A program made the position numbers and the translations under genes. A stretch of 64,000 bases of DNA from Limnochorda pilosa (GTDB lineage Bacteria > Bacillota > Limnochordia > Limnochordales > Limnochordaceae). The notes beneath the pieces were generated by a model that saw only the letters and a list, made by a program, of their open reading frames with translations, was not told the origin of the DNA and searched no databases. Below are positions 1 through 64,000 of this stretch, one piece after another (the stretch's first letter is position 1; every line of letters begins with the position of its first letter). Location: assembly GCF_001544015.1 (NCBI RefSeq), contig NZ_AP014924.1, positions 2,480,001 to 2,544,000 on the forward strand, in the 5' to 3' direction.

Positions 1-28
1 CCTTCTTGCGGATGGTGTGCGCACTCAT
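1..28 (-). CDS. ABC transporter permease, second subunit (5' end only)
   Basis: Only the first nine codons lie in the window (MSAHTIRKK). The ATG overlaps the stop codon of the upstream permease in an ATGA arrangement, the usual translational coupling between the two permease genes of carbohydrate ABC importers. By position it should be the MalG-type partner permease, but the fragment is too short to show this by sequence. The call rests on context. Confidence 0.6.
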
Positions 29-948
29 GCGTTCCTGCCCCCCGAGAAGAGAACGCGGTTCACCGCAACCCCCAGGAGCACGCTCACGAGGATCGTGAAC
101 AGGAAGGCCACTGCGGTGCCGTCGCCAAAGCGGAAGTAGACGAAGCCCACCTTGTAGGCGTACATGCTGAGGTTCTCGGTGACCGTTCCCGGCCCGCCGT
201 TGGTCATGATGAAGATGAGGTCAAAGGTCTTGAAGGCGTCGAGCGCCCGGATCGTGACCGCAACGGCCAGGGTGGGAGCCAGCTGCGGCAACATCACGGC
301 CCAGAACGTCTGCCACGGCGACGCGCCGTCGATGGACGCCGCCTCCAGGTGGTCTGGCGACAGGGACTCCAACCCGGCAAGCATCATGAGGATCATGAAC
401 GGCGTCCACTGCCACACGTCGACGGCGACGACTGCCAGGAGCGACGTGGCCGGGTCTGCCAGCCATGCGTGACTCCCAAGACCGAGAAGGGATGCCGCGT
501 AGTTGAGGATGCCGGCGTCGGGATCGTAGATCATGCGCCACGTGAGGCCGATGACGACTGGGGTGGTCATCATGGGAATCAGGACCATCGCCCGGGCGAC
601 CCGCCGCCCGGGAAACTCCTGGCTGAAGAGGATGGCGATGGCAAGCCCCAGCACCGTCTCTAGGCCGACGGCGGTCGTGACGTAGATGAGGGTGGTGAAG
701 GTTGAACTCCAGAAGCGCCCGGACCCGAGCGCTTCCGCGTAGTTCTCCAGGCCTACGAAGGGGTGACCCGCCATGGGGTTCAGCAGGTCGAACTGGCGCA
801 GGCTGATGACGATGGCATAGACGAAGGGTACAAAGGTGATGGCCGCAAGGTATACGACCGAGGGGAGCACGAAGGTGAACGGCTCCACGCGCCTGCTCCC
901 CAGCCGATGGGCAGCCCGAAGCGTGCTGGCTTGAAGGCTTGGCTCCAT
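25..948 (-). CDS. Carbohydrate-type ABC transporter permease (MalF/UgpA-like)
   Basis: A 307-residue inner-membrane protein of the binding-protein-dependent transport family, with about six hydrophobic segments starting near residue 25. The cytoplasmic EAA loop is visible near residues 200-220 (EAASIDGASPWQTFWAVMLP); its conserved glycine contacts the ATPase subunit. Length and layout fit the MalF/UgpA group of sugar importers. It follows the binding-protein gene by about 117 bases and overlaps the next permease by four bases, so the operon reads binding protein, permease 1, permease 2. The substrate (sugar, oligosaccharide or glycerol phosphate) cannot be fixed from sequence. Confidence 0.9.
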   Translation of the reverse strand: MEPSLQASTLRAAHRLGSRRVEPFTFVLPSVVYLAAITFVPFVYAIVISLRQFDLLNPMAGHPFVGLENYAEALGSGRFWSSTFTTLIYVTTAVGLETVLGLAIAILFSQEFPGRRVARAMVLIPMMTTPVVIGLTWRMIYDPDAGILNYAASLLGLGSHAWLADPATSLLAVVAVDVWQWTPFMILMMLAGLESLSPDHLEAASIDGASPWQTFWAVMLPQLAPTLAVAVTIRALDAFKTFDLIFIMTNGGPGTVTENLSMYAYKVGFVYFRFGDGTAVAFLFTILVSVLLGVAVNRVLFSGGRNA

Positions 949-1065
949 GGTCTCATACCACCGTCCACCGGCCGGGAGCTGGTCGCCTCCAGCCGGATAG
1001 TGTTTCGCGCACCACGTTCCTTGCGGCGCGCTCCCCCCAGCGAACAGAGGGAGCGCGTCGTCTCA

Positions 1066-2367
1066 CTATAGCCCCATGAGCTCCACGATCTGCCGGTTCG
1101 CGTCCCGCATGGCATCTTCCGCCGACCGGCTGCCCGCTAGCACCGAAGAGACAGCGATGCCGACCAGATCGATGATCTGGTTCGATTGCGTGACGTGGGG
1201 AAGGTAGTCGATGTTGCCGTTGTTAATGGCGTCGATCATGGCGTCGGAAAAGGCGCCGTAGCGGCTCTGGAACGTGTCGCTGTCCATGACCGACAGCGAC
1301 GGCACGCCAGCGTTGGGATAGAGCTCGAGCGACTTCAACTGGACCATCTTGTTGGTTGCCCACGAGAGGAACCGCCACGCCTCGTCCTTGTGCCGGCTGA
1401 ACTGGGAGATGAAGAGACCGTGCACCTGAAGCGAGTTCGGGCTACCGATGGTCGCGCGCGTCGCCAGAGGCACCTGCGCGTAACCGACCTTGCCCACGAC
1501 CGACGACTGGGAGGGATCCTCCGCCAGGGCCCCGTTTACCGTGGCGTCGATGGTCATGGCTGCCCGCCCACTCTGGAACTGCAGCCGATTCTCTTCCCAG
1601 CCGTAGGTGGCTACGCCGGACGGGCCGTAACGGCGAAGGATTTCGGCGTAGAACTGGGTCGCGGCGATGGCCTCCGGGCTGTCCAGCGCCGGCCGACCTT
1701 GGTCGTCGAACCACTGGCCCCCGAACGCCCAGAGGAATGCGGCCCACACGTAGACGTTGTGGATGCCCTGGCGCCCACGCAGCGTGATGCCGTACACATC
1801 CCCCTCGCTGCGCTCGTATACCTGGCGAGCCGCTTCCATGAGCTCGTCCATGGTGGTCGGGACGGCGATCCCATACTGCTCGAAGAGATCCTTGCGGTAC
1901 ATCAGGAAGGTGCTCTCTCCGTAGATGGGCAGTCCGTACTGGCTACCGTGGCGGACCATGGCGTTGACGTATCCAGGGACGAAGTCGTGGGTCTCCGCGT
2001 GCGTCGCGTCTGCCTTTATGAACTCGTCGAGTGGAACGATGTATCCGGCATCCGCGAAGCCCGCCCCGTATACCCAGTCGTCCATGATGATGTCGTAGTC
2101 GGAGCTTCGCCGGGTGAAGTTGAGGAGTGCCTTGGATGTGAGCGTATCGTAGGGCGTGTCCTCGAGAATCACTCGGATGCCCGTCTCCCGTTCGAACTCA
2201 GGGAGCAACGCCCGCAGGGCGTCGGTGCTCTGGTGGGGTTCCATCATCGCCCGGATCGTCACGGCTTGGGCCGAGGCGGTCGTCATCCCTACCAGGGCAA
2301 CGACGGCTAGGCTCAAGATGCACCCCACGAGCGCACGCAACACCGTCTTGCTCGCGAAACGTCCCAT
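1066..2367 (-). CDS. ABC transporter extracellular solute-binding protein, family 1
   Basis: A 433-residue secreted or lipid-anchored sugar-type binding protein. The ATG at 2367 is chosen because a strong site (GGGAGGAGGT) sits just upstream and a clean signal peptide follows: basic MGRFASK, a hydrophobic stretch, then an ASAQA cleavage site near residue 34. A longer in-frame start exists but would put charged sequence before the signal peptide. The mature part has the family 1 pattern: the early ALLPEFERETGIRV segment, a DIIMDDWVYGAGFAD region, and the YGLPIYGEST hinge. It is the first gene of the operon with the two permeases; no ATPase gene is in view, as is common when a shared MsiK-type ATPase is used. 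Confidence 0.92.
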   Translation of the reverse strand: MGRFASKTVLRALVGCILSLAVVALVGMTTASAQAVTIRAMMEPHQSTDALRALLPEFERETGIRVILEDTPYDTLTSKALLNFTRRSSDYDIIMDDWVYGAGFADAGYIVPLDEFIKADATHAETHDFVPGYVNAMVRHGSQYGLPIYGESTFLMYRKDLFEQYGIAVPTTMDELMEAARQVYERSEGDVYGITLRGRQGIHNVYVWAAFLWAFGGQWFDDQGRPALDSPEAIAATQFYAEILRRYGPSGVATYGWEENRLQFQSGRAAMTIDATVNGALAEDPSQSSVVGKVGYAQVPLATRATIGSPNSLQVHGLFISQFSRHKDEAWRFLSWATNKMVQLKSLELYPNAGVPSLSVMDSDTFQSRYGAFSDAMIDAINNGNIDYLPHVTQSNQIIDLVGIAVSSVLAGSRSAEDAMRDANRQIVELMGL

Positions 2368-2610
2368 TGCAGGTAACCTCCTCCCTTCTGATGACAGACC
2401 AGCGCAGCAACTGCTCCAGGGCGCGCCTTTGTGCGACCTGTGGCCGCCCATCCGATGCCCGGAGATCACCCCCTCAGGTTCGTTGGAGGTTCACTCCCAT
2501 TGGTGGTTCGCTGTCAGGAGGAAAACTCCTCCATGTCCGGGCAAGATTCCTGGCGATTACCTACTGCACGAACGGCGGATGGCGTGGCGCGCTCTCCATG
2601 ATAAAGACAT
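2368..2610 (-). other. Non-coding leader upstream of the binding-protein gene
   Basis: A region of 243 bases without a convincing gene. It holds a short perfect hairpin at 2517-2532 (GGAGGA, loop AAAC, TCCTCC) that would fall in the 5' leader of the binding-protein mRNA. I could not pick out a confident promoter. Confidence 0.4.
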
Positions 2611-2644
2611 GGGTGGCGGCGGGCCTATGGACCCGCCGCCACCC
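2611..2644 (-). terminator. Strong intrinsic terminator hairpin
   Basis: A perfect 13-bp inverted repeat, GGGTGGCGGCGGG at 2611-2623 and its complement at 2632-2644, with an 8-nt loop. Read on the minus strand it is followed by TGTCTTTATC, a modest T-rich tract. It lies 33 bases beyond the stop codon of the small gene at 2677-3063 and would insulate the ABC operon from it. Confidence 0.75.
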
Positions 2645-2676
2645 GTCTTCCTGCACCGAGCGCCCCCCCCCTGTTC

Positions 2677-3063
2677 TCAGTCGTCGCAGTTGGGCCCCAG
2701 GATCGCCCGTGCGAGAGACCCGCACCACCGGAGCCCGAGCGGGACCTCCCGCTGCTTCCGGAAACGCTCCCAGGCGGCCAGCACATACTCGCTGAGGGCA
2801 TCGTAATCCGGCCAGGGGAAGGAACCCTTGTGGGGCGTGAGCACAATGGGCGGGAGGTCGAAGTAGGTCACCGGACCTTCCGTCTCCTCGAAGCCCTCGG
2901 TCAGATGGGCGTGCTCCCGTAGAACCGGAAGAGGGAGGCTGGTTCGCACGGCAAGCGGACGCTTGCCATGCCTCTCCCCTCCTCGTCGAACGAAGGCGTG
3001 TCGGATGAGCGAAAACCTTGCGGGTCCGCCGCCTAACGCCTTCTGAAGGCTACGCTTCCCCAT
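2677..3063 (-). CDS. Hypothetical protein, 128 residues
   Basis: Not recognised. The ATG at 3063 is preceded by GAGGGAT at reasonable spacing. The protein is basic at the N-terminus (MGKRSLQKAL, then many Arg/His), proline-rich in the middle (DLPPIVLTPHKGSFPWP) and ends in a short helix-like stretch with two cysteines (RWCGSLAR and GPNCDD). No signal peptide or membrane segment is visible. It is followed by a strong hairpin terminator, and a DIP1984-like gene lies upstream on the same strand, so the two may be co-transcribed. The terminator supports a real transcript; the coding call is moderate. Confidence 0.45.
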   Translation of the reverse strand: MGKRSLQKALGGGPARFSLIRHAFVRRGGERHGKRPLAVRTSLPLPVLREHAHLTEGFEETEGPVTYFDLPPIVLTPHKGSFPWPDYDALSEYVLAAWERFRKQREVPLGLRWCGSLARAILGPNCDD

Positions 3064-3182
3064 CCGCGATCCCTCATTCGGGATGAGCGTGGCAGGGGTC
3101 GGGATCCTCTGTCCCAACGGGTGTCTCTCCGATGGTGCGGCGTCACGGGGCGGCGCTCGGAAAGCACACGGCCGCCTCGCTA

Positions 3183-3215
3183 GGACCCACAAGCTTCAAA
3201 GGGACCCGCAAGCTT
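3183..3215. repeat. Two-copy tandem repeat between small genes
   Basis: GGACCC-R-CAAGCTT occurs twice (3183-3196 and 3202-3215) with a 19-base period and one mismatch. It lies in the gap between the stop codon of the DIP1984-like gene and the start of the next gene. Two turns of helix spacing could suit a bound protein, but nothing else supports a role. Confidence 0.4.
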
Positions 3216-3255
3216 GCTGCGGCGGGGGAGGGCGTGACACTCCGCCCCCACCCCC

Positions 3256-3732
3256 TCAGCCGACGTCTACCTCCCAGTTGAGACGCTGGATCCGGCGCGA
3301 GGTCTCGGCCCGCAGGCGGATGAGCTCCTCCGCTCGCTGAATCCGCTCGGCCACGTCGGGCGCGTGCGCCACCTCGTCCTCATAGAGGCGGATGTAGCGC
3401 CGGGCCTCGGCGTAGACCTGGTTCTCTTCCTCGTCCAGCCGCTTCGCCTCGCGCAGGAGCTCGGCCAGCGGTGGGTCGCCCTCGCCCCAGTTGGTGCGCT
3501 GGATGCGGGTCTCGAGCCGGCGGATCTGCGCGTCCAGCTCGTCGCGGCGCTCCCTCAGACGGTTGACCTCGATGCCCGGGTAGGTGCGGCGGAGCACGGT
3601 GTCGGTGGTCCTCCGCTCCCGCCGGCCCCACACGTTGCCCTCTTCCGTCGAGGCAGCGTCGATCAGGCCTCGGAAGAGGTCCCGGGTCCGCTTGAGCCGC
3701 TGGAGCTCGATGAGCGCCTCGGCCACTTTCAT
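3256..3732 (-). CDS. DIP1984/septicolysin-like family protein
   Basis: A 158-residue, highly charged, almost wholly helical protein likely to form a coiled coil. It begins MKVAEALIELQRLKRTRDLFRG in the manner of the DIP1984 family, whose members start MKLAEAL... and carry an R-I-x-R-T-N motif followed by a leucine-rich segment. The matching part here is TRIQRTNWGEGDPPLAELL (about residues 76-94). Family members are often labelled septicolysin, but no biochemical role is secure. The ATG at 3732 lies close behind GGGAGGTGAGG. A consensus promoter lies about 320 bases upstream, with a small reading frame and a hairpin in between. Confidence 0.65.
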   Translation of the reverse strand: MKVAEALIELQRLKRTRDLFRGLIDAASTEEGNVWGRRERRTTDTVLRRTYPGIEVNRLRERRDELDAQIRRLETRIQRTNWGEGDPPLAELLREAKRLDEEENQVYAEARRYIRLYEDEVAHAPDVAERIQRAEELIRLRAETSRRIQRLNWEVDVG

Positions 3733-3827
3733 CGATCCTCACCTCCCATCACAGATCAAAGGATCCTCCCTGGAAATCGAAAGGCCGCAGGCGTTGGCCC
3801 ACGGCCTTCGAGGGAGCCTGGGAGAAC

Positions 3828-3846
3828 CACCGCCCCTAGGGCGGTG
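3828..3846 (-). terminator. Hairpin at the end of the leader small ORF (possible attenuator)
   Basis: Perfect 8-bp stem CACCGCCC / GGGCGGTG with a three-base loop. On the minus strand it coincides with the last codons and stop of the 59-codon frame at 3836-4015, so a terminating ribosome would cover it. It is followed by GTTCTCCC, not a clean T tract, so it may attenuate rather than terminate. Confidence 0.45.
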
Positions 3847-4015
3847 ACACGCTCCTCCCGATGCGTTCCCCTCCTTCGAAGGCCTGGAGGCGGTGGTTGA
3901 GACGGCGCTCCTCGGGCGCGATGGACCGCGTGGTCGGATCCGCCGGTTGGAGCCGGCTCGGGTCCATGGACGAGCAACCCATCACGACCTGGGACCGAAG
4001 CGCGGACGTCCGCAT
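3836..4015 (-). CDS. Small leader ORF, 59 residues
   Basis: Unrecognised. The frame starts at ATG 4015 about 40 bases below the expected start of the consensus promoter at 4061-4090, with GGGGGAGGG just upstream. The predicted product begins MRTSALRSQVVMG and ends EGGERIGRSVSPP; it is polar and basic with no known motif. Its stop codon is built into a GC-rich hairpin. It could be a real small protein or a translated leader controlling the DIP1984-like gene at 3732. Confidence 0.35.
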   Translation of the reverse strand: MRTSALRSQVVMGCSSMDPSRLQPADPTTRSIAPEERRLNHRLQAFEGGERIGRSVSPP

Positions 4016-4060
4016 CCGCCCTCCCCCTTCCGGGGTCTTCCAGACATGCGAAACGGTGGC

Positions 4061-4090
4061 ATTATAGCATTCGTGTGGCAACGATGTCAA
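4061..4090 (-). promoter_or_regulatory. Consensus vegetative promoter with long leader
   Basis: On the minus strand TTGACA (4090-4085) and TATAAT (4066-4061) are separated by 18 bases, both hexamers matching the sigma-70/sigma-A consensus exactly. Transcription would start near 4054, leaving roughly 320 bases before the DIP1984-like gene. The surrounding DNA is otherwise very GC-rich, which makes the AT-rich boxes stand out. Confidence 0.8.
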
Positions 4091-4159
4091 CAGGGAATCT
4101 GTAATGCCGGCGCCTCCTCCGTACGCCCGTTGCTGGCGCCCGTAACGACGGCGGGCTGC

Positions 4160-4508
4160 ATGCCGGCCGGTCACTGGGCCCAGGAGCTGGTGCGCATCGA
4201 CACGACCCGCCCGCCTGGGGACGAGGCGGCCGCCGCGGCCTGGGTGGAGGAGCGCCAGACTGGGGGTTCCCACGGTGATCTTCGGCCCTGGGGATCTGGC
4301 GGAGGCGCATACCACCAACGAGTCGGTGGCCGTGGAGGAGATGGAACGGGCAGCCGTCCTCTACGCAGGCGTGCTCTGCGGCTTCCTGGGCCGGGAGGGC
4401 GGGACGCGTGGCCCGGGCGGAACGGACGGGCTTCCCCGTCGTGGGCCCTCTGGCGGGCCGGCCCTCATCCCGCTGTGCGGCGGGGTGCTCTTCGCGCTGC
4501 GGCGGTGA
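4160..4508 (+). pseudogene. Remnant of an M20-family metallopeptidase (ArgE/DapE-like)
   Basis: Two pieces of one ancestral gene abut in different frames. From ATG 4160 the frame reads WAQELVRIDTTRPPGDEAAA, the usual N-terminus of M20 deacylases/peptidases. From about 4260, shifted by one frame, it reads LGVPTVIFGPGDLAEAHT followed by NESVAVEEMERAAVLYAG, the usual C-terminal end of the same family. The central part, including the metal ligands and dimerisation domain (around 300 residues), is missing. The shifted frame stops at 4506-4508 and overlaps the end of the convergent permease gene. M20 peptidases often accompany peptide ABC importers, so this is probably a deleted partner of the transporter next door. 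Confidence 0.8.
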
Positions 4509-5313
4509 CGTTCTGGCCCCGCGCCATCGGATCCAACCGGTCCCGCAACCCGTCGGAGAGGAGCTGCAGGGCCAGGGCGGTAAGGGCCAGGGCGACGCCG
4601 GGGCCGACTACCGCCCACGGCTGCCGGATCAGGTAGCTGCGGGCCTCCTGCAGCACGTTCCCCCACGTGGGGGTGGGGGGCGGAACCCCGAGGCCCAGGT
4701 AGCTCAAGGTGGCCTCCACCAGGAGGAAGGTCGACGCGGTGCTGGCCGCCTGGATCGCGAGGAAGCCGGCGACGCTGGGCAGCACGTGCCGGCCGAGGAT
4801 CCGTGCCTCCGAGGCGCCGGCGGCCCGGGCGGCCACCACGAAAGCGGCCGTCCAGACCTCCCGCATGCGCCCCCGGCTCAGCCGGAAGAAGGTGGGGGTC
4901 CCCAGGAGGCCCAGGACCGCGATGGTCTGCCCGAGGCCGGGGCCCAGCGCCGTCACCGCGACGAGGGCCAGGAGCACGCCGGGGAAGGCCAGGAGCGCGT
5001 CGACGCAGCGGGAGAGCACACCGTCGACCCAGCTCCCCAGCGCCACGGCCGCCATGCCCAGGACCGTCCCGGCGGCGGCCGCGAGGACCGTGGCCGCCAG
5101 CGCCACCGAGAGCGACCACCGGCCGCCGTGGAGGACCCGGGAGAAGACGTCCCGCCCCAGCTCGTCGGTCCCCAGGGGATGCCCGGGGCTCGGGCCGGAG
5201 AAGAGGACCCGGTAGTCGGGCTCGAGCGGGCCCACGGGCGCGAGCGCCGGGGCCACCACGGCCACCAGCACCATGGCGCCCAGCAGCACGGTGCCCGCGC
5301 GCAGCCGGTTCAC
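4465..5313 (-). CDS. Peptide/nickel-type ABC transporter permease (DppC-like)
   Basis: A 282-residue inner-membrane permease of the oligopeptide/dipeptide/nickel group. It starts with GTG at 5313, overlapping the stop of the upstream permease (GTGA). It has the DppC hallmarks: a first membrane helix near residues 8-26, the GHPLGTDELGRDVFSRVLHG signature before the transport domain, and the EAA-type loop RAAGASEARILGRHVLPSV near two thirds of its length. It is the third gene of an operon of binding protein, DppB-like and DppC-like subunits. No ATPase genes follow; the operon runs straight into the convergent peptidase wreck. Confidence 0.92.
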   Translation of the reverse strand: MNRLRAGTVLLGAMVLVAVVAPALAPVGPLEPDYRVLFSGPSPGHPLGTDELGRDVFSRVLHGGRWSLSVALAATVLAAAAGTVLGMAAVALGSWVDGVLSRCVDALLAFPGVLLALVAVTALGPGLGQTIAVLGLLGTPTFFRLSRGRMREVWTAAFVVAARAAGASEARILGRHVLPSVAGFLAIQAASTASTFLLVEATLSYLGLGVPPPTPTWGNVLQEARSYLIRQPWAVVGPGVALALTALALQLLSDGLRDRLDPMARGQNVTAAARRAPRRTAG

Positions 5314-6248
5314 GCGTACCTCAGCCTCGGATCCAGCATCGCCTGGGCCAGGTCCGCCGCCCAGCTGGCCGTTCCGTACACCAGCACGGCCAGCACGCTG
5401 ATGCCCTGCACCAGGGCGTAGTCCCGAGCGTGGATGGCGCCCAGGAGCGCCTGCCCCAGGCCCGGAAGGCCGAAGACCTGCTCCACCACCACGGTGCCCG
5501 AGAGGAGGCCCCCCAGCTCCAGGAAGATGAGCGGAAGGACGGCGGGGAGGGCGTTGACCAGCACATGCCGGGCGAAGCGGGTCGAGCGCAGTCCCTTGGC
5601 CCGGGCCGTCCGCACGTACCCGGCCGGCAGCTCGTCCAGGATGCGGCCGCGGACCAACCGGGCGATCTGGGCGGCCCGGGGGATGGCCAGGGCCGCTGCG
5701 GGAAGGAGCAGGTGCCGCAGCCGGGCGGCGGCGCCCTCTCCGTCCGGATAGCCGAGCATGGGCAGCCAACCCAGCACCACGGCGAAGAGGAGGATGAGCA
5801 GCAGGCCCACCCAGAACTCGGGCAGCGCCAGGGCGATGGAGGTCTGCCCCAGCACGACCCGGTCCGCGCCCGATCCGGGCCGGAAGCCCGCCACGACGCC
5901 CAGCCCCACGCCCCCCACCACCGCCAGGAGGAAGGCGAGCCCACCCAACCGGAGCGTCACCGGGAGCCGCGCCGAGGCGATCTCGTTCACGGGACGGTTC
6001 TGGCGCAGGGAGAAGCCCAGGTCGCCGCGCGCCAGGCCACCCAGGTAGGAGCGCAGCTGGGCGGGCCATGGCTCGTCCAGACCCAGGGTGGCACGGAGCC
6101 GCTCCACCGTCTCGGCGCTTGCGTCCAGGCCGGCGATGAGGTCCGCCGGGTCCCCGGGGATCTGGCGGGCGGCGAAGAAGACGGCCACCACCGCGAGCAG
6201 GAGGGTGACGATCAGCGCAAGGGCCTGCCGCGCCAGGTGCTCGGCCAT
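5310..6248 (-). CDS. Peptide/nickel-type ABC transporter permease (DppB-like)
   Basis: A 312-residue permease with a first membrane helix at residues 8-28, then the soluble periplasmic stretch typical of DppB (IPGDPADLIAG, ETVERLRATLGLDEPW, and GDLGFSLRQNRPV). The C-terminal half has five or so helices. The EAA-type segment is YVRTARAKGLRSTRFARHVL near residue 215. AGGAGG lies just before ATG 6248. It is coupled to the DppC-like gene by a GTGA overlap and lies 16 bases after the binding-protein gene. Confidence 0.93.
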   Translation of the reverse strand: MAEHLARQALALIVTLLLAVVAVFFAARQIPGDPADLIAGLDASAETVERLRATLGLDEPWPAQLRSYLGGLARGDLGFSLRQNRPVNEIASARLPVTLRLGGLAFLLAVVGGVGLGVVAGFRPGSGADRVVLGQTSIALALPEFWVGLLLILLFAVVLGWLPMLGYPDGEGAAARLRHLLLPAAALAIPRAAQIARLVRGRILDELPAGYVRTARAKGLRSTRFARHVLVNALPAVLPLIFLELGGLLSGTVVVEQVFGLPGLGQALLGAIHARDYALVQGISVLAVLVYGTASWAADLAQAMLDPRLRYA

Positions 6249-6264
6249 CCGGATCCTCCTGGGC

Positions 6265-7815
6265 TCATGGGCGCACCCGCACGTCCCGGAAGACGAAGGT
6301 ATCCAGGAGGGGCGTGATCCAGAAGCCGTCCACGTTCGCTCGCGTGGCGTGGCGCCGGTACGGCGTGCCCAGGTAGATGAAGGGGGCGTTCGCGTGCAGG
6401 GCCCGCAGGACGTCCGCGTAGAGCGCCCGGCGGCGATCCTGGTCGGTGGTCCGGGCCGCCTCCGCCAGCCAGCCCGCCACCTGCGGGTTCTCGTACCCCA
6501 CGTAGGTCCGCACGCCCTCGCCGTAGCCGCGGAGCCGTCCGGTGGGATCCAGCTTGCCCGTGTGCCCGATGACGGTCACGTCGAAGTCCCGCGGGCCCCC
6601 GAAGACGGTGCTCAGCCACACGCCCCACTCCACCAGTCGGATGCGGCTCTGCACGCCCACCCGGCCCAGCATCTCCTGGATCATCTGCCCCGCCGTCACG
6701 TGGGCCCGGTAGGTCTCTGGAAGGACCAGGTCCAGCGTCCATCCGCTGGGCACGCCGGCCTCCGACAGGAGGGCCCGGGCACGCTCGGGGTCGTAGGGGT
6801 AAGGCTCCACGTCCTGCGGGTACCAGGGGCTCCCTGCCTCCATGAAGGTGCCCACCGGGGTCCCACCGCCGTAGGCGACCTCCAGGATGGTCTCCTTGTC
6901 CACCGCCAGGTTGAGGCCCTGGCGCACCCGCACGTCCGAGAGGTACGGCCTGCGGGTGTTGAGCCCCGCCACCAGCACCAGGCCCGAGGGCTCCTCCACC
7001 ACCCGCACGGCCGGATTCGAAACGAGGCGCGGCAGGTCGGCCACCGGCACCGCGTCGATGATGTCGAAGTCCCCCCGCAGCAGGCCCTGCACCTGCAGGG
7101 CGCTCTCGCTGACGAAACGGAGGGTGACACCGTCGAGATCCGGCGTTCCCCGGAAATGGCCGTCGAAGGGGACGAGCCGGAGATAGCTGTCCCTCACCCA
7201 GGTCTCCAGGCGGAAGGGGCCCGTCCCCACGGGCTCGTTGGCGAAGTCGTGGCCGGCGCGGATCGCCTCCTCGGGCAGGACGGCCCCCCACTCCGACGCC
7301 AGGGAGGCCAGGAGCGCCGGTGCGGGGGCGTTGAGACGGATCACCACGGTCCGGGCGTCGGGCGTGTCGATACCCTCCACGGCCCCGAACTCCTCGGCCT
7401 TGGGGGAGCCGGGCCCTGCCACGCGCGCGATCGACGCCTGCACGTCCCCGCTGTCGAGCAGCGTGCCGTCGTGGAAGCGCACGCCCTCCCGCAGCCGGAA
7501 GGTCCAGCGGAGCCCGGCCGCATCGGTGCTCCACGACTCGGCCAGTGCGGGCACGATCTCGCCGCGGCGGTCCACCTCCACCAGCGTGTCGTAGAGCGAG
7601 CGGGTCACCTGAAAGGAGGACGTGGCCGAGGTGCGGTGCGGATCGAGCACCTCAGGCTGGGCACTCATGGCCACCTTCAGCTCCTGGGCGGAGACCACCG
7701 CCGCGGGAGCCGCGAGAAGCGCGACGATCAGCCAGACGGCCCCGTGGAGCACCGCCACATGCAAAGCCCAGCGAGCAGGCCCTCTTTCCTGCGCCCTGCC
7801 AGTCTTGCCGCGCAC
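6265..7815 (-). CDS. ABC transporter substrate-binding protein, family 5
   Basis: A secreted binding protein of the peptide/opine/nickel family, about 516 residues from the GTG at 7815. I chose this start because AGGGAGGG lies at good spacing and a normal signal peptide follows (basic GKTGRAQERGPARW, hydrophobic core, cleavage near VVSAQE). An ATG at 7863 with a weaker site is the alternative. Family 5 features include VLDPHRTSATSSFQVTRSLY at the start of the mature chain, the YDTLVE segment, and LRWTFRLREGVRFHDGTLL. It leads the operon with the two permeases. Confidence 0.92.
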   Translation of the reverse strand: MRGKTGRAQERGPARWALHVAVLHGAVWLIVALLAAPAAVVSAQELKVAMSAQPEVLDPHRTSATSSFQVTRSLYDTLVEVDRRGEIVPALAESWSTDAAGLRWTFRLREGVRFHDGTLLDSGDVQASIARVAGPGSPKAEEFGAVEGIDTPDARTVVIRLNAPAPALLASLASEWGAVLPEEAIRAGHDFANEPVGTGPFRLETWVRDSYLRLVPFDGHFRGTPDLDGVTLRFVSESALQVQGLLRGDFDIIDAVPVADLPRLVSNPAVRVVEEPSGLVLVAGLNTRRPYLSDVRVRQGLNLAVDKETILEVAYGGGTPVGTFMEAGSPWYPQDVEPYPYDPERARALLSEAGVPSGWTLDLVLPETYRAHVTAGQMIQEMLGRVGVQSRIRLVEWGVWLSTVFGGPRDFDVTVIGHTGKLDPTGRLRGYGEGVRTYVGYENPQVAGWLAEAARTTDQDRRRALYADVLRALHANAPFIYLGTPYRRHATRANVDGFWITPLLDTFVFRDVRVRP

Positions 7816-8057
7816 CTCATGATCCCTCCCTGACCGAGCCGGCCGGTATTCGGTCTTGAGCATGCCGGTAGCCCTACTTCGCTCCCTTTCGGGTGGAATC
7901 CTACGGTTCCCTGGCTCTGTTACGAAACGTTCGCGAAGAGGAGAGGCCTTGGCGAATCGGTGAACACTCGTGCGCCCCAGCGTTGACCGGCACCCCATCG
8001 AGGGCAGCTGAAGCAGGAAGAGGGGGAGGAATAAGGCTCGACAAGTGGGACCACAGG

Positions 8058-8387
8058 TCATTGGTGCTCTGGGCTGGTGGCTCCTTCCTCTTCACGAGGC
8101 GTGGTTTCTGTAGGGGTTTCCTCGGCTGTTGTATGTTCGGAGGTCGACTCGGCGTGCTCAGATGCCATCGCCGCCTTGACGGATGCAAGCACGTTTCCCG
8201 CATGCCGAATGGCGTCGTCGGCGTCCTCGAGTCCGAATGCTTCATGTGGACTCTGGTCTTCGTGGACGTCCCCCCGAGCGACGGAGCCGAACAGGATGAT
8301 GCGATCCGGGTCATACGCAGATACGATCTGCGCGACCGCCTGCTCCAGCGCGTGTTCCAGGCGCTCCTTCCAGGGCTGCCGATCCAC
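8058..8387 (-). pseudogene. Fused remnant of an MNT/HEPN toxin-antitoxin pair
   Basis: The 109-codon frame begins like a minimal nucleotidyltransferase antitoxin: QIVSAYDPDRIILFGSVARG has the GS-x-x-RG signature. The following D-x-D catalytic strand is missing. After a few residues it continues SPHEAFGLEDADDAIRHAGN, which is the way small HEPN toxins end. A deletion between two adjacent genes, removing the rest of the MNT and the first part of the HEPN, would give this chimera. The low-complexity Glu/Thr tail adds to the impression of decay. Starts at GTG 8387. Confidence 0.65.
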
Positions 8388-8580
8388 ATCCCACGCCCTC
8401 CCTCCGGACCCGGGGCCAGTATAGCGTGGCGGTTGCGGCTCTGTCCACTGCCCAGGCGTCCGCCTGCCCGGGCGTCCACCCTACCGCTCCCAGCCGAGGT
8501 GTCGCCTGATCGGGTGGAAGGGCCGTCTCCCGGCGTTTCGACCGCCAGACGGGAGCGTTCGTGCGGAAGATCGCTTCCCG

Positions 8581-10383
8581 CTACGCCCGCACTTCCTTCG
8601 CATGCTCCCTTAGAACGGCTAGGAACGCCTCGCCGTACCTTTGGAACTTCCCCTCCCCCACTCCTTTGATGGCCATCATGGCCGCCTTGTTCTGGGCGCG
8701 TTCCTGAGCCATCTCCCGGAGCGTGCTGTCGTGAAAGATCACGTAGGGAGGGACCTGTTCCCGCTGGGCCAGCTCCTTGCGCAGGGCGCGGAGGGCTTCG
8801 AACAGGGCGTCGCCGGCGACGATGGTCCGCTCCCGGCGCGGAACCCACCGGTGGACCTGCGCCTGTCCCTTCAGCACCGGCACCGCCTGGGGTGTCAGTC
8901 GCACCACCGGATACTGCCCTTCGGACAGGGCGAGGTATCCCTCGGCGACGAGGAGATGAACCAGGTCTACGATCTCCTTCTCTCGCAGGGACGCGAGGAG
9001 ACCGTATGTGGAGAGCCGGTCGAAACGGAGCTCCCGCACCCGTTTGTCGGAGGAGCCTTTCAGGACCTTGGCCACCAGGGTGACGCCATAGCGCTCCCTC
9101 ATCCGGTGGACGCAGGAGAGGATCTTCTGGGCTTCGACGGTGATCTCCACCCGTTCACCGGGGTCGGCGCAGTTTCCGCAGCGCCCGCAGGGGGCGGGAG
9201 CCTCTTCCCCAAAGTAGCGGAGAAGCTCGTTCTGCAGGCACTGCTGTGTGTGGCAGTAGTCGATCATCGCCTGCAGCTTCCGGTACTCGTTTCGCTTCAG
9301 CTCCTCCGGCAGGGAGGATTGCTCGATCAGGAACTTCTGGATGGGGATGTCGCCGGGGTGGAAGAGAAGGGTGCAGACGGCGGGATCGCCGTCCCTGCCG
9401 GCCCGCCCCGCCTCCTGGTAGTACGCCTCCGGGTTCTTCGGCATGTTGTAGTGGATCACGTACCGGACGTTGGACTTGTTGATGCCCATGCCGAAGGCAT
9501 TGGTGGCCACCATGACCCGGATGTCGTCGTAGAGGAAGCGCTCCTGCGCCTCGTTTCGTTCTTCGTCGGCGAGCCCTGCGTGGTAGCAGCCGGCGGAGAA
9601 GCCCTCTTTCCGGAGGAACTCGTACAGCTGGTCAGCCTCTTTCCGCGTGGCCGTGTAGATGATACCCGCCTGGTCACGGTTCGCTTCGAGGTGTCGCCTT
9701 ACGAATTCCCGTCTGTTCTCCCCGCGGATAACACGGAAGGCGAGGTTTTCGCGTGCGAAGCCGGTGACGAAGATCCCCGTTTCCGGGATGGAGAGGTGGC
9801 GGATGATGTCGGCCCGCACCTCCTCCGTCGCCGTGGCGGTGAAGGCGGCGATGGTGGGGCGCAGAGGGAGACGGCCGATGGCCGAGGCGATGGACAGGTA
9901 GCTGGGACGGAAATCGTGGCCCCACTGGGAGAGGCAGTGGGCTTCGTCCACGGCGACCAGGGGAACGCGTAGGGAAGCGAGGCGCGACAGAAACCGCTCG
10001 GACTCCAGCCGCTCGGGCGCCACGTAGAGCAGCTTGTACGCTCCCGCTGCCGCCGCCCGCAGGCGCTCTTCGATCTCGCTGAAGGAGAGGGTGCTGTTGA
10101 TGGCCGCCGAGGGCAGCCCCAGCCGGTTGAGGGCGTCCACCTGGTCCTTCATCAGCGAGATCAGGGGGGAGATGACAAGGGTCACCCCCTCCGCCATCCG
10201 CGCGGGGATCTGATAACAGATCGACTTGCCCCCGCCGGTGGGCATGATCCCCAGGGTGTCACGGCCCGAGAGGATACGCTCGATGATCTTCCGCTGCCCC
10301 TCCCGGAAAGAGGGGTAGCCGAACGTTTTCTGCAGCACCTCCTCCGCTTGGGCCATCCGCCCGGCAAGCGCGCTTCCGTGCAA
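8581..10383 (-). CDS. recQ: ATP-dependent DNA helicase RecQ
   Basis: A full-length RecQ, about 600 residues. Helicase motifs appear in order: [17 protein letters not shown] (motif 0), [14 protein letters not shown] (Walker A), [28 protein letters not shown] (DEAH box and aromatic loop), FTATATEE, and [14 protein letters not shown] (motif VI). The zinc-binding region has CHTQQC and CGRCGNC, then a winged-helix RQC domain and a C-terminal HRDC domain ([18 protein letters not shown]). I prefer TTG 10383, which has AGGAG ten bases upstream, to the ATG at 10356, which has no clear site; the difference is nine residues. RecQ unwinds 3'-5' in recombination and fork repair. Confidence 0.95.
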
Positions 10384-10748
10384 CGTTGCTACACTCCTCT
10401 TGGGGCTTGGGGCCGGGTGTTTCTCTCCATGATTGAGATGATTGAGCAGCAGGAAGCGTTCCACCGCCACGAGCACCCACGCCGCAATGCACCACGGCTC
10501 GTGCGAGGAGGTCCACGTGGTGGCCCCGGCACCGCTCGCTGCAGTGTTCCCGATGACGCTTCCGATCCCTTCGCCAGTCCCGGAGGCCGCAGCGGTAGTC
10601 GAGCCACATCGTCTCGTCGAGATCCTGCATCCACTGCTGGCTGGGTGGGCCGGAGGGCCGGCGGATCTGGGCTTGCAGGATCCCTTCTGAGGCCGACACG
10701 TCCCACCTGGCTCACGAAGGCCTATGAATCGGGTGCGTGAGCGGTTGC
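10384..10748. other. Gap between RecQ and the toxin gene
   Basis: About 365 bases with several overlapping open frames, none of which I could relate to a family or tie to a ribosome site. It contains the RecQ ribosome site at 10394-10401. Nothing else supportable. Confidence 0.4.
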
Positions 10749-11102
10749 CTATTCCGGGAACTTCGCGCGTTCAGCGGCGATGCTGTAGACATCGTTCACA
10801 TCTCCTGGAGCGCGCTTTCCCACTGCGAAGATGCGGACGACGCCGTCGCGAAAGCGGTAGACGAGACGCATGTCAGGCCAGGGATCCCAGTTTGGTGTGG
10901 AACTTGATGCCCAGGCGAGGGATCGCCAGCCGTCTAGCCTGCCTCGGAGGTCCTTTCCCGCCGACGGGTCGTGGCACACCCTCTCGGTCGCGGACTCCAG
11001 GTTTGTCCTCATCTGTTGGAACGCGTCAGGTTCGGGAAAGAACGTCTTGAGGCGAAGCAGGTCGACATGGATGATGCGCTGATCGAACACGTGCGGGTAC
11101 AT
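10749..11102 (-). CDS. RelE/ParE-like toxin of a type II toxin-antitoxin pair
   Basis: A 117-residue protein whose C-terminal half has the RelE-fold pattern: a strand with [21 protein letters not shown] then the end [16 protein letters not shown]. The first half has a helix with basic residues ([13 protein letters not shown]). The ATG follows immediately after the TGA of the upstream antitoxin-like gene, so the two are read as one unit, antitoxin first. Family toxins cut mRNA on the ribosome or poison gyrase; the exact subgroup is not clear. Confidence 0.6.
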
Positions 11103-11528
11103 TCAGTTGCGACCCCGTGGTGCAATCTCGTCCATGGCCCGCCAGAAGTCCTCGGGCGACACGTCCTGACCCTCGTGGGCTTCCCAGTACATGGCGGCGA
11201 TGACTGCGGAAAGCCGTTCCTCGACGTCCTCAAGCACCTTCGGATTCACGACGACTGCCGCCGGCTCGGATTTGTAAACCAGCAGAATGCTTGGCCGCTG
11301 TCGGAGGCGAGCCAGGAGATTCTGGAAGGACGTCTGCTGTACCTGCGTAGCACCCAGGATCGCTTCCCGGCGAAAAGAGAGAAGGCCCACCAGGGAGTCG
11401 CGCAAGCCGACCAGTGCCGTCAACTCCTCTTCTCTGGCTTCGGACAGGAGCTGAACCACCTCCGCAGCTGCCTGGGTGCCGTACTTGGCCTCGAACGCCT
11501 TGAGAGCAACCGACACGGTATTCCTCAC
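11103..11528 (-). CDS. Putative antitoxin partner (Phd/YefM-like C-terminal features)
   Basis: A 141-residue protein, immediately upstream of the RelE-like toxin (TGA directly followed by ATG). The long helical first half (SVALKAFEAKYGTQAAAEVV) is not typical. The second half, RPSILLVYKSEPAAVVVNP then KVLEDVEERLSAVIAAMYWE, resembles Phd/YefM antitoxins, which present an N-terminal beta segment with a hydrophobic R-P-x-x-V-x-x-x-x-x-P-x-A-V-V motif. So this may be a Phd/YefM-type domain with an N-terminal helical extension. Starts at ATG 11528, with GGGAGGTGAGG just upstream. Confidence 0.5.
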   Translation of the reverse strand: MRNTVSVALKAFEAKYGTQAAAEVVQLLSEAREEELTALVGLRDSLVGLLSFRREAILGATQVQQTSFQNLLARLRQRPSILLVYKSEPAAVVVNPKVLEDVEERLSAVIAAMYWEAHEGQDVSPEDFWRAMDEIAPRGRN

Positions 11529-11760
11529 CTCCCTTGCCTCCCATTTTACGGGTCATTGGACCTACCAGTCAACTGGTGCTTCGAGTGGCCATCGCGGCTC
11601 CCTACATAAGTATGGTCACGAGGCCGTCTGTGATGCGCTCCTTCCGGGGATGCGCGCGTCGCGCCTTCTTCGTGAGGATGCATCGTTTGGGCGATCTCGA
11701 GCACGGACAGGGAGGCGACGAAGGGGATCCCGAGGGCGGCCGGCTGGGGGAAGGCCCAAA
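11529..11760 (-). other. Gap with possible decayed toxin frame
   Basis: About 230 bases. On the minus strand a frame starting with TTG 11764 overlaps the stop of the antitoxin remnant (TTGA), the coupling expected of an antitoxin-toxin pair. It reads GIPFVASLSVLEIAQ before losing any protein-like character. I cannot assign it; if it was a PIN-type toxin it no longer shows the acidic active site. Confidence 0.3.
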
Positions 11761-11979
11761 TCAACTTTCACGGGACCAGTCCCGTCGCAGCGCCTCTACG
11801 TACCCTGCGACCTCCTCGACCCCGGTCAACTCCGGGTGGTCCTCAGCCTTCCAGCCGCCAGCGCTCTTTTCGACCGCCGTGCGAAAGCGTTCTCGCTCGT
11901 GGCCATCGGTCCCATTGTGGCTCATCCTCGCGAGCCTGGCCATCAAGGCGATCATTGCCAGGTGAGATCGCGCCGTCAA
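11761..11979 (-). pseudogene. Remnant of a ribbon-helix-helix antitoxin
   Basis: The last 40 or so codons read AGGWKAEDHPELTGVEEVAG and then YVEALRRDW, the recognisable C-terminal tail of CopG/RHH-type antitoxins (W-x-x-E-D-H-P-E-L). The DNA-binding ribbon-helix-helix that should precede it is absent; the first 30 residues are unrelated and the only start available is a TTG overlapping the GntR gene stop. It is best read as a truncated antitoxin gene. Confidence 0.5.
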
Positions 11980-12623
11980 CTCCTGACCAGCTCCCAGGAC
12001 TCGGTGATGGTCTCGCGCAGCGCTGCAATGTGGGCGCGCATCGCCTCTTCCGCCACGCTCCCGTCACCGGTCCTGAACGCCTCGACGATGGCGCGGTGCT
12101 CTTCGAGCGACTTCTCGGCACGGCCCGGAACAAGAATCGTGCGAAACTGGGAGCGCACGACCCTGGCCCGAAGCACCCTGATCAGTTCGGGGATCTTCTT
12201 GCTCCCGGAGGCCTCATAGATCCTACCGTGAAACCGAACGTTCGTCTGGGAGTATCGGTCGAACTCCCGCTTGTCGATGGCTTCTCGCATCACGTCGAGC
12301 AGGTCGTTCAAGTCGTCAAGCGTCTCCTGTGAGATGCGCTCGGCCGCCAAGCGGGCTGCTGCTCCCTCCAACACTTCGCGAGCAAGGAGGATGTCGACGA
12401 CGTCCTCGAGCGTCAGCTGCGAGACGATGGCGCCGCGGTTGGGGCCGATCGTCACCAATCCCTCCGCGCTGAGCCTTTCGAGGGCCAGACGGACGATGTG
12501 CCGCCCAACGTCATACGTTTCCGCCAGGTGCGTCTCAACCAGGTGCTGGGAGGGGGAGTACTCTCCATCCAGGATGCCCTGGCGGATCTGGTTGTAGACG
12601 TACTCGACACGGTTCCTCGACAT
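11976..12623 (-). CDS. GntR-family transcriptional regulator, FadR/FCD subgroup
   Basis: A 215-residue regulator. The N-terminal winged helix (residues about 5-70) shows VYNQIRQGILDGEYSPSQHL and LALERLSAEGLVTIGPNRGA; the C-terminal half is the all-helical FCD effector domain (DILLAREVLEGAAARLAAER, then RFHGRIYEASGS and EEHRAIVEAFRTGD). FCD regulators usually bind carboxylic acids. The ATG at 12623 has GGAGGA upstream. It is the last gene of the TAXI-TRAP-GntR operon, so the likely target is that operon and its divergent neighbour through the paired sites at 15602-15645. Confidence 0.93.
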   Translation of the reverse strand: MSRNRVEYVYNQIRQGILDGEYSPSQHLVETHLAETYDVGRHIVRLALERLSAEGLVTIGPNRGAIVSQLTLEDVVDILLAREVLEGAAARLAAERISQETLDDLNDLLDVMREAIDKREFDRYSQTNVRFHGRIYEASGSKKIPELIRVLRARVVRSQFRTILVPGRAEKSLEEHRAIVEAFRTGDGSVAEEAMRAHIAALRETITESWELVRS

Positions 12624-12691
12624 GGTCGTCCTCCTCGACGAAGCCCTCGACAGCGCCCATGACGACCCCAGGCTCCTTGATTGCCTGAGCC

Positions 12692-14566
12692 TTATGATGA
12701 CGGCATCCGGGCGGGGTCTATGCCAGGCGGATGGGCGCGTACCTGGAACAACCATACGAGCAAGAAGAGCCCCAGGCCTGCCACGTCCGTCACGATCCCC
12801 TGCCGGATCAGCAAGAGAGCGGCGGCGGCCGCCAAGACCCTCGCCCACCACCGGAGCGGCCCCTGCAGGTAGTTCATGATGGCGACGGCGAGGATGCAAA
12901 CGCCGATTGCCGCCGACGCGGTGCTGAGCATGACCGTATGCCAGGCTCCCTGCAAGAGCAGCGCGGGGTTTCGAGCGAAGAAGAACGGGATGATGAAGGC
13001 CGGCAGCGCCATCTTCAGCGCCGTCCAGCCCGTCCGATCGGGAGAACTCCCTGCGATCGAGGCGGCGGCGTACGACGCCAGCGCAACCGGGGGTGTGATG
13101 GCTGCCAGCACGCCGAAGTAGAAGATGAAGAAGTGGGCCGAAATCGGCTCGATGCCCATCCGCACCAGCGCCGGGACAACCAGGGAGACCAACAGCACGT
13201 AGACGACGGTCGTCGGCATCCCAAGCCCCAGGATGATCGAGGTGACCATCGCGAGCAAGAGCAGGATGAAGCTGGACCCCATGGAAAGGTCGACGAGGAT
13301 GCTCGCAAGGCGTGCCCCAAGCCCCGTCAGCTGCATCACACCCACGACGATGCCGGCCCCTGCTGCCACGACGGAGAGTGTGGCCGCGCTCTTTCCCGCC
13401 TCTTCCAAGGCTGCCGCGATCTGGTGGACCCCGACGCGCTTCACCACCAGGAGGAGCGCCGCCATCCCGAGACCCACCAACGCGGAGAGGGTGGGCGAGT
13501 AACCCGCGATCAGGAGGGCGTAGATGGCGAAGATGGGTACGATGTAGAGCCAGCCCTCCCGCAGGACCTTGACGAGCGGCTCGACCCGGTCGCGCGGCAT
13601 CCCTCTGAGGCCGCGGGCGCGGGAGTAGAGGTCCACCGCCATCCCTGCGGACAAAAAGTAGAGGACCGCAGGCAACGTTGCGGCGAGGGCGATCCGGCCG
13701 TAGGGGACGCCGAGGTAGTCGGCGACGAGAAAGGCGGCCGCGCCCATGATCGGGGGCATGATCTGCCCGCCGGTGGAGGCGACCGACTCGATCGCCCCGG
13801 CGACGTGCGGCGGGTAGCCGCCCAGCTTCATCGCGGGGATCGTGACCGATCCGGTGGTGGCAACGTTCCCCGCGGCGCTGCCCGAAACGCTTCCCACCAG
13901 GGCACTCGCGATGACAGCGACCTTGCCCAGCCCCCCCGTGTACCGGCCGGCCAGGGCCCGGGCGAAGCGCACCAAGACGTTGGAGCCCCCCACGGCCTGC
14001 AAGAGCGCCCCGAAGAGGATGAAGATGATGACGTAGCGGATCATGATCTTGAGCGGCGTGCCGTAAATCCCTGAGTAGGTGAGCAACAGGTGGCTCGTGG
14101 TCGTCTCGAACGAGTAGCCTCGGTGAAGCAGCAGACCCGGCATGGACCGCCCGAAGAGCGCATAGCCGACGAAGACGAGGCCGACGATGGTGAGCGGCCA
14201 CCCGACACTGCGGCGAATCGCGTCGAAGACCAGGACGACGGCAACGACCGACACTCGGATGTCGGCCGGGGTGAACGCGCCCTGTCGATTGATGATCGCC
14301 TGGTAGTTCGAGGCCACGTAGTAGCCCGTGACCGCTGCTGCCACGATGAGTGAGAGATCGATCAGGCCCGCCAGCGGGAGCGAGCGCCCCCGCGAGAACA
14401 GCGGCTTCTGGGCGAAGAGCCCCATCATGGTGATCGCCAGCACGATCGGCAGCTGCTGTTCGACCGGCAGCAGGTAGATGGGCTGCACGACGACGACGAA
14501 GAGGACCGCCGCGGTCCAGCAGAGGCTTCCGAAGACGCGGCGGGCCCGATCGATCACGTTCACCAC
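12692..14566 (-). CDS. TRAP transporter fused permease (4TM + 12TM)
   Basis: A 624-residue integral membrane protein combining the small DctQ-like and large DctM-like TRAP subunits, the form that pairs with TAXI binding proteins. Signature segments include ALVGSVSGSAAGNVATTGS, SVASTGGQIMPPIMGAAAF, and ILGLGMPTTVVYVLLVSL with ITPPVALASYAAA; the first three line up with the two other TRAP permeases in this window. Tandem GTG codons at 14566 and 14563 both overlap the TAXI stop. It should drive sodium- or proton-coupled uptake of an organic acid delivered by the TAXI protein. Confidence 0.95.
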   Translation of the reverse strand: MVNVIDRARRVFGSLCWTAAVLFVVVVQPIYLLPVEQQLPIVLAITMMGLFAQKPLFSRGRSLPLAGLIDLSLIVAAAVTGYYVASNYQAIINRQGAFTPADIRVSVVAVVLVFDAIRRSVGWPLTIVGLVFVGYALFGRSMPGLLLHRGYSFETTTSHLLLTYSGIYGTPLKIMIRYVIIFILFGALLQAVGGSNVLVRFARALAGRYTGGLGKVAVIASALVGSVSGSAAGNVATTGSVTIPAMKLGGYPPHVAGAIESVASTGGQIMPPIMGAAAFLVADYLGVPYGRIALAATLPAVLYFLSAGMAVDLYSRARGLRGMPRDRVEPLVKVLREGWLYIVPIFAIYALLIAGYSPTLSALVGLGMAALLLVVKRVGVHQIAAALEEAGKSAATLSVVAAGAGIVVGVMQLTGLGARLASILVDLSMGSSFILLLLAMVTSIILGLGMPTTVVYVLLVSLVVPALVRMGIEPISAHFFIFYFGVLAAITPPVALASYAAASIAGSSPDRTGWTALKMALPAFIIPFFFARNPALLLQGAWHTVMLSTASAAIGVCILAVAIMNYLQGPLRWWARVLAAAAALLLIRQGIVTDVAGLGLFLLVWLFQVRAHPPGIDPARMPSS

Positions 14567-15537
14567 ACGCCGACCTCCGAGGCGTAGCGAATGACGCCGG
14601 GATGGATGAGGAGGCTGATCTCCTCGGCAGCCTCCGGAGAGAGTAGCGCCGCCTGGTCACCGGAAGGGTGCGCCGCCTTGAGGGCGGGAACGTTGGCGAA
14701 GACCTGCTTCACCATCTCGTAGACCAGATCCTCGGGCAAGTCCGGCTGGAGGTAGATGATCGAGCGCACGAGCACGCCGTCCCCGTCTTCCTCAAGGTCG
14801 TACATGTCGGCCGGGATCTTGCCGGTGGCGTAGGGATAGGACGCCGCCGCGCGGAGCTTGGCCCCATCGATCGAGAGCAGGGTGACGTCCTCCCGCACGG
14901 TCAGGGATTCGATGGCGGGGAACGGCTGGCCGCCGACCATGAAGGCGGCGTCGATCAGGCCGTCGCTCAGGGCGTCCGCGGACTCCTGCCAGCCGAGGTA
15001 GGCCGGCGAGTAGTCGCCCCCCTCAAGCCCATGCGCCCTGAGGACCAACTCGCCGATGACGTTGGCGGACGAGCCTGGGCTACCCAGAGAGACGCGCTTG
15101 CCGCGCAGGTCTTCCACCGACTTGAGGCCGCGGTTCCGCAGCGCAACGAAGACGCCCATGCTCTGGTTCATGACCCAGCCGCCCGTCACGTTGATCTTCC
15201 GGCCGAAGGGGTCGTTACCCATGATGGCGTCGTAGGCGATGTTCTCGTTGGCGATCCCCACTTCGATCTGCCCGCTGGCAAGCAGGTTCATGTTCGCCAC
15301 ACCGCCGCCGGTCTCACGGGCGCTGAACCGGGTTCCCGGAATGGAACGGTTCCAGATGTCGGCCATTGCGACGCCGATCGGGTAGTAGGCGCCAGCTGGA
15401 GATGCCGTCCCGATGGTGACGAAGGGATACTCGCTGGCTGCCAGCGCCTGTGGGGTCGCAGCGGCGAACGCAAGGATCGCGGCGAGCATCGCGAGTCCGG
15501 GCCGCGCGTGCGTTGACTTCGGGTGAACACGAGTCAA
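14560..15537 (-). CDS. TAXI-family TRAP transporter solute-binding protein
   Basis: A 325-residue secreted protein. The TTG start at 15537 has AGGGAGG nine bases upstream and yields a typical signal peptide (RPGLAMLAAILAFAAATPQA). The mature chain opens TIGTASPAGAYYPIGVAMAD, the conserved TAXI binding-site loop, and continues with the family pattern LASGQIEVGIANENIAYDA and LRGKRVSLGSPGSSANVIGE. It overlaps the permease start by 4 to 7 bases. First gene of the operon; its promoter shares an operator with the divergent oxidoreductase gene. Confidence 0.94.
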   Translation of the reverse strand: MTRVHPKSTHARPGLAMLAAILAFAAATPQALAASEYPFVTIGTASPAGAYYPIGVAMADIWNRSIPGTRFSARETGGGVANMNLLASGQIEVGIANENIAYDAIMGNDPFGRKINVTGGWVMNQSMGVFVALRNRGLKSVEDLRGKRVSLGSPGSSANVIGELVLRAHGLEGGDYSPAYLGWQESADALSDGLIDAAFMVGGQPFPAIESLTVREDVTLLSIDGAKLRAAASYPYATGKIPADMYDLEEDGDGVLVRSIIYLQPDLPEDLVYEMVKQVFANVPALKAAHPSGDQAALLSPEAAEEISLLIHPGVIRYASEVGVW

Positions 15538-15577
15538 GAATCATCGCCTCCCTCGAGTGTATGGGGACGTCGCGTTC

Positions 15578-15607
15578 AAGCTAGCACAACCTCGACAGGA
15601 TTGTCAA
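15578..15607 (-). promoter_or_regulatory. Promoter of the TAXI-TRAP-GntR operon
   Basis: Minus strand: TTGACA (15607-15602) and TAGCTT (15583-15578) spaced 18 bases. The -35 hexamer is a perfect consensus and forms part of the left arm of the inverted repeat at 15602-15645. Start of transcription would be near 15571, about 35 bases above the TTG start. Confidence 0.6.
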
Positions 15608-15645
15608 CGACTTCGTCAAATATACCGTCAGCGATTTCGTTGACA
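15602..15645. promoter_or_regulatory. Divergent operator (inverted and direct repeats)
   Basis: TGTCAACGA at 15602-15610 and its exact complement TCGTTGACA at 15637-15645 form a 44-base dyad. Within it two direct copies of CARCGAYTTCGT can be aligned (from 15605 and 15629); each contains a short ACGA/GCGA-NN-TCGT palindrome. The outer arms contain the -35 boxes of both divergent promoters, so a bound protein could control both directions. The GntR regulator encoded in the minus-strand operon is the natural candidate; this is inference. Confidence 0.7.
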
Positions 15646-15668
15646 TGTATGTCACCTCGTGCTACACT
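15640..15668 (+). promoter_or_regulatory. Promoter of the oxidoreductase-aldolase operon
   Basis: TTGACA at 15640-15645 and TACACT at 15663-15668 with a 17-base spacer, close to the vegetative consensus. The predicted first base is near 15675 and the first ATG is at 15676, with no ribosome site between, so the message may be leaderless. The -35 box lies in the right arm of the operator. Confidence 0.7.
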
Positions 15669-15675
15669 TGATGTC

Positions 15676-16497
15676 ATGGAAACCACAGTCCCATCGCATC
15701 CCACTCAGCCCGTGAGTCTTGCCGTAGCGGTTCTGGGGCTCGGTGAAGCAGGCGCCGCGCTCGCGTCCGATCTGGCCGCGCAGGGCGTTCCGGTGCGGGG
15801 GTGGGACCCGGTCGTCAAAGAGGTGCCCTCTGTCGCGATCGTGTCCAGCGCCTCCGAGGCAGTGCGAGGGGCGGAGGTCGTCGTGAGCATCAACAGCGCC
15901 AGGGTGGCGCTCGAGGTTGCCCGCAACCTTGCCCCCGACCTCGGACCGGGACAGGTTTTCGCCGATTTCAACACTGCTTCCCCGAGCCTGAAGGAAAGCC
16001 TCCACGGAGTCGTGGCCGCCACGGGAGCCGAGTTCGTCGATGTCGCCTTGATGGCACCAGTGCCCGGCAGAGGTCTGAGGACGCCTGCGCTTGCCTCGGG
16101 AGTCGGAGCCAGGCGGTTTGCGGCGCTCTTTCAACCGCTGGGGATGCCCGTGACCGTGGTGGACGAACGCCCCGGAAGCGCCGCCTCCCGGAAGCTCCTT
16201 CGCAGCGTCTTCATGAAGGGCCTCGCCGCCGTCCTCCTGGAGGGGCTCGCCGCGGCGGAGAAGCTCGGCTGGGCGGAGTGGTACAAGGAGGAGGTCGCCG
16301 CCACGCTCCGTGAGAGCGACGGTTCACTCGTCGAGCGGCTCATCACCGGCAGCCGGAAGCACGCCGCCCGCAGGGTCCACGAGATGAACGCCGCGGCCGA
16401 GCTCTTGCTCGCGGTCGAGGTGCCGCCGCGGGTCTCGCTCGCAGCCGCGGAGGTCCTGCGGGAGCTTGCGCAGGGAGAGAATGCCGGTCGGACCTGA
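15676..16497 (+). CDS. NAD-binding 6-phosphogluconate-dehydrogenase-like oxidoreductase (DUF1932 type)
   Basis: A 273-residue beta-hydroxyacid dehydrogenase relative. The Rossmann nucleotide motif is AVLGLGEAGAALASDLAAQG (about residues 17-36), followed by the VVVSINSARVALEVA strand. The C-terminal part, KLLRSVFMKGLAAVLLEGLA and AAEKLGWAEWYKEEV, matches DUF1932, where the catalytic lysine of the family is expected. Substrate unknown; the operon suggests oxidation of a hydroxyacid intermediate. The ATG at 15676 directly follows the predicted transcription start. It heads the operon with the DUF6282, PIG-L and aldolase genes. Confidence 0.85.
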   Translation: METTVPSHPTQPVSLAVAVLGLGEAGAALASDLAAQGVPVRGWDPVVKEVPSVAIVSSASEAVRGAEVVVSINSARVALEVARNLAPDLGPGQVFADFNTASPSLKESLHGVVAATGAEFVDVALMAPVPGRGLRTPALASGVGARRFAALFQPLGMPVTVVDERPGSAASRKLLRSVFMKGLAAVLLEGLAAAEKLGWAEWYKEEVAATLRESDGSLVERLITGSRKHAARRVHEMNAAAELLLAVEVPPRVSLAAAEVLRELAQGENAGRT

Positions 16498-16526
16498 CCT
16501 GCGGGCCCTCGTTGGGACGGACTGTC

Positions 16527-17501
16527 ATGAAAACGACCGAAGCACGAAGGGAGCTCATGCCGATGCCACCCACGGTTCCCACGGAGTCCAAGCCCTCCGC
16601 CCGAGCCCGCGAACTGGTGATGGGTGCGTACGACCTCCACGTTCACAGCGGGCCGGACGTGATGAAGCGGCGCATCATGGATCTCGACCTGGCCAGGCGG
16701 TTCGCCGAGGTGGGACTGGCGGGATACGTGATCAAGTCGCACTACGTGGCGACCTCGGCCCGGGCGACACTGGTCAACGCTGCGGTCCCCGGGGTGAGGG
16801 TGCTCGGGTCGGTGGTTCTCAACGCGCTCTCAGGGGGCGTCACCCCGCTCGCCGTTGAGATCGCTGCCCGGGAGGGGGCCCGCCTCGTCTGGATGCCCAC
16901 CGTCGATTCGGAGAACGAGCGCCGGCTGCGGGGAGGGGCCACCGATCAGGCCAAACTGCCCTTCTGGGCCAAGCTCCAGGACGAGATGCGAGAGATGGGC
17001 ATGGAGGCCCCGCCCGTGGCCGTCGTTGACGAATCGGGCGCCGTCCTTCCAGAGACCAGGCAGGTCCTGGAGCGTATCGCCCATCACGGCATGGTCCTCG
17101 CGACCGGGCACCTGAGCCGGGACGAGATCTTCGCCGTCGTCGACGCAGCGCTCGAGGAAGGCGTGAAGCAGATCATCGTCACGCATCCGGACTTCCCCAC
17201 TCAGAACCTCTCGATGGAAGACCAGCGGATGCTGGCCGAGATGGGCGCGTACCTGGAACGGTGCTTCACCACCGCGCACACCGGCAAGATCTCGTGGGAG
17301 GAGATGATCACGCGCATCCGCGCCTCAGGCGTCGCGTCCAACGTCCTCTCGACGGACCTGGGCCAACCTGCCAACCCCCCGGTTGAGGACGGACTCGCCC
17401 TCATGGCCGACAAGCTGCTTGCCGCCGGGTTCTCAGAGGAGGAGGTTCACGCCATGGCCGTGCGCAATACCGTGAAGCTTGCGGGAGGGAGCCCCGCGTG
17501 A
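16527..17501 (+). CDS. DUF6282 family protein (amidohydrolase-like)
   Basis: About 324 residues. The metal-type motif YDLHVHSGPDV and later HPDFPTQNLS and STDLGQPANPP place it with amidohydrolase-like DUF6282 proteins; a homologue lies at 56390-57472. Function of the family is not established; hydrolysis or hydration of a small carboxylate or lactone is a reasonable guess. The start is uncertain: ATG 16527 has a weak site, while ATG 16563 has GGGAG nine bases upstream and would shorten the protein by 12 residues. Its stop overlaps the next gene in a GTGA. Confidence 0.8.
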   Translation: MKTTEARRELMPMPPTVPTESKPSARARELVMGAYDLHVHSGPDVMKRRIMDLDLARRFAEVGLAGYVIKSHYVATSARATLVNAAVPGVRVLGSVVLNALSGGVTPLAVEIAAREGARLVWMPTVDSENERRLRGGATDQAKLPFWAKLQDEMREMGMEAPPVAVVDESGAVLPETRQVLERIAHHGMVLATGHLSRDEIFAVVDAALEEGVKQIIVTHPDFPTQNLSMEDQRMLAEMGAYLERCFTTAHTGKISWEEMITRIRASGVASNVLSTDLGQPANPPVEDGLALMADKLLAAGFSEEEVHAMAVRNTVKLAGGSPA

Positions 17502-18229
17502 GCGAACCGCTGAAGAATCAGAAGAGCATCCTCGTGGTCGGCGCGCACGCAGCGGATTTCGTATGGCGCGCCGCCGGGGCCGTGGCGGTGGCCACCTCTC
17601 TCGGTGCCAGGGCGACGGTGGTCGCCCTCTCGTACGGAGAGCGGGGCGAGGCCGGCGATCTGTGGAAAGAGCCCAACCAAACCCTGGAGAACGTGCGGCG
17701 CATCCGCCGCGAACAGGCAGAACAGGCGGCCGCCGCGATCGGCGCCGAGTTCCGTTGCCTGGACCTTGGGGACTATCCCCTGGAGGTCGACCGGGAGGCT
17801 CTCGATCGTCTTACCGAGCTGATCCACGAGGTCGCACCGGACGTCATCTTGACCCACACCGAGAAGGATCCGTTCAACCCCGATCACCCGGTCGCGTGCG
17901 AGGCGGTGAAGAAGGCCCGGCTGCTCGCCGCTGGCTCGGGGGTGGTGAGCGCGTTCAAGACGCTGAAACCTCCCGCGCTCTACTGCTTCGAACCGCACCA
18001 GCCGGAGCTCTGTGGATTCGTGCCGACCACCTTCGTCGACATCACCCCGGTCTTTGAGAAGAAGCGGAAGGCGATGGAAGCAGTCGCCTCGCAGACGTAT
18101 CTGCAAAGGTACTACGCCGAGCTGGCGGAGCGACGGGGAAACCATGCGCGCCGTGCCTCGGGCGATTCGTCGATCAAGCACGCGGAGGCCTACCAGCGGC
18201 TTCTTCCCATGGTCGTGTCGGAGCTGTAG
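17498..18229 (+). CDS. PIG-L family protein, probable 4-oxalomesaconate hydratase (GalB-like)
   Basis: A 243-residue PIG-L/LmbE-fold zinc protein. The usual AHPDD metal motif is replaced by GAHAADFVWRAAG, the variant I associate with GalB, the hydratase of the gallate and protocatechuate 4,5-cleavage pathways. The distal metal ligand segment is DPFNPDHPVACEAV. The gene starts with GTG overlapping the previous stop and is followed 122 bases later by a GalC/LigK-like aldolase, which performs the next pathway step, supporting the hydratase reading over a sugar deacetylase. Confidence 0.7.
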   Translation: MSEPLKNQKSILVVGAHAADFVWRAAGAVAVATSLGARATVVALSYGERGEAGDLWKEPNQTLENVRRIRREQAEQAAAAIGAEFRCLDLGDYPLEVDREALDRLTELIHEVAPDVILTHTEKDPFNPDHPVACEAVKKARLLAAGSGVVSAFKTLKPPALYCFEPHQPELCGFVPTTFVDITPVFEKKRKAMEAVASQTYLQRYYAELAERRGNHARRASGDSSIKHAEAYQRLLPMVVSEL

Positions 18230-18351
18230 GACCGGCGGTGCTGGACGGGCGTGGCCGCGAGCAGACCGGGGCACGCCCGGGCGGCGTCGCCAGGATCTGG
18301 CGTGTCGCGTGACCCTGCCCGATCCATCGCCCACATGGAGGGAGTGGAGGC

Positions 18352-18996
18352 ATGAGCCGTCTCACCAAGGAGCATTTCGATCGTTTCGCCACCTACGGCG
18401 TGGCCACCGTCTACGAGGCCGCGGGACGCCTGGGTCTCATCGACATTCCTCTCACACCCCTCACCCCCGGGACGAGTGTGGCCGGACCCGCCCTGCCGGT
18501 CCTTTGCGGGCAGGGGGACAACCTGATGGTCCACGCGGCGATGGAGCGCATCAACCCCGGCGACGTCCTGGTGTTCACCATGCCCGAGCCCGAACCCGTC
18601 GCGCTGGTCGGCGAGCTCCTCGCCACGCAGGCCAACGTGCGCGGGGCGGCCGCCATCCTGGTCGACGGCTCGGTGCGGGACGTGAACGAGCTCCGGAAGA
18701 TGGGCCTTCCGATCTGGACGCGCTTCGTCCGGGTCCGGGGGGCGACCAAGAAGAAGGTCGGAACGATCGGCGAGCCCGTCACCGTGGGCGGAGCCCGGAT
18801 CGAGGTGGGCGACATCGTGGTCCTGGACGACGACGGTGCCGTGGTCGTCGAGAGGTCCAGAGCCCTTGAGGTGCTCGAGGCGTCCCGGGCTCGGCTTGAA
18901 CGCGAAAACCGGCTGAGGGATGAGTTCCAGTCGGGCAAGCTCTCCTACGACCTTCACGGGCTGCGGGAGGTCGTCGAGCGCAGCATGGCCCGATAG
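18352..18996 (+). CDS. RraA-like aldolase, probable 4-carboxy-4-hydroxy-2-oxoadipate aldolase (GalC/LigK-like)
   Basis: A 214-residue class II (metal-dependent) pyruvate aldolase of the HMG/CHA type. The active-site region is AILVDGSVRDVNELRKMGLP with the Arg-Asp pair, and the later GDIVVLDDDGAVVV segment is standard. It would split 4-carboxy-4-hydroxy-2-oxoadipate to pyruvate and oxaloacetate and may decarboxylate oxaloacetate. The ATG has GGAGTGGAGGC upstream. Close relatives act as RNase E regulator RraA, but RraA proteins are shorter and the neighbours argue for catabolism. Confidence 0.82.
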   Translation: MSRLTKEHFDRFATYGVATVYEAAGRLGLIDIPLTPLTPGTSVAGPALPVLCGQGDNLMVHAAMERINPGDVLVFTMPEPEPVALVGELLATQANVRGAAAILVDGSVRDVNELRKMGLPIWTRFVRVRGATKKKVGTIGEPVTVGGARIEVGDIVVLDDDGAVVVERSRALEVLEASRARLERENRLRDEFQSGKLSYDLHGLREVVERSMAR

Positions 18997-19201
18997 GCGC
19001 GCATCGAAGCACGCTGGACCACCTCCGTTTCGCTTGCAGAGTCGGCCGTCCCGGTTGCCACGGGGCGGCCGGCGCCGCTTCGACCCCGCCACGCCGTGGC
19101 CCTTACCCCGTGCCCCTCCCACCCGTTCCCAGAGCTATGAAGCACTCCCGCGCCGAACGGGACGGTGGAGAGAAGGAGTCCCCTCGCCCCTCGCCGAAGG
19201 T

Positions 19202-19241
19202 ATTATCACGATACGACTGGGATTATCACAGTGCGATAATC
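19202..19241. promoter_or_regulatory. Operator cluster upstream of the IclR gene
   Basis: ATTATCAC occurs at 19202-19209 and again at 19222-19229, exactly 20 bases apart. The second copy is part of a perfect inverted repeat GATTATC (19221-19227) / GATAATC (19235-19241); the first is followed by GATA, making TATCACGATA. These AT-rich sites sit 44 bases before the IclR start in a GC-rich gap and look like autoregulatory binding sites. Confidence 0.65.
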
Positions 19242-19284
19242 TCGCCTCCCCGGCATCCGCCCGGAGGGGTACGGGGGGCTTCCC

Positions 19285-20151
19285 ATGAGTCCGGTACGTG
19301 GCCGACGCGGGCGGCTGACCAACGACCTGGATCCTTCGACGCCCCCGGCAGGCATCAAGGCCGTGCGGAGCGTCGAGCGCGTCCTCGACCTGCTGGAGTG
19401 CTTCTCCTTCGAGCAGCCGGAGTGGACCCTGAGCGACCTGGCCCGGCAGACCCAGCTTCCCACGGCCACGGCGCAGCGCCTCCTCCGGACCTTGCAGCGT
19501 CGTGGGTGGATCCAGCACTCGCCTCACACGGGCCGATACTCGCTGGGGCTGCGCTTCCTCGAGCTCGGAGGCCTGGTTCTCGCGAGCTTCCGGCTCCGCG
19601 AGAAGGCCCAGCCCCATCTCGATCACCTCTCGGAGGCCACGGGGCACACGGTGCTCCTCGGCACCTTGAGCGAGAGAAAGCTGGTCTACGTCGACCGCCG
19701 CGACAGCACGGCGCCCCTCCGGGTCGCCTCCGAGCTCGGACGGATCCGGCCGCCCACATACGGCATCTTGGGCAAGCTCCTCCTTGCCCACCTCGAGGAG
19801 CGCGAGGCCGAGAGCCTGCTGGCGGAGGCGCCCCTCCAGGCCCGGGCCACCAAGAGCATCGTGGATCCAGGCTGCTTCATGGAGGAGCTGCGGCGCGTGC
19901 GAGCGCAGGGGTACGCCTGCGCCGTCGACGAGACCGTGGACGGCGTGGCGGGCGTGGCCGCGCCCATCCGCGACCACACGGGAACGGTCGTGGCCGGTCT
20001 TGCCCTGCTGGTACCCACGCCGGGTTGGACCGACGAGCTGCGGCAGCGTCATGTAGAGGCCGTGGTGAGCACAGCGAGCCGCATCTCGGAGGCGATGGGA
20101 TACCGGGCCGACGCGCCCGGGAGTAGGTCTACGGCCAGTACGTTTCGATAA
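19285..20151 (+). CDS. IclR-family transcriptional regulator
   Basis: A 288-residue regulator. The N-terminal winged helix (about residues 24-85) has VERVLDLLECFSFEQPEWTL and LARQTQLPTATAQRLLRTLQ; the GAF-like effector domain (about 100-275) carries GTLSERKLVYVDRRDS, the cofactor-pocket region PPTYGILGKLLLAHL, and GVAGVAAPIRDHTGTVV. IclR members often sense aromatic or short acids. Unlike its neighbours it has AT-rich operator-like repeats ahead of it. A further matching half-site lies at its very end, before the EPSP-synthase-like gene, so it probably governs both flanking segments. Confidence 0.94.
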   Translation: MSPVRGRRGRLTNDLDPSTPPAGIKAVRSVERVLDLLECFSFEQPEWTLSDLARQTQLPTATAQRLLRTLQRRGWIQHSPHTGRYSLGLRFLELGGLVLASFRLREKAQPHLDHLSEATGHTVLLGTLSERKLVYVDRRDSTAPLRVASELGRIRPPTYGILGKLLLAHLEEREAESLLAEAPLQARATKSIVDPGCFMEELRRVRAQGYACAVDETVDGVAGVAAPIRDHTGTVVAGLALLVPTPGWTDELRQRHVEAVVSTASRISEAMGYRADAPGSRSTASTFR

Positions 20152-20153
20152 TC
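20147..20153 (+). promoter_or_regulatory. Extra IclR-type half-site
   Basis: GATAATC, preceded by TC, repeats the right arm of the operator at 19235-19241. It straddles the IclR stop codon about 95 bases before the start of the EPSP-synthase-like gene. A single half-site is weak evidence on its own; position and identity make it worth recording. Confidence 0.35.
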
Positions 20154-20245
20154 CATATCCTTTTCACTCGTGCGGCATGTGGGACCGTAGTGACGACCGT
20201 CTCCCCCATGCGGCACCCATCGCCGGAAAGGAGATCGAACTCCGC

Positions 20246-21568
20246 ATGAATCCGCTGCATTGTATCGCAAGGCCCGGCACCCTGCAGGGTGAGGCACGCA
20301 TCCCGGGATCCAAGTCGAACACGACCCGGGCCGTGGTCTTTGCCACCCTGGCCCCCGGGCGGTCGGTGATCCACAACCCGGTCACCAGCGTGGACTGCTT
20401 CTCCACGGTCCGGGTCTGCCGCCAGCTCGGCGCGAAGGCCCGGATCGAAGAGGGCACCTGGACCGTGGACGGGGTCGGTACGGAGCTCGAGCCGCCTTCG
20501 GACGTGCTGGACGTGGGCAACAGCGGCACGACCCTCTACATCCTCACGGCCACGGGCACCCTGCTGCGCCGCGGGCATGCCGTGATCAGCGGCGACGAGC
20601 AGATCCGGCGACGGCCCTCCGGACCGCTGGTTCGGGCGCTCACGGACCTGGGAGCCACGGCGTTCTGCACCCGGCCCGACGCGGGGGCCGCCCCCATCGT
20701 CGTCGGCCCGCGCCTTGCCGGCGGCCGTACCCAGCTTCCAGGCGTCAACTCCCAGTGGCTCACGCCCCTGCTCATGACCGGCCCCCTGAGCGAGAAGGGC
20801 GTCACCGTCGACGTGGACAACCTTCAGGAACGTCCCTACATCGCCCTCACTCTGGCCTGGCTCGACCGCCTCGGCATCCGCTACAGCCGAGAGGGGTGGC
20901 GTACCTTCCACGTGCCCGGCGGTCAGGCGTACGCGCCGTTCGAGGCGACCATCCCCGCAGACTGGGAGTCCGCCTGCTTCCCGCTGGTGGCCGCGGCCAT
21001 CACCGACTCGGAAGTCACCGTCCGCGGCCTGGACCTGAACGACCCCCAGGGAGACAAGGCCATCGTGGAGATCCTCCAGCGGATGGGCGCCGACATCGCG
21101 GTTCAGGGGGACGGCGGCATCCGGGTGCGCGGCGGCCGGACCTTGCACGGAACCGAGATCGACTGCGGCGACATCCCGGATGCCCCGCCGATCCTGGCCG
21201 TCCTCGGAAGCCAGGCCGAGGGCCGGACGGTCCTCTACAACCTGGGGGCCGCGCGGCTCAAGGAGACGGACCGCCCCCGATCCATCTACGAGGAGCTCTC
21301 GAGGATGGGCGCACGCATGCACTGGGAGACCGAGGATCGCCTGGTCATCGAGCGGAGCGACCTGCACGGCACCGAGATCGACGGCCGGCACGACCACCGG
21401 ATCGTGATGGCCACCGCCGTCGCCGCGCTCGTCGCCCGAGGGGCTACCAAGATCAGCGACGCCCAGTACGCGGCGATCTCGTTCCCCAACTTCTTCGAGG
21501 TGATGCAGTCCCTTGGGGCTCCCTTCGAGCTGGTCTCCGACGCGACGGCGGAACGAGAGACCGCATGA
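20246..21568 (+). CDS. EPSP synthase-like enolpyruvyl transferase (AroA family)
   Basis: A 440-residue two-lobed enolpyruvyl transferase. Recognisable ligand segments are IPGSKSNTTRAV (Lys23, Ser24, Arg28), GNSGTTLYILTA (91-102), DEQIRRRPSGPL, GVNSQWLTPLLM, DIPDAPPILAVLG, RLKETDRPRSIYEEL and DHRIVMA. The arginine that normally ends the N-[AS]-G-T-x-x-R motif is Tyr98. The gene lies between an IclR regulator and a TAXI/TRAP pair, away from any other shikimate gene, so it may act on a different hydroxyacid or be a regulated paralogue. ATG 20246 has AAAGGAG 12 bases upstream. Confidence 0.88.
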   Translation: MNPLHCIARPGTLQGEARIPGSKSNTTRAVVFATLAPGRSVIHNPVTSVDCFSTVRVCRQLGAKARIEEGTWTVDGVGTELEPPSDVLDVGNSGTTLYILTATGTLLRRGHAVISGDEQIRRRPSGPLVRALTDLGATAFCTRPDAGAAPIVVGPRLAGGRTQLPGVNSQWLTPLLMTGPLSEKGVTVDVDNLQERPYIALTLAWLDRLGIRYSREGWRTFHVPGGQAYAPFEATIPADWESACFPLVAAAITDSEVTVRGLDLNDPQGDKAIVEILQRMGADIAVQGDGGIRVRGGRTLHGTEIDCGDIPDAPPILAVLGSQAEGRTVLYNLGAARLKETDRPRSIYEELSRMGARMHWETEDRLVIERSDLHGTEIDGRHDHRIVMATAVAALVARGATKISDAQYAAISFPNFFEVMQSLGAPFELVSDATAERETA

Positions 21569-21615
21569 CCCCTGGCCGCGGTCGGGGACGCGCCGATAGA
21601 GAGAGACGGACAACG

Positions 21616-21631
21616 AGGAGCTTTTGCTCCT
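21616..21631 (+). other. Small hairpin upstream of the TAXI gene
   Basis: AGGAGC, loop TTTT, GCTCCT: a perfect 6-bp stem in the 85-base gap between the EPSP-synthase-like gene and the TAXI gene. It precedes the AAGGAGG ribosome site by a few bases. It has no T tract, so an RNA-processing or translational role is as likely as none. Confidence 0.3.
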
Positions 21632-21653
21632 AACTTGAGAAGGAGGAAGAACA

Positions 21654-22649
21654 ATGCGACATCGCCATCTAGGGCAGGTCGTGGTCGCCATCATCCTGGT
21701 CGTCAGCCTGGCGGCGACCGCAGCCGTTGCCGCGGCCGCTCCGAAGCGCCGCTTCGTCATCGCCACCGCGGGCACGGCCGGCGCGCTCTACCCCATGGGC
21801 GTCGCCATGGCGGAGACCATCAACCGGCACTCGGATCGCTTCATGGCCAGCGCGGAGTCGAGCGCGGCCTCGGTGGCCAACCTGCGGAACCTGCACGAGG
21901 GGAACGTCGAGTGGGGCATCGCCCAGAGCGAGATCGCCACCTTCGCCTACAACGGGCAGGAGATCTTCAAGGGGCGCGAGATGAAGGAGCTACGGGCGCT
22001 CTTTGCCACCGTCGGCAGCTACTTCCAGGTCTTCGTTCCCGCCTCGAGCCCGGTCCGGAGCATCCAGGACCTGAAGGGGAAGCGCGTGGGCGTGGGACAG
22101 CCGGGTTCCGGCGGGGAGATCGACGCCCGCATGGTGCTCGCCCACTGCGGCCTCGACTACAAGAGCGTCACCCCCGCCTTCCTCACCGACGCAGAGATGG
22201 TGGACGCCCTCCGGGACGGGGACCTGGACGCCATCATGGTCACGCACCCGCTCAGGTCAGCTGCCCTCATCGACCTGACCACGTCCTTCAAGGTGCGCAT
22301 GCTCTCCGTCGACGACCCGGCCTTCTACGCGAGCCATCCCTTCTTCCTGCAGGCCACCGTACCCGCAGGGACCTACGACAGCGTCGACGTCGACGTCCGC
22401 ACCCCATTCAGCAGGGTGATCATGTTCACCACCACCGGGGCGGACTTCTCGGACGACGACATCTACCACCTGCTGGACACGATCTTCTCGAACCGGGAGG
22501 AGTGGCGCACCTCGCACGCTTCCGTCGACCGGACGGTGACCCTCGAGGCAGCCCTCGACGGGATCGCCGTACCCCTTCACCCCGGTGCGGTGAAGTACTT
22601 CCAGGACCATGGCTTGACGGTGCCTGCTGAGCTCCTTCCGGCGCGCTAG
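21654..22649 (+). CDS. TAXI-family TRAP transporter solute-binding protein
   Basis: A 331-residue secreted protein. AAGGAGGAAG precedes ATG 21654; the signal peptide ends near AAVAAAAP (about residue 29). The binding loop is ATAGTAGALYPMGVAMAE, and NVEWGIAQSEIATFAYNG and LKGKRVGVGQPGSGGEIDAR follow the TAXI pattern seen in the other two copies in this window. It is followed by a strong intercistronic hairpin and the matching fused permease. The ligand is unknown; the neighbours suggest an organic acid. Confidence 0.94.
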   Translation: MRHRHLGQVVVAIILVVSLAATAAVAAAAPKRRFVIATAGTAGALYPMGVAMAETINRHSDRFMASAESSAASVANLRNLHEGNVEWGIAQSEIATFAYNGQEIFKGREMKELRALFATVGSYFQVFVPASSPVRSIQDLKGKRVGVGQPGSGGEIDARMVLAHCGLDYKSVTPAFLTDAEMVDALRDGDLDAIMVTHPLRSAALIDLTTSFKVRMLSVDDPAFYASHPFFLQATVPAGTYDSVDVDVRTPFSRVIMFTTTGADFSDDDIYHLLDTIFSNREEWRTSHASVDRTVTLEAALDGIAVPLHPGAVKYFQDHGLTVPAELLPAR

Positions 22650-22669
22650 CCGGACTCGGTGGGTCGGGC

Positions 22670-22697
22670 GGGGACGGGGACTGAGGGCCCCGTCCCC
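22670..22697 (+). other. GC-rich intercistronic hairpin between TAXI and TRAP genes
   Basis: GGGGACGGGG (22670-22679) and its exact complement CCCCGTCCCC (22688-22697) form a 10-bp stem with an 8-base loop, lying 20 bases after the TAXI stop and 33 before the permease start. There is no T tract. Such stems between binding-protein and permease genes commonly protect the upstream message, raising binding-protein output over permease. Confidence 0.65.
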
Positions 22698-22730
22698 GGC
22701 CCTTGTCCAGCTTGCAGGGAGGTGTTCGGC

Positions 22731-24656
22731 ATGGCGGAGACAGCGTTTCGAACGGCGTGGCGGCGCGTGGTCGCCGGGATGGCCATCAGCCTTGCCCTGT
22801 TCCAGCTGGCCACGGCGCTTCTGGGGAACATCTCGCCCCTTCAGCAGCGCTTCGTGCACCTCCTGGGAGCCCTGATCCTGACCTTCCTGATCTACGACGG
22901 CAGGGGCCGGGCCACCCGACTGGAGCGCGGAATGCTCTCCAACGCCCTCCTGGCCCTGATCACCCTGGCGCTCGGCATCTACATGGTCGCGGCCTTCAGC
23001 CCCGACGCGGTGCTCCAGCGGGGCATCTGGGGTTTGAGCCCCGCCGAGGAGTGGGTGGGCCTCCTGCTTCTGGTGCTGGTGCTCGAGGCGGCCCGGCGGG
23101 CGGTGGGATGGCCCCTGGTCCTCATCGCCGGCCTTTTCGTCGTCTACGCGCTTGCGGGGCCCTACTTCCCCGCTTTCATCTCTCACAAGGGCTACAGCAT
23201 CTGGCGGCTGGTGGAGACCTTCTCATGGACGACCGAGGGCGTGCTGGGCGTGCCCATCGCCGCCTCGGCCACCTACGTGGCGGTGTTCATCCTCTTCGGC
23301 TCGTTCCTGGAGCGCCTCGGCGGCGCCCGCTTCTTCCTGGACCTCTCCCTCGCCGCGGCCGGCCACCAGAAGGGCGGACCCGCCCAGGTGGCCATCGTCT
23401 CCAGCGGGCTCATGGGGACCATCTCCGGGTCGGCCGTGGCCAACGTGGTGACCACCGGCGCCTTCACCATCCCGCTCATGAAGCGGATCGGCTACCGGCC
23501 CCACTTCGCCGGCGCGGTGGAGGCCGTCGCCTCCACCGGAGGCCAGATCATGCCCCCGGTCATGGGGGCCGCCGCCTTCGTCATGGCGGAGATGATCGAG
23601 GCGCCCTACTGGCAGATCGTGCTCGCGGCCATCCTGCCCGCGGTGCTCTACTACGCGGCCGCCGCGATCCAGGTCTACCTCCGCGCCGACCGGCTGGGCC
23701 TGGAGGGGATCCCCCGCTCGGAGCTCCCCCGCCTGGGCACCACCCTCGCGGCGGGCTGGTACCTGCTGATCCCCCTGGCGGTCCTCATCCACCTGCTGAT
23801 GGTCCTCCGCTACTCCCCGACCCGGGCAGGAATCTGGTCGCTGCTCCTGATGGTGGCCGTCAGCTCGGCCCAGTACCTCTGGAAAGAGCGTCGCTTCCCC
23901 TGGCGGGAGATCCTGGAGGCCCTGGAGAGCGGAGGCCGAACGCTGGTGGTGGTGGCGACCGCGTGCGGTGCGGCCGGTATCATCATCGGCGTCGTCTCTC
24001 TGACCGGTATCGGCGTCCGCTTCTCGCAGCTCGTCATCGACCTGGCCGGCGGCATGCTCCCCCTGACGCTGCTGTACACCATGCTCGCCTGCATCGTGCT
24101 CGGCATGGGCCTCCCCACCACAGCCGCCTACATCGTCACCGCCGTCCTGGCGGCTCCCGCCCTGGTAGAGCTGGGTGTTCCGCTGCTCGCCGCGCACCTT
24201 TTCGTCCTCTACTTCGCGGTGCTCTCCTTCATCACCCCGCCGGTGGCCATCGCCGCCTACGCCGCAGCCGGGCTGGCCGGTGCCAACGCCATGCAGACCG
24301 GATGGACCGCAATGCGCCTGGGCCTGGCCGGGTTCATCGTGCCCTTCATGTTCGTCTACAACCAGGCCCTCCTCCTCGCGGGCCCGTGGGCTCTGGTGCT
24401 TCTTGCGGTCGCCACGGCCGCGGCGGGGGTGGCCGCGCTGGCCGCGGGCGTGGAGGGATGGCTCTTCGGCCCGGTTCCCGGGTGGCAGAGGCTCCTCCTG
24501 GCAGGGGCCGCCATCCTGCTCATCGTACCCGGCTGGGCCACCGACCTGGGTGGCCTGGCGCTGGGGCTGGGCGTGTACGCCCTGCGGCGCCGGCACCTTC
24601 GAGCCGCATCGCCTGCCGCGGAAGCACGATCCGCCCAGCCGCCGGCGCAGGGATAA
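22731..24656 (+). CDS. TRAP transporter fused permease (4TM + 12TM)
   Basis: A 641-residue membrane protein, the partner of the TAXI protein upstream. ATG 22731 follows GGGAGGTGTT. Family segments: GLMGTISGSAVANVVTTGAF, AVASTGGQIMPPVMGAAAF, and VLGMGLPTTAAYIVTAVL with FITPPVAIAAYAAAG. The C-terminal tail after the last helix is short, basic then Ala/Pro-rich. Last gene of the plus-strand run, facing the chemoreceptor gene with a 34-base gap. Confidence 0.95.
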   Translation: MAETAFRTAWRRVVAGMAISLALFQLATALLGNISPLQQRFVHLLGALILTFLIYDGRGRATRLERGMLSNALLALITLALGIYMVAAFSPDAVLQRGIWGLSPAEEWVGLLLLVLVLEAARRAVGWPLVLIAGLFVVYALAGPYFPAFISHKGYSIWRLVETFSWTTEGVLGVPIAASATYVAVFILFGSFLERLGGARFFLDLSLAAAGHQKGGPAQVAIVSSGLMGTISGSAVANVVTTGAFTIPLMKRIGYRPHFAGAVEAVASTGGQIMPPVMGAAAFVMAEMIEAPYWQIVLAAILPAVLYYAAAAIQVYLRADRLGLEGIPRSELPRLGTTLAAGWYLLIPLAVLIHLLMVLRYSPTRAGIWSLLLMVAVSSAQYLWKERRFPWREILEALESGGRTLVVVATACGAAGIIIGVVSLTGIGVRFSQLVIDLAGGMLPLTLLYTMLACIVLGMGLPTTAAYIVTAVLAAPALVELGVPLLAAHLFVLYFAVLSFITPPVAIAAYAAAGLAGANAMQTGWTAMRLGLAGFIVPFMFVYNQALLLAGPWALVLLAVATAAAGVAALAAGVEGWLFGPVPGWQRLLLAGAAILLIVPGWATDLGGLALGLGVYALRRRHLRAASPAAEARSAQPPAQG

Positions 24657-24690
24657 CGGAAGGCAGGGTACCAGGCTGGGGCCCGCGGCC

Positions 24691-26841
24691 TCAACGTGCC
24701 GCCGGGCCCGCCAGGTTCCGGACGGAGCGCCTGGCGCCCTGCCATTCCCTCTTGCCTGATTCGACCGTCTCCGACTCGATCGCGTCGGACCCGATCTCGA
24801 AGACGCTCACCTCGTCGGCCAGGTGACTCGCGAGCTCCGAGAGGCGAGCCGCAGAGGCCGAGATCTGCTCCACCGCCGCCGACTGCTCCTGGGTGCTGGA
24901 CGAGACTTCCTGGGTGCCGGCCGCCGTCTCCTCCGTCACGGCCACGATGCTCTCCATCCCCTCCAGCACCGACCGGGCGCCGGACGAGAGCTGCGAGCTG
25001 GCGGCCGAGATGGCTTCCACCGAACGGACCACCTCGCGCACCACCTCGAAGATCTGCTCGAAGTTGCGGTCGGAGGTCTCAATCTCCGTGACGACCTCGT
25101 TCACCTTCTCGACGCCCCGGCTCATGGAATGGACGGATTCGTCGGTGCTGCCCTGAATCTCTTCGACGATGCGGGTGATGCGGTCGGTGGCTTCCCGTGA
25201 ACGGTGGGCCAGGTTGCGGACCTCGTTGGCCACCACCGCGAACCCCTTGCCCTGCTCCCCGGCCCGGGCGGCTTCGATGGCCGCGTTGAGCGCGAGCAGG
25301 TTGGTCTGCTCTGCGATGTCGGTGATCAGCCCGACGATCTGGCCGATCTCCCGAGACTTCGCCCCGAGCTCGTTGATCGCCGTGGAGGTCGCCTGCATGG
25401 TCGCCTGGCTTTCCCGGGCCTTCTCCACCGAGATCCGGACCGTTTCCCTGCCTGAGCCTGCCGCCTCCAGGGCACGCTGCGCCCGCTCCTTCGCCTCCTG
25501 CGCTCGGGCGGCGACCCCATCCACGTCGGCCGACATGCTCCGGGCCACGTCGGCAACCTGGGTGCTGTGGCGGGCCTGCTCGTCCGCGCCCCGTGCCAGC
25601 TGCTGGACGGCGTCGCTCACCTGGCGGGTCGCCTTGTCGACGCCGTCTGAGGCCTCGGCCAGCTCCCGGCTCGCCGTCTTCACCTCCGAAACGGCGCGCA
25701 CTGTCTGGGCGATGAGCCGCCGCAGGCGCTCGGCCGCGGCGTTGAAGTCGGTGGCGAGCCTCGCCACCTCGGTGCGGCCGCGTGCCTGGACCCTGTGGGT
25801 GAGGTCGCCCTCGGCGAAGTGCTGCATGGCCCCCGACACGTCCACGACGCCACGTGCCTGGCGTCGGCCGATCACGAGGGCCACGAGGGAACTTGCGATC
25901 ACCACCACGAGGCCGATGGTGAAGGACTGGTTCTGCAGGGCGGTCAAGGCCTGGGTGAGCTCGGCCTTCGGTATGAGGGCGACGATGCGCCAATCCGTTC
26001 CCGCCACGGGTGCGGCCGCCAGGAAAGTTTGCTCACCGCCCAAAGATCCGAACCGGGCGCTGGCCGTCTCCGCCTGCAGGACGTCGCGGTAGAGGCCTTG
26101 CTCGCCCTCGTCTCCAGCCAGCGCGGAAAGCCGCGTCACGGCCTGGTCGGCCTGGCCCGAGCCAAGGAGGACCGTTCCATCCTTGGTGACCAGGAACGTC
26201 CGGCTCTTGTCGGCGAGGCTGAAGCTCGCCAGCTGTGCTTCGAACCTCTCGGCGGGCACCAGGGCCGTCAGCACACCGATGGGGGTGCCTTGATCGGCGA
26301 GGACGGGCGCGGCGATCTCGAGGGCCAGGGTCGACGCCCCCCCCGACCCGTAGGGGATCAGGCCGCCCACGACGCTCTGTCCCCCGAGGGCGGCCCGGAA
26401 GGTCGCGTTCCCCTGGAGGTTCCTCTCGCCGTACTCTCCGCTCTGGGAGAGGCTTCCGGCTCTCCCGTCCGGGCCGGCCACGCTCACCTCGAGGTACTCC
26501 CTGTTGTTCACCACGTCGCTGAAGAGGGCGCCGACGTAGGACGCGACGTCGTCGGTGACCATGAGTCCGATTTGATCACTGAAACGCGCGGCCAGGTCCT
26601 CCACCGCCGCGAGGCGGTCCTCCCGTTCCGCGCCCAGGACCTGAGCGTGAAGCCGGAGCTCCGCAAGGACCGACCCATCGATCTGGTTCAGAAGTTCCTG
26701 CGAAGAGGTGACTACAAGGAAATACCCCGTGCTGGCCGACGCTGCCAGGGCCATCAACGCCATCGCGAGGATGAGCTGGGTGCTCATGCTCCGCACGCCC
26801 ACGCCCGCGATCCAGCGCCGCCGCGTCTCTCCCCCGTGCAT
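24691..26841 (-). CDS. Methyl-accepting chemotaxis protein with Cache sensor
   Basis: A 716-residue membrane receptor. ATG 26841 has AGAGGGAG eight bases upstream; an upstream TTG is less likely. Layout: first membrane helix about residues 22-44, a large extracellular double-Cache-type sensor to about 300 ([29 protein letters not shown] and [13 protein letters not shown]), second helix about 306-325, HAMP about 326-378, then a long coiled signalling domain with the conserved hairpin tip [20 protein letters not shown] (about 511-530). The Cache type often binds amino or organic acids directly. It lies tail to tail with the TRAP genes, so sensing the same class of nutrient is plausible but unproven. 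Confidence 0.94.
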
Positions 26842-27133
26842 GGCTGCATCTCCCTCTGCTTCCTCGTAACAGGTCAACCCGAGGCTACCGGCAAGCTCCC
26901 GTCCCCAGGGTTCCTCCGGTAGCTATCGGCACAGCGGGTAGGCGACTTCAACGGTTCCACTCGCCGCTTCCGAAACGCCCGTGCGGCGTATCAGGCCTTC
27001 TGATGCGGCTCGGCGACCTCTTGCTCTGCGCTCCTGCAACCACAGTCGCAACTTGCGAAACTCTCGGGCCGCTTAGGCCTCATCCCGTGGCCACGCGCTT
27101 TTGATCCAACGGGACGCCAAAGGTGGGCTCAGG
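26842..27133 (-). other. Gap upstream of the chemoreceptor, with a stable stem
   Basis: About 290 bases without a gene. On the minus strand GCTACCGG (26923-26916) pairs perfectly with CCGGTAGC (26891-26884) around a 24-base loop, ending about 40 bases before the receptor start, so it would lie in the mRNA leader. It does not match the c-di-GMP aptamer conserved bases that I checked by eye. Confidence 0.4.
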
Positions 27134-27304
27134 ATGAATCCACCCGTCTTGATGCCGTGGGATGGGCACGGTGCCCATGCGACGCTGCCGCTCCACAGCT
27201 ACCCGGCCGTGTGGGAGTCGAACCCGCTCCAGAGAACCATGCTCGAAGAGGCTGAGAGAAGCGGGACGGTGTACTGTCCCGGCGTTTTCAAGGAGGAGCC
27301 GTGA
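27134..27304 (+). CDS. Hypothetical protein, 56 residues
   Basis: Unrecognised. It starts MNPPVLMPWDGHGAH and ends RSGTVYCPGVFKEEP. AGGTGG lies seven bases before the ATG, and its stop overlaps the GTG of the AlbA_2-type frame (GTGA), so it looks like a genuine upstream partner of that now-broken gene or the tail of a shortened larger protein. No domain, signal or metal motif seen. Confidence 0.35.
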   Translation: MNPPVLMPWDGHGAHATLPLHSYPAVWESNPLQRTMLEEAERSGTVYCPGVFKEEP

Positions 27305-27590
27305 CGCCCGAAGCCTTGACCTGCCTGATCGCGGGGGGCGAGAGCCTCGACGTGGAGTTCAAGGGTGAGGAGCAGGTACCCCTTTCCGACCGTGATCTGG
27401 CCGACCGCGGACTGCTCGACCACTCCGCGCAGGTCATCCCCGACGCACGCGGGCAGGACCTCGACCTTCTCGAGTTCAGCGACCGCGCCGCAGCATCCGC
27501 GAGCGGCGCGGTCGCAGCGACGACACCTTAGCCGGAACTGTCCGACTGGTCTTGTACAGTCGGAAGGCAAATCGCGGACCCCCGATCCCT

Positions 27591-27622
27591 CAACCATGGC
27601 CTTTTTCGGCCGCGAAGTGTGG
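27591..27622 (+). repeat. Left terminal inverted repeat of the IS element
   Basis: Starts CAACCATGGC and contains GGCCGCGAAG; imperfect match to the complement of 29411-29441. It also folds on itself (GGCC, TTTTTC, GGCC). Confidence 0.6.
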
Positions 27623-27667
27623 TCAAAACGCGAAATCGCGTGGGCACAACGCTAGCTCACGTAGCCA

Positions 27668-27697
27668 TTGACGAAAAAGCATAGGTTCTGGTATGAT
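27668..27697 (+). promoter_or_regulatory. Transposase promoter
   Basis: TTGACG (27668-27673) and TATGAT (27692-27697) with an 18-base spacer. The expected transcription start is near 27704 and the transposase ATG is at 27707 with no ribosome site, so the transcript may be leaderless, which would keep expression low. Confidence 0.6.
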
Positions 27698-27706
27698 GTG
27701 GGTACA

Positions 27707-29365
27707 ATGTACCTGCGCACTGTTCGTTCCAAAGGAACCGAGTACGTCCAGCTCGCCCATAACCGCCGGGTCGGGGGCCAGACCAGGTCCGAGATCCTCT
27801 ACAGCTTCGGCCGGAAGGACCAGCTGGACCTCGACGCGCTCAGACGGCTCGTGAAGAGCATCTCCCGCTTCCTGGAGCCCGAGGAGGTCGAAAAGATCCA
27901 GGAAGAGCTCGGCATGGACTGGCCCTTCGAATTCTTGGGGTCGCGGAAGCTTGGAGGCACCTGGCTGCTCGATGGGCTCTGGCGCGGGTTGAAGCTCGAC
28001 GAGGCCTTCAACCGGCTCCTTTCCCCGCGAGGCTACCGCACCCCCGTCGAGCGGCTCATCTTCGCCATGGTGGCCAACCGGGCCCTCGCGCCGGCAAGCA
28101 AGCTCGCCATGGAGCACTGGGTCGCCAACGAGGTCTGGATCGAGGGGTTGCCCGAGGTAGAGGTCCACCAGCTCTACCGGGCCATGGACTTCCTCCTGGA
28201 GGCCCACGACGAGATCCAGCGGGACGTCTTCTACGCCGTGGCCAACCTCCTCAACCTGGAGGTGGACCTCCTCTTCATCGACACCACCAGCACCTACTTC
28301 GAGATCGAGGGCGAGGACCCGGACGGGGACGAGGCCGACGGGTTCAGGAAGCGGGGCAGGAGCAAGGACGGCCAGCCCGGGCTTGCCCAGGTGGTGATCG
28401 GCTTCGCCGTCACCCGGGACGGGATCCCGGTCCGCTGCTGGGTCTGGCCCGGCAACACCTCCGACATGAACGTGGTGGAGGAGGTGAAGCGGGACCTCAA
28501 CGGTTGGAAGCTGGGCCGGGTGGTGGTGGTGATGGACACCGGCTTCAACTCCGACGAGAACCGGCGGATCCTCCAGGGAACGGGCGATGCGTACATCATC
28601 GGCGAGAAGATGCGCCTGGGCAAGGACGGGAAGCCCCATGAGGCGCTGAAGCGGGCCGGGACGTACAAGAAGCTCGAGAACGGCCTCGAGATCAAGGAGG
28701 TCGTCGTCCAGCCCGGAAGCGTCGCCCACCGCCGTTTCGTCGTGGTCTACAACCCTGAAGAGGCCGAGCGGGATCGGAAGAAGCGGGAGGACATCGTTGC
28801 CGAGGCCGAGCGGAGGCTGGCCGAGCTGGGGAACCTTGAAGGGAAAGAGCACACCAAGGCCGTCTGCGAGCTGCGGGCCCACGCCACCTACGGCCGCTAC
28901 CTCCGCCAGGCCAAGAACGGCGCCCTCGAGATCAACCGGGCGAAGATCCGCCAGGAGGAGAAGCTCGACGGGAAGTTCCTGGTGAGCACCTCGGACGATG
29001 GGCTCTCCACCGAGGACGTGGTCGCCGGGTACAAGCAGCTGTGGCAGATTGAGCGGGTGAACCGCCAGCTCAAGCACACCGTCGACATCCGCCCCGTCTA
29101 CCACCGCCTGGAGGACCGGATCCGCGCGCACGTGCTCCTTTGTTGGCTGGCTCTGCTGGTGATCCGCGTGGCCGAGAACGAGACCCAGTGTACCTGGTAC
29201 GAGATGAAGCGCATCCTCTCCACGCTGGAGCTTGGTATTCACCAGACCCGTCACGGCGAGCTCTGGACGAACCGGGTGACCGAGGAGCAGAAGGCGCTCT
29301 TCCAGGCCCTCCACATCAAGCCTCCGGCCCGATACCTGGCCATTCCCACGCCGAGAAGCGCATAG
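27707..29365 (+). CDS. IS1634-family transposase (DDE, IS4 superfamily)
   Basis: An intact 552-residue transposase. It opens MYLRTVRSKGTEYVQLAHNR, the standard IS1634 start, which is why ATG 27707 is preferred over an in-frame TTG inside the promoter. The first acidic residue lies in LLFIDTTSTYFEIEG, the second in GRVVVVMDTGFNSDENRRIL, and the glutamate block in YKQLWQIERVNRQLKHT (Y-x2-R-W/Q-x-IE type). Frame, length and codon quality suggest it is still functional. Confidence 0.93.
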   Translation: MYLRTVRSKGTEYVQLAHNRRVGGQTRSEILYSFGRKDQLDLDALRRLVKSISRFLEPEEVEKIQEELGMDWPFEFLGSRKLGGTWLLDGLWRGLKLDEAFNRLLSPRGYRTPVERLIFAMVANRALAPASKLAMEHWVANEVWIEGLPEVEVHQLYRAMDFLLEAHDEIQRDVFYAVANLLNLEVDLLFIDTTSTYFEIEGEDPDGDEADGFRKRGRSKDGQPGLAQVVIGFAVTRDGIPVRCWVWPGNTSDMNVVEEVKRDLNGWKLGRVVVVMDTGFNSDENRRILQGTGDAYIIGEKMRLGKDGKPHEALKRAGTYKKLENGLEIKEVVVQPGSVAHRRFVVVYNPEEAERDRKKREDIVAEAERRLAELGNLEGKEHTKAVCELRAHATYGRYLRQAKNGALEINRAKIRQEEKLDGKFLVSTSDDGLSTEDVVAGYKQLWQIERVNRQLKHTVDIRPVYHRLEDRIRAHVLLCWLALLVIRVAENETQCTWYEMKRILSTLELGIHQTRHGELWTNRVTEEQKALFQALHIKPPARYLAIPTPRSA

Positions 29366-29410
29366 GACGCGTGGTCACAACCGCTCTCCGGCCGCTGCAG
29401 GGCTTAAACA

Positions 29411-29441
29411 CCTTCGCGGCGGCCTTTTTCCGCCATGGTTG
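29411..29441 (-). repeat. Right terminal inverted repeat of the IS element
   Basis: On the minus strand it starts CAACCATGGC and contains GGCCGCCGCGAAGG, matching the left end with a small gap. It includes a GGCGG / CCGCC hairpin over a T run that could end transposase transcription. Confidence 0.6.
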
Positions 29442-29689
29442 TGTGTTTGTACTGTACAACGCCAGCCCGACTTGGATCTGGCGAAAGCACTGGGCGCCGT
29501 CGAAGCTAACGGTGAGGTTACCGCCGTACGGGTGATGGGGCTTCTGTTGTTCGGAAAGGAGGAGGCGCTGCGCCGCCTGCTGCCTGCGCACGAAGTGGCG
29601 TTCCAGGGCGTCGTGCTGGTGCTTCCTGGCGGTGCGGCCAACCTTGGACGAGCTGCTCGTTCTCAACCGTCTATGGCAAGAACGCGCTC

Positions 29690-29821
29690 TCACGCTTCCT
29701 GGCACTCGTCGTTCAGGCACGCGTTGAACCTGGGAAGACCGCACCGCTTGCAGTACTGATCGTCTTCGTTGAAGTCGCTGAAGCCACATCGAGCACACCG
29801 GTCAAACAGGGCGTCTCCCAT
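29690..29821 (-). CDS. Small double-CxxC zinc-ribbon protein, 43 residues
   Basis: Starts MGDALFDRCARCGFSDFNED, then QYCKRCGLPRF, so two CxxC knuckles spaced 11 residues apart; two further cysteines follow (NACLNDECQEA). This is a minimal rubredoxin-like zinc ribbon. The ATG at 29821 lies inside the end of the preceding HEPN-type gene (20-base overlap, same strand) with GGAGG nine bases upstream, strong evidence of a real third gene in the operon. Such ribbons bind nucleic acid or protein. It would be easily missed by length cut-offs. Confidence 0.75.
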   Translation of the reverse strand: MGDALFDRCARCGFSDFNEDDQYCKRCGLPRFNACLNDECQEA

Positions 29822-31187
29822 GCCGGGGACCCTCCGATCCTGTGTGAGTGCTTTTGAGACCAAGCTGGTAACTCCACCCGCCTAGCCCTACTCCCCCATT
29901 TCGTCGGAGCCGCCAGAACTCCTCGCAGACGTCGCGGAACTCAGGCCATTCTACGGGACTGTAGTGCGCCAGGGTGTTTCGTACGCGCCGCATCCGGTCT
30001 ACAGCCTGTCGAAGCTGGCGGAGCCACGGTACCGTCCGGAAGCGGTCAAGGAACTCCACTATATCACCGAACTCGACTGCGCCGCAGTCTTCGTTGGGTG
30101 GCTCTCTGGCCACCTCAGCATCCCTTGTTCGGGCAAACTCCGCCCACTCGGTGAAGCGCTGGCCGAGAATATGACAGACCTCGAGGCGGTAGCGGTCCAG
30201 CATGGGGAGCAAGATCGCGGCCTGACCCCGCCAAACCCGGTGGTTGAGGTCCGCCGTTCGACCCAACAGGGCCAGAGCGGCCGAATGGACAACGGGTCCT
30301 TCGTCGTGATCCCAGGTCAAGAGCCCGGTGCTCCATAGCAGCCGTTCAGCAGAAGAAGACGGAGACTCGGGCAAGTGTTCAGCCCTCGCCGTGTGTGCAA
30401 GTGCCTCCTCGCGGGCCGAGGAACCTTGCGTCGCGTCGAGCACGGGAGAGAAGGCCCGAGCCTCCGCGTACTCGCGTACCACCCGAAGCTGGTCCCGGAT
30501 GGACGAATCAATGTCAGCCTTCTCCATCATCCACGCCAGGCATTCGAGATCTGATCCTGCGAGATTCGACCATACCGCCTCACCCCACAAAGCCTTCGCG
30601 CCCGAGATCCCATGGTCTTCGAAGAGGGCGGCAGCCACGACGCGTGTTTCTCGAGAGGTAACCCAGCCCCGGTACCACGCCTTCGCGAGAAAAGCATCCT
30701 CAGCCATCTCATCCAGCGCCGCGATGGCTGCCGCGTCGCGTACCGGGATGAGAAGCGCCTTACGCTCGGCAGGCATGATGTCCGGCCGCTTGCTGTACCC
30801 TACCCACTCCGAAATGAAACGCTTCCACTGACCCAGCGCTCCGTCCGAAGCATTCTCCAGGTCGCGCAGAATGAGGATCTCCGGAACCGTGTCGGCTTCG
30901 TAAAGCGATGCAACAGCATTCCCTGATGGAGGGGTGGCGTCCAGATGATATCGGCTAGCAAGCCACTCGATAGGCCATTCCGTGTCAAGCGGTACGTGGC
31001 TCGTCTCCAGAGTTGCCCGGCCTCTGCACGTTTCTTCAAGGGCGGAAAGCAGCGACTCTATGGGGGCAGGCGCGGGCAGAAACCAGAGCACGCTGCGACC
31101 CCTGCAGAGATCGTCGGCCAATACCTGAAGGCGGCGCTGGGGCCTCGGGAGCCTCAGCGCTTCCACGGGCAAGGTCCAGGGGGTCAC
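29802..31187 (-). CDS. Unknown protein with C-terminal HEPN-like motif, partner of the giant ATPase
   Basis: About 461 residues from the GTG at 31187, which overlaps the stop of the giant ATPase gene (GTGA); an upstream ATG at 31256 is possible but overlaps by 73 bases. Residues 1-200 look like a degenerate nucleotide-binding fold: RSVLWFLPAPAPIESLL sits where a P-loop would be but lacks G-K-T, and EILILRDLENAS resembles a Walker B strand. The C-terminal helical region ends MRRVRNTLAHYSPVEW, in which Arg403-x4-His408 fits the R-x4-6-H signature of HEPN ribonucleases. I do not recognise the whole protein. Context: second gene of a three-gene operon with STAND ATPase and zinc ribbon, beside an IS and TA debris. 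Confidence 0.7.
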   Translation of the reverse strand: MTPWTLPVEALRLPRPQRRLQVLADDLCRGRSVLWFLPAPAPIESLLSALEETCRGRATLETSHVPLDTEWPIEWLASRYHLDATPPSGNAVASLYEADTVPEILILRDLENASDGALGQWKRFISEWVGYSKRPDIMPAERKALLIPVRDAAAIAALDEMAEDAFLAKAWYRGWVTSRETRVVAAALFEDHGISGAKALWGEAVWSNLAGSDLECLAWMMEKADIDSSIRDQLRVVREYAEARAFSPVLDATQGSSAREEALAHTARAEHLPESPSSSAERLLWSTGLLTWDHDEGPVVHSAALALLGRTADLNHRVWRGQAAILLPMLDRYRLEVCHILGQRFTEWAEFARTRDAEVAREPPNEDCGAVEFGDIVEFLDRFRTVPWLRQLRQAVDRMRRVRNTLAHYSPVEWPEFRDVCEEFWRLRRNGGVGLGGWSYQLGLKSTHTGSEGPRHGRRPV

Positions 31188-34100
31188 GAAGGGACCTTCT
31201 TCCCCAGTACGAACCGTGCGGCCATAGGCTCCACTGACAAGCTTCCATCGCGCCATTCGAGCAAACCCATCCGGCGCAGCGAGTGCGCCAAGGCGGATAG
31301 CTCGCGACGCGCAAGACGCTTCAGGGCAGCGTCGTCCGACAACTCCGCTGCTTCCCAGAGATCTTCATCGGCCACGTCCCCAAGAGCGTCCACGAGCTGC
31401 AGAAGGGCCTGTCCATTCGGTACATCCTGAAGGCCAAGCGCCTCGATGAATGCGGTCGCTGTACCCCCGAGGTTCTGCTGGAGAGTCTCGTCGACGTCCT
31501 GAATGATACTCACCAGCGTTCTCGACTTTCGGGTCTTTGCACGTTGGGCGTGATCCAACAGTTGATCCAGTAGCCAAGGCCATCCCCCAGTTGTGGCCAT
31601 GACGCGCGAGGTGATCTGGTCGGTTGCTGTGAGATCCAGATCAGCCAGAGTCGCCTTGACGACCGGGTGGGTCCAGCGCCGAAGCGTGACCGACGTTCCT
31701 GGAACCCTCGGCACCCCCTCTTCCTCCGCACCATCTTCAAGCATCCACTGTAGAATCTGGCGGGGCCGAAGGAGCACCACCAATCGGCCCACCGTCTGAG
31801 ATGCGCCAGAACCCATCCGATGCTCCAGCCAGTCTTGCATGTCTTTCAGGGATCGCTGGAGCGAACCGCTCAGAAACGCCGGGTGCGAGCCATATGCTAC
31901 GACGGTCAAACGCCCGGATTTCAGCTTCCGGCGTTCGGACTCCAGGAAAGCGCGCAGCTGCCCTAGATCTGTGCAGTCGTCGGGCAAGGTTCTCACCCAT
32001 TCGCGCGTGTCGGTAGCGTCAGCCATCGTGGTCGCAGCCGCCAGCACGTCCTGAACCCTACCGATGCTCAGGGCGTCGCTTCCGAAAACAACGCCAACCC
32101 CACACGGGCCGCCCAAGAGGTCACTGGCCTGACCGATCGTGAGCGGCCCGAACGCCTTCCTGCGCCCAAGATCGAATCCAAACACCTGCTGGCGGTAATC
32201 AGGCTCGCCCGGAGCAGACCGGCGCGAAATGGAGTCTAGTTGCTCCCGTATCCACTCAATGGACCCGAGTCCCCGCACAACGTTCCCATTGCGCAGGCGG
32301 TAGTGGCCAGACGGCATGCGGATGAGAACGCCCAGGCCCCGGAGCTCTTCGAGATACGACCTGAACTCATCGTCAGGTTCCTTACTAAAGCCATTCGGCC
32401 AGCGCTCGTGGGCCAACTGCCAGAGCTCCGCCGGGGTGAACTCTCGACGATAGCCGTCTTGGTCGTTCTTCTGAGCCAGAATCATCGCGTAGACTAGCGC
32501 CCTGTATCTGTCGTCCAGGTCGAGGGTCCACTCGAACCGCTGAACCAGGAGGGCTCGCAGGGCTGGGCGAAGATAGAGCGTTTCTACGTCCTTCATCGTG
32601 ACGGTGAACGGTGGGTCGTCAGTGCGTTGGCGGACTAGATGCACCAGTTCCTTGCAGAAGAGCTGAATGAGCGCCGGGTGGTAGTTGGTATACGACAGGA
32701 TCCGAAGGACGACATCGCGCGATTCGAATTCAAAGCCCAGCGCGTGCAGAGGCTCTTGAACCAGAGCCATGGCGGCTCTGGGTTCCAGCGGGCCAACGAC
32801 CACTGGAGGGCCAAGATGAGCGAAAGGCTGGTTGCTCAATCTCTCAAAACGCTGCACGCTGTGGAGGCCGGAGAATACCACGCGAAATCGGCCCCCCGAC
32901 TGATCTCTGATCCGCTTCAGCCGGTGGACCTGCGTGAAGTCGCTTCTCTGATCCGCGTCCAGGAAGTAGTCCGATTCGTCGAAGAGGAAGGTGACGCGCA
33001 GGTCTCCGTCACCGGCGAACAGGTCAAGAATCCGGTCTACCAAGCGCTCCGGATCGTGGCTCGTCCGCTCGTCGACAAGCCGCGAAGCGGTCAGTGCGCG
33101 CCGCACTCGCACCCAAACCTGCTCAGCCGTAGCCTGCCTTCCAATCTGCCTTATGTCTTCATAGAATGCATACCACCTGCGATCGGGACGGTGGAGTTCG
33201 CGTTGCATGACTGAGAGCAGCACCGATTTCCCGAACTGCCGGCCACCGTAGATGAAGGTACTTCCCCGGGGCTGCAGGAGTTCTGCAAGCTCCCTGCGGC
33301 GACCCTTGAACATCTCTTGAGGTACCGCGCCTTGCGGTTCGTACGGGTTCGCATGACCCCAGGCAATACCACAACTCACGGCAGTATGCAGGTGAAGCCC
33401 GCGTCGGGTGGCAAGGAAGTAGAGGAGTAGCTCGTCCACCAAGAGCGCGGTGAGGCCCGCGACCCGGCAGCGGTAGCTCCACTCCTGGCGCTGCAGAAGG
33501 CTCAGCCTTCCCATGTAGAGGACGATGGGGTGGCTTCGAGCGACTCCGTATGCATCCAGAATCTGGGACACCGCATCGTGCCCGGGCTGCCCAAAGACCA
33601 TCACGACGTCATACGTTCCGCCGCGCTGTGACCCGAATTCTGGTAGAGGACAGTCTGGGCCGGCCGCCATTCTGACCTTCAGCAGCGCCCTATCTGCGTC
33701 ACGTCTTACGATCTGGGGCTTGGGGATCGCGAATCCAATGTGGTCCAGGACCTTCGCAACCTGGGGGAGCAACTCTGTCCGAACCTGGCGGGCCTTTTTC
33801 AACTCCAGGTAGGCAGCCAGGGACTCCGCCGATTTCTGAGCTTCCTTACCTGGAACAGCCTTCATGCTCAGCCCCGCGAATTCCTCTCTCTGGGCGATCG
33901 CATCGATCGCATGCAGCCTGCGTCCCCATCCCGCGGACTGCTCATCTGAGAGCTGGTTGAGTAGCTGCGGGATAGCGCGCTTGAATTGCTCTACGGGTCT
34001 TTCGTCTCTCTCATCTGCTTCGGCACCGTCAACGTGTTCCCATTGGGGATCCTCTCCCAGCCTGATCACTTGCTCCGCGTGGGTGAGATACTCGTCAGCA

Positions 34101-37100
34101 AGCGGAAGGTCACCGGCCGCGGCGAGCCTCCCCGCCTCCTGAAGGTACCTCCTGGCCGTCGCTACGGTCGGTGCAGCCGTCTCGGCCTCAGTGAGATCCC
34201 GAAGCAGCTCGCCGATGTGCTTTCCCAGGGATGAGCGACGCTTCTCACGGTGTTGAGTGATCTCTTCGACAATGGAGTCCAGCTCCTGTAAGCGAACCCC
34301 TATCCGGTCGTCAGGCGCGTCCTCGATGCTCAAGAGCCGACCATCCACGTCGGCCCGGTCATGCTCGTCGAGCGCGTGGTCGATGGTTGCCTCCTCGAGA
34401 TTGCGGCGAACCGCAGCCGTTCTCTTCCTGAGCTCTTCATGCGCCAGGTTCCGGTGGTGCTCGAGCTCCTTGCGCAAGTTCGCTGCGCCTATCGCGTCAG
34501 CTTGCTCCAAGTGCTCGAGGATGAGCCGGGCCGGGAGGAAGTCCTTCCTCTCCAGGTGGAGGCGGAAGGCATCGGTCATACTTCGACCCTCGTCAAGCAC
34601 CTTCGTGACGTCTACCCATGCCATGGATGGATCTCCGGCGGCGAAGCGGCCCTCCACGGTAAGTGGAGGATCCTCGGCCAAGAGCGCCGGCAGCAGGAGC
34701 TCTCGCTCCCAGTCTTGATGACCGGCTAGAGTGAGCTGTGCCGATGCGGCAACCACAAAAGCCTTTATGCCCTTCTCGGCTAGTTCCGGAAGCCGAAGGG
34801 CCTCAGGGCGTGAATCGCCCCATTCACGGGCATCTGCGTCAGATTCAAGATCCGCGCCAAGACTTCCCCACGGAGGCCTCCATCCGAAACTCGCAGGGTC
34901 GTCGGTCGGTGTCTCATCACTCAGTGCCGCGCTCGCGTCCTCTGCAGCCTTGCGGAAGCGAGCAGCGGCCGACCGCGCGTCGGTGCCCCACTTTGATTGC
35001 TTCTCATGCTCGTATGACCACGCAAGCAGCAGGCTGCGCAACTGCGAGAGCTTGCTCACTACCTGATCCAGAGCGCGCGCCTGGAGGGGATTGGTCTTGG
35101 ACCCCTGGCGCGTGATGTCCTCGGATGTATCCCTGACCCAGCCCTTGATTGTCTCCTCGCTCGCCAGTGGCCCCTCGAAAAGGGAGCTTACTCGCTCACC
35201 GGCGTCCGGGCTCTCCCTCAGAAGGGCCTCCACGGCACTGCCCAGCTCCGAGTCCGATCGGGTGATGGCGCGTAGCACGAGGCTACCAAGTCGCGCAAGG
35301 AGCCGCCCCTGACGTGCCTTCTCCAACCACAAGCGGATGTTCTCGGCGACAAGTCCGGGATCCGCACTCTCCTCGGTCTCCGGACTCTGGAACGCTGCAC
35401 GGATCGCCTGAACAGGAAGACCGGCTCCGGCCACCTCGCGTACCGCAGCGGCGAGGGATCGCATGGGCTCATCCTCAGTGGGATGCAGGTTGGCTTGGGC
35501 ATCCTGCAACCAACCCCACGGACTTGTATCCGGAGCTTCGAGGGTCGGCTTCACAACGGTCAACAAGACCAGACGGGCACAAAGATGACTTGGCAAACCG
35601 GTAACGGCGGCAAGCTCGTGGGCAGGTGTTGGGTGCTCCCTGATGATGCGCTGGATTCGTTCGTGGGCCTCGAGGTCATCCCAACTGGCGCGCAGCCCGA
35701 GGTGGGCGGCCAGCACTGCCCAAGAAGGCAACACGGCCCCCCGCGTTGCCCCGGCGTTACCCTTTGGTTCCTGTTCCTTGTCGTTGCTCTGCGCGGCGTG
35801 TCGGCGCTCCCACTCGGTAGCAAGCCAATAGGCGCCAGCTGTATCGGCCGCGCCGAAAGCCCGCCAGAAGTAGGCCTGCAGAGCGGTCGATGACGCGGTG
35901 GGGTGATGGACGGATACGGTTTCTCCTTCCTTGACCGCCACCGGAATACCGTGATCGGCAGCGCGCGCCTGCTTTCCAACGTCATTCGAAGGGGTGAAGG
36001 GGGTTGCGGATGGTGCCGGCCCCGCCACGGCTCCCGCTCGAGCCTGCTCGGGCAGTGCGATTTCGTCTTGAGGAAGAGCGTCTTCCTTCGTGGTCCATGA
36101 AGCCTCTACTCCGGGCTGCTCTATGCTCTCCTCCCGCGGGACCGTGGGGGTATCGTTGCTTAACTCTGAACCTGGGCGTTCAGAGTCCACTCCCGAGACG
36201 GGTACTACCGCCGAATCCGACGCGCCGCTGTCGTCCAGGGCTTCAGCTGTCTGTACGGGGTGATCGGCCGGCTCGTCATCTGGTGCGACGTCCTCCGGCG
36301 GCGTCTCTGCGGGTACTCCGCCCTTCGGGGGGCCACCATCGTGCGGCGACAGCAGGCTTGAGACGTCGCCCACCAACTCGTTCAGCGTGGTGTTGAGCCG
36401 AGCAAGGCGCGCGGTGTCCTCGGGTGAGAACTTGGCGATCAGCCGAGCTCGAAGTTCCTTCGTCTGCCCAAGGTAGCTGGCAACTTCGTCGAGCAAGTCG
36501 ATGGCATTAGCAAGGTCTTCGCTGGATAGAGCGTAGTACAGTTCTCGCTCGAGCGGCAGGCGCCCCCCCAACCCATGGTACTCAAGCTCTTCGACGTACG
36601 ATCCCCACCGCGCTAGGACGTCGTCCAAGGCTCGGAGGCTTCCCTTTCGTTCCTCCTCCCTTTGTTTTCGCCGCTCGATGGCTTGTCTTAGCCCTTCGAC
36701 CGCCGTCTCCAACTCCGCGATACCGACGGGAGCATCTTGATCTACAAGCTCCTGCAGGCGCGAGAGCATCTGAACACCATGGGTAGGATCGTTCTCCATG
36801 TCGTCGCGTCGGTCGGAGTCAGGGGAAGCCTCCACCTCGTCACCCCTCTGGCTCACCAGATCGTACCCCAGCTTCTCCAGAAACTTGTCGCCGCTGGTCA
36901 CGAGAGCAAGTGCAACCGGCCGGACGCCGTGTGCTGCAACCAGTCCGTCCAGAAGTTCTCCAGCTTCTTGCGGGCTCTTTCCCTGAACCGCCTTGGCTGC
37001 TGCCTTGACCTTGTCGTCTTCGGCAAAGTGCGCCGAGATCCGGGCTGCCGGTCCGGAGTGATACCGTGTCCATACCTCCACCAGTTTACGGCGTCGCAGC

Positions 37101-37243
37101 TGAGGGCTTACCGAGCGGCCAGCCTTTTCCTTCAAGCCGGCAGAGTCCAAGGCCTCCCGGACCTCTGGATCGCTTGAGGTCTCCACGTACCACCGAGCAA
37201 ACTGCCCGAACGATTTCACGCGCATCTCAACCATCGCCCCCAC
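31184..37243 (-). CDS. Giant STAND-like P-loop ATPase, 2019 residues
   Basis: Not a protein I can name. Residues 1-300 are helical and charged; 300-440 are low-complexity, Pro/Glu/Asp-rich and probably disordered; 440-1200 are helical, perhaps scaffold repeats; 1205-1290 form an alpha/beta segment (TYDVVMVFGQPGHDAVSQIL). The ATPase core follows: FKGRRRELAELL leads into IYGGRQFGKSVLL (Walker A, 1331-1343), VTFLFDESDYFL (Walker B, 1417-1428), the sensor-like RFRVVFSGLHSVQRFERL, and a winged-helix region to about 1675. The rest contains a second Rossmann-like part without a P-loop. This AAA/STAND layout is typical of NTPases that sense a trigger and license an effector. GTG 37243, ATG 37234 and ATG 37225 are all possible starts. 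Confidence 0.8.
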   Translation of the reverse strand: MGAMVEMRVKSFGQFARWYVETSSDPEVREALDSAGLKEKAGRSVSPQLRRRKLVEVWTRYHSGPAARISAHFAEDDKVKAAAKAVQGKSPQEAGELLDGLVAAHGVRPVALALVTSGDKFLEKLGYDLVSQRGDEVEASPDSDRRDDMENDPTHGVQMLSRLQELVDQDAPVGIAELETAVEGLRQAIERRKQREEERKGSLRALDDVLARWGSYVEELEYHGLGGRLPLERELYYALSSEDLANAIDLLDEVASYLGQTKELRARLIAKFSPEDTARLARLNTTLNELVGDVSSLLSPHDGGPPKGGVPAETPPEDVAPDDEPADHPVQTAEALDDSGASDSAVVPVSGVDSERPGSELSNDTPTVPREESIEQPGVEASWTTKEDALPQDEIALPEQARAGAVAGPAPSATPFTPSNDVGKQARAADHGIPVAVKEGETVSVHHPTASSTALQAYFWRAFGAADTAGAYWLATEWERRHAAQSNDKEQEPKGNAGATRGAVLPSWAVLAAHLGLRASWDDLEAHERIQRIIREHPTPAHELAAVTGLPSHLCARLVLLTVVKPTLEAPDTSPWGWLQDAQANLHPTEDEPMRSLAAAVREVAGAGLPVQAIRAAFQSPETEESADPGLVAENIRLWLEKARQGRLLARLGSLVLRAITRSDSELGSAVEALLRESPDAGERVSSLFEGPLASEETIKGWVRDTSEDITRQGSKTNPLQARALDQVVSKLSQLRSLLLAWSYEHEKQSKWGTDARSAAARFRKAAEDASAALSDETPTDDPASFGWRPPWGSLGADLESDADAREWGDSRPEALRLPELAEKGIKAFVVAASAQLTLAGHQDWERELLLPALLAEDPPLTVEGRFAAGDPSMAWVDVTKVLDEGRSMTDAFRLHLERKDFLPARLILEHLEQADAIGAANLRKELEHHRNLAHEELRKRTAAVRRNLEEATIDHALDEHDRADVDGRLLSIEDAPDDRIGVRLQELDSIVEEITQHREKRRSSLGKHIGELLRDLTEAETAAPTVATARRYLQEAGRLAAAGDLPLADEYLTHAEQVIRLGEDPQWEHVDGAEADERDERPVEQFKRAIPQLLNQLSDEQSAGWGRRLHAIDAIAQREEFAGLSMKAVPGKEAQKSAESLAAYLELKKARQVRTELLPQVAKVLDHIGFAIPKPQIVRRDADRALLKVRMAAGPDCPLPEFGSQRGGTYDVVMVFGQPGHDAVSQILDAYGVARSHPIVLYMGRLSLLQRQEWSYRCRVAGLTALLVDELLLYFLATRRGLHLHTAVSCGIAWGHANPYEPQGAVPQEMFKGRRRELAELLQPRGSTFIYGGRQFGKSVLLSVMQRELHRPDRRWYAFYEDIRQIGRQATAEQVWVRVRRALTASRLVDERTSHDPERLVDRILDLFAGDGDLRVTFLFDESDYFLDADQRSDFTQVHRLKRIRDQSGGRFRVVFSGLHSVQRFERLSNQPFAHLGPPVVVGPLEPRAAMALVQEPLHALGFEFESRDVVLRILSYTNYHPALIQLFCKELVHLVRQRTDDPPFTVTMKDVETLYLRPALRALLVQRFEWTLDLDDRYRALVYAMILAQKNDQDGYRREFTPAELWQLAHERWPNGFSKEPDDEFRSYLEELRGLGVLIRMPSGHYRLRNGNVVRGLGSIEWIREQLDSISRRSAPGEPDYRQQVFGFDLGRRKAFGPLTIGQASDLLGGPCGVGVVFGSDALSIGRVQDVLAAATTMADATDTREWVRTLPDDCTDLGQLRAFLESERRKLKSGRLTVVAYGSHPAFLSGSLQRSLKDMQDWLEHRMGSGASQTVGRLVVLLRPRQILQWMLEDGAEEEGVPRVPGTSVTLRRWTHPVVKATLADLDLTATDQITSRVMATTGGWPWLLDQLLDHAQRAKTRKSRTLVSIIQDVDETLQQNLGGTATAFIEALGLQDVPNGQALLQLVDALGDVADEDLWEAAELSDDAALKRLARRELSALAHSLRRMGLLEWRDGSLSVEPMAARFVLGKKVPS

Positions 37244-37940
37244 TACATGGATTGACCAGAACTATCGGATTTCCTTCACCGCCCACGCCACATCAGGGCA
37301 AGGTGCAGCGCAGGATCTCCTCGACGGATAGCGGGCCAAGCTCCTGTTACGGCTGCAAGCGTGCCACGCCCGCAAGCTGTGGGAGCGACAGCTGAGACGT
37401 ACTGGCAACAATCCAGTCGGCACAGTTGAGCGTGTGGGGGACCAATCGAATCAAGCCGAGCATCCGCCGCGGGCGACCCCGCACAGAAGCACGCCACGCT
37501 CCCCATCTACGAGCGCCGCGCGCCGGATTGCCCTCCCGAACTGAGGCGCCAGAACCGGGCTGCTCCGGGGCTGGGTGCTTGGTGAAACCCGTCTCTCAGA
37601 GCCTTCGACGGTGTAAGTTCCATCGCGAAGTCGCCGCTCACCGTCGCCGAATCAGCGTTACCACCCGTTGCCATCCGATCGTCCGATCGGCCACCGTAAG
37701 CGAAGCCGTTCCCACCCAACGGGGCGCCACCAGTTGGCCCCAGGTCTTGCGCGCCACCTGTGACGGCGACGATTGCACCTGAAAGGCCGCTGTACGAGTC
37801 TCGCCCCCGGGCTTACTCACTCCCCGTGACCTCCGGGGACCCCGGACTTCTCACGTCACGACTCTTCTCTGCGCCTTCAGCCTGCCCCCAGGGCTGTCGA
37901 TATGTGCAGTAGACACCTCACCGGGGGCACTGATGCTGAG
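37244..37940. other. Long gap between the ATPase operon and the sugar operon
   Basis: About 700 bases with no recognisable gene on either strand. Short open frames here have no ribosome sites or family resemblance. It must contain the two divergent promoters, but I could not identify clear boxes. Confidence 0.5.
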
Positions 37941-39044
37941 ATGAACAGTGCATACCTCGCCGGCAAGACCGTCCTCGTGACCGGCGGCACGGGCTCCATC
38001 GGTAGCGAAATCGTTCGCCAGGCACTCCAGGCTGGTGCGACGGCGGTACGGGTGTACTCGCGCGATGAGTACCGCCAGATGCTCCTGCAGGAGGAGTTGG
38101 GCAATGACCGCCGTTTACGGCTGCTGATCGGCGACGTCCGGGATCAGGAACGCTTGGCGTTTGCCATGAGCGGCGTCGACATCGTCTTCCACGCAGCGGC
38201 CATGAAACACGTCCCTGCCTGCGAGTACAACCCGTTCGAGGCGGTCAAGACGAACGTCCTGGGGATCCAGAATGTGATCGACTGCGCCATGCGGGCCAAC
38301 GCGGAGCGGATGGTCACCATCAGCACCGACAAGGTCGTCAGCCCCATGAACACCATGGGAGCTACGAAACTTCTGGGTGAGCGGTTAATGATGGCGGCCA
38401 ACCGATACAAAGGCAACAGGCGAACCGTCTTCAACTGTGTTCGATTCGGCAACGTCCTGGGGTCTCGGGGCTCGGTGGTCCCCCTCTTTCGACGGCAGAT
38501 CCGGAAGGGTGGCCCACTCACGGTCACCGATGCCCGGGCGACTCGCTTCTTCATGTCGATCCCTCAGGCCGTGGAGCTTGCCCTGAAAGCGGGCGGTCTG
38601 TCTCGGGGCGGCTACACCTTCGTGCTCAAGATGCCCGTGGTGCGCATATGGCAACTGGCCGAGGTCATGGCAGCAGAGTACGCTGGGCGGGGCTTACCCT
38701 TAGTCGATATAAGAGAAACGGGCTTGCGCCCGGGTGAGAAGCTGTTCGAGGAACTGATGACCTCTGATGAGGCCGCGCGAGCCTATGAATCCGACGACCT
38801 CTTCGCGGTCCCTTCGTTGCTTGAGCCGTTGCCCCCACCCACATTGGATGACGGTTGGATGCCCACCCAGGTGACCCGCTACTCCTCGGAGGATCTACCA
38901 CCGCTCGCCCCACCCGAGATCCGCCGCATGCTGGACAGTGCCCGTCAGTTGCCAGCCAGCCTGGTCGATCCCGGCGATAGTGACGACGACAGAGCTCTTG
39001 AGCTCGCGCCAAAAGTCGTTGTGAAGGTGGCCCAGCAAGCGTGA
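37941..39044 (+). CDS. UDP-N-acetylhexosamine 4,6-dehydratase (LegB/PseB/CapD type)
   Basis: An extended short-chain dehydrogenase of about 367 residues. The NAD(P) motif is TVLVTGGTGSIGSEIVRQ at residues 9-26; the active site reads STDKVVSPMNTMGATKLLGE with Thr-Asp-Lys and a Met where classic enzymes have the catalytic Tyr, as in WbpM/CapD-type dehydratases. It should make the 4-keto-6-deoxy sugar that starts nonulosonic acid synthesis. ATG 37941 is chosen over 37902 because the fold begins directly after it. First of six genes; its stop overlaps the next GTG. Confidence 0.85.
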   Translation: MNSAYLAGKTVLVTGGTGSIGSEIVRQALQAGATAVRVYSRDEYRQMLLQEELGNDRRLRLLIGDVRDQERLAFAMSGVDIVFHAAAMKHVPACEYNPFEAVKTNVLGIQNVIDCAMRANAERMVTISTDKVVSPMNTMGATKLLGERLMMAANRYKGNRRTVFNCVRFGNVLGSRGSVVPLFRRQIRKGGPLTVTDARATRFFMSIPQAVELALKAGGLSRGGYTFVLKMPVVRIWQLAEVMAAEYAGRGLPLVDIRETGLRPGEKLFEELMTSDEAARAYESDDLFAVPSLLEPLPPPTLDDGWMPTQVTRYSSEDLPPLAPPEIRRMLDSARQLPASLVDPGDSDDDRALELAPKVVVKVAQQA

Positions 39045-39742
39045 GCAAGGTCAGGACGCTTGGCTTGATACCGGCCCGGGCTGGCTCAAAAGGCATTCCG
39101 GGGAAGAACCTACGTCTCCTGGGCGGAGTACCCCTCATCGTTCGTACCATCGAGGTTGCGCTTGAAGCCCAGTTGGATCAAGTGGTGGTGTCGACCGACG
39201 GGCCCGATATCGCGGAGGTGTCCAAGCGAGCCGGCGCCCGCGTTCCATTCCTGCGTCCGGCCGAGCTTGCCACCGACGACGCCGCTACCGTTGATGTTGT
39301 CCGTCACGCCCTCATGTGGCTACGACAGCGCGAGGCGACCGAACCTGAGACGGTCGTTCTCCTCCAACCTACGTCGCCGCTCCGGACGGCAGAGCACATC
39401 CGTGAAGCGTTGGAGCTCTTCTCGCGTGGCCATGGACGCACAGTTGTGAGTGTCACCCCCACGGACCACCCTCCGCACTGGACGTACACGCTCAGCGCGG
39501 AAGGTACACTGCTACCCGTGGTGCCAGGGAACTGGGCCGCTCGCCGTCAGGATCTCCCGCCGACCTTCCGGCTCAACGGGGCCATCTACGTGTTTCCGGC
39601 CGCTAAGGCCGAAGGAGATCGGCTGTGGGACGAGCGTAGCCTAGCCTATGTCATGCCCCCCGAAGCATCCGTAGACATCGACACCGAGCTGGATTGGCAG
39701 CTGGCCGAGATCCTACTGCAGAGGGATGCCGTTAGGACCTGA
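39041..39742 (+). CDS. CMP-nonulosonic acid cytidylyltransferase (NeuA/LegF/PtmB-like)
   Basis: A 233-residue nucleotidyltransferase with the CMP-sialate synthetase opening LGLIPARAGSKGIPGKNLRL (residues 7-26), then LRPAELATDDAATVDVVRHA and VLLQPTSPLRTAEHIREALE. It activates the finished sugar acid with CTP for transfer to flagellin. The GTG start overlaps the dehydratase stop (GTGA). Confidence 0.9.
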   Translation: MSKVRTLGLIPARAGSKGIPGKNLRLLGGVPLIVRTIEVALEAQLDQVVVSTDGPDIAEVSKRAGARVPFLRPAELATDDAATVDVVRHALMWLRQREATEPETVVLLQPTSPLRTAEHIREALELFSRGHGRTVVSVTPTDHPPHWTYTLSAEGTLLPVVPGNWAARRQDLPPTFRLNGAIYVFPAAKAEGDRLWDERSLAYVMPPEASVDIDTELDWQLAEILLQRDAVRT

Positions 39743-39844
39743 GCACACCTCAACCTGGTAGTCCCTGGGCCGGAGGCGGAGAGCAGGATTCGTCGAAGTG
39801 GACTACGTGGATAGGAACTTCACATGAGGTGAGCTGATGTCGAG

Positions 39845-40960
39845 ATGAAGGTACCGCTTTCCCAGCCGGAGGTCACCGAGTACGACATCGGCCGGGTCGT
39901 TGAGGTGCTCCGTTCAGGCAGGCTCAGCATTGGACCGGTACTCGAAGCGTTTGAAGAGGCCTGCGCCCATGTCGCAGGTCGGCGGTATGCGGTAGGTGTA
40001 AACAGCGGTACCAGCGCCCTTCACTTGGCGGTGCGGGCGCTCGGGCTCGGGCCCGGCGACGAGGTGATCACCACCCCTTTCAGCTTCGTCGCCTCGTCCA
40101 ACTGCCTCTTGTTCGAGGGGGCTACGCCCGTCTTCGTGGATATCGACCCCCAGAGCCTCAACCTGGATCCGGAGAAGGTTGAAACGGCGGTGACCCCGCG
40201 TACACGAGCGATCCTGGCAGTGGATGTCTTTGGTAACCCGGCCGATCACCCACGCTTGTTGGACATTGCCCGCCGGTATGGACTGCGGTACATCGAGGAT
40301 TCCTGCGAGGCCTTGGGCTCGGACATCGATGGAAGACCCGCGGGCAGTTTCGGTGACGCTGGTGCCTTCGCGTTCTACCCCAACAAGCAGATCACCACCG
40401 GCGAGGGTGGGATGCTGCTCACGGACGACCCAGAGGTTGCCGCCCTTGCCCGGTCCATGAGAAACCAGGGGCGGGGGGAATCGGACGAGTGGCTCGCCCA
40501 TCCGCGCCTCGGATACAACTATCGCCTGGACGAGATTTCGGCGGCCTTGGGTCGGGCGCAGATCGAGCGGTTGGAGGAGATCGTCGCCCGCCGGGAGCAG
40601 CTGGCGCGCCGGTACAACGAAGCTCTAGGTGGGCTTCCAGGCATCCGCCTGCCGAGAGCTAATCTCCGGGGTAGGATGAGCTGGTTCGTCTACGTCGTCG
40701 AGGTGGATGAAGCAGTGACCGGCGTTGATCGGGACACCCTCCAAGAGCGCCTCCTGGCAGCGGGAGTGGAGTGCAAGCCGTACTTCCCCCCGATCCACCT
40801 GCAACCCTTCTACCAGGAACGCTTCGGCTTCCCGGAGGGGAGTTTCCCCGTAACCGAACGGATCGCGCGCAGGACGCTGGCGCTGCCGTTCTTCACCCAG
40901 ATGCGCCCTGACCAGGTCGAGCGTGTGGCAGAGGAGGTGCGAAGGGCCCTGGCGGCGTAG
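39845..40960 (+). CDS. PLP-dependent sugar aminotransferase (LegC/PseC-like, DegT/DnrJ/EryC1)
   Basis: A 371-residue aminotransferase. The PLP-binding lysine is in FAFYPNKQITTGEGGML; other family marks are VNSGTSALHLAVRALGLGPG, PFSFVASSNCLLFEGATPV and YIEDSCEALGSDIDG. It would aminate C4 of the 4-keto sugar. A 102-base gap with GAGGTGAG separates it from the transferase upstream. Confidence 0.92.
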   Translation: MKVPLSQPEVTEYDIGRVVEVLRSGRLSIGPVLEAFEEACAHVAGRRYAVGVNSGTSALHLAVRALGLGPGDEVITTPFSFVASSNCLLFEGATPVFVDIDPQSLNLDPEKVETAVTPRTRAILAVDVFGNPADHPRLLDIARRYGLRYIEDSCEALGSDIDGRPAGSFGDAGAFAFYPNKQITTGEGGMLLTDDPEVAALARSMRNQGRGESDEWLAHPRLGYNYRLDEISAALGRAQIERLEEIVARREQLARRYNEALGGLPGIRLPRANLRGRMSWFVYVVEVDEAVTGVDRDTLQERLLAAGVECKPYFPPIHLQPFYQERFGFPEGSFPVTERIARRTLALPFFTQMRPDQVERVAEEVRRALAA

Positions 40961-41032
40961 ACAACGCGAGGATACCACTGCGGCGCCAGCAGCTAGCGCT
41001 CAGAGGCCTCTCTCTCAAGGCGGAGGACATCC

Positions 41033-42085
41033 ATGGGGTTCCAGATCAGTGCTCGTCGAATCGGTCCAGGTGAGCCAGTGTTCATCATTGCCGAGGCGGG
41101 CGTCAACCACAACGGGAGCCTCGACTTGGCTCACCGCCTCGTCGATGCGGCGGCGGACGCCGGAGCCGACGCCGTGAAGTTCCAGACTTTCAGAACCGAG
41201 AGGATGGTCTCCTCTGCGGCCCCGAAGGCACGCTACCAGGTGACGCAAGCCAATCGGGAGCAATCGCAGGCGGAGATGCTCAAGTCCCTCGAGCTGAATG
41301 ATGGCGCCTTTCGCGAGCTTGCCCGCCACGCGCAGGAGCGCGGCATTCTCTTTCTCTCCACTCCTTTCGATGAAGAGAGTACCGACTTCCTTGCAACAAT
41401 CCCGGTCCCGGCCTACAAGATCGGCTCCGGTGACCTGACCAACATGCCGCTACTCAAGCACGTCGCCTCCCGGGGGCTTCCCGTGATCCTCTCTACCGGG
41501 ATGGCTACCCTGGGCGAGGTGGAAGACGCCCTCGAATGGTTTCGCGTGGCGGGCAACCCACCGGTTGCTCTTCTGCACTGCACCTCGGCCTACCCTGCTC
41601 CCTACGATGCACTGAACCTACGGGCCATGGAGACGTTGCGTCAAGCGTTCGGCCTGCCAACCGGCTACTCGGACCACAGCCTGGGAATCGAGGTTCCCGT
41701 CGCCGTTACCGCACTCGGCGCCTGCATCCTCGAGAAACACCTGACCCTTGATCGTACCCTGCCAGGGCCTGATCACGCTGCATCCCTCCAGCCCGAAGAC
41801 TTTCAGGAGATGGTGAACGCCGTCCGCCGGATCGAGTCGGCCCTGGGATCGTCGGTGAAGTACCCCCACCCTGTCGAGGAAGATGTACGGCTTGCCGCCC
41901 GGAAGAGTGTCGTCCTGAAGGTTTCCCTGGCCGCCGGTGAGCGAATCGAGACCACGCACCTCGCGGTCCAGCGCCCGGGAAACGGGATCGCTCCCCGCCA
42001 CATCGGAAGAGTGGTGGGCATGCGCGTTGCCCGAGACCTGCCGGCCGGCACCGTACTCGCATGGGAAGATCTGAGGCCGTCATGA
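41033..42085 (+). CDS. N-acetylneuraminate/legionaminate synthase (NeuB/LegI-like)
   Basis: A 350-residue synthase with the NeuB barrel and C-terminal SAF domain. Marks: EPVFIIAEAGVNHNGSLDLA, DAVKFQTFRTERMV, YKIGSGDLTNMPLLKHVAS, STGMATLGEVEDAL, YSDHSLGIEVPVAV, and the SAF part from about residue 290 (LAAGERIETTHLAVQRPGNG). It condenses PEP with a six-carbon hexosamine to give the nine-carbon acid. GGCGGAGGAC precedes the ATG. Its stop overlaps the epimerase start (ATGA). Confidence 0.94.
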   Translation: MGFQISARRIGPGEPVFIIAEAGVNHNGSLDLAHRLVDAAADAGADAVKFQTFRTERMVSSAAPKARYQVTQANREQSQAEMLKSLELNDGAFRELARHAQERGILFLSTPFDEESTDFLATIPVPAYKIGSGDLTNMPLLKHVASRGLPVILSTGMATLGEVEDALEWFRVAGNPPVALLHCTSAYPAPYDALNLRAMETLRQAFGLPTGYSDHSLGIEVPVAVTALGACILEKHLTLDRTLPGPDHAASLQPEDFQEMVNAVRRIESALGSSVKYPHPVEEDVRLAARKSVVLKVSLAAGERIETTHLAVQRPGNGIAPRHIGRVVGMRVARDLPAGTVLAWEDLRPS

Positions 42086-43239
42086 ACGAGGTCCGCTCAG
42101 TGTGCATTGTGACCGGTACCCGTGCCGAGTACGGCTTGCTCGTGCCCATCATGCGCAGGGTCCAAACCTCGCCCAAACTGCGGCTGCAGGTGGTGGCCAC
42201 CGGAATGCATCTGGCCGCGGAGTTTGGGCACACCGTGGACCTGATCCGTCAAGATGGCTTTCCGGTGGACGCCGAGGTGGACATGCTCTTCAGCAGCGAC
42301 GATGTGCCGGCGATGGCAAAGGGGGTTGGCGTCGGCATTTACGGCATGGCGCAGATCTTCGAAATACTCGACCCCGACATCGTACTCGTTCTTGGAGACC
42401 GGGTGGAGGCCTTTGCGGCCGCGACCGCCGCCAGCCTGAGTGGACGAATCGTTGGCCACATCCATGGCGGCGAGCGGACCGCCGGGGGATTGGACGAGTA
42501 CATGCGCCACGCGGTGACGAAGCTTGCCCATCTCCACTTCACCGCAACGGAAGCGAGCCGCGAGCGGGTGCTTCGTCTGGGTGAGCGCCCCGAGTACGTT
42601 TGGACGGTGGGAGCGCCCGGTCTCGACGACCTCGAGAGTTCCGCGAGCCTTGGCAGGAAGGATCTGACTGACTACCTTGGGTTTCCGCTCCCCGACCCCT
42701 ACGTCCTCCTGGTCCATCATCCCATCTCCACCTTCCCCGAGCGGGCGGTGGAAGAGCTGCGCACCGTCCTGGCCGCCCTGGACCGCGTGGGACTGCCTGT
42801 GGTGGCCTTGGGGCCGAACAGTGACGCCGGCGGCCGGGCTCTCGCTGAAGAGCTCCGAAGGTGGTCTCTGACGGACGCTCACCACCTTCTCGTTAGCCTT
42901 CCGCGAAACGTCTTCCTTAGCTTGATGCGCCACGCTGCATCCCTGGTGGGGAATACGAGCAGCGGCATCATTGAGGGGGCGAGCCTGCGGGTACCGTACG
43001 TTCTGGTGGGCGACCGGCAGCACGGCCGCGAGCGAACAAGCAACGTTCTCGAGACAGCTTGCGAGGTCAGCGCGATTGAAAGGGCCCTCCGACGAGCCGT
43101 TGGAGATCCGGCCTTCCGCGAAAGTCTGAACCATCTTCGGAACCCGTACGGGGATGGTCACGCTGCCGAGCGGATCGTCGAGACTCTGGAGCGTGTCCCG
43201 CTGGGTCCAGAGCTGCGTCGGAAAGTGATCACCTACTGA
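42082..43239 (+). CDS. UDP-N-acetylglucosamine 2-epimerase, hydrolysing (NeuC/LegG-like)
   Basis: A 385-residue GT-B-fold epimerase. It opens SVCIVTGTRAEYGLLVPIMR; DIVLVLGDRVEAFAAATAAS and HIHGGERTAGGLDEYMRHAV are typical, and GNTSSGIIEGASLRVPYVLV supplies the UDP site. Its presence instead of a PseG-type hydrolase points to legionaminic (or sialic) rather than pseudaminic acid. ATG 42082 is coupled to the synthase stop. Confidence 0.92.
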   Translation: MNEVRSVCIVTGTRAEYGLLVPIMRRVQTSPKLRLQVVATGMHLAAEFGHTVDLIRQDGFPVDAEVDMLFSSDDVPAMAKGVGVGIYGMAQIFEILDPDIVLVLGDRVEAFAAATAASLSGRIVGHIHGGERTAGGLDEYMRHAVTKLAHLHFTATEASRERVLRLGERPEYVWTVGAPGLDDLESSASLGRKDLTDYLGFPLPDPYVLLVHHPISTFPERAVEELRTVLAALDRVGLPVVALGPNSDAGGRALAEELRRWSLTDAHHLLVSLPRNVFLSLMRHAASLVGNTSSGIIEGASLRVPYVLVGDRQHGRERTSNVLETACEVSAIERALRRAVGDPAFRESLNHLRNPYGDGHAAERIVETLERVPLGPELRRKVITY

Positions 43240-43260
43240 CTGTGAAGGACGGAGAGATCG

Positions 43261-43893
43261 ATGGGGGACCGGCACTCCTTGTTGCTCCTCGGTGCAGGCG
43301 GCCACGGTCGTGCGGTGGCCGATGCTGCTTCGGCAGCCGGGTGGCACATCGCAGGGTTCTTGGACGACCACGCGACTGAGGCGCCCTGGACGGGAGCTTC
43401 AATCCTGGGGGCGATCGACACGCTTCCGACGATCCTCCAGGCGCACCCCGAGTGGTCCGTCATTGTCACTCTGGGTGACAACCGCGAGCGCCGATCGGTG
43501 GTTGAACGCTTTGCCGGGATTCCGATTCGCTTCGCGACCGTGCTAGCGCCGTCGGCCTATGTCTCCCCTACCGCTAGCGTGGAACCGGGCTCAATCGTCA
43601 TGCACCACGCGGTGGTCCATGCAGGATCTCGAATCGGGCCGCACGCCATACTCAACACAGGCGCTACCATCGACCACGACTGCGAGATCGGAGAGTACGG
43701 CCACATCTCTCCCGGGGTGCACCTGGCGGGCACGGTCAAGGTGGAGCGGGAAGCCCATGTCGGCATCGGCGCCAGCGTCATTCCCGGCGTACGAATCGGT
43801 GCACGCGCAGTGGTGGGCGCAGGGGCGGCAGTCATCTCCGACGTCCCCGCAGGAGTCACCGTGGTTGGCGTGCCGGCTCGCCCTACGCGTTGA
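43261..43893 (+). CDS. Sugar O/N-acyltransferase (NeuD/LegH/PglD-like)
   Basis: A 210-residue acetyltransferase: N-terminal Rossmann-like segment SLLLLGAGGHGRAVADAASA, then left-handed beta-helix hexapeptide repeats (GSIVMHHAVVHAGSRIGPHA, TIDHDCEIGEYGHISPGVHL). The active-site His is expected in IDHDCEIG. It would N-acetylate the 4-amino sugar or O-acetylate the product. Last gene of the six; 21 bases separate its stop from that of the convergent maf. Confidence 0.9.
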   Translation: MGDRHSLLLLGAGGHGRAVADAASAAGWHIAGFLDDHATEAPWTGASILGAIDTLPTILQAHPEWSVIVTLGDNRERRSVVERFAGIPIRFATVLAPSAYVSPTASVEPGSIVMHHAVVHAGSRIGPHAILNTGATIDHDCEIGEYGHISPGVHLAGTVKVEREAHVGIGASVIPGVRIGARAVVGAGAAVISDVPAGVTVVGVPARPTR

Positions 43894-43914
43894 TCCTACT
43901 CAACCGAAACAGGT

Positions 43915-45765
43915 TCAGCGGGCAGATGGGATCTTCGAAAGCGCCATCTCCACGACCTTCCTCGTTCTTTCCGTGGCGTCGTGAAGCCCCTGGTACAGGT
44001 CGTGAGACTGACTCAGGACAGATAGGATCGCTTCTGCACTCGCCTCTCTTCCGTCCCCGCCCGCGGCACCACTTCGGATGAGCCCCTGAACTTCTGGTGA
44101 GGTGCGCAGAGTCTGGGTCACGACGCGGTAGGCTGCCCCGAACACCAAGGGGTGGAGGGCGCGATCCCGCTCTCGTAGGTTCTTGTCGATCGTACCCAAT
44201 CGCTTGACCATCCGGTTCGCGGGTTTACTGGAGAATTGGCCTTGCCGGGCAAGATCGCTCAGCCGCTGGCTGACCTCGGCGGCCTCAGCCGTATCCTGCT
44301 CCATCCTCCTCAGGTTGGCAACCGCTTCCCGCAAGAACTCCCACACCGTCTCGAATTCGCCCGGTGGCTCCCAGCCGTCATGTGCTGTATTGATCACCGC
44401 GGGCGCGTCCACGCTCTGCGTGCAGTGAGCGTCGATGGTTTCCGCGAGGGTCGCGACAAGCGTGCCAGCGATGCGAGCTCCACCCTCGGTCGCGTTGATA
44501 AACGTCTTGTCGGAAGGTGAATTCATGATGTACCGCTCAAACCAGGCGAGGAACGAGTAGAGTGAGCGCGAGGTCCAAGCCTCGCCGCCGTCGTTGGCTG
44601 GAACCTGGAAGTAGCTCGTGCCTGGCTGCCTCAGGTCGAGGCGTGTCCCGCCGTAGATACTGTCCTGCGCGTGAGTCCTGCCCTCCACAGTGTATGCAAG
44701 GTCTTGTCCCACCAAGACGAGAGGATTACAGCCCAACCTCACCGCGATCTCTAGAGCAACCGTGGCGACGGAACCGCCGGCCTTCACCGAAGTCACCGGT
44801 GGGACAACCGGGCCGAGCCACTCGTAGACAGGATTGTTCGTCTTGACACTGAACTTCCTGCCTCTGTGGTGCGTGAGGATCGCCGGAAAGACCATAGGGT
44901 CGAAAACGACTGGAACTCCGCCTAGATCGAGGTCCTTGAGGTGAAGGTGGTTCTTGGCGCTTCCATCAACGGTGACTACAAGGTCTGGGGTCACCTGTGC
45001 CTGGAGGAGGCTCCGCACGGCAGTCCCTACGGCGATAATGAGTGCTTTGCCACTCGCCCGCCGGAGCTCACCAACGTTCTTGTCCAGGGAGGGCCCCGCG
45101 GCAACGATGAAGGCGGGATAGCCCTTGAAGCGGCCCTCCAGAACATCGAGCGGAGGGTGCTCAAGTACGTACGGCAGGTTGGCCAAGGTGTTGCTCAGCC
45201 ACGTTGCGTCCCAAAAGACCATGGTAAAGGCGTTCACAGCCTGCCGGTTGACCTCCGCGCGGATGAGCCTAAGGTATTCCGCGTACTGCTCCGGGAAGAG
45301 CCGCTGCAACACATGATGCACCCGGATCTTCAGCGGTTCTCCTCTCACATCGATCGGTCTCCGTGCGAGCGAGGCCAGGAGCGCGTCCGGGTTACCGACG
45401 GCGATCTGAACCTGCTCCGAACGGATCAGTGGGTCAAGCGTACCGCTGGACTTCGCAATCTCGAAAACTTCGGCGCTCGGCTCGACGACCAGGATTTCGC
45501 CTCGCTCTGCGGGCATACGTGCAAGAAGCTGCGATACATGGTAACCGAGACCCAACCCCAGCACAACGTAAAAAGCCGGCCCCTCCCACCATCGGTCCGC
45601 GAGGATATCGGCCTCACCCAGGGGGTCAAGCCTGCTATGGATCCAATACCGATCGCCGTCCAGAGTGCATCGGAGGGTCGGGACACCTGCGCGGGAGGGG
45701 AACACCTCGAAAAGCGGAGATCTGGTCTCTCTCGCCGTCGCGCTCAAGACTGTTGACCACCCCAC
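43915..45765 (-). CDS. maf: Motility accessory factor, flagellin glycosyltransferase (Maf, DUF115)
   Basis: About 616 residues. GTG 45765 has GGAG seven bases upstream; earlier in-frame codons overlap the gene before it. The N-terminal part has the Maf alpha/beta region (YVVLGLGLGYHVSQLLARMP, GEILVVEPSAEVFEIA). The central DUF115 core is GYPAFIVAAGPSLDKNVGEL, DLVVTVDGSAKNHLHL, VTSVKAGGSVATVALEIAVR and NPLVLVGQDLAYT. Maf proteins transfer nonulosonic acids to Ser/Thr of flagellin; facing a six-gene nonulosonic operon and next to flagellin, that role is well supported. Confidence 0.9.
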   Translation of the reverse strand: MGWSTVLSATARETRSPLFEVFPSRAGVPTLRCTLDGDRYWIHSRLDPLGEADILADRWWEGPAFYVVLGLGLGYHVSQLLARMPAERGEILVVEPSAEVFEIAKSSGTLDPLIRSEQVQIAVGNPDALLASLARRPIDVRGEPLKIRVHHVLQRLFPEQYAEYLRLIRAEVNRQAVNAFTMVFWDATWLSNTLANLPYVLEHPPLDVLEGRFKGYPAFIVAAGPSLDKNVGELRRASGKALIIAVGTAVRSLLQAQVTPDLVVTVDGSAKNHLHLKDLDLGGVPVVFDPMVFPAILTHHRGRKFSVKTNNPVYEWLGPVVPPVTSVKAGGSVATVALEIAVRLGCNPLVLVGQDLAYTVEGRTHAQDSIYGGTRLDLRQPGTSYFQVPANDGGEAWTSRSLYSFLAWFERYIMNSPSDKTFINATEGGARIAGTLVATLAETIDAHCTQSVDAPAVINTAHDGWEPPGEFETVWEFLREAVANLRRMEQDTAEAAEVSQRLSDLARQGQFSSKPANRMVKRLGTIDKNLRERDRALHPLVFGAAYRVVTQTLRTSPEVQGLIRSGAAGGDGREASAEAILSVLSQSHDLYQGLHDATERTRKVVEMALSKIPSAR

Positions 45766-45811
45766 GTGAGAACTCCAGAGCTCTGATGCACGAAAGCGGA
45801 CATTCCGCGGC

Positions 45812-46402
45812 TCAACTGGCCGTCGGACGATAGCTCCACGTTTCGAGCAAGTCGACCAGGTCGTTCTCGAGGAGGTCCGCAACCCAGTCCCGATCACCCG
45901 ACTTCATGGCCGAGAACAGCTTCTCAAGAAACGAGGCGGAGTCGAGCTCCGTGTGCTCCAACTCTCCCTCGAGGGGCAGGCGCCGCCCCCCCTGCAACCC
46001 AAGATTGCTTGTCGCCGCGAGTGCCTGGGACAGTGTACGCGCCTCTACGAGCCAGCTGATCCCGTCCAGAAGCTCAAGCAAGCCAGTCTCGGCGATGGAG
46101 ACTCCTTCCACGCGAAGAAGCGCGACGATTCGGGGCAAGGCTTCCAGCACCCGGTTCGCGTACTCGGCGACGGATCTGCCGACTTCGGCCAAGAAAGGCT
46201 CCGTCGATGCGTATTCCACGCGAACGTGCTGCACGGTCTCCCAGTCAATATGGCTGAGCGAGGCCAAATCCTCGTAAGAGACCCCATCCACGTAGACGCG
46301 ACGTACGAACGCCCCTTCGGGAGTGAGGCGCCTCGCCATGGCCAAGAGGTGCTCGACGTTCTGAACAGGCTCCATCACCTGTTCACCGATACGGACTTCC
46401 AA
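45812..46402 (-). CDS. Hypothetical protein between flagellin and maf, 196 residues
   Basis: Unrecognised. The start is TTG 46402, supported by a near-perfect ribosome site GGGAGGTGATC. It is acidic and mainly helical (RVLEALPRIVALLRVEGVSI, LLELLDGISWLVEARTL, LLENDLVDLLETW), without signal or membrane segments. Its place in the flagellin-maf group suggests a chaperone or glycosylation accessory, but no family resemblance supports this. It lies beyond the flagellin terminator, so it may need its own promoter or read-through. Confidence 0.7.
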   Translation of the reverse strand: MEVRIGEQVMEPVQNVEHLLAMARRLTPEGAFVRRVYVDGVSYEDLASLSHIDWETVQHVRVEYASTEPFLAEVGRSVAEYANRVLEALPRIVALLRVEGVSIAETGLLELLDGISWLVEARTLSQALAATSNLGLQGGRRLPLEGELEHTELDSASFLEKLFSAMKSGDRDWVADLLENDLVDLLETWSYRPTAS

Positions 46403-46455
46403 AGAAGATCACCTCCCGGCAATGGGTCCACTAGCGTCTGGCGGTGATAAGGCGA

Positions 46456-46484
46456 GGGGCTCCTCGGTCGCTCCGAGAAGCCCC
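46456..46484 (-). terminator. Flagellin transcription terminator
   Basis: A 12-bp stem (one G-T pair), GGGGCTTCTCGG with CCGAGGAGCCCC on the minus strand, five-base loop, 18 bases past the flagellin stop, followed by TCGCCTTATC. It gives the flagellin its own strong, separate message. Confidence 0.75.
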
Positions 46485-46502
46485 TGCCCCTTTCAGTCCA
46501 GG

Positions 46503-47324
46503 CTATCCAAGGAGCTGCAGCACCGTCTGTGGTTTCGCGTTCGCCTGTGCCAGCATTGCCGTGGACGCCTGCGTCAGAATCTGGTGCTTGACGAAGCCGG
46601 TCATCTCCTGGGCGATGTCCGCGTCACGGATACGGGACTCCGCCGCGGTGAGGTTCTCGGACGCGATCTGCAGGAAGTTGACGCTGTGCTCGAACCGGTT
46701 CTGCAGGGCACCGAGCTGGGCTCGCTGGCTGGAGACGCTGCCGATCGCCGCATCTACCAGCGAGAGTACCGCTGGGAGGCTGGCCGCAGAGAACCCGCTG
46801 CCGATGCTCACGGCATTGATGCCCAGGCCCGTGGCAGTCATCGTACCGATCGACAGCGTGACGTACTGATTCGCGTTGGCTCCGATCTGGAACGCGAGGC
46901 CGGTCGCCGATCCGTTAAGCAGTTTCTTCGAGTTGAACTCGGTGTCGGTGCCGATTCGGGTGATCTCCGCCAGGAGCGCGTCAACCTCGAGCTGCAACTG
47001 GGCCCTGTCTGAATCGGTATTGGTGTCGTTCGCCGACTGGACGGCGAGCTCTCTGATTCGGTGGAGCATGGAGTGGGTCTCGTTCAGCGCGCCTTCGGCC
47101 GTCTGAATGAGCGAGATTCCGTCCTGTGCGTTCTTCGCAGCCATGTTGAGGCCCCGAATCTGGCTGCGCATCTTTTCGGAGATTGCCAGACCCGCGGCGT
47201 CGTCGCCGGCTCGGTTGATCCGAAATCCGGACGACAGTTTCTCCATACTCTTCGTTAAACCCTGGTCGTTGACGTAGAGGTTCCGCCAGGAGTTCAACGC
47301 ACTGACGTTGTTGTTGATCCTCAC
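46503..47324 (-). CDS. Flagellin
   Basis: A 273-residue flagellin consisting almost only of the conserved D0/D1 ends: RINNNVSALNSWRNLYVNDQ, MEKLSSGFRINRAGDDAAGL, the IRELAVQSANDTNTDSDRAQ spoke, and the C-terminal RIRDADIAQEMTGFVKHQIL with QANAKPQTVLQLLG. The variable outer domain is reduced to about 60 Ser/Gly/Ala-rich residues, which offer Ser/Thr sites for glycosylation. GTG 47324 follows AAGGAGGGG. It is driven by a sigma-28 promoter and ends in a strong terminator. Confidence 0.97.
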   Translation of the reverse strand: MRINNNVSALNSWRNLYVNDQGLTKSMEKLSSGFRINRAGDDAAGLAISEKMRSQIRGLNMAAKNAQDGISLIQTAEGALNETHSMLHRIRELAVQSANDTNTDSDRAQLQLEVDALLAEITRIGTDTEFNSKKLLNGSATGLAFQIGANANQYVTLSIGTMTATGLGINAVSIGSGFSAASLPAVLSLVDAAIGSVSSQRAQLGALQNRFEHSVNFLQIASENLTAAESRIRDADIAQEMTGFVKHQILTQASTAMLAQANAKPQTVLQLLG

Positions 47325-47423
47325 CCGCTAGCCCCTCCTTGAGGCCGTAGTCTGGATCGCATCCATGCGATCCGGTGCTCCCCGTCCGCACAAGTGGGCA
47401 CGACACGCGGGCACCTACTCAGG

Positions 47424-47450
47424 GTATCGACGGGTGGATGGGCGACTTTA
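47424..47450 (-). promoter_or_regulatory. Sigma-28 (FliA/SigD) promoter of flagellin
   Basis: Minus strand: TAAAGTCG (47450-47443), exactly 11 bases, then GTCGATAC (47431-47424), against the consensus TAAAGTTT-N11-GCCGATAA. Transcription would begin near 47416 and give a leader of roughly 90 bases. Confidence 0.85.
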
Positions 47451-47765
47451 GCCCACGGAGGCCCAGCGTCCACCCGTTGCCGTTGCACGATAAGGTCCCT
47501 TTCCGTCTCGGGCGCCATATGGCCGCAGGCAGAGGTTTCTCGGCGCGGATCCGCCGCCAGCGCACGCCAAGAGCCACAGCAGACCATCTTGCCCATGGAC
47601 CTACGAGGCACGGGACAGCTGGACGGCTCACCTACATCAGGATGATTGGTCCGTCATGAGCGAGCCATGCGGGTCGCATTCTCTTCACAGTCAACGACCC
47701 GCGGGGAGGAAGCCGGTCAGGATGGCGCTCATCGAGGTTCACCCAGGGCGGAAGACGTGAAGGAT
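47451..47765. other. Gap between the flagellin promoter and the first Rpn gene
   Basis: About 315 bases with no gene. It contains a perfect 8-bp inverted repeat GCGGGTCG (47669-47676) / CGACCCGC (47695-47702) about 65 bases past the Rpn stop; without a T tract it is only a weak terminator candidate. Confidence 0.4.
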
Positions 47766-48719
47766 TCAGCTCTCCTCTCCTGCTCCCTGGCCCAGGGCGT
47801 CCAAGCGCTTGCGCCACTCCTCATAGCTGCCCGTCCGGTAGATCTCGAGGCTCAAATCCTCCAACTGGTCGGCCGTCAGGGCATCGAGCTGGCCGAGGTC
47901 CTCGGTGGCGACGTCGCCGAACCGAGCCCTCAGGTGGCGCAGAAGAAGGCGCACCACTTCCTCGTGTCGGCCGCGCTCCAGCCCTCGCTCCCAACCCTTC
48001 CGCTCAACACTGCTCATGATGCGGTCGGCTTCCTGCTGCACCGCCATGGGCCATCCCTCCCGTATCTGATTATACCGACGGACTTCCTCCGCATCCAGTG
48101 GCACGTAGGTGTCCACGAAGCCCCAGAGGAGCGCGGCCTGGTCGTCCGTCAGGTGGAGGCGCAGCATGCTCCGCAGGCACTGGAGCTTCACCTCCACCGC
48201 CTCGCCCGACCGCCTCCTCATCCGGGCCATGAGGGCTGCGGCCACGGGGTTCCGCTTGCGTCGGAAGCGGTGCCAGTCCAGCCCTTGGAGGTGGATGGTG
48301 TAGTAGGGCAGGAGCGGCCCGCACAGCCTCGGCCCCATCATCCGGGCATCGTACAGGCTTCGTTCGCCGCCGCTCCGAGGGTACGTGAAGAGGGCGATGG
48401 GAAAGACGGGAAGCCAGTACTTCTCATGTAGGCGGAAAGAATAGGCGAACATGCGCTGGGCGAAGGTGCTCTGCGGTTGCGACTGGATCTCCACGTGGAC
48501 AAGGCCCGGCCCGCGTTCCGGATCCTCAGACTCAAGCTTGAGTACCAGATCCGCGTGACGCCGCTCTCCTCCGGGAAGGTCCGAGAAGAGCTGCGTGTCT
48601 ACCGGTTCAACTCGTGTGATCGCGTTTCGGCGGAGAAGCGACCGCACGAAGAGGCCCAGGAACTCCAACGGGAACTCGGAGAGCACCACCTTGAAGAGAC
48701 GATCATGGTCGATGGCCAT
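47766..48719 (-). CDS. Rpn-family recombination-promoting nuclease/putative transposase
   Basis: A 317-residue PD-(D/E)xK-type protein of the RpnA/COG5464 group. ATG 48719 follows GGGAGGGTGCTCC. Active-site residues are visible: Asp57 in RHADLVLKL and Glu77/Gln79 in LVHVEIQSQPQ. The body contains WHRFRRKRNPVAAALMARMR and LRSMLRLHLTDDQAALLWGF; the tail from ERGRHEEVVRLLLRHLRARF is a DUF4351-like helical end. Rpn proteins are DNA nucleases tied to RecA-independent recombination. The upstream gene is a diverged paralogue. Confidence 0.88.
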   Translation of the reverse strand: MAIDHDRLFKVVLSEFPLEFLGLFVRSLLRRNAITRVEPVDTQLFSDLPGGERRHADLVLKLESEDPERGPGLVHVEIQSQPQSTFAQRMFAYSFRLHEKYWLPVFPIALFTYPRSGGERSLYDARMMGPRLCGPLLPYYTIHLQGLDWHRFRRKRNPVAAALMARMRRRSGEAVEVKLQCLRSMLRLHLTDDQAALLWGFVDTYVPLDAEEVRRYNQIREGWPMAVQQEADRIMSSVERKGWERGLERGRHEEVVRLLLRHLRARFGDVATEDLGQLDALTADQLEDLSLEIYRTGSYEEWRKRLDALGQGAGEES

Positions 48720-48871
48720 GGAGCACCCTCCCGAGGGGCTTTGGAGCCAATGGCCCAAGCCGTTCTTTCAACGTACATGACGGAAACCGCCGGCCCCGCA
48801 CCTGCGTGCTCGGACGCGGGTCTGGCCGGATCCAGGATGGGGGCCCGGCAGGGTTGGTCTTCATTGCCCGT

Positions 48872-49807
48872 TCACTTGGCCAGCGCGTCCACCCGCGCGC
48901 GCCACTCGTGGTAGGAAGTCACCCGGAAGATCTCAAGGCTGAGCTGTTCGAGTTGATCACCCGACAACGCTTCCAGCCGCGCTCGGTCCTCTGCAGGGAC
49001 GTCGCCAAGCTTGTTCTGGACCTGGCGCAGGAGAACCGACAGCATGCCTTCTTGGCGGCCTTCCTCGATCCCCCTCTCCCAACCCTTCCGCTCGATGCTG
49101 CCCATGATGCGGTCCGCTTGCTCGCGTTCTTTCATGGGCCAACCCTCCTGAAGTTGGTGGTAGCGTTGGGTCTCCTCCTCGCCCAAGGGTACGCACGTGT
49201 CGACGAAGCCCCAGAGGAGTGCGGCCTGGTCGTCGGTCAGAGCGAGGCGCAACATGCTCCGCAGGCACTGGAGCTTCACCTCGACGCTCTCGTCCGGCGC
49301 CCGCCTCATGCGGGCCATGAAGGCGGCGGCCACCGGGTTCCGATGCCGCCGGAAGCGGCGCCAGTCGAGCCTTCTCAGATGGATCGTGTGGTACCGGAGC
49401 CGCAGCCCGCACAGGCGCCCGCCGTCGACCCGGACGTCATAGACTCCGGTGTCGTCGAAGGAACCGTCTCCTGTGAAGACGACGACGGGCAGGACGCGCA
49501 GGCCGTAGAAGAAGTCGAGGCGCGCGCACCAGCCGAGCATGCGTACGTGCAGGGGGCTCCTGGGCTGCGACTGGATCCCCACGTAGACCACCAGATCGTC
49601 GCCTCTGGGGTCGGTCGAGCAGAGCCTCATCACCACCTCGGCATAGCCAGGCTCCAGCGGGGCCAGGTCCGGGAAGGAATGGACGTCCAGCAGCTCCACC
49701 TGCATGGTCTCGTGGAGCGGAACCCACCGCGGGACGAAGAGCTTCACGAAGTCCAGAGGGAACTCCGCGACCACCGCCGCAAAGAGCCGATCCTCGCCGA
49801 TGGACAT
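48872..49807 (-). CDS. Rpn-family paralogue, active site altered
   Basis: A 311-residue paralogue of the downstream gene; the central and C-terminal parts align closely (LRSMLRLALTDDQAALLWGF, WERGIEEGRQEGMLSVLL). At the nuclease centre Asp57 is Glu (GYAEVVMRL) and Glu77 is Gly (VVYVGIQSQPR), while Gln79 stays. This should abolish catalysis, so it may be an inactive homologue or an inhibitor/partner of the active copy. ATG 49807 follows GGGGAGGCGG. The pair probably arose by local duplication. Confidence 0.85.
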   Translation of the reverse strand: MSIGEDRLFAAVVAEFPLDFVKLFVPRWVPLHETMQVELLDVHSFPDLAPLEPGYAEVVMRLCSTDPRGDDLVVYVGIQSQPRSPLHVRMLGWCARLDFFYGLRVLPVVVFTGDGSFDDTGVYDVRVDGGRLCGLRLRYHTIHLRRLDWRRFRRHRNPVAAAFMARMRRAPDESVEVKLQCLRSMLRLALTDDQAALLWGFVDTCVPLGEEETQRYHQLQEGWPMKEREQADRIMGSIERKGWERGIEEGRQEGMLSVLLRQVQNKLGDVPAEDRARLEALSGDQLEQLSLEIFRVTSYHEWRARVDALAK

Positions 49808-50324
49808 GGCAGCCGCCTCCCCACTCGTTCTGCGATCCTGGCGCGAGCTTCCATCAAAACTCAACTTGATCTCAGCATAGACAGCCGCAGCCGAGGATGC
49901 AAACATGTGTTTGTATCGTCGGCGTCGATCCTCGCGGATAATCCCACCGGTACGGCCGCTCGGCTCAGCCTGACGTCGTCGGATGCTGGAAGTCGCTACC
50001 AATGCGGGGCCTTGCGAATCGGGGCACGATGCGAACGCTCGGGACCGGGAGGAAGCGGTCGGGGCTCTTGCACGGAGACAGGGAAGGAGTCCTCGGCGGT
50101 CAGCCGAAACCAAGAGGTGCCGTCTTCCACGTGACGGCCTGCCCGCAGGGGGCCAGGAGGCGGTTTTCCTGTCCCCATCGGATCCACGCGGGGCTGCACC
50201 CCACCCGGGCCGGAGCACGCAGCGCAAGCGGCCGGCCAGCGGCGGGCGAGGCGCCCCGCCCGTCAAGAAGGCTCGCGCGCGCAGCAGACGAAGCCCGGCA
50301 CGAGGCCATACGGCGCGTCCCCGT
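49808..50324. other. Gap between the second Rpn gene and the recombinase
   Basis: About 517 bases. The first part is AT-richer and contains CAAACA-TG-TGTTTG, a short palindrome near 49900 that could be a regulatory site for the Rpn gene. The rest is GC-rich; a frame continuous with the recombinase runs through it from 49983 but does not look like recombinase sequence before 50325. Confidence 0.4.
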
Positions 50325-51260
50325 ATGCGAAGAACGCTGGGGCGCGCCATCGCGGACTTCCTGGTCCACATCCGCATGGAGCGCTCCTTCAGCCGCAATA
50401 CGGCGACGGCGTACCGGCGCGACCTTAGGAGCTTCACCCGATTCCTGGCCCTGCAGGGGGCCGACCCGGAGCTGCTCGACCCTGAAGACATCGGCCGCCC
50501 GGACGTGCGGGCGTACCTGGTCCACCTGGCGGCCGAGCGGGGGCTCAAGAGCTCGTCGGCAAGCCGGCACCTGGCGTGCCTGCGCTCCTTCTTCCGGTTC
50601 CTCGCGGAGGACGAACGCTGGCAGATCTCCCACGACCCCACCCTTGGGGTCCGCCACCCCAAGACGGCCCGGCGGGTGCCGTCCGTCCTCTCCGTCGCCG
50701 AGGTGGAGCGGCTACTGGCGGCATCGGAGAAGGTCTCCCCCTACCCCCAGCGCGACCGGGCCCTCATCCAGCTCCTGGTCCAGACGGGTTGCCGCGTGGG
50801 CGAGGTCGCCCGCCTCCGCCTGGAGCACCTGGACCTGGACCGGAACACCGCGACCTTCCTGGGCAAGGGAGAGAAGGACCGGGTGGTCCCCGTCACACCG
50901 ACGACCGTGGCCCAGCTCCGCCGGTACCTGGAGGAAGAGCGCCCCCGCCTGGCCCGCAACGCCTCTGAGGCCTCGACTGGGCCCGGGGCCGCGGTGTTCC
51001 TCAACACGCGCGGGCGGCCGCTGAGTGCTGGCGGCGTCCGCCGGCTGTTCCGCGAGATCCGGAAGCACGCCGGAATCGGCAAGCGGGTGACGGTGCACAC
51101 CCTGCGCTACACCTGCCTCACCTTCCTGATGGAAGCGGGTGTGGACCTCCGGATGCTTCAGGAGCTGGCGGGGCACGCCTCACTGCACACGACGCAGCTC
51201 TACACCCACCTGGCTCAGTGGAGGAAGACCGATGCGGTGATGAAGCACCCGTTTGCGTGA
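50325..51260 (+). CDS. Tyrosine recombinase (XerC/XerD-like)
   Basis: A 311-residue site-specific recombinase. The N-terminal core-binding domain is ADFLVHIRMERSFSRNTATA to about residue 90; the catalytic domain shows the active Arg in QTGCRVGEVARLRLEHL, the Lys in LGKGEKDRVVPVT, His-x-x-Arg in VHTLRYTCLTFL, the second His in LAGHASLHTTQLYTHL and the Tyr nucleophile in the same segment. HxLRY replaces the commoner HxLRH of Xer proteins. ATG 50325 gives the usual Xer length although no clear ribosome site precedes it. Standing alone among Rpn genes and pseudogenes, it may be a mobile-element integrase rather than the chromosome-dimer recombinase. Confidence 0.88.
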   Translation: MRRTLGRAIADFLVHIRMERSFSRNTATAYRRDLRSFTRFLALQGADPELLDPEDIGRPDVRAYLVHLAAERGLKSSSASRHLACLRSFFRFLAEDERWQISHDPTLGVRHPKTARRVPSVLSVAEVERLLAASEKVSPYPQRDRALIQLLVQTGCRVGEVARLRLEHLDLDRNTATFLGKGEKDRVVPVTPTTVAQLRRYLEEERPRLARNASEASTGPGAAVFLNTRGRPLSAGGVRRLFREIRKHAGIGKRVTVHTLRYTCLTFLMEAGVDLRMLQELAGHASLHTTQLYTHLAQWRKTDAVMKHPFA

Positions 51261-51394
51261 CGGCGCGGCAGTGATGGGGGGACGGACGGCTCCGTTCGGG
51301 CTGTCGTGGGGTCTGTTCCCGCTGGGCAACCGGCGCGGGTGCTTGCCCCTGGGGGTGGGGGTGGAGGAGACCCGCCGGCTCGAGTCCCCCGGGG

Positions 51395-52129
51395 TCAGGA
51401 CATGTCCTGGCGCGCGTTCTCCACGAGAAGGTCGAACGCGCCCCGCGTCCACGTCTCCTCGAAGATCTCTTGGAGGTCGAGCACGTGGTCGGGATCGGGT
51501 TCACGCAGAGGGAAGCGGAAGGCCGGAAGCGGCTGGTCTGCGTGCACGCCGTAGATCTCGGCCTGTCCAGGGATGAAGGCGCGACGGACGAGCACGAACC
51601 GATCCCCCTCGGGCCAGGGACTGGCCAGCGGCATGCGCTCGCCACTCAACAGCAGATCGATCTCCACCAAGTTCACGCGGGCCGAGAGGTACTCGTCCCG
51701 CTTCGTGAGGTACTCCTGCCGACCCTCATGCCCCGCGCGCTTGTTGTTCGGCGAGAGCACCTCCACGACGGTGACGAGCTCACCCGTGAGCGATCGGACC
51801 TGGAGGTACCACTCCTTGACCTCGTCGCGCATACCGATGGCGGCCAGCACCGGGGTGGCCACGCGCCGGCGGGCCGGCGCCGGCTCTTCCACCACGGGAG
51901 CGCCCTCCCGCGACACGGCCGCAACGCTCACGTCAGGACGGCGAACGGCTTCCACGGCGGCGTCCCGCGTTACGTAGACCCGTTCCTCCGTCTGTACCAG
52001 GTAGCGGGGCCGCAGGGCCTGTGCCAGGTGGTGTGCCATGGTGACAATGAGCTGGTTGTGGAAACCCAGCCAGAGCCCGGATTGCTCGAGTCGAGGGTCC
52101 ATGTGGATCCATGCGTCTTGATCCACCAC
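51395..52129 (-). CDS. DUF4058 family protein
   Basis: A 244-residue soluble protein. The opening IHMDPRLEQSGLWLGFHNQL matches the M-D-P-x-L-E-x-x-x-L-W-x-x-F-H-x-x-L signature of DUF4058, and VVEVLSPNNKRAGHEGRQEY followed by YLSARVNLVEIDLLLSGER has the nuclease-like E-x-L-S-P-x-N-K pattern of the family. Function is unknown; the pattern recalls PD-(D/E)xK or Uma2 proteins. Starts at tandem GTG codons near 52129. It lies tail to tail with the recombinase. Confidence 0.8.
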   Translation of the reverse strand: MVDQDAWIHMDPRLEQSGLWLGFHNQLIVTMAHHLAQALRPRYLVQTEERVYVTRDAAVEAVRRPDVSVAAVSREGAPVVEEPAPARRRVATPVLAAIGMRDEVKEWYLQVRSLTGELVTVVEVLSPNNKRAGHEGRQEYLTKRDEYLSARVNLVEIDLLLSGERMPLASPWPEGDRFVLVRRAFIPGQAEIYGVHADQPLPAFRFPLREPDPDHVLDLQEIFEETWTRGAFDLLVENARQDMS

Positions 52130-52239
52130 GCCGCCCCCCTTCGCCCGCGTTCTTCGTGATGCGCTGCCAGGTGAAGCCGGTCGACCGACACGCCTCTCCT
52201 TAAGTATACCGGACCCCGCTTCTTGACGCTACCTGCGCT

Positions 52240-52760
52240 GTCATACCCTGTCGCTGCTCTATCCCCCAAGCCGCCTCCCGGTCCGAGAGCTGGGTGATCC
52301 ACCGGTCGCCACCGGCGCCCCAGGGCCTGCTGGGCCAGCTCCCGCTTGTCGGCCAGCACCTGGTGTGCCGGAGGCGACCAGCTTGTACACCAGCACCCGC
52401 TGGCGCTGGCGGATGCGGTACGCCCGGTCCGTGGCCTGATCCTCCACGGCCGGCTTCCACCAGCGGTCGTAATGGATCACGCAGCTCGCCCGGGTGAGGG
52501 TGAGCCCCGTCCCGCCCGCCTTCAGCGAGAGGATGAAGATACGCGGGGCTGCAGCGCCCTACTGGAAGAGGCGGACCATCTCCGCGCAGGGGAGCATCAC
52601 ACGAACAGGTGCTTCATGACCGTATCCGCCCTCACGTGAGCCGTCGGTGGGTCGCCAGGTCTGCCGCCGCGTCCTGGCAGTCCTTGGTGGATGGGCGCGC
52701 CGGCGGTTTCGTCCAGGAAAACCTGTAGAAGCGCTGCAGCCCCCCACACGCGCCCGTCTC
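52240..52760 (-). pseudogene. Remnant of an SNF2/HelZ-type helicase C-terminus
   Basis: The minus strand reads AEMVRLFQ, an in-frame TAG (52561-52559), then [40 protein letters not shown] and [20 protein letters not shown]: helicase motifs V and VI. A deletion and frameshift then lead to [16 protein letters not shown], and a second shift to [15 protein letters not shown], which restores the usual SNF2 ending. The N-terminal helicase lobes are missing. At least one nonsense and two frameshift lesions make it non-functional. Confidence 0.85.
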
Positions 52761-52957
52761 CTCTCCAGGGTCCCCGCCCCCGTCTGGCGAACGCCTCCAT
52801 GGATGCAGGCGCCCAGGGGGTCTCGGGGTGCCAGAGAGGCCTCGTGACGTTTAGGAACCATCTGGATGCGGCGGGCCCACGCGGCGCCGGCCCGCCGGGG
52901 GTCCCCAGGAGGACTTCCCCGTCCCGAGGTCAACTCCCCACCGGGAGGCGATGAAGC

Positions 52958-53737
52958 ATGGGCCATCTGCACGCGGACTTCGCGGGTGAGGTCGTGCTGG
53001 TCACCGGGGGCGGCCAGGGCATCGGGAGGGCGATCGGGCGGACCTTCGCCGAGTCCGGGGCCCAGGTGGTGGTGGCCGACGTGGACGAGCGGGCGGCCCA
53101 GGAGCAGGTGGAATGGATCGAGGCTCAGGGGGGCCGGGCCCGCTGCGTGCGATGCGACGTGAGTGACCCGGCCGGCGTGGAGGCTCTCATGGCCGATGTG
53201 GCCGCCCACGAGGGGCATCTGGACGTCCTGGTGAACAATGCCGGCGTCATGGTCGCCCGTCCTCCAGAGGAGCTCTCCGTGGCCGAGTGGGACCGGGTCC
53301 TGAACGTCAACCTGCGGGGGGCGTTCTTCTGTACCCGGTACGGGCTGGCGCTGCTCCGAAAGGGCCGGAGCCCCTCGGTGATCCACATCGCCTCCACCCG
53401 GGCGCTCATGTCCGAGCCGAACACCGAGAGCTACGCCGCCTCCAAGGCGGGGCTGCTGGGGCTCACCCACGCCCTGGCCGTCAGCCTGGGGCCCGAGGTG
53501 CGGGTGAACGCCATCCTGCCGGGCTGGATCGACGTGAGCGCCTGGAAGCGTTCGGACCTGGCAAGGCAGGAGGCGCTCCGCCCGGAAGACCACGCCCAGC
53601 ACCCCGCCGGCCGCGTCGGCCGTCCCGAGGACGTGGCTGCGGCCTGCCTCTACCTGGCCTCGGAGGAGGCCTCCTTCGTCACCGGCCAGGTCCTGGTGGT
53701 CGACGGCGGCATGACGGTGAAGATGATCTACGTCTGA
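52958..53737 (+). CDS. Short-chain dehydrogenase/reductase
   Basis: A 259-residue classical SDR. Cofactor motif VVLVTGGGQGIGRAIG (residues 11-26), the NNAGVMVARPP strand, Ser in IHIASTRALM, catalytic Tyr-x3-Lys in ESYAASKAGLLGLTHAL, and the C-terminal ASEEASFVTGQVLVVDGGMT. GGGAGGCGATG precedes ATG 52958. Acidic residue in VVADVDERAAQ suggests NAD rather than NADP. Substrate unknown; no operon partner on the same strand. Confidence 0.93.
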   Translation: MGHLHADFAGEVVLVTGGGQGIGRAIGRTFAESGAQVVVADVDERAAQEQVEWIEAQGGRARCVRCDVSDPAGVEALMADVAAHEGHLDVLVNNAGVMVARPPEELSVAEWDRVLNVNLRGAFFCTRYGLALLRKGRSPSVIHIASTRALMSEPNTESYAASKAGLLGLTHALAVSLGPEVRVNAILPGWIDVSAWKRSDLARQEALRPEDHAQHPAGRVGRPEDVAAACLYLASEEASFVTGQVLVVDGGMTVKMIYV

Positions 53738-53830
53738 GCCCGGCGCCCCGAGCCCGGAGGGCGACCTCCACGGCCCTGGCGATGATGGTCTTCCCCGCCC
53801 CCGAGAGGCCGGAGGAGCCCATGGACCTCG
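53738..53830 (-). pseudogene. P-loop fragment resembling APS kinase (CysC)
   Basis: The minus strand reads MGSSGLSGAGKTIIARAVEV then ALRARGAGL, like the G-L-S-G-A-G-K-[ST]-T-[IL]-A opening of adenylylsulfate kinases, and loses similarity after about 30 residues. It lies between the SDR and UbiD genes with no room for a full kinase. Short, so only a tentative call. Confidence 0.45.
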
Positions 53831-53957
53831 ACTCTCCAGGCGCGCTGTTCCGTTCCGCGGCGGCGACTCCCCAACTGGGAGCCGGTCCAACGGGAGGCCC
53901 CATGGCAGCCGCCGCTCCTACGGCCGCTCTCTGTCTGTGACCCCGTCTTGCCGCCGC

Positions 53958-55385
53958 CTATGAGTCCAGTTCCATCGCCCGCAGATCGACCCGCTCCAGA
54001 CCCGCCGGTCGAGCCTTCTCCGCCGCGGCATCGACAGGCCGGGTGGCGTCGATGCCGATCTTGGTCACCTGCATGCCCTTGGCTCCACCGGACTCCACCA
54101 GCGGGTCCAGGGGGTGGCCTTTGGCCCCAGGGACGGAGAAAACGTCCGACTCCGCGCGAACGTTGCGGTAGACCGCCTCCAGCACCGCCCTTTCGTCGAA
54201 GACGTCGACATCCTCGTCCACTACGATAACGTAGCGGATGAACGGGTCGGCGGCAAGCACGGCGCACGCCACGTTCTTGGGTTCCCCCTCTACCCGCTTC
54301 CGCATGGAGACGTAGCAGGCCAACCGGCAGTAGGCCGACGGCGGCATGAACACCTCCCGGACCCCGGGGGACGCCACGGACGCCATGCGGTGAATGAACG
54401 ACAGCCTCGGGGTCCCACCCAGAAGCTGGTGGTCCGGGTATCCGGAGACGACGTCCAGGTAGACGGGATCGGCGCGGCGCATCATCCCGGTCACGTGGAT
54501 CACCGGGTTGCGGAGCACCTTTCCGTACGTGCCGCCGTACTCACCGAAAGGCCCCTCGTCCGCCCGCTCCTCGGGCGGAACGTAGCCCTCGATCACGAAC
54601 TCGGCGTCGGCGGGTACCTCCAGGGGTACAGTCGCCGCGCGCACCAGGCGCAGCGGCCGCTCCATCAGCGCCCCGACCACCGAGTACTCGTCGGTCCCGA
54701 AGGGCACGAAGCTGAGCACGCCCAGGTAGAAGGCCGGGTGGTGACCTACGGTGATGGCCACCGGCATGGTCTCGCCCCGGTCCCGGTACTTCTGGTAGAT
54801 CAACCAGGCGTGGCTGGTCTCGGCCAGGTGAATGCCCAACCTGCGATCGTCGTGGATCTTGTGCCGGTAGATCCCGATGTTGCGGATCCCGGTGTCCGGG
54901 TCCTTCACCACCATCGCGCCGCTGGTGATGTAGGGCCCCGAGTCCTTCTCGTTGTGGGAGATCCGGGGCAGCCCCCGGAGCGTGACCTCCTCTCCGGTCG
55001 CCACCACCTGCCGGACTGGGGCGTCTTGCCCATCGACCAGCTCCGGATCGACGAGCCGGGCCTCTCTCGCCCGGAACGCGGCGCTCAGCTCCCGCTCCTC
55101 CACACCGAGTGCCAAGGCCATGCGCCTTCGACTGGCGAACAGGTTGGTCACCACCGGATAGGGGGTCCCATCCACCCGCTTGAAGAGAAGGGCCGGGCGG
55201 CGCCCCACGCGTTCGAGCGCCACCGCGACCGCGGTCACTTCCCACCCGGGATCGACCGCCTTTTGAACCGTGCGCAACTCCTCCGGATAGCGCCTGCTGA
55301 GCTCCTCCAGGTACGAGCGGAGATCGGGCGCCCCCGTAGACGGCCTCGGGCTGCCGGGTCGGCGTTGCGGCCACATGGCCGTCAT
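53958..55385 (-). CDS. UbiD family decarboxylase
   Basis: A 475-residue prFMN-dependent (de)carboxylase. Marks: HNEKDSGPYITSGAMVVKDP, the prFMN/metal segment NIGIYRHKIHDDRRLGIHL, HHPAFYLGVLSFVPFGTDEY, the catalytic-acid loop RADEGPFGEYGGTYGKVL, and GYPDHQLLGGTPRLSFIHRM. It removes or adds carboxyl groups on aromatic or alpha,beta-unsaturated acids. Last gene of the TAXI-TRAP-DUF6282-DapA-UbiD operon; its ATG overlaps the preceding stop (ATGA). It needs the flavin made by UbiX, encoded 6 kb away. Confidence 0.94.
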   Translation of the reverse strand: MTAMWPQRRPGSPRPSTGAPDLRSYLEELSRRYPEELRTVQKAVDPGWEVTAVAVALERVGRRPALLFKRVDGTPYPVVTNLFASRRRMALALGVEERELSAAFRAREARLVDPELVDGQDAPVRQVVATGEEVTLRGLPRISHNEKDSGPYITSGAMVVKDPDTGIRNIGIYRHKIHDDRRLGIHLAETSHAWLIYQKYRDRGETMPVAITVGHHPAFYLGVLSFVPFGTDEYSVVGALMERPLRLVRAATVPLEVPADAEFVIEGYVPPEERADEGPFGEYGGTYGKVLRNPVIHVTGMMRRADPVYLDVVSGYPDHQLLGGTPRLSFIHRMASVASPGVREVFMPPSAYCRLACYVSMRKRVEGEPKNVACAVLAADPFIRYVIVVDEDVDVFDERAVLEAVYRNVRAESDVFSVPGAKGHPLDPLVESGGAKGMQVTKIGIDATRPVDAAAEKARPAGLERVDLRAMELDS

Positions 55386-56338
55386 ACGACCCTGAGTTGC
55401 CCGCGCAGGCCGGATTCGGCAAGATCCTGCCGGATGCGGGCAATGTCCTCATCCGAGAGCGGGACGAGCGGGGGCCGCATCAGCGGCGAGCGGAGCCGCC
55501 CCAAGAGGTACATGGCGTACTTCATCCGCTGGTGGGCGTTACCCGAAGGCTCACCAAATCGGTAGACCAGGCGGCCCAGCGGATAGATCTCGTCCTGGAC
55601 GGTCTTGGCGCGCCGCAGGTCCATGTCCCGGACCGCGGCCACCAGGGCGACCATGAGGTCCGGCACGAAGCCTGCGAACCCGATGAGCGCCCCGTCGGCA
55701 CCCTCCACCAGCGTGGGCAGCAGGTACTCGTCGTGGCAGGTGAGGATGGTCACGTCCGGATGCCGCTGCTTCAGCACCCGGAAATCGTGGTTGTACCGGG
55801 CCATCTCCCGGGTGCCCATCTTGATGGCCACCACGTGGGGCTGGGCGGCCATGTCGAGGAGCTCCTCCAGGGAGTAGCCGGCCTTGGACCACGCCGGGTA
55901 CTGGTGCACGATGATCGCGAGCCCCGACGCCTCACCCACGTCGGCGAAAAAGCGCTGGGCCATCCCCTTCCCCTTGCCGAAGCGCAGCCAGTGGTGCGGG
56001 GGCATCAGCAGGATGCCGCTGGCTCCTGCCCTCTTGGCCGCCTTCGCCTGGTCGATGGCGTCCAGCGTCCCCTCGGCCAAGACGCCGCTGACCACCGGCA
56101 CCTTGTCTCCGACCGCCTCGACCGCCAGTTCGATCACCCGCGCCCGCTCGGCGTTGTTGAGGGAGGTGATCTCGCCCGTGTGGCCGTTCACCACCACCCC
56201 GGAGATCCCCTCGTGGGAGACCAGCCACTGGAGGTAGCGCGTGAACTCCTCCTCGTCGATGCTGTAGTCGTCGTTGAACGGCAACAGCGTTGCCGGAAAC
56301 ACGCCGGACCACCTGGCGGGATTCTTCAGGTCGCTCAC
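55382..56338 (-). CDS. Dihydrodipicolinate synthase (DapA)-family lyase/aldolase
   Basis: A 318-residue class I aldolase barrel. The Schiff-base lysine is in HVVAIKMGTREMARY; GVVVNGHTGEITSLNNAERA corresponds to the G-T-T-G-E loop with substitutions (GHTGE), and the region of the catalytic Tyr reads LAIIVHQYPAWSK. These changes from true DapA, and the catabolic operon, point to a pyruvate-dependent lyase, hydratase or aldolase for a carboxylic acid rather than lysine synthesis. Linked by ATGA to UbiD. Confidence 0.88.
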   Translation of the reverse strand: MSDLKNPARWSGVFPATLLPFNDDYSIDEEEFTRYLQWLVSHEGISGVVVNGHTGEITSLNNAERARVIELAVEAVGDKVPVVSGVLAEGTLDAIDQAKAAKRAGASGILLMPPHHWLRFGKGKGMAQRFFADVGEASGLAIIVHQYPAWSKAGYSLEELLDMAAQPHVVAIKMGTREMARYNHDFRVLKQRHPDVTILTCHDEYLLPTLVEGADGALIGFAGFVPDLMVALVAAVRDMDLRRAKTVQDEIYPLGRLVYRFGEPSGNAHQRMKYAMYLLGRLRSPLMRPPLVPLSDEDIARIRQDLAESGLRGQLRVV

Positions 56339-56389
56339 CTTCGTCGTCTCCTCTCTTCTCGAATCGTCCGGACCCAGGTCGGCCCGGGC

Positions 56390-57472
56390 CTATGCCTCCA
56401 GGCCCAAGTGCCGGGCCGGGGTCGTCTGAAACACCTTGCGCACGTCCTCCTTGGAAACGCCATAGGCCAGCAGCATCTGGATCATCCAGCGGTTGGCCGC
56501 CACGTGGGGCGGGTTGTGGATCTGGCCGAAGTCGGAGCCGTAGACCAGGTTGTCGGCGCCTACTTCCTGAACGATCCGCGCGGCGTACACCGGCCCGCTC
56601 TCGTGCAGCGGAAAGGCCAGGGCCCCCAAGCCGGACAGCATCAGCTTGACACCCTCTCGAGCCACCTCCTTCATCTGGTCCAGGCTGTGCTTGGAGTGGA
56701 TGTGCGCCGGGTGGATCACCTCGAGACGCCGGACCCCCAGCCGTTTGGCCTCCTCCATGACGGCCTTGGTCTCCTCGTAGGGGTAGTGACCGGAGGCGAG
56801 GATCAGGTCGTTGTCCGCGCAGATGCGAAGGATCTCCTCGAGTTCCGGCAGCACCCGGTAGTGCTCGTCGACAATCCGCAGCCCATCACCGCTCAGGTCG
56901 TCGTAGACGACCCGCCGGTGATGGTACGAGTCGACCATGGGCAGCCAGACGTACTTCATTCCAGGAAACCCCAGGCAGCGCTTGACCGCCTCCGGGTTGA
57001 GCCCACCGACCGACCGGTTGAGGGTGACGCCCCCAAAGACCTTGACCGGGGTCATCTCATGCTCTTCGGCCCAGCGATCCACCGCCCGCTGGACCAGGGC
57101 GTTCCGGGAGGCCGACGGGGTGTACCAGGTCTTGATCACCACCGCCCGCATCCCCGCCCTGGTACAGTCGATGGCCAGCTCGTCCTCCAGCATCAGCCGC
57201 TCGAAAGGCTCCGAGCCACCATGGGCGTGGATGTCGATCGACCCGATCATGAGCTCGTGGATGTCCTCTTGCCTCACCTTGATACCGGCGAGGAAACGAC
57301 GGTATTGAATGTTGACGAACTGCGCTTGCTGGCGCAGGAGGTAGTCGATCACCTCGTCAGGGGTACCGGGCGGCACATCGGGACGCGTCCACTCTCTCAG
57401 CCGCTCGACTCTCTCCTGGGGAACCTGGATCTTCAGGATCTCCTCCAGGCGCATCTCTTCGGACTGGGCCAT
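56390..57472 (-). CDS. DUF6282 family protein (amidohydrolase-like)
   Basis: About 360 residues; ATG 57472 has AGGAGG upstream, with a longer GTG start possible at 57493. It has a 75-residue helical N-terminal extension, then MIGSIDIHAHGGSEPFERLM (metal-type D-x-H-x-H), AVVIKTWYTPSASRNALVQR, YVWLPMVDSYHHRRVV, EVIHPAHIHSKHSLDQ and YGSDFGQIHNPP. It is homologous to the gene at 16527-17501, which also sits beside TAXI/TRAP genes. Presumably it hydrolyses or hydrates the imported compound. Confidence 0.82.
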   Translation of the reverse strand: MAQSEEMRLEEILKIQVPQERVERLREWTRPDVPPGTPDEVIDYLLRQQAQFVNIQYRRFLAGIKVRQEDIHELMIGSIDIHAHGGSEPFERLMLEDELAIDCTRAGMRAVVIKTWYTPSASRNALVQRAVDRWAEEHEMTPVKVFGGVTLNRSVGGLNPEAVKRCLGFPGMKYVWLPMVDSYHHRRVVYDDLSGDGLRIVDEHYRVLPELEEILRICADNDLILASGHYPYEETKAVMEEAKRLGVRRLEVIHPAHIHSKHSLDQMKEVAREGVKLMLSGLGALAFPLHESGPVYAARIVQEVGADNLVYGSDFGQIHNPPHVAANRWMIQMLLAYGVSKEDVRKVFQTTPARHLGLEA

Positions 57473-57549
57473 GTCGTGCGAATCCTCCTCCACGGCTACG
57501 GTCTATGAGATCACGTCTCTACCCCATCGCGCGTGCACCCTGTCGCTCC

Positions 57550-59502
57550 TCAGCGCGACGGCCCTCCGGCAACCGCCTGTCCCGGCCCAAACCGGTCCCC
57601 GATGAGCCAGGCCAGTGCAAGAAGACCGATGCCGACGGCGTCCGTCACCAGGCCGGGGCGGATCAGAAAGAGCCCGGCGATGAAGAGCGCCGTGCGGGCG
57701 ACGACCCCAATGCGCCCCTTCAGGTATCCGGTCACGGAGGCCGCGATGCAGTAGACACCGAGTAGCGCGGTGACCACGGACCCCAGGATCTTCCAGGTCG
57801 TTCCGACCATCAGCAGGCTCGGCGAGTAGACGAACATGAAGGGAACGATGTAGCCGACGATGCCGAGACCGAAAGCGCTCCAGCCGACCCGGGCGGGATT
57901 GGCACCGCCGATGCCTGCAGCTGCGTACGCGGTAAGGGCTACTGGAGGCGTGATGGTGCTGATGATCCCGAAGTAGAAGACGAACATGTGGGCGGCTATC
58001 GGCTGCACGCCCATGGACTCCAGAGCAGGGGCGGCCAGCGTCGCCAGCACGAGGTAGACCGCTGTGGCCGGCAGCCCCATGCCGAGAATCAGGGAGGCTA
58101 CCATGGTGATCACCAGAGCGAGCAGCAGGTTGCCCCGAGAAAGCTCGAGCAGCGAGCTGGAGAAGGTCACACCCAACCCTGTCATGCTCACGATACCAAG
58201 GATGATGCCAGCCGCCGCGCAGGCGGTAGCGACCGGAGCGGCGTTCCGCACCCCCGTGTCCAGTGCCCTCAGGACCCTCGGCAGGTCCAGGCGAGTCTCG
58301 CGGCGGAGCCACGAGACGGCGACGAGGATCAGCGTCGACCACACGACCGCCTTCATGGGCGACCAGCGATCGAGCAGAAAGTAGATCAGGGCCGCCAGGG
58401 GGATGAGCAGGTGACCCCCTTGTCTCAGGGTCTTGCGCACGTCCGGCAGGCTCTCGGACGGGAGACTCACGATCCCCCGCCTCTGAGCCTCGAAGTCGAC
58501 CATCAAGAAGACGGCAACGAAGTACAGCACGGCCGGGATGGCCGCCGCGATCGCCACGTCGGTGTACGTCACGCGCAGGTACTCGGCCATGATGAACGCT
58601 GCTGCACCCATCACCGGCGGCATGATCATGCCGCCGGTGGAGGCGGCCGCCTCGACGGCACAGGCCACGTGGTTGGGATAGCCGTTGCGTCTCATCAGCG
58701 GGATCGTGAAGGTACCGGTGGTGACGGCGTTGGCGATGGGTGAGCCGGAGATGGTCCCCATCAGCGCGCTGCTGATCACCGAGGTCTTGGCCGCGCCTCC
58801 CCGGAAGCGGCCGGCAACGGCATAGGCCAGGTCGATGAAGAACTTCCCGCCCCCGGACTCGTTGAGGAACGCGCCGAATAGGATGAACAGGATGATGAAG
58901 GTAGCGGAGATGCCGATGGGCGTCCCGAAGATGCCCTCAGTGGTGGAGTACAGGAATGAGACCACTCGTGAGAGCGAGTACCCCCGGTGACGCAGGATAC
59001 CCGGCAAGTACGGCCCCAACTGGGCGTAGACCAGGAAGATCAGCGCCGTCAGGCTCAAGAACCAGCCCGCGGTCCGCCTGGCCGCCTCTAGGGTGATCAC
59101 GATCATCATGGTGCCCATCACCAGCTCCTGCGGGCTTGGCATGAAGACCCTAAGGAGCCGGTTTTGCCAGTTGGCCAGCAGGTAGATCGTGGCCACGGCC
59201 ACGCCGGCGACCAGCACGAGATCGAAAACGGTGACGCCGGTCTTTCGCTGGCGGCGAGCGGGATAGATGAAGAAGACGAGCGCCGCCAGCAACCCCCAGT
59301 GGGCGGCCCTCTGCACCGAGGCCGAAAAGACCCCAAACAACCCCGTGTACAGGTGAAGCAGCCCGGCGAAGACTGCCAGTGCCGTGGCTACATGGCCCCA
59401 GAGGCCGCCGCGATCTGGGGGTTGATCGGGATCGGGGATCACATCGGTGCGAAGACTTTGGGCTTCAACGCCTGCGAGCTTTGGATCTTGGCTGGCTGCC
59501 AT
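57550..59502 (-). CDS. TRAP transporter fused permease (4TM + 12TM)
   Basis: A 650-residue membrane protein, third of its kind in the window. ATG 59502 has AGGAG nine bases upstream. A 30-residue soluble N-terminus precedes the first helix. Marks: ALMGTISGSPIANAVTTGTF, AAASTGGMIMPPVMGAAAF, LILGMGLPATAVYLVLATL, and TITPPVALTAYAAAGIGGAN. It forms the carrier with the TAXI protein encoded immediately upstream. Confidence 0.95.
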   Translation of the reverse strand: MAASQDPKLAGVEAQSLRTDVIPDPDQPPDRGGLWGHVATALAVFAGLLHLYTGLFGVFSASVQRAAHWGLLAALVFFIYPARRQRKTGVTVFDLVLVAGVAVATIYLLANWQNRLLRVFMPSPQELVMGTMMIVITLEAARRTAGWFLSLTALIFLVYAQLGPYLPGILRHRGYSLSRVVSFLYSTTEGIFGTPIGISATFIILFILFGAFLNESGGGKFFIDLAYAVAGRFRGGAAKTSVISSALMGTISGSPIANAVTTGTFTIPLMRRNGYPNHVACAVEAAASTGGMIMPPVMGAAAFIMAEYLRVTYTDVAIAAAIPAVLYFVAVFLMVDFEAQRRGIVSLPSESLPDVRKTLRQGGHLLIPLAALIYFLLDRWSPMKAVVWSTLILVAVSWLRRETRLDLPRVLRALDTGVRNAAPVATACAAAGIILGIVSMTGLGVTFSSSLLELSRGNLLLALVITMVASLILGMGLPATAVYLVLATLAAPALESMGVQPIAAHMFVFYFGIISTITPPVALTAYAAAGIGGANPARVGWSAFGLGIVGYIVPFMFVYSPSLLMVGTTWKILGSVVTALLGVYCIAASVTGYLKGRIGVVARTALFIAGLFLIRPGLVTDAVGIGLLALAWLIGDRFGPGQAVAGGPSR

Positions 59503-59651
59503 GCTGCCACACTCCTGTTCACCGGGCGCCTCGGCCCGGGAGCATCGCTGCAGGATAGGGCCTGGAGCACTTGCCATCCCGATCCCGGTCCTTGCCTGGA
59601 GCGCCGCGGGCTTGCTGCCACGGCGCCCCAGGGTAAAGCCATGCCCGAGTT

Positions 59652-60653
59652 CTACTGCTCAAGCACGCCCTTCTCTCGGAAGTACCGGGCCGCGCCGGGG
59701 TGGAGCGGGATCGGGGTCTTGGCGGCATCCTCCAAGGTGACCCAGCGCGCCACCGGATGCACCTGGTAGAATTCATCCAGGTGGTCGAAGATCGCGGCGG
59801 TGATCTGGTAGACGGTTTCCTCATCCATGCGACTCGTGACCATCACCATGTTGCTGGTGGCGATCGTTCGGACGGTCGCCGTGAGCTGCGGGTAATACTG
59901 AGAGGTGATGTCGATGCCGGAGAAGTAGGGGTACTGCTCCAGGAAGCCGTTTCGCTCCTCTTCGGTCAGACTCATGAGCTGGATCTTCTTGGTCCCGGCA
60001 AAGGCCTCTTGAACGGCCGGCGAGGGGATGCCCGCCTGCACGATGGCCATGTCCACGTGGCCGTCCAGAAGGGCGCTGACCCCCTCTGCAAAGGAGATGT
60101 AGCTCGGCCGGACGTCCTTGATCGAGAGACCGAAGTAGTCGAGGACGTTTTCGAACACCAGGAAAGAGCTGTTGCCTGGAGGTCCCACGGCCACCCGTTT
60201 GCCCTTGAGGTCCCGGATCGAGCGGATGCCGGAGTCTGCCATGACGACGTACTGAGCCGCTCCGGGCGCCAGGCCAATGAACAGTCCTCTCAGGTCGCTG
60301 AATTCGGCGGGGAATGGCTTCATCCCATGGTACGCGAAGTAGGCGATGTGCGCGTTGGCGATTCCGATCTCCGCATCGCCCTGCTGCAGCAGCGCGGGGT
60401 TCTCGACCGTGCCGCCGGTCACCTCCACCCGAGACTCAAGCCCGGGTACGTACTTCTTGACCATCTCACCGATGCCCACGCCAACCGGGTAGTAGGCGCC
60501 ACCGAGCGGTCCGCTGGCCACCGTGATCAACTGAGAACGGGCCCCAGCGGCCGATCCTTGAACAGCGCCAACGGTCAGCGCCATGAGAAGGGCGACGGTC
60601 ATCCAGAGAGAGGGGAACGCCGGATGCAGACGGTGGATAAAACCTTTTAGCAT
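59652..60653 (-). CDS. TAXI-family TRAP transporter solute-binding protein
   Basis: A 333-residue secreted protein. ATG 60653 follows GGAGGAGGGTATTC, and a signal peptide (MTVALLMALTVGAVQGSAAG) is present. Binding loop VASGPLGGAYYPVGVGIGEM; then GDAEIGIANAHIAYFAYHGM and LKGKRVAVGPPGNSSFLVFE. First gene of the minus operon; its upstream region is shared with the divergent LacI regulator. Confidence 0.94.
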   Translation of the reverse strand: MLKGFIHRLHPAFPSLWMTVALLMALTVGAVQGSAAGARSQLITVASGPLGGAYYPVGVGIGEMVKKYVPGLESRVEVTGGTVENPALLQQGDAEIGIANAHIAYFAYHGMKPFPAEFSDLRGLFIGLAPGAAQYVVMADSGIRSIRDLKGKRVAVGPPGNSSFLVFENVLDYFGLSIKDVRPSYISFAEGVSALLDGHVDMAIVQAGIPSPAVQEAFAGTKKIQLMSLTEEERNGFLEQYPYFSGIDITSQYYPQLTATVRTIATSNMVMVTSRMDEETVYQITAAIFDHLDEFYQVHPVARWVTLEDAAKTPIPLHPGAARYFREKGVLEQ

Positions 60654-60785
60654 GAATACCCTCCTCCTCCGATTTCCTCGGACCATGCAAGACATGAAAC
60701 CCTGTATTTACGGCATTTTATCGGGATCGTTGCCGGACACGAGACCCTCCCTTCGAACCTAAAACGTCTCACTTCCCCAATACGA

Positions 60786-60807
60786 GGCAGGGTTGCACAA
60801 TCCTGCC
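60786..60807. promoter_or_regulatory. LacI-type operator palindrome
   Basis: A 22-bp near-palindrome from GGCAGG to CCTGCC with TTG / CAA inside; 18 of 22 positions are symmetric. It overlaps the -35 box of the lacI-type gene promoter and lies about 130 bases upstream of the TAXI start. The neighbouring LacI-family protein is the likely ligand. Confidence 0.6.
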
Positions 60808-60821
60808 GGGTCTGATATCTT
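60793..60821 (+). promoter_or_regulatory. Promoter of the LacI-family regulator gene
   Basis: TTGCAC (60793-60798) and TATCTT (60816-60821) with a 17-base spacer. The -35 box lies inside the palindrome, suggesting autorepression. The leader would be about 105 bases. Confidence 0.5.
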
Positions 60822-60932
60822 TTTGGTGGAGGCAACCCGAAACGCCTATCGTCGGAGAGCCCCCGCCTCGCCAGACGGCAAGCCAGACGGGACACCGCGA
60901 AACCGGACCGCCGTAGGAGCAGGAGGCCGCCC

Positions 60933-62117
60933 ATGCCAGTCACCTTGCGCGACGTCGCCCGTCTCGCGGGAGTGTCCGCGGCAACTGCGTCGCTGGCCCT
61001 AAACGGCAAGGGTACCGTAAGCGCCGCCACACGCGAGCGGGTGGTCGAGGCGGCGCGTAAACTGGACTATTATCCGAACGGGTTGGCGCGGGGCCTGGTA
61101 ACCCGCTCCTCGCACACCATTGGGTTGGTGGTCCCCGACATCACCAACTCGTACTTCCACGACTTCGCGAAGGGTGTCGAGGAAGCGGCCTGGGCCGCCG
61201 GGTACACAGTCATCCTGGGAAACAGCGACCGAGAGCCAGCGACGGAGCTGCGCTACGTCAGCGTCTTGCGGGAAAAGGGGATCGACGGCCTCATCCTCGC
61301 CGGCGCCGGTGTCGCTCACCACCCGGAGCTGGCCGCACGCGTGGCGGCGCTGCAGGGCGATGGGGTGCCGGTCGTGGTCGCGGGACGCAGCTTCCTGCCC
61401 GCCCCCGCCGTCGTGGTCGAGGATGTGGCGGGAGCGATCGAGGCCACGCAACATCTGATCCGGCTGGGCCACCGGCGGGTTGCCCACATTACGGGGCCCC
61501 GCGACCACCTTACGGGGCAGGACCGCCTGGAGGGCTTTCGGTTGGCCATGAAGGCCGGAGGTCTCTCCGTCCGGGAGCACTGGGTGGTCCCGGGCGACTT
61601 CAGCGCCGACGGCGGCTTTCAAGCCATGCAGAGCTTGTTGGACCGCGCTCCTGTACCGACGGCCGTCTTCTGCGGCAATGACCTTACGGCGGTAGGGGCG
61701 ATGCGGGCAACCCGCCTGGCAGGTCTACGGATCCCTCAGGACATCTCAATCGTAGGCTTTGGCGACATCCGCCTCGCCTCCTATCTGGACCCGCCCTTGA
61801 GCACCGTGCGCGTCCCCCTTCACGAGCTGGGAAGGGCCGCAGGCGAGCGGCTTCTGCAGTTCATGACGCATGCGCGGCATGCCGCCGGGCAGGAGCAGGC
61901 AGGCGGCGGCGCTGCCCGCCTGGCGGCGAAACAGGACGGGCAACCGCTGACTATCCCCGTTCACCTGGTGATTCGGGAGTCGACGGCTCCGCCTGCTCGA
62001 TCGGGTCCCTCCCGCGTGCCCGGTTCCCCGCGCGAGCCGGTGGACCTTGCCACCGGTACGCCCCGGGAACCGGTCCGTTCAACAGCTGCATCGCCCGCTC
62101 GACGGTACGATCGATGA
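60933..62117 (+). CDS. LacI-family transcriptional regulator
   Basis: A 394-residue repressor. The N-terminal helix-turn-helix and hinge are VTLRDVARLAGVSAATASLA and RKLDYYPNGLARGL (residues 3-57); the periplasmic-binding-like sensor has TIGLVVPDITNSYFHDFAKG, VVVAGRSFL, HLIRLGHRRVAHITGP and DISIVGFGDIRLASYLDPPL. After the normal end near VIRES a proline/arginine-rich tail of about 45 residues overlaps the UbiX gene antisense. AGGAGG lies before the ATG. Divergent from the TAXI-TRAP-UbiD operon. Confidence 0.93.
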   Translation: MPVTLRDVARLAGVSAATASLALNGKGTVSAATRERVVEAARKLDYYPNGLARGLVTRSSHTIGLVVPDITNSYFHDFAKGVEEAAWAAGYTVILGNSDREPATELRYVSVLREKGIDGLILAGAGVAHHPELAARVAALQGDGVPVVVAGRSFLPAPAVVVEDVAGAIEATQHLIRLGHRRVAHITGPRDHLTGQDRLEGFRLAMKAGGLSVREHWVVPGDFSADGGFQAMQSLLDRAPVPTAVFCGNDLTAVGAMRATRLAGLRIPQDISIVGFGDIRLASYLDPPLSTVRVPLHELGRAAGERLLQFMTHARHAAGQEQAGGGAARLAAKQDGQPLTIPVHLVIRESTAPPARSGPSRVPGSPREPVDLATGTPREPVRSTAASPARRYDR

Positions 62118-62604
62118 GGTCGTTCACGGACTCCGGCCGGGTGTAGAAGGCCGGTACGGGGGGAAGCAGGATCGCCCCGATCTCAGCCAGCCTCTCGAGG
62201 ACCTGCAGGTGCCCGAGGTGCAGCGGGCTCTCCCGGACCACCAGGACCAGCGGGCGGCGCTCTTTCAGCGTAACGTCCGCGGCCCGCACCAGCAGGTTGT
62301 CGTCCAGCGAGTGCGCGATGGCCGAGGCGCTGCGAATCGAGCACGGGATGACAGCCATCCCGTCCGTGGGGAACGACCCGCTTGCGAGCGGGGCCGTGAT
62401 GTCCTGAATCCGATAGGACCTGGAGGCCAGCGCCTGAACCTGCCGGACCGTCCACTCGGTCTCGAGGGGAATCGTCTGCCGTCCCGGCCCGGTGATCACC
62501 AGGTGTGTCTCATGGCCCAGCTGACGGGCCCGCTCCAGGAACCGGATCCCGTAGATCACCCCCGAAGCCCCCGAGATCCCGACCACCCAGCGCATGTCGC
62601 CCAT
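61951..62604 (-). CDS. ubiX: Flavin prenyltransferase UbiX
   Basis: A 217-residue UbiX/Pad1 protein that prenylates FMN to give the prFMN cofactor of UbiD. Marks: MRWVVGISGASGVIYGIRFL, the SGSFPTDGMAVIPCSIRSAS loop, and LVLVVRESPLHLGHLQVLER with AEIGAILLPPVPAFYTRPES. ATG 62604 has GGAGG eight bases upstream; ATG 62595 also possible. The last 30 residues are a Pro/Arg-rich extension beyond the usual end, overlapping the LacI gene tail to tail by 167 bases. Confidence 0.95.
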   Translation of the reverse strand: MGDMRWVVGISGASGVIYGIRFLERARQLGHETHLVITGPGRQTIPLETEWTVRQVQALASRSYRIQDITAPLASGSFPTDGMAVIPCSIRSASAIAHSLDDNLLVRAADVTLKERRPLVLVVRESPLHLGHLQVLERLAEIGAILLPPVPAFYTRPESVNDLIDRTVERAMQLLNGPVPGAYRWQGPPARAGNRARGRDPIEQAEPSTPESPGERG

Positions 62605-62776
62605 CCCCCCGGCCTCCGAGGATCGCCCCCGCTCGGCCAACCGATCGCCGGGGTTCTGCGCGGTCGGCCTTCCCCGAGGTCGTCTCTGATGGCTTCCGTA
62701 TCCCCGGTCCACCTCCTCCCACCCCCGACGCGGTCATCACGCCTCGGGACGGTTGCGGGACACCGTGCGAGTCACG

Positions 62777-64000
62777 TCACTCGCCCGGTTCAGGACCGAA
62801 GAAAGCATACTCGAACCGGCCCTCGAGCAGGCACCAGAGGTAGAGGGCCAGCTCGCGCGCGTGGTAGTCGCCCCACAGGGACGACTCGCCCGCCGGAATG
62901 GCCGAGCCCGCCGGGAGATGGTCCCACCCGCGGGGGCGGTGGTAGATGGAGTGGAGGATGAGCCCCTGGTGGTCGTCGTCGCCGTTTAGGTAGGGCGGCT
63001 GGAACAAGGTGGCTGCGAGGGTCAGACCCGCCTGCCAGTACCGGTGCCCCGCCGAGCCGCGCTCCGGTTCCGTCTCGAACGACGCCTCCGGGCTGGTCTG
63101 GCCCGAATCACCCGCTGGACCTCCGGTCGCGGGGGCGGTGTCTACGCGCTTCTTGGGACCGCCGACACCGGCGAGGTACCGCCCCAGCCGGAGGAACCCC
63201 TGGGCGGCGATGGCCGCCGCCGAGCTGTCCACGGGCTCGTGGCCGTTCCATGGGTCCGAGGCTTCATGGGGGTAGGCAGCGATCCGCGGGACGTTCGGCG
63301 CGCCCGTATCCCAAAGGGGAATTCCATCGCCGAAGCTGTGCTGGAGGTAGTAGTCCGCCGTAACCCTCGCCGCCCGCTCCATCCAGCCGAGGACCGCTGC
63401 TCTGCCCCCGAACGGTGCCAGCCGTTCCTCAGGGAGCCGGGCCAGCCACTGGAGCTCTTCGGCGAAGCCCAGGATAGCCCAGGCCAACCCTCGGGTCCAG
63501 GTGGTGAAAGGCGAGTACCCCTGCTGGGTGGACGGTGCCCGGAAGCTGCCGTCCGCCACGCTGAAGACGGCCTCGTGGCAGACGCGTCCCGGCACGTCCC
63601 ACACGTCCCGCCCCTCGCCGTAGTAGACGTTGTAGCGGGCGGACGTCCAGGCGTGCTGGAGCAGGCGCCCCAGGAGGTCCACCACGCGGTCTCCCTCGTC
63701 GTGGAGTCTTTGCCCCAGAGCGTCGGCCACCGCGAGAGACCGAAGCGAGCGGATGGTGTCGATGAAGAGGGAGTGCGGGCCGTTGAAGGAGTGGATGTAC
63801 CCTGCCCCGCCCCGTTCGAGCCGGTCGTCCTCACCCGCGGGGAAGTCGGACCCGGCCCGGAGGCTCGCTCCCGGCTGTCCCCAACTCGCGGGCGCGTCCG
63901 CCGTCTCGACTGAGAGCGCTCCGGGACCGGGAAGCCGTGTCCAGCGCATGGCCTGCACGGCGCCCGACGCCCTCAGGGCCATCTCGCTTTCCCGCAGGAC
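62777..64000 (-). CDS. Glycoside hydrolase, GH88-like (unsaturated glucuronyl hydrolase type), 5' end outside window
   Basis: At least 400 residues; the frame stays open to the window edge upstream of the ATG at 63982, so the true start may lie outside. The alpha/alpha-barrel pattern of GH88/GH105 is visible in TTWTRGLAWAILGFAEELQW, DGIPLWDTGAPNVPRIAAYP, and NGHEPVDSSAAAIAAQGFLR (the last with the conserved D-S-S-A-A-A). Gly/Pro/Glu-rich linker near PATGGPAGDSGQTSPE. No signal peptide in the visible part, so it probably acts on imported unsaturated disaccharides. Separate from the UbiX transcription unit by 172 bases. Confidence 0.75.
   Translation of the reverse strand, partial: VLRESEMALRASGAVQAMRWTRLPGPGALSVETADAPASWGQPGASLRAGSDFPAGEDDRLERGGAGYIHSFNGPHSLFIDTIRSLRSLAVADALGQRLHDEGDRVVDLLGRLLQHAWTSARYNVYYGEGRDVWDVPGRVCHEAVFSVADGSFRAPSTQQGYSPFTTWTRGLAWAILGFAEELQWLARLPEERLAPFGGRAAVLGWMERAARVTADYYLQHSFGDGIPLWDTGAPNVPRIAAYPHEASDPWNGHEPVDSSAAAIAAQGFLRLGRYLAGVGGPKKRVDTAPATGGPAGDSGQTSPEASFETEPERGSAGHRYWQAGLTLAATLFQPPYLNGDDDHQGLILHSIYHRPRGWDHLPAGSAIPAGESSLWGDYHARELALYLWCLLEGRFEYAFFGPEPGE

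Follow-up and report, generated by a model that had tools for sequence, protein, structure and literature searches.

The 64,000-nucleotide stretch of Limnochorda pilosa DNA analysed here (the window) contains a gene of the EPSP synthase family, the subject of this report, which encodes a protein of 440 amino acids in an uninterrupted frame. As a preliminary description of this DNA had stated, the gene lies between an IclR regulator and a TAXI/TRAP pair, and no further shikimate gene is found near it (Table 1). The TAXI protein scores about 360–424 bits against the TAXI proteins encoded beside orthologous genes, as compared with 119 bits against the other TAXI protein of the window. The palindrome in front of the regulator gene is, judged by its sequence, a candidate IclR operator, and similar TTTCACA..TGAAA palindromes are located near iclR in two related loci (L021 and L024).

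Table 1. Features of the EPSP-synthase-like gene and its surroundings; positions are those of the window.
Feature	Position	Strand	Remarks
Palindrome GATTATCACA-G-TGCGATAATC, 21 bp	19221..19241	.	just 5' of the IclR start; candidate operator
IclR-family regulator	19285..20151	+	nearest NCBIfam models PcaR/PcaU/PobR and KdgR, both below cut-off
EPSP-synthase-family gene	20246..21568	+	440 aa, uninterrupted frame
Tyr98 codon TAC	20537..20539	+	aligned with E. coli AroA Arg100
TAXI-family TRAP solute-binding protein	21654..22649	+	profile match
TRAP transporter fused permease	22659..24656	+	profile match

The genes upstream had also been read as parts of a catabolic locus, a reading that finds no support, as only the IclR gene, the EPSP-synthase-like gene and the importer are conserved across loci. 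The RraA, PIG-L, DUF6282 and DUF1932 genes were discarded as module parts, being present in none of the other inner-clade loci described below. They belong to a separate adjoining locus (11976–18996). Here a GntR/FCD regulator and another TAXI-TRAP pair, both encoded on the minus strand, face genes for a DUF1932 dehydrogenase, a DUF6282 protein, a PIG-L protein and an RraA-like aldolase. The aldolase exceeds the cut-off of NF006731 (4-carboxy-4-hydroxy-2-oxoadipate aldolase), and the locus resembles a GalB/GalC-type hydroxyacid pathway. Further along the window, 31184–37243 encodes a protein of 2019 aa, apparently a large ATPase that is so far uncharacterised, for which the sole match is a weak one to AAA_22.

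By fold and chemistry, the protein encoded at 20246–21568 is a member of the enolpyruvyl-transferase superfamily. It matches Pfam PF00275 (EPSP_synthase) with 315 bits (cut-off 22.8) and the TIGR01356 aroA equivalog with 381 bits (cut-off 287). Its AlphaFold model (pLDDT 95) is a closed EPSP synthase with a TM-score of 0.93, by target length, to 1g6s; the top PDB matches of the model are all EPSP synthases, the nearest ones with shikimate 3-phosphate (S3P) bound. The superfamily fold and chemistry are shared with MurA, but the Cys-loop of MurA (GGC..RP) is here the Cys-less GDEQIRRRP, and the score of 89 bits lies below the murA cut-off of 393. In a tblastn search of plasmids, the matches listed were all ordinary AroAs, none of them above 36%.

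The genome of L. pilosa is available as one contig of 3.817 Mb (99.95% complete) and holds five PF00275 genes, namely the gene in the window, three murA genes and a canonical aroA. Thus, the check for another aroA proposed in the preliminary description has a positive outcome: the canonical gene (L001), located at 350.6 kb, retains Arg100 and Lys411 and scores 416 bits for aroA, and since it is present the gene in the window is a paralogue. The genes aroB, aroK and aroC are found at 2756–2758 kb and aroE at 3788 kb. We also note the presence of three murA genes (L002, L003 and L005) in this single genome.

The roles of single residues in E. coli AroA are here taken to be those generally known from the 1g6s structure. 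The Arg-to-Tyr change that had been claimed for the active site is real: the region of the N-[AS]-G-T-x-x-R motif reads N92-S-G-T-T-L-Y98. Further, Ile occupies the position of Lys411, a residue replaced across the whole lineage to which the protein belongs. On the S3P side, S169 corresponds to N168, S197 to E195 and N336 to A335, with the S3P contacts S170 and K340 retained and with Glu at position 197 also present in likely genuine AroAs. The equivalents of Lys22, Ser23, Arg27, Asn94, Gly96, Arg124, Ser170, Gln171, Tyr200, Asp242, Asp313, Lys340, Glu341, Arg344, His385 and Arg386 are all conserved, including the entire PEP-site and catalytic set (K22, R124, Q171, D313, E341, R344 and R386). 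Nine inner-clade proteins were compared with 34 relatives from the aroC-linked group, and 26 alignment positions show a fixed difference between the two sets. Ten of these belong to the ligand shell, which covers 53 of the 418 columns (hypergeometric p = 5e-4). The p-value is only indicative because the shell, comprising everything within one residue of the ligand-contact positions, was defined by us from the E. coli contacts. The shell changes include Asn25, Thr27, Asn168, Trp171, Gln194, Trp240 and Ala335, and the fixed changes around the ligand contacts are mostly on the S3P side of the pocket. Which domain of EPSP synthase binds which group is described in PMC8983318.

The tyrosine had been regarded as a sign of new function, and on this point the phylogeny gives a different answer. 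The protein is nested in a broad lineage of AroAs whose hallmarks are Glu at S197 and Val or Ile at K411, with members in Planctomycetota, Spirochaetota, Hydrogenedentota and some Bacillota. In much of this lineage the gene is directly 5' of aroC, often together with aroK, and most of the lineage genomes examined hold no second AroA. Across the lineage the R100 position is occupied by Arg, Tyr, Asn, Cys, Ser, Phe, Thr or Val. Tyr-type genes adjoin aroC in L036, L038 and L016, and Tyr is present in all nine Spirochaetota genes L154–L160, L162 and L163, the genomes of which all carry aroC. Because Tyr, Asn and Cys occur in aroC-linked AroAs, Arg100 is not a truly AroA-defining feature, and Tyr98 was discarded as a marker of new function, since ordinary AroAs in the parent lineage commonly have Tyr there too. 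The loss of the K411 equivalent was discarded as well, as it is common to the parent lineage and to haloarchaeal and Methanothrix AroA. Two Spirochaetota MAGs (G407 and G408, with L042 and L043) carry a Tyr-type AroA and, unlike their close relatives, have no aroC that could be found in the assembly.

The lineage is the direct parent of the clade treated below, to which it is mostly about 40–50% identical and with which it shares Glu197, the loss of K411 and, frequently, Tyr at R100. The two differ in that many parent genes are located immediately 5' of aroC or aroK, or else encode the sole AroA of a genome with aroC, and in that the main group of the lineage has Thr or Ser at 169, Gln at 336 and Phe at 243, whereas the clade has Asn, Ala and Trp. 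The wider sister branch includes members that are the sole AroA in aroC-bearing genomes (Treponema), and the sister-branch gene L016 adjoins aroE, aroD and aroC. As these AroAs are altered in a similar way on the S3P side, with Glu for S197 and various residues for N336, changes of this kind do not by themselves exclude S3P.

Relatives of the protein at 63–74% were found in eight of the 398 sampled Bacillota genomes, not counting L. pilosa itself, and one further relative at 60% is on a Desulfobacteraceae contig. The protein, these relatives and two more at about 50% make up a clade of 11 rows, which has an SH-aLRT support of 100, the truncated L014 having been left out of the tree. Searches of the phylum of G399 (Spirochaetota) and of the classes of G123 and G078 did not add any member above 60%. 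Directly 3' of the gene, each of the ten inner-clade loci has an importer: a TAXI or TAXI-TRAP importer in the window and in L020, L021, L022, L026 and L027, and a LIV-type ABC importer in L023, L024, L025 and L033. The exchanged systems, TAXI-TRAP and LIV-type ABC, are non-homologous, and as the importer types are interleaved on the tree, there were at least two importer exchanges while the gene and the regulator stayed. An IclR gene of the same cluster is present in nine of the ten loci (the copy in L033 is divergent and 1.8 kb away), the one without being L027, which holds a truncated gene. The branch at about 50% (L034 and L164) has TAXI-TRAP with LacI, and the more distant L019, L037 and L044 are found with TctCBA-type genes. 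Importers of this kind do not adjoin the gene in any of the aroC-linked sister-group loci, and no linked aroK, aroC or other aro gene was found in the inner-clade loci. Pfam scans of further neighbours (L020, L022–L027, L033 and L034) revealed no shared catabolic enzyme. In the Desulfobacteraceae locus (L033, 8008–10895), a UbiD-family decarboxylase gene is located 42 bp 5' of the EPSP-synthase-like gene, with UPF0261 and IclR genes divergent; the UbiD neighbour is possibly a hint at an aromatic or unsaturated acid.

The draft genomes G230 (93% complete) and G078 (97%) carry an intact orthologue, and no aroB, aroC, aroE, aroK or canonical aroA was found in these assemblies, from which clustered aro genes could vanish with one contig. 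Three congeners of G230 are also without detected aroB, aroE and aroK, which argues that the loss is true. Much the same absence was seen in two weaker cases, G148 (93%), where the copy is a 5'-truncated fragment and one marginal shikimate-kinase-family match exists, and the Desulfobacteraceae genome G398, of unstated completeness. Between the genes of G230 and G078 (L008 and L009), dN is 0.065 and dS 1.59, giving a dN/dS of about 0.04 and thus strong purifying selection in genomes that would have no use for EPSP. G078 holds two such genes with different importers, TAXI-TRAP for L009 and TctCBA for L019. In six other genomes, including the complete one of L. pilosa, the paralogue occurs together with a canonical aroA; in G123 and G049 the paralogue is accompanied, at another place in the genome, by an aroB-K-C-E-A cluster that includes its own aroA.

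Based on these data, our preferred explanation, to which we assign a probability of roughly 0.7, is that the clade protein is an enolpyruvyl-transfer enzyme recruited outside chorismate synthesis that acts on an imported hydroxy-carboxylate. A different reaction on an imported acid is probable because an importer always adjoins the gene and because the gene persists in apparently pathway-less genomes. Under this explanation, an enzyme with the EPSP synthase fold would have been recruited out of the shikimate pathway, its gene would be grouped with an IclR regulator and a high-affinity carboxylate importer (TAXI-TRAP here, LIV-type ABC in some relatives), and it would act on the compound that the importer brings in. 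The retained equivalents of S23/R27, D313 and K340 suggest that the ligand is a hydroxy-carboxylate, and the replacement of S169 by Asn, S197 by Glu and N336 by Ala suggests one that differs from S3P in lacking its 3-phosphate. Of the two options in the preliminary description, a functional paralogue under carbon-source control or an enzyme for a new hydroxyacid, the paralogue with its own adjoining regulator stands and the new hydroxyacid is favoured, on account of clade members persisting in genomes without aroB, aroC, aroE and aroK; the argument from the Arg-to-Tyr change falls away. Since the module contains no other conserved enzyme, the protein may work in the direction that yields PEP (enolpyruvyl ether + Pi to PEP + hydroxyacid), for which it alone would suffice. 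This direction carries less weight, and the forward reaction of PEP with an imported hydroxyacid is about equally possible. As a tentative and rather doubtful extension, this single enzyme could make up a catabolic route: phosphate would cleave the imported enolpyruvyl ether to PEP and a hydroxyacid, such that an EPSP synthase homologue works in reverse in nature and supplies PEP to the cell directly, with the importer swapped among TAXI-TRAP, LIV-ABC and possibly TctCBA.

The score above the aroA equivalog cut-off and the presence of the residues for EPSP synthase chemistry are a counterpoint to the preferred explanation. They would fit a second genuine EPSP synthase that makes EPSP from S3P under certain conditions, for example from imported shikimate-type compounds or as a glyphosate-insensitive copy, and the retained PEP-site and general acid/base residues agree with such an isozyme, as does the sister-branch L016, which is part of an aroE-AP_endonuclease_2-aroD-aroA-aroC-ABC-importer operon resembling assimilation of imported shikimate-type compounds. 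We nevertheless consider an isozyme unlikely, as clade members are under purifying selection where aroC and aroK were not found and EPSP could be neither formed nor consumed, and as none of the inner-clade loci has a linked aro gene. More improbable still is an ordinary AroA spread by transfer, with the aro genes merely missing from the assemblies: the drafts are 93–97% complete and the aro genes are clustered in relatives, such that one lost contig removes several, but the same absence recurs in two families and in the three further G230 relatives, and the coexistence with a canonical aroA in six other genomes also speaks against it. The minimal module of regulator, EPSP-synthase-like protein and importer would be compatible with a regulatory or substrate-sensing pseudo-enzyme that tunes uptake and does not catalyse, a possibility we regard as very remote given that the enolpyruvyl-transfer residues (equivalents of Lys22, Arg124, Gln171, Asp313, Glu341, Arg344 and Arg386) are conserved.

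EPSP synthase, the target of glyphosate, is among the best-studied enzymes, and an aroA gene is commonly read as proof that the shikimate pathway is present and used to mark sensitivity to glyphosate. The clade resembles AroA (EC 2.5.1.19; PF00275/TIGR01356) in fold, length, PEP-site and general acid/base residues, and differs in that its gene is unlinked to, and apparently independent of, the shikimate pathway and is coupled to IclR and a carboxylate importer. A precedent for the recruitment of an EPSPS/MurA-family enzyme to another acceptor is NikO/PolA, the UMP enolpyruvyl transferase of nucleoside antibiotics, which unlike the clade gene belongs to biosynthetic clusters and uses a nucleotide acceptor. 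In the open literature searched, we found no description of an EPSP synthase homologue coupled to TRAP, IclR or TAXI. As the clade annotates as aroA above a curated cut-off in genomes without a detected pathway, it would be misread in metabolic models and glyphosate surveys. Further, the search for the new acceptor becomes concrete, as the binding protein of the importer can be screened for its ligand, which should be the substrate of the enzyme.

Two more gene arrangements are noted here. On L029 (1–8614, from G374, a genome in which aroB was not found), an operon consists of aroE, a gene for an AP_endonuclease_2 protein, aroD, a Tyr-type aroA, aroC and an SBP5 ABC importer, and looks like one by which a compound of the shikimate or quinate type is assimilated after import. 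On a Streptomyces plasmid (L120, 2956–5774), an aroA is immediately followed by a homologue of 2,3-bisphosphoglycerate-independent phosphoglycerate mutase, with hypothetical genes as further members of what may be a small biosynthetic cluster.

Follow-up and report, generated by a model that had tools for sequence, protein, structure and literature searches.

Our sequence, structure-model and comparative genomic analyses of a 64,000-nucleotide stretch of the Limnochorda pilosa genome (here called the window) suggest that two adjacent genes on its minus strand encode a STAND switch of two proteins that belongs to a counter-invader module and has a putative HEPN RNase. We give this reading a probability of about 0.64, and keep our confidence moderate because the count of relatives matching HEPN_Swt1 depends on a cut-off of E≤1, and the HEPN part of the window protein itself matches no profile. 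The reading of the pair as a sensor plus an RNase is well supported by its anatomy and by comparative genomics, and judging from sequence the pair probably serves as an immune module that acts on invading DNA.

The first gene (31,184-37,243, minus strand) encodes 2019 amino acids from a GTG start, with in-frame ATGs at codons 4 and 7, and the second (29,802-31,187, minus strand) encodes a 461-residue partner; as read from the sequence, the stop of the first and the start of the second share a GTGA overlap (31,184-31,187, minus strand). A third open reading frame of 43 codons, Cys-rich and zinc-ribbon-like (29,690-29,821, minus strand), overlaps the partner gene by 20 nt, all frames having been called mechanically. 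A sequence-only reading of this DNA had placed the operon beside an IS and a broken AlbA_2 gene. The IS is there (IS1634), but neither flanking fragment matches Pfam at E≤1e-3, so that the AlbA_2 label is not borne out. The window genes scanned near the operon were a transposase, two fragments and two polysaccharide genes; scanning the whole window for Rfam families and tRNAs gave no matches, and its promoters and terminators did not rise above shuffled sequence.

By its sequence and AF2 model, the product of the first gene is a STAND-like ATPase with the hallmark Walker A, Walker B and NBD-HD-WHD arrangement. The model, which covers the protein C-terminal to aa 1161, has a mean pLDDT of 91.0, and its STAND/Orc-type nucleotide-binding core (32,231-33,349, minus strand; aa about 1299-1671, model residues 138-510) gave VIA Z scores of 20.5 to 2qen, 17.6 to the NRC4 resistosome and 16.8 to CED-4 in a structural search covering mainly model residues 125-512. 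Both motifs had been recognised from the letters: the Walker A GGRQFGKS (33,224-33,247, minus strand; aa 1333-1340) is kept as GGRxxGK[ST] in 90/92 ATPase loci, both exceptions being remnants that lack the region, and in the Walker B FLFDESD (32,969-32,989, minus strand; aa 1419-1425) residues D1422, E1423 and D1425 are each found in 61/61 alignment rows. Equally constant (61/61 rows) are G1204 and D1270 of an alpha/beta domain directly N-terminal to the core (33,374-33,760, minus strand; aa about 1162-1290), delimited by the secondary structure of the model. Strand and helix order in the modelled C-terminal region (31,187-32,230, minus strand; aa about 1672-2019), together with a TGGWP motif (T1885 in 55, G1886 in 57 and W1888 in 57 of the 61 rows), suggest that it is perhaps a second AAA/STAND-like module without a P-loop.

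The partner had been called HEPN-type. It does have a HEPN-like domain, but it is not a bare HEPN protein, as a P-loop-less AAA/STAND-like module is added to it; this domain make-up and the absence of the P-loop were computed here. In the AF2 model (mean pLDDT 88.9) aa 1-309 (30,261-31,187, minus strand) adopt an AAA/STAND-like fold without a Walker A, with a moderate VIA Z of 12.8 to 2qen (rmsd 6.1, 270 residues aligned), and 57/58 partners have no Walker A. Structure prediction, proposed earlier as a check, thus recovers a STAND core in the ATPase and a related fold, at moderate score, in the partner. Since profile comparison of the partner with the C-terminal half of the ATPase finds no similarity (probability 0.3%), it is the fold alone, with moderate scores, that would make the partner a 'dead sister subunit', and a recent duplication giving rise to both is unsupported. 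We also looked for the partner module in a beta-CASP gene (locus L094) and in an 895-aa gene at the partner position (L015), and neither was convincing.

C-terminal to this module lies the HEPN-like helical domain (29,895-30,257, minus strand; aa 311-431, helices in the AF2 model), bearing the sequence motif R403-N-T-L-A-H408 (29,964-29,981, minus strand) that the sequence-only reading had picked out. Among 63 partners found by a profile ending before the motif, 60 carry R[ND]x[LIVM][AS]H, a count to be read knowing that 58 of them had already been selected through a wider R...H pattern and that ORFs below 300 aa were dropped; of the other five, L093 and L099 have the motif, L058 reads RRRVAH, L025 is frameshifted and L012 has its motif outside the last 140 aa. 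R334, R403 and H408 are invariant in the 53 partner rows, themselves chosen with the R...H pattern. The nearest Pfam family is HEPN_Swt1, matching 20/53 partners at E≤1 (best 1.8e-5), the window partner not among them; neither that protein nor its aa 300-435 has a HEPN Pfam match at E≤10. The profile check therefore gave a mixed outcome: relatives weakly match HEPN_Swt1 and, in a few cases, nSTAND1, nSTAND5, nSTAND6 and iSTAND, but the window partner has no match over the cut-off and the window ATPase is below it everywhere (best AAA_22, 23.3 bits against 27). PDB sequence searches found no relatives of either protein (best E with profiles 0.038). With its R-x4-H motif common across phyla, the partner's HEPN-like domain is that of a putative RNase.

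That the genes form one unit, as had been claimed for all three, holds for the ATPase and partner, which are joined by the GTGA overlap and, as computed here, are paired and inherited together. The partner profile, built like the partner set itself from proteins picked with the R...H pattern, matches 67/92 ATPase loci, a set including two contigs taken twice (L017/L024, L018/L048), near-copies, remnants and contig-end fragments. Among the 25 loci without a partner, 14 are titled cyanobacterial and 8 lie on contigs that run no further than 700 nt past the ATPase stop (the groups overlap). In 52/55 pairs the genes overlap or are at most 10 nt apart, 24 with the exact 4-nt overlap (counting from the first usable start from 40 nt before the stop, near-duplicates L024, L048 and L096 dropped). 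Moreover, ATPase and partner distances are correlated (Mantel r 0.857, n=53, L017, L018, L024, L048 and L096 omitted), with 0/2000 permutations as high. In a survey of 100 genomes both genes occurred in the same six, the window's own included (4 full pairs and 2 remnants), and neither occurred singly, so within this survey the homologues are not scattered singly. ATPase and partner are thus one conserved unit, which diverse bacteria carry.

The 43-aa ORF does not belong to that unit. It has two CxxC pairs, one C-x4-C and a GGAGG 9 nt upstream of its ATG, and in this the proposed third reading frame, with its 20-nt overlap, is real, but Pfam zinc ribbons stay under the cut-off (L37e E 3.1e-4, DZR 0.011). 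A convincing Cys-rich ORF lies beside 1/58 partners, namely that of the window (those at L014, L063 and L092 are low-grade frames), and matches occur in 2/100 genomes: that of the window itself and a second in which 31 aa of a 358-aa frame align at 45%. We reject it on these counts as a third conserved component, and it is unnecessary to the best explanation.

Two short patterns identified 551 confirmed ATPase loci in one species-level genome set, the 80 genome loci used here being the best of these and so biased to near relatives. Presence of the pair across the 100 genomes is patchy. Relatives are on 27 plasmid records, where single-sequence tblastn did not find the partner and the profile search did, which marks the tblastn miss as a lack of sensitivity; single-sequence searches of phage records and one viral_contigs scan found no relatives. 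In the ATPase tree the phyla group together (22 changes, compared with 40.3 when shuffled), and much inheritance may therefore be vertical. This clustering, the lack of phage-borne copies and the nearness of the partner to Swt1-like HEPN would fit a host RNA surveillance or stress-response complex outside immunity, its HEPN binding or processing cellular RNA (cf. eukaryotic Swt1); we hold this to be improbable, as the pair is in only 6/100 genomes, decayed in two, and is tied to pPIWI-RE proteins in Alphaproteobacteria. Less probable still is a toxin-antitoxin-like pair kept mainly for plasmid or island maintenance, with the ATPase restraining a HEPN toxin. Its patchy presence and the plasmid records are consistent with this, and HEPN toxins in such pairs are known (see, in part, PMC3710099), yet an ATPase some 2000 aa long, its ATP-binding motifs invariant, is costly for a simple antitoxin and the partner bears an AAA/STAND-like module of its own.

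The anti-invader reading draws on the variants of the locus. On a Bradyrhizobium elkanii plasmid the ATPase core and pPIWI-RE domains share a single protein, with a pPIWI_RE_Z gene before and a partner after it, and on an Azospirillum plasmid pPIWI-RE is split across two genes with the ATPase, plus a partner. The Alphaproteobacterial variant has in addition a P-loop kinase-like AAA_33 domain behind the HEPN. One Thermoflexales locus combines a DUF1156 methylase, ATPase, HEPN and SNF2-PLD helicase (PLD sub-threshold), and a beta-CASP RNase variant was seen at L094. These pPIWI-RE, helicase, methylase and beta-CASP variants point to conflict roles, but around most loci the neighbouring genes do not make up a clear defence island. 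Among 87 neighbour proteins (a selection from 396, no more than three per locus, 54 loci) helicases are prominent (10-12), about 10 matching helicase models of PADLOC (DpdE, DrmD and HKD+Snf2 among them); BrxL, BrxC/D and Type ISP matches are single, and the remaining neighbours among the matches listed are mixed, many housekeeping. N4/N6-methylases occur in 38/43 host genomes regardless, and at L041, L043 and L051, from single-contig genomes, there is no methylase inside the locus among the matches listed.

Some of these neighbours would suit a restriction-type DNA machine, in which the ATPase is a BrxC/DUF499/HmaC-like DNA-scanning scaffold and HEPN only a back-up suicide effector. Besides the Thermoflexales methylase and helicase, a Type ISP methylase lies upstream at L036, an Eco57I-type methylase accompanies an opposite-strand helicase at L086, a helicase replaces HEPN in 10 cyanobacterial loci, and the structural search also found Orc and TnsC close in fold to the ATPase. 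Even so we consider it unlikely, for neighbour clustering recognised no recurring methylase family and the helicase cluster adjoins or is near the ATPase in 16/92 loci, the usual partner being HEPN.

The combination had been thought to match no named system. Indeed PADLOC 2.0 (best E 5.2 for the window ATPase, no match for the partner) and NCBIfam gave no credible match for either of these two proteins. Large STAND ATPases are shared with AVAST/Avs, and Avs5 and Avs3 entries are among the structural matches. In Avs the ATPase protein itself carries the effector, whereas in the window type a second protein does. The kind of operon was, however, predicted in 2021, in eLife: there (PMC8195603) a two-gene nSTAND2 operon has a STAND module in both proteins and a GT4 or HEPN effector. 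The window pair is likewise of two genes with a STAND-like module in both proteins (at a moderate fold score for the partner), the NTP-binding motif missing in one and that one HEPN-fused, and we liken it to the same kind of operon by description and not by family membership. The paper also describes an arginine finger that is conserved in each of the two proteins; here R1465 of the ATPase (59/61 rows) is a candidate by position only, and partner aa 1-309, a divergent stretch of the alignment, has no arginine at ≥75%. GT4 was absent from the few partner-position proteins scanned, and no nSTAND2-named model, which Pfam is not confirmed to contain, was among its matches at E≤0.1.

In the DUF499-HEPN ATPase of BREX-related and Hma systems (PMC3710099, PMC12839542), an Orc/STAND-type ATPase, a Swt1/Abi2-family HEPN, a methylase and an SNF2 helicase come together as among our loci, but HEPN is fused at the ATPase N-terminus, whereas in the window type it sits C-terminally in a second protein that lacks the P-loop; at E≤10 neither Pfam nor PADLOC matched the window ATPase to DUF499 or Hma, models of those names there being unconfirmed. 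The three-gene pPIWI-RE restriction system (PMC3702460) is like the Alphaproteobacterial relatives, whose ATPase core is either within the pPIWI-RE protein or split with it, and unlike the window locus, where no pPIWI-RE is seen. In that 2013 text no word starts with HEPN or ATPase, and in a mostly open-access literature with few bioRxiv preprints we found no paper joining PIWI-RE or pPIWI with HEPN.

For the two-protein STAND switch we infer a hetero-assembly, RNase activity, a trigger and an anti-invader role. The long flanking regions of the ATPase would sense some signature of the invader, such as perhaps a nucleic-acid structure, and binding with ATP exchange in the NBD-HD-WHD core would lead to assembly with the partner, whose AAA/STAND-like module, without a P-loop, may serve as a docking or sensing subunit. 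Assembly would let HEPN domains meet, two of them forming an R-x4-H active site that would cut RNA and so stop the invader or the infected cell. With the ATP-binding and catalytic residues named, tests are direct. Tentatively, and doubtful as this must be, the pair might be a general, swappable alarm for diverse invader sensors, acting alone in many bacteria, wired in Alphaproteobacteria to pPIWI-RE, where PIWI recognition of invader nucleic acid would pass to STAND-driven RNase shutdown, and elsewhere joined to SNF2-PLD or beta-CASP nucleases.

As an immune module, if it is one, the pair is common (551 loci), and absent as a credible match from PADLOC 2.0 and NCBIfam. If our reading is true, it would be an NLR-like switch that keeps its effector on a second subunit blind to ATP, while the fusion with pPIWI-RE would link a PIWI protein, testably, to an RNase alarm.

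Our gene-order, profile and structural analyses support well a conserved two-gene unit in which a giant STAND-like ATPase is paired with a partner bearing a HEPN-like domain. In the window, part of a single-contig genome of 3,817,036 bases, the operon is confirmed: gene 1 (31184-37243, minus strand) encodes the 2019-aa ATPase with GGRQFGKS at residue 1333 and FLFDESD at 1419, and gene 2 (29802-31187, minus strand) encodes the 461-aa partner, whose GTG start lies within the gene 1 stop and which carries RNTLAH at 403-408. The sequence-only reading was right in its main anatomy, a Walker-motif ATPase with an RNTLAH-bearing protein, and wrong in counting an overlapping zinc ribbon as the third gene. 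That 43-aa ORF (29690-29821, minus strand) shares 20 nt with gene 2; GGAGG stands 9 nt 5' of its ATG, and its product contains two CxxC pairs plus one C-x4-C. Pfam places it weakly near zinc ribbons, and one other of 100 genomes gives a weak match, within a longer frame. We rejected it as part of the unit, since among 58 partner loci a convincing small Cys-rich ORF was found at the window alone, and treat it as lineage-specific or accidental.

The pairing itself recurs widely. Of 92 loci that hold the ATPase core, 67 match a partner profile, and the 25 without a match include 14 that are cyanobacterial by title and 8 whose ATPase stop lies no more than 700 nt from a contig end, the two classes overlapping. 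The genes overlap or lie at most 10 nt apart in 52 of 55 pairs (a 4-nt overlap in 24), and pairwise distances in the two proteins correlate at 0.857 over 53 loci, a value that none of 2000 permutations reached and to which shared ancestry of the hosts contributes. ATPase (E<=1e-5) and partner (E<=1e-6) occur in the same six of the 100 genomes, the window's own included, as a full pair in four and a remnant in two, so that homologues are not scattered singly, at least among these genomes, as the earlier reading had asked to be checked. The remnants (L019:1443-1949 and L020:2173-3684; genomes G020 and G001, one of the window's genus) are nearly identical: a short stretch of the ATPase (aa ~1667-1749) continues in frame as the C-terminal, HEPN-bearing half of the partner, so that a small HEPN frame is left, and at L019 the gene immediately 5' encodes an N4/N6 DNA methylase.

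For the window ATPase, whose closest rows in the tree are from Bacillota, Pfam gave a sub-threshold AAA_22 hit only, PADLOC and NCBIfam no credible match, and Pfam and PADLOC no DUF499/Hma match. A structure model of aa 1162-2019 (61 aligned sequences, mean pLDDT 91.0) resembles STAND and Orc proteins over its residues 138-510 (2qen, Z 20.5; NRC4 resistosome, 17.6; RPP1, 17.0; CED-4, 16.8). The Walker residues K1339 (alignment column K178), D1422, E1423 and D1425 are invariant, the three acidic ones in 61/61 rows each, and R1465, kept in 59 of 61, is by its position a candidate arginine finger. Ahead of this core lies a conserved alpha/beta domain (aa ~1162-1290, window 33374-33760) with invariant G1204 and D1270, modelled as helix-strand-strand-strand-helix-strand, an order that may, as an impression, recall PD-(D/E)XK nucleases. 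The C-terminal part, which carries a TGGWP motif, is perhaps a second AAA module lacking a P-loop, and the sensor presumably lies within the first 1161 residues.

The partner model (53 aligned sequences, mean pLDDT 88.9) has an AAA/STAND-like module at residues 1-309 with moderate scores (2qen, Z 12.8, rmsd 6.1, 270 aligned; by Foldseek, AAA+ proteins such as RFC rank first, best E 7.2e-5), and in 57 of 58 partners the N-terminal 120 aa contain no classical Walker A. Profile comparison shows no similarity to the C-terminal half of the ATPase, so the fold is the sole support for common descent of the two modules. Residues 311-431 are modelled as helices; at E<=1, Pfam HEPN_Swt1 is recognised in 20 of the 53 partners (best E 1.8e-5), the window's own not being among them. 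The 53 rows, preselected for the R...H pattern, all have R334, R403 and H408. A profile that ends before the motif finds 63 partners 300 aa or longer (58 from the R...H-picked set and 5 new), and in 60 of them R[ND]x[LIVM][AS]H lies close to the C-terminus; the exceptions are L025 (frameshifted, motif in the next ORF), L058 (RRRVAH) and L012, whose RNKVAH lies farther from the end because an AAA_33 domain follows.

In anatomy the pair is an NLR-style switch whose effector sits on a second subunit without the usual ATP-binding motif. The unit is of a kind already predicted in print: PMC8195603 (2021) predicts a mobile operon of two genes whose products both contain a STAND module, the module being eroded in one product, which is most often fused to GT4 or HEPN, and the window operon is a close match in its two-gene STAND layout, eroded module and HEPN. 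We stop short of assigning it to nSTAND2, the family of that operon, since the partner yielded no conserved arginine finger and no GT4 was seen among the few partner-position proteins scanned. In the literature searched we found no experimental test of the unit.

Several lineages vary the theme. On a Bradyrhizobium elkanii plasmid (L012:4070-13408) one protein comprises pPIWI-RE X, MID and RNaseH (E 1.9e-22) followed by the ATPase core; a pPIWI_RE_Z gene precedes the gene for this protein, and the partner (E 1.3e-33) comes after it. On an Azospirillum plasmid (L110:2068-11844) the RNaseH domain is split across two adjacent genes, the second containing the ATPase, and the partner, in which no R...H motif was seen, comes next. 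Both partners (L012:13412-15061; L110:11841-13514) have a C-terminal, P-loop kinase-like AAA_33 behind HEPN, matched weakly, below cut-off, in an Agrobacterium plasmid partner (L112:10382-11971). The RNaseH name appears on 6 of the 20 plasmid records listed out of 27, two being looked at in detail. Ten cyanobacterial loci (L010, L064, L065, L070-L073, L075, L081, L084) have no partner match and encode, next to the ATPase, a helicase that belongs to one cluster (SNF2 plus PLD in L070, the member looked at singly); the cluster spans 16 loci overall, in some with the gene several kb off. The cyanobacterial loci L059 and L074, neighbours of the helicase subclade in the tree, keep HEPN, and replacement of HEPN by the helicase within this lineage is therefore likely; L097, inside the subclade, has neither. 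A Thermoflexales locus (L034) has the order DUF1156 methylase, ATPase, HEPN and SNF2-PLD helicase (PLD below cut-off). In a single case, from Spongiactinospora (L094:12565-14601), a beta-CASP metallo-beta-lactamase RNase-like gene with no convincing partner module overlaps the ATPase stop, the usual position of the HEPN partner.

Some observations weigh against a defence role. The flanks of most loci are not obvious defence islands. Among 87 neighbour proteins (from 396, at 54 loci) there were 10-12 helicases and single BrxL, BrxC/D and Type ISP matches, the other families shown being mixed; the PADLOC DpdE, DrmD and HKD+Snf2 models match ~10 of the 87, of the same helicase kind (best 25 of 157 families), and 38 of 43 host genomes encode methylases in any case. 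The window's scanned flanks hold an IS1634-family element (27544-29471; elsewhere in the genome are two more long copies, at 96% and 86%, besides three shorter pieces), two fragments without a family match, and polysaccharide biosynthesis and cytidylyltransferase genes that start on the opposite strand, upstream of the operon (37902-39742). No relative was found in phage records, and the ATPase tree shows 22 phylum changes, against a minimum of 14 and a mean of 40.3 after shuffling; since phyla thus cluster beyond chance, transfer is not proved. Considering its patchy presence, its domain logic and its fused or extended variants, which argue for a role in conflict, the STAND-HEPN unit is probably a counter-invader module.
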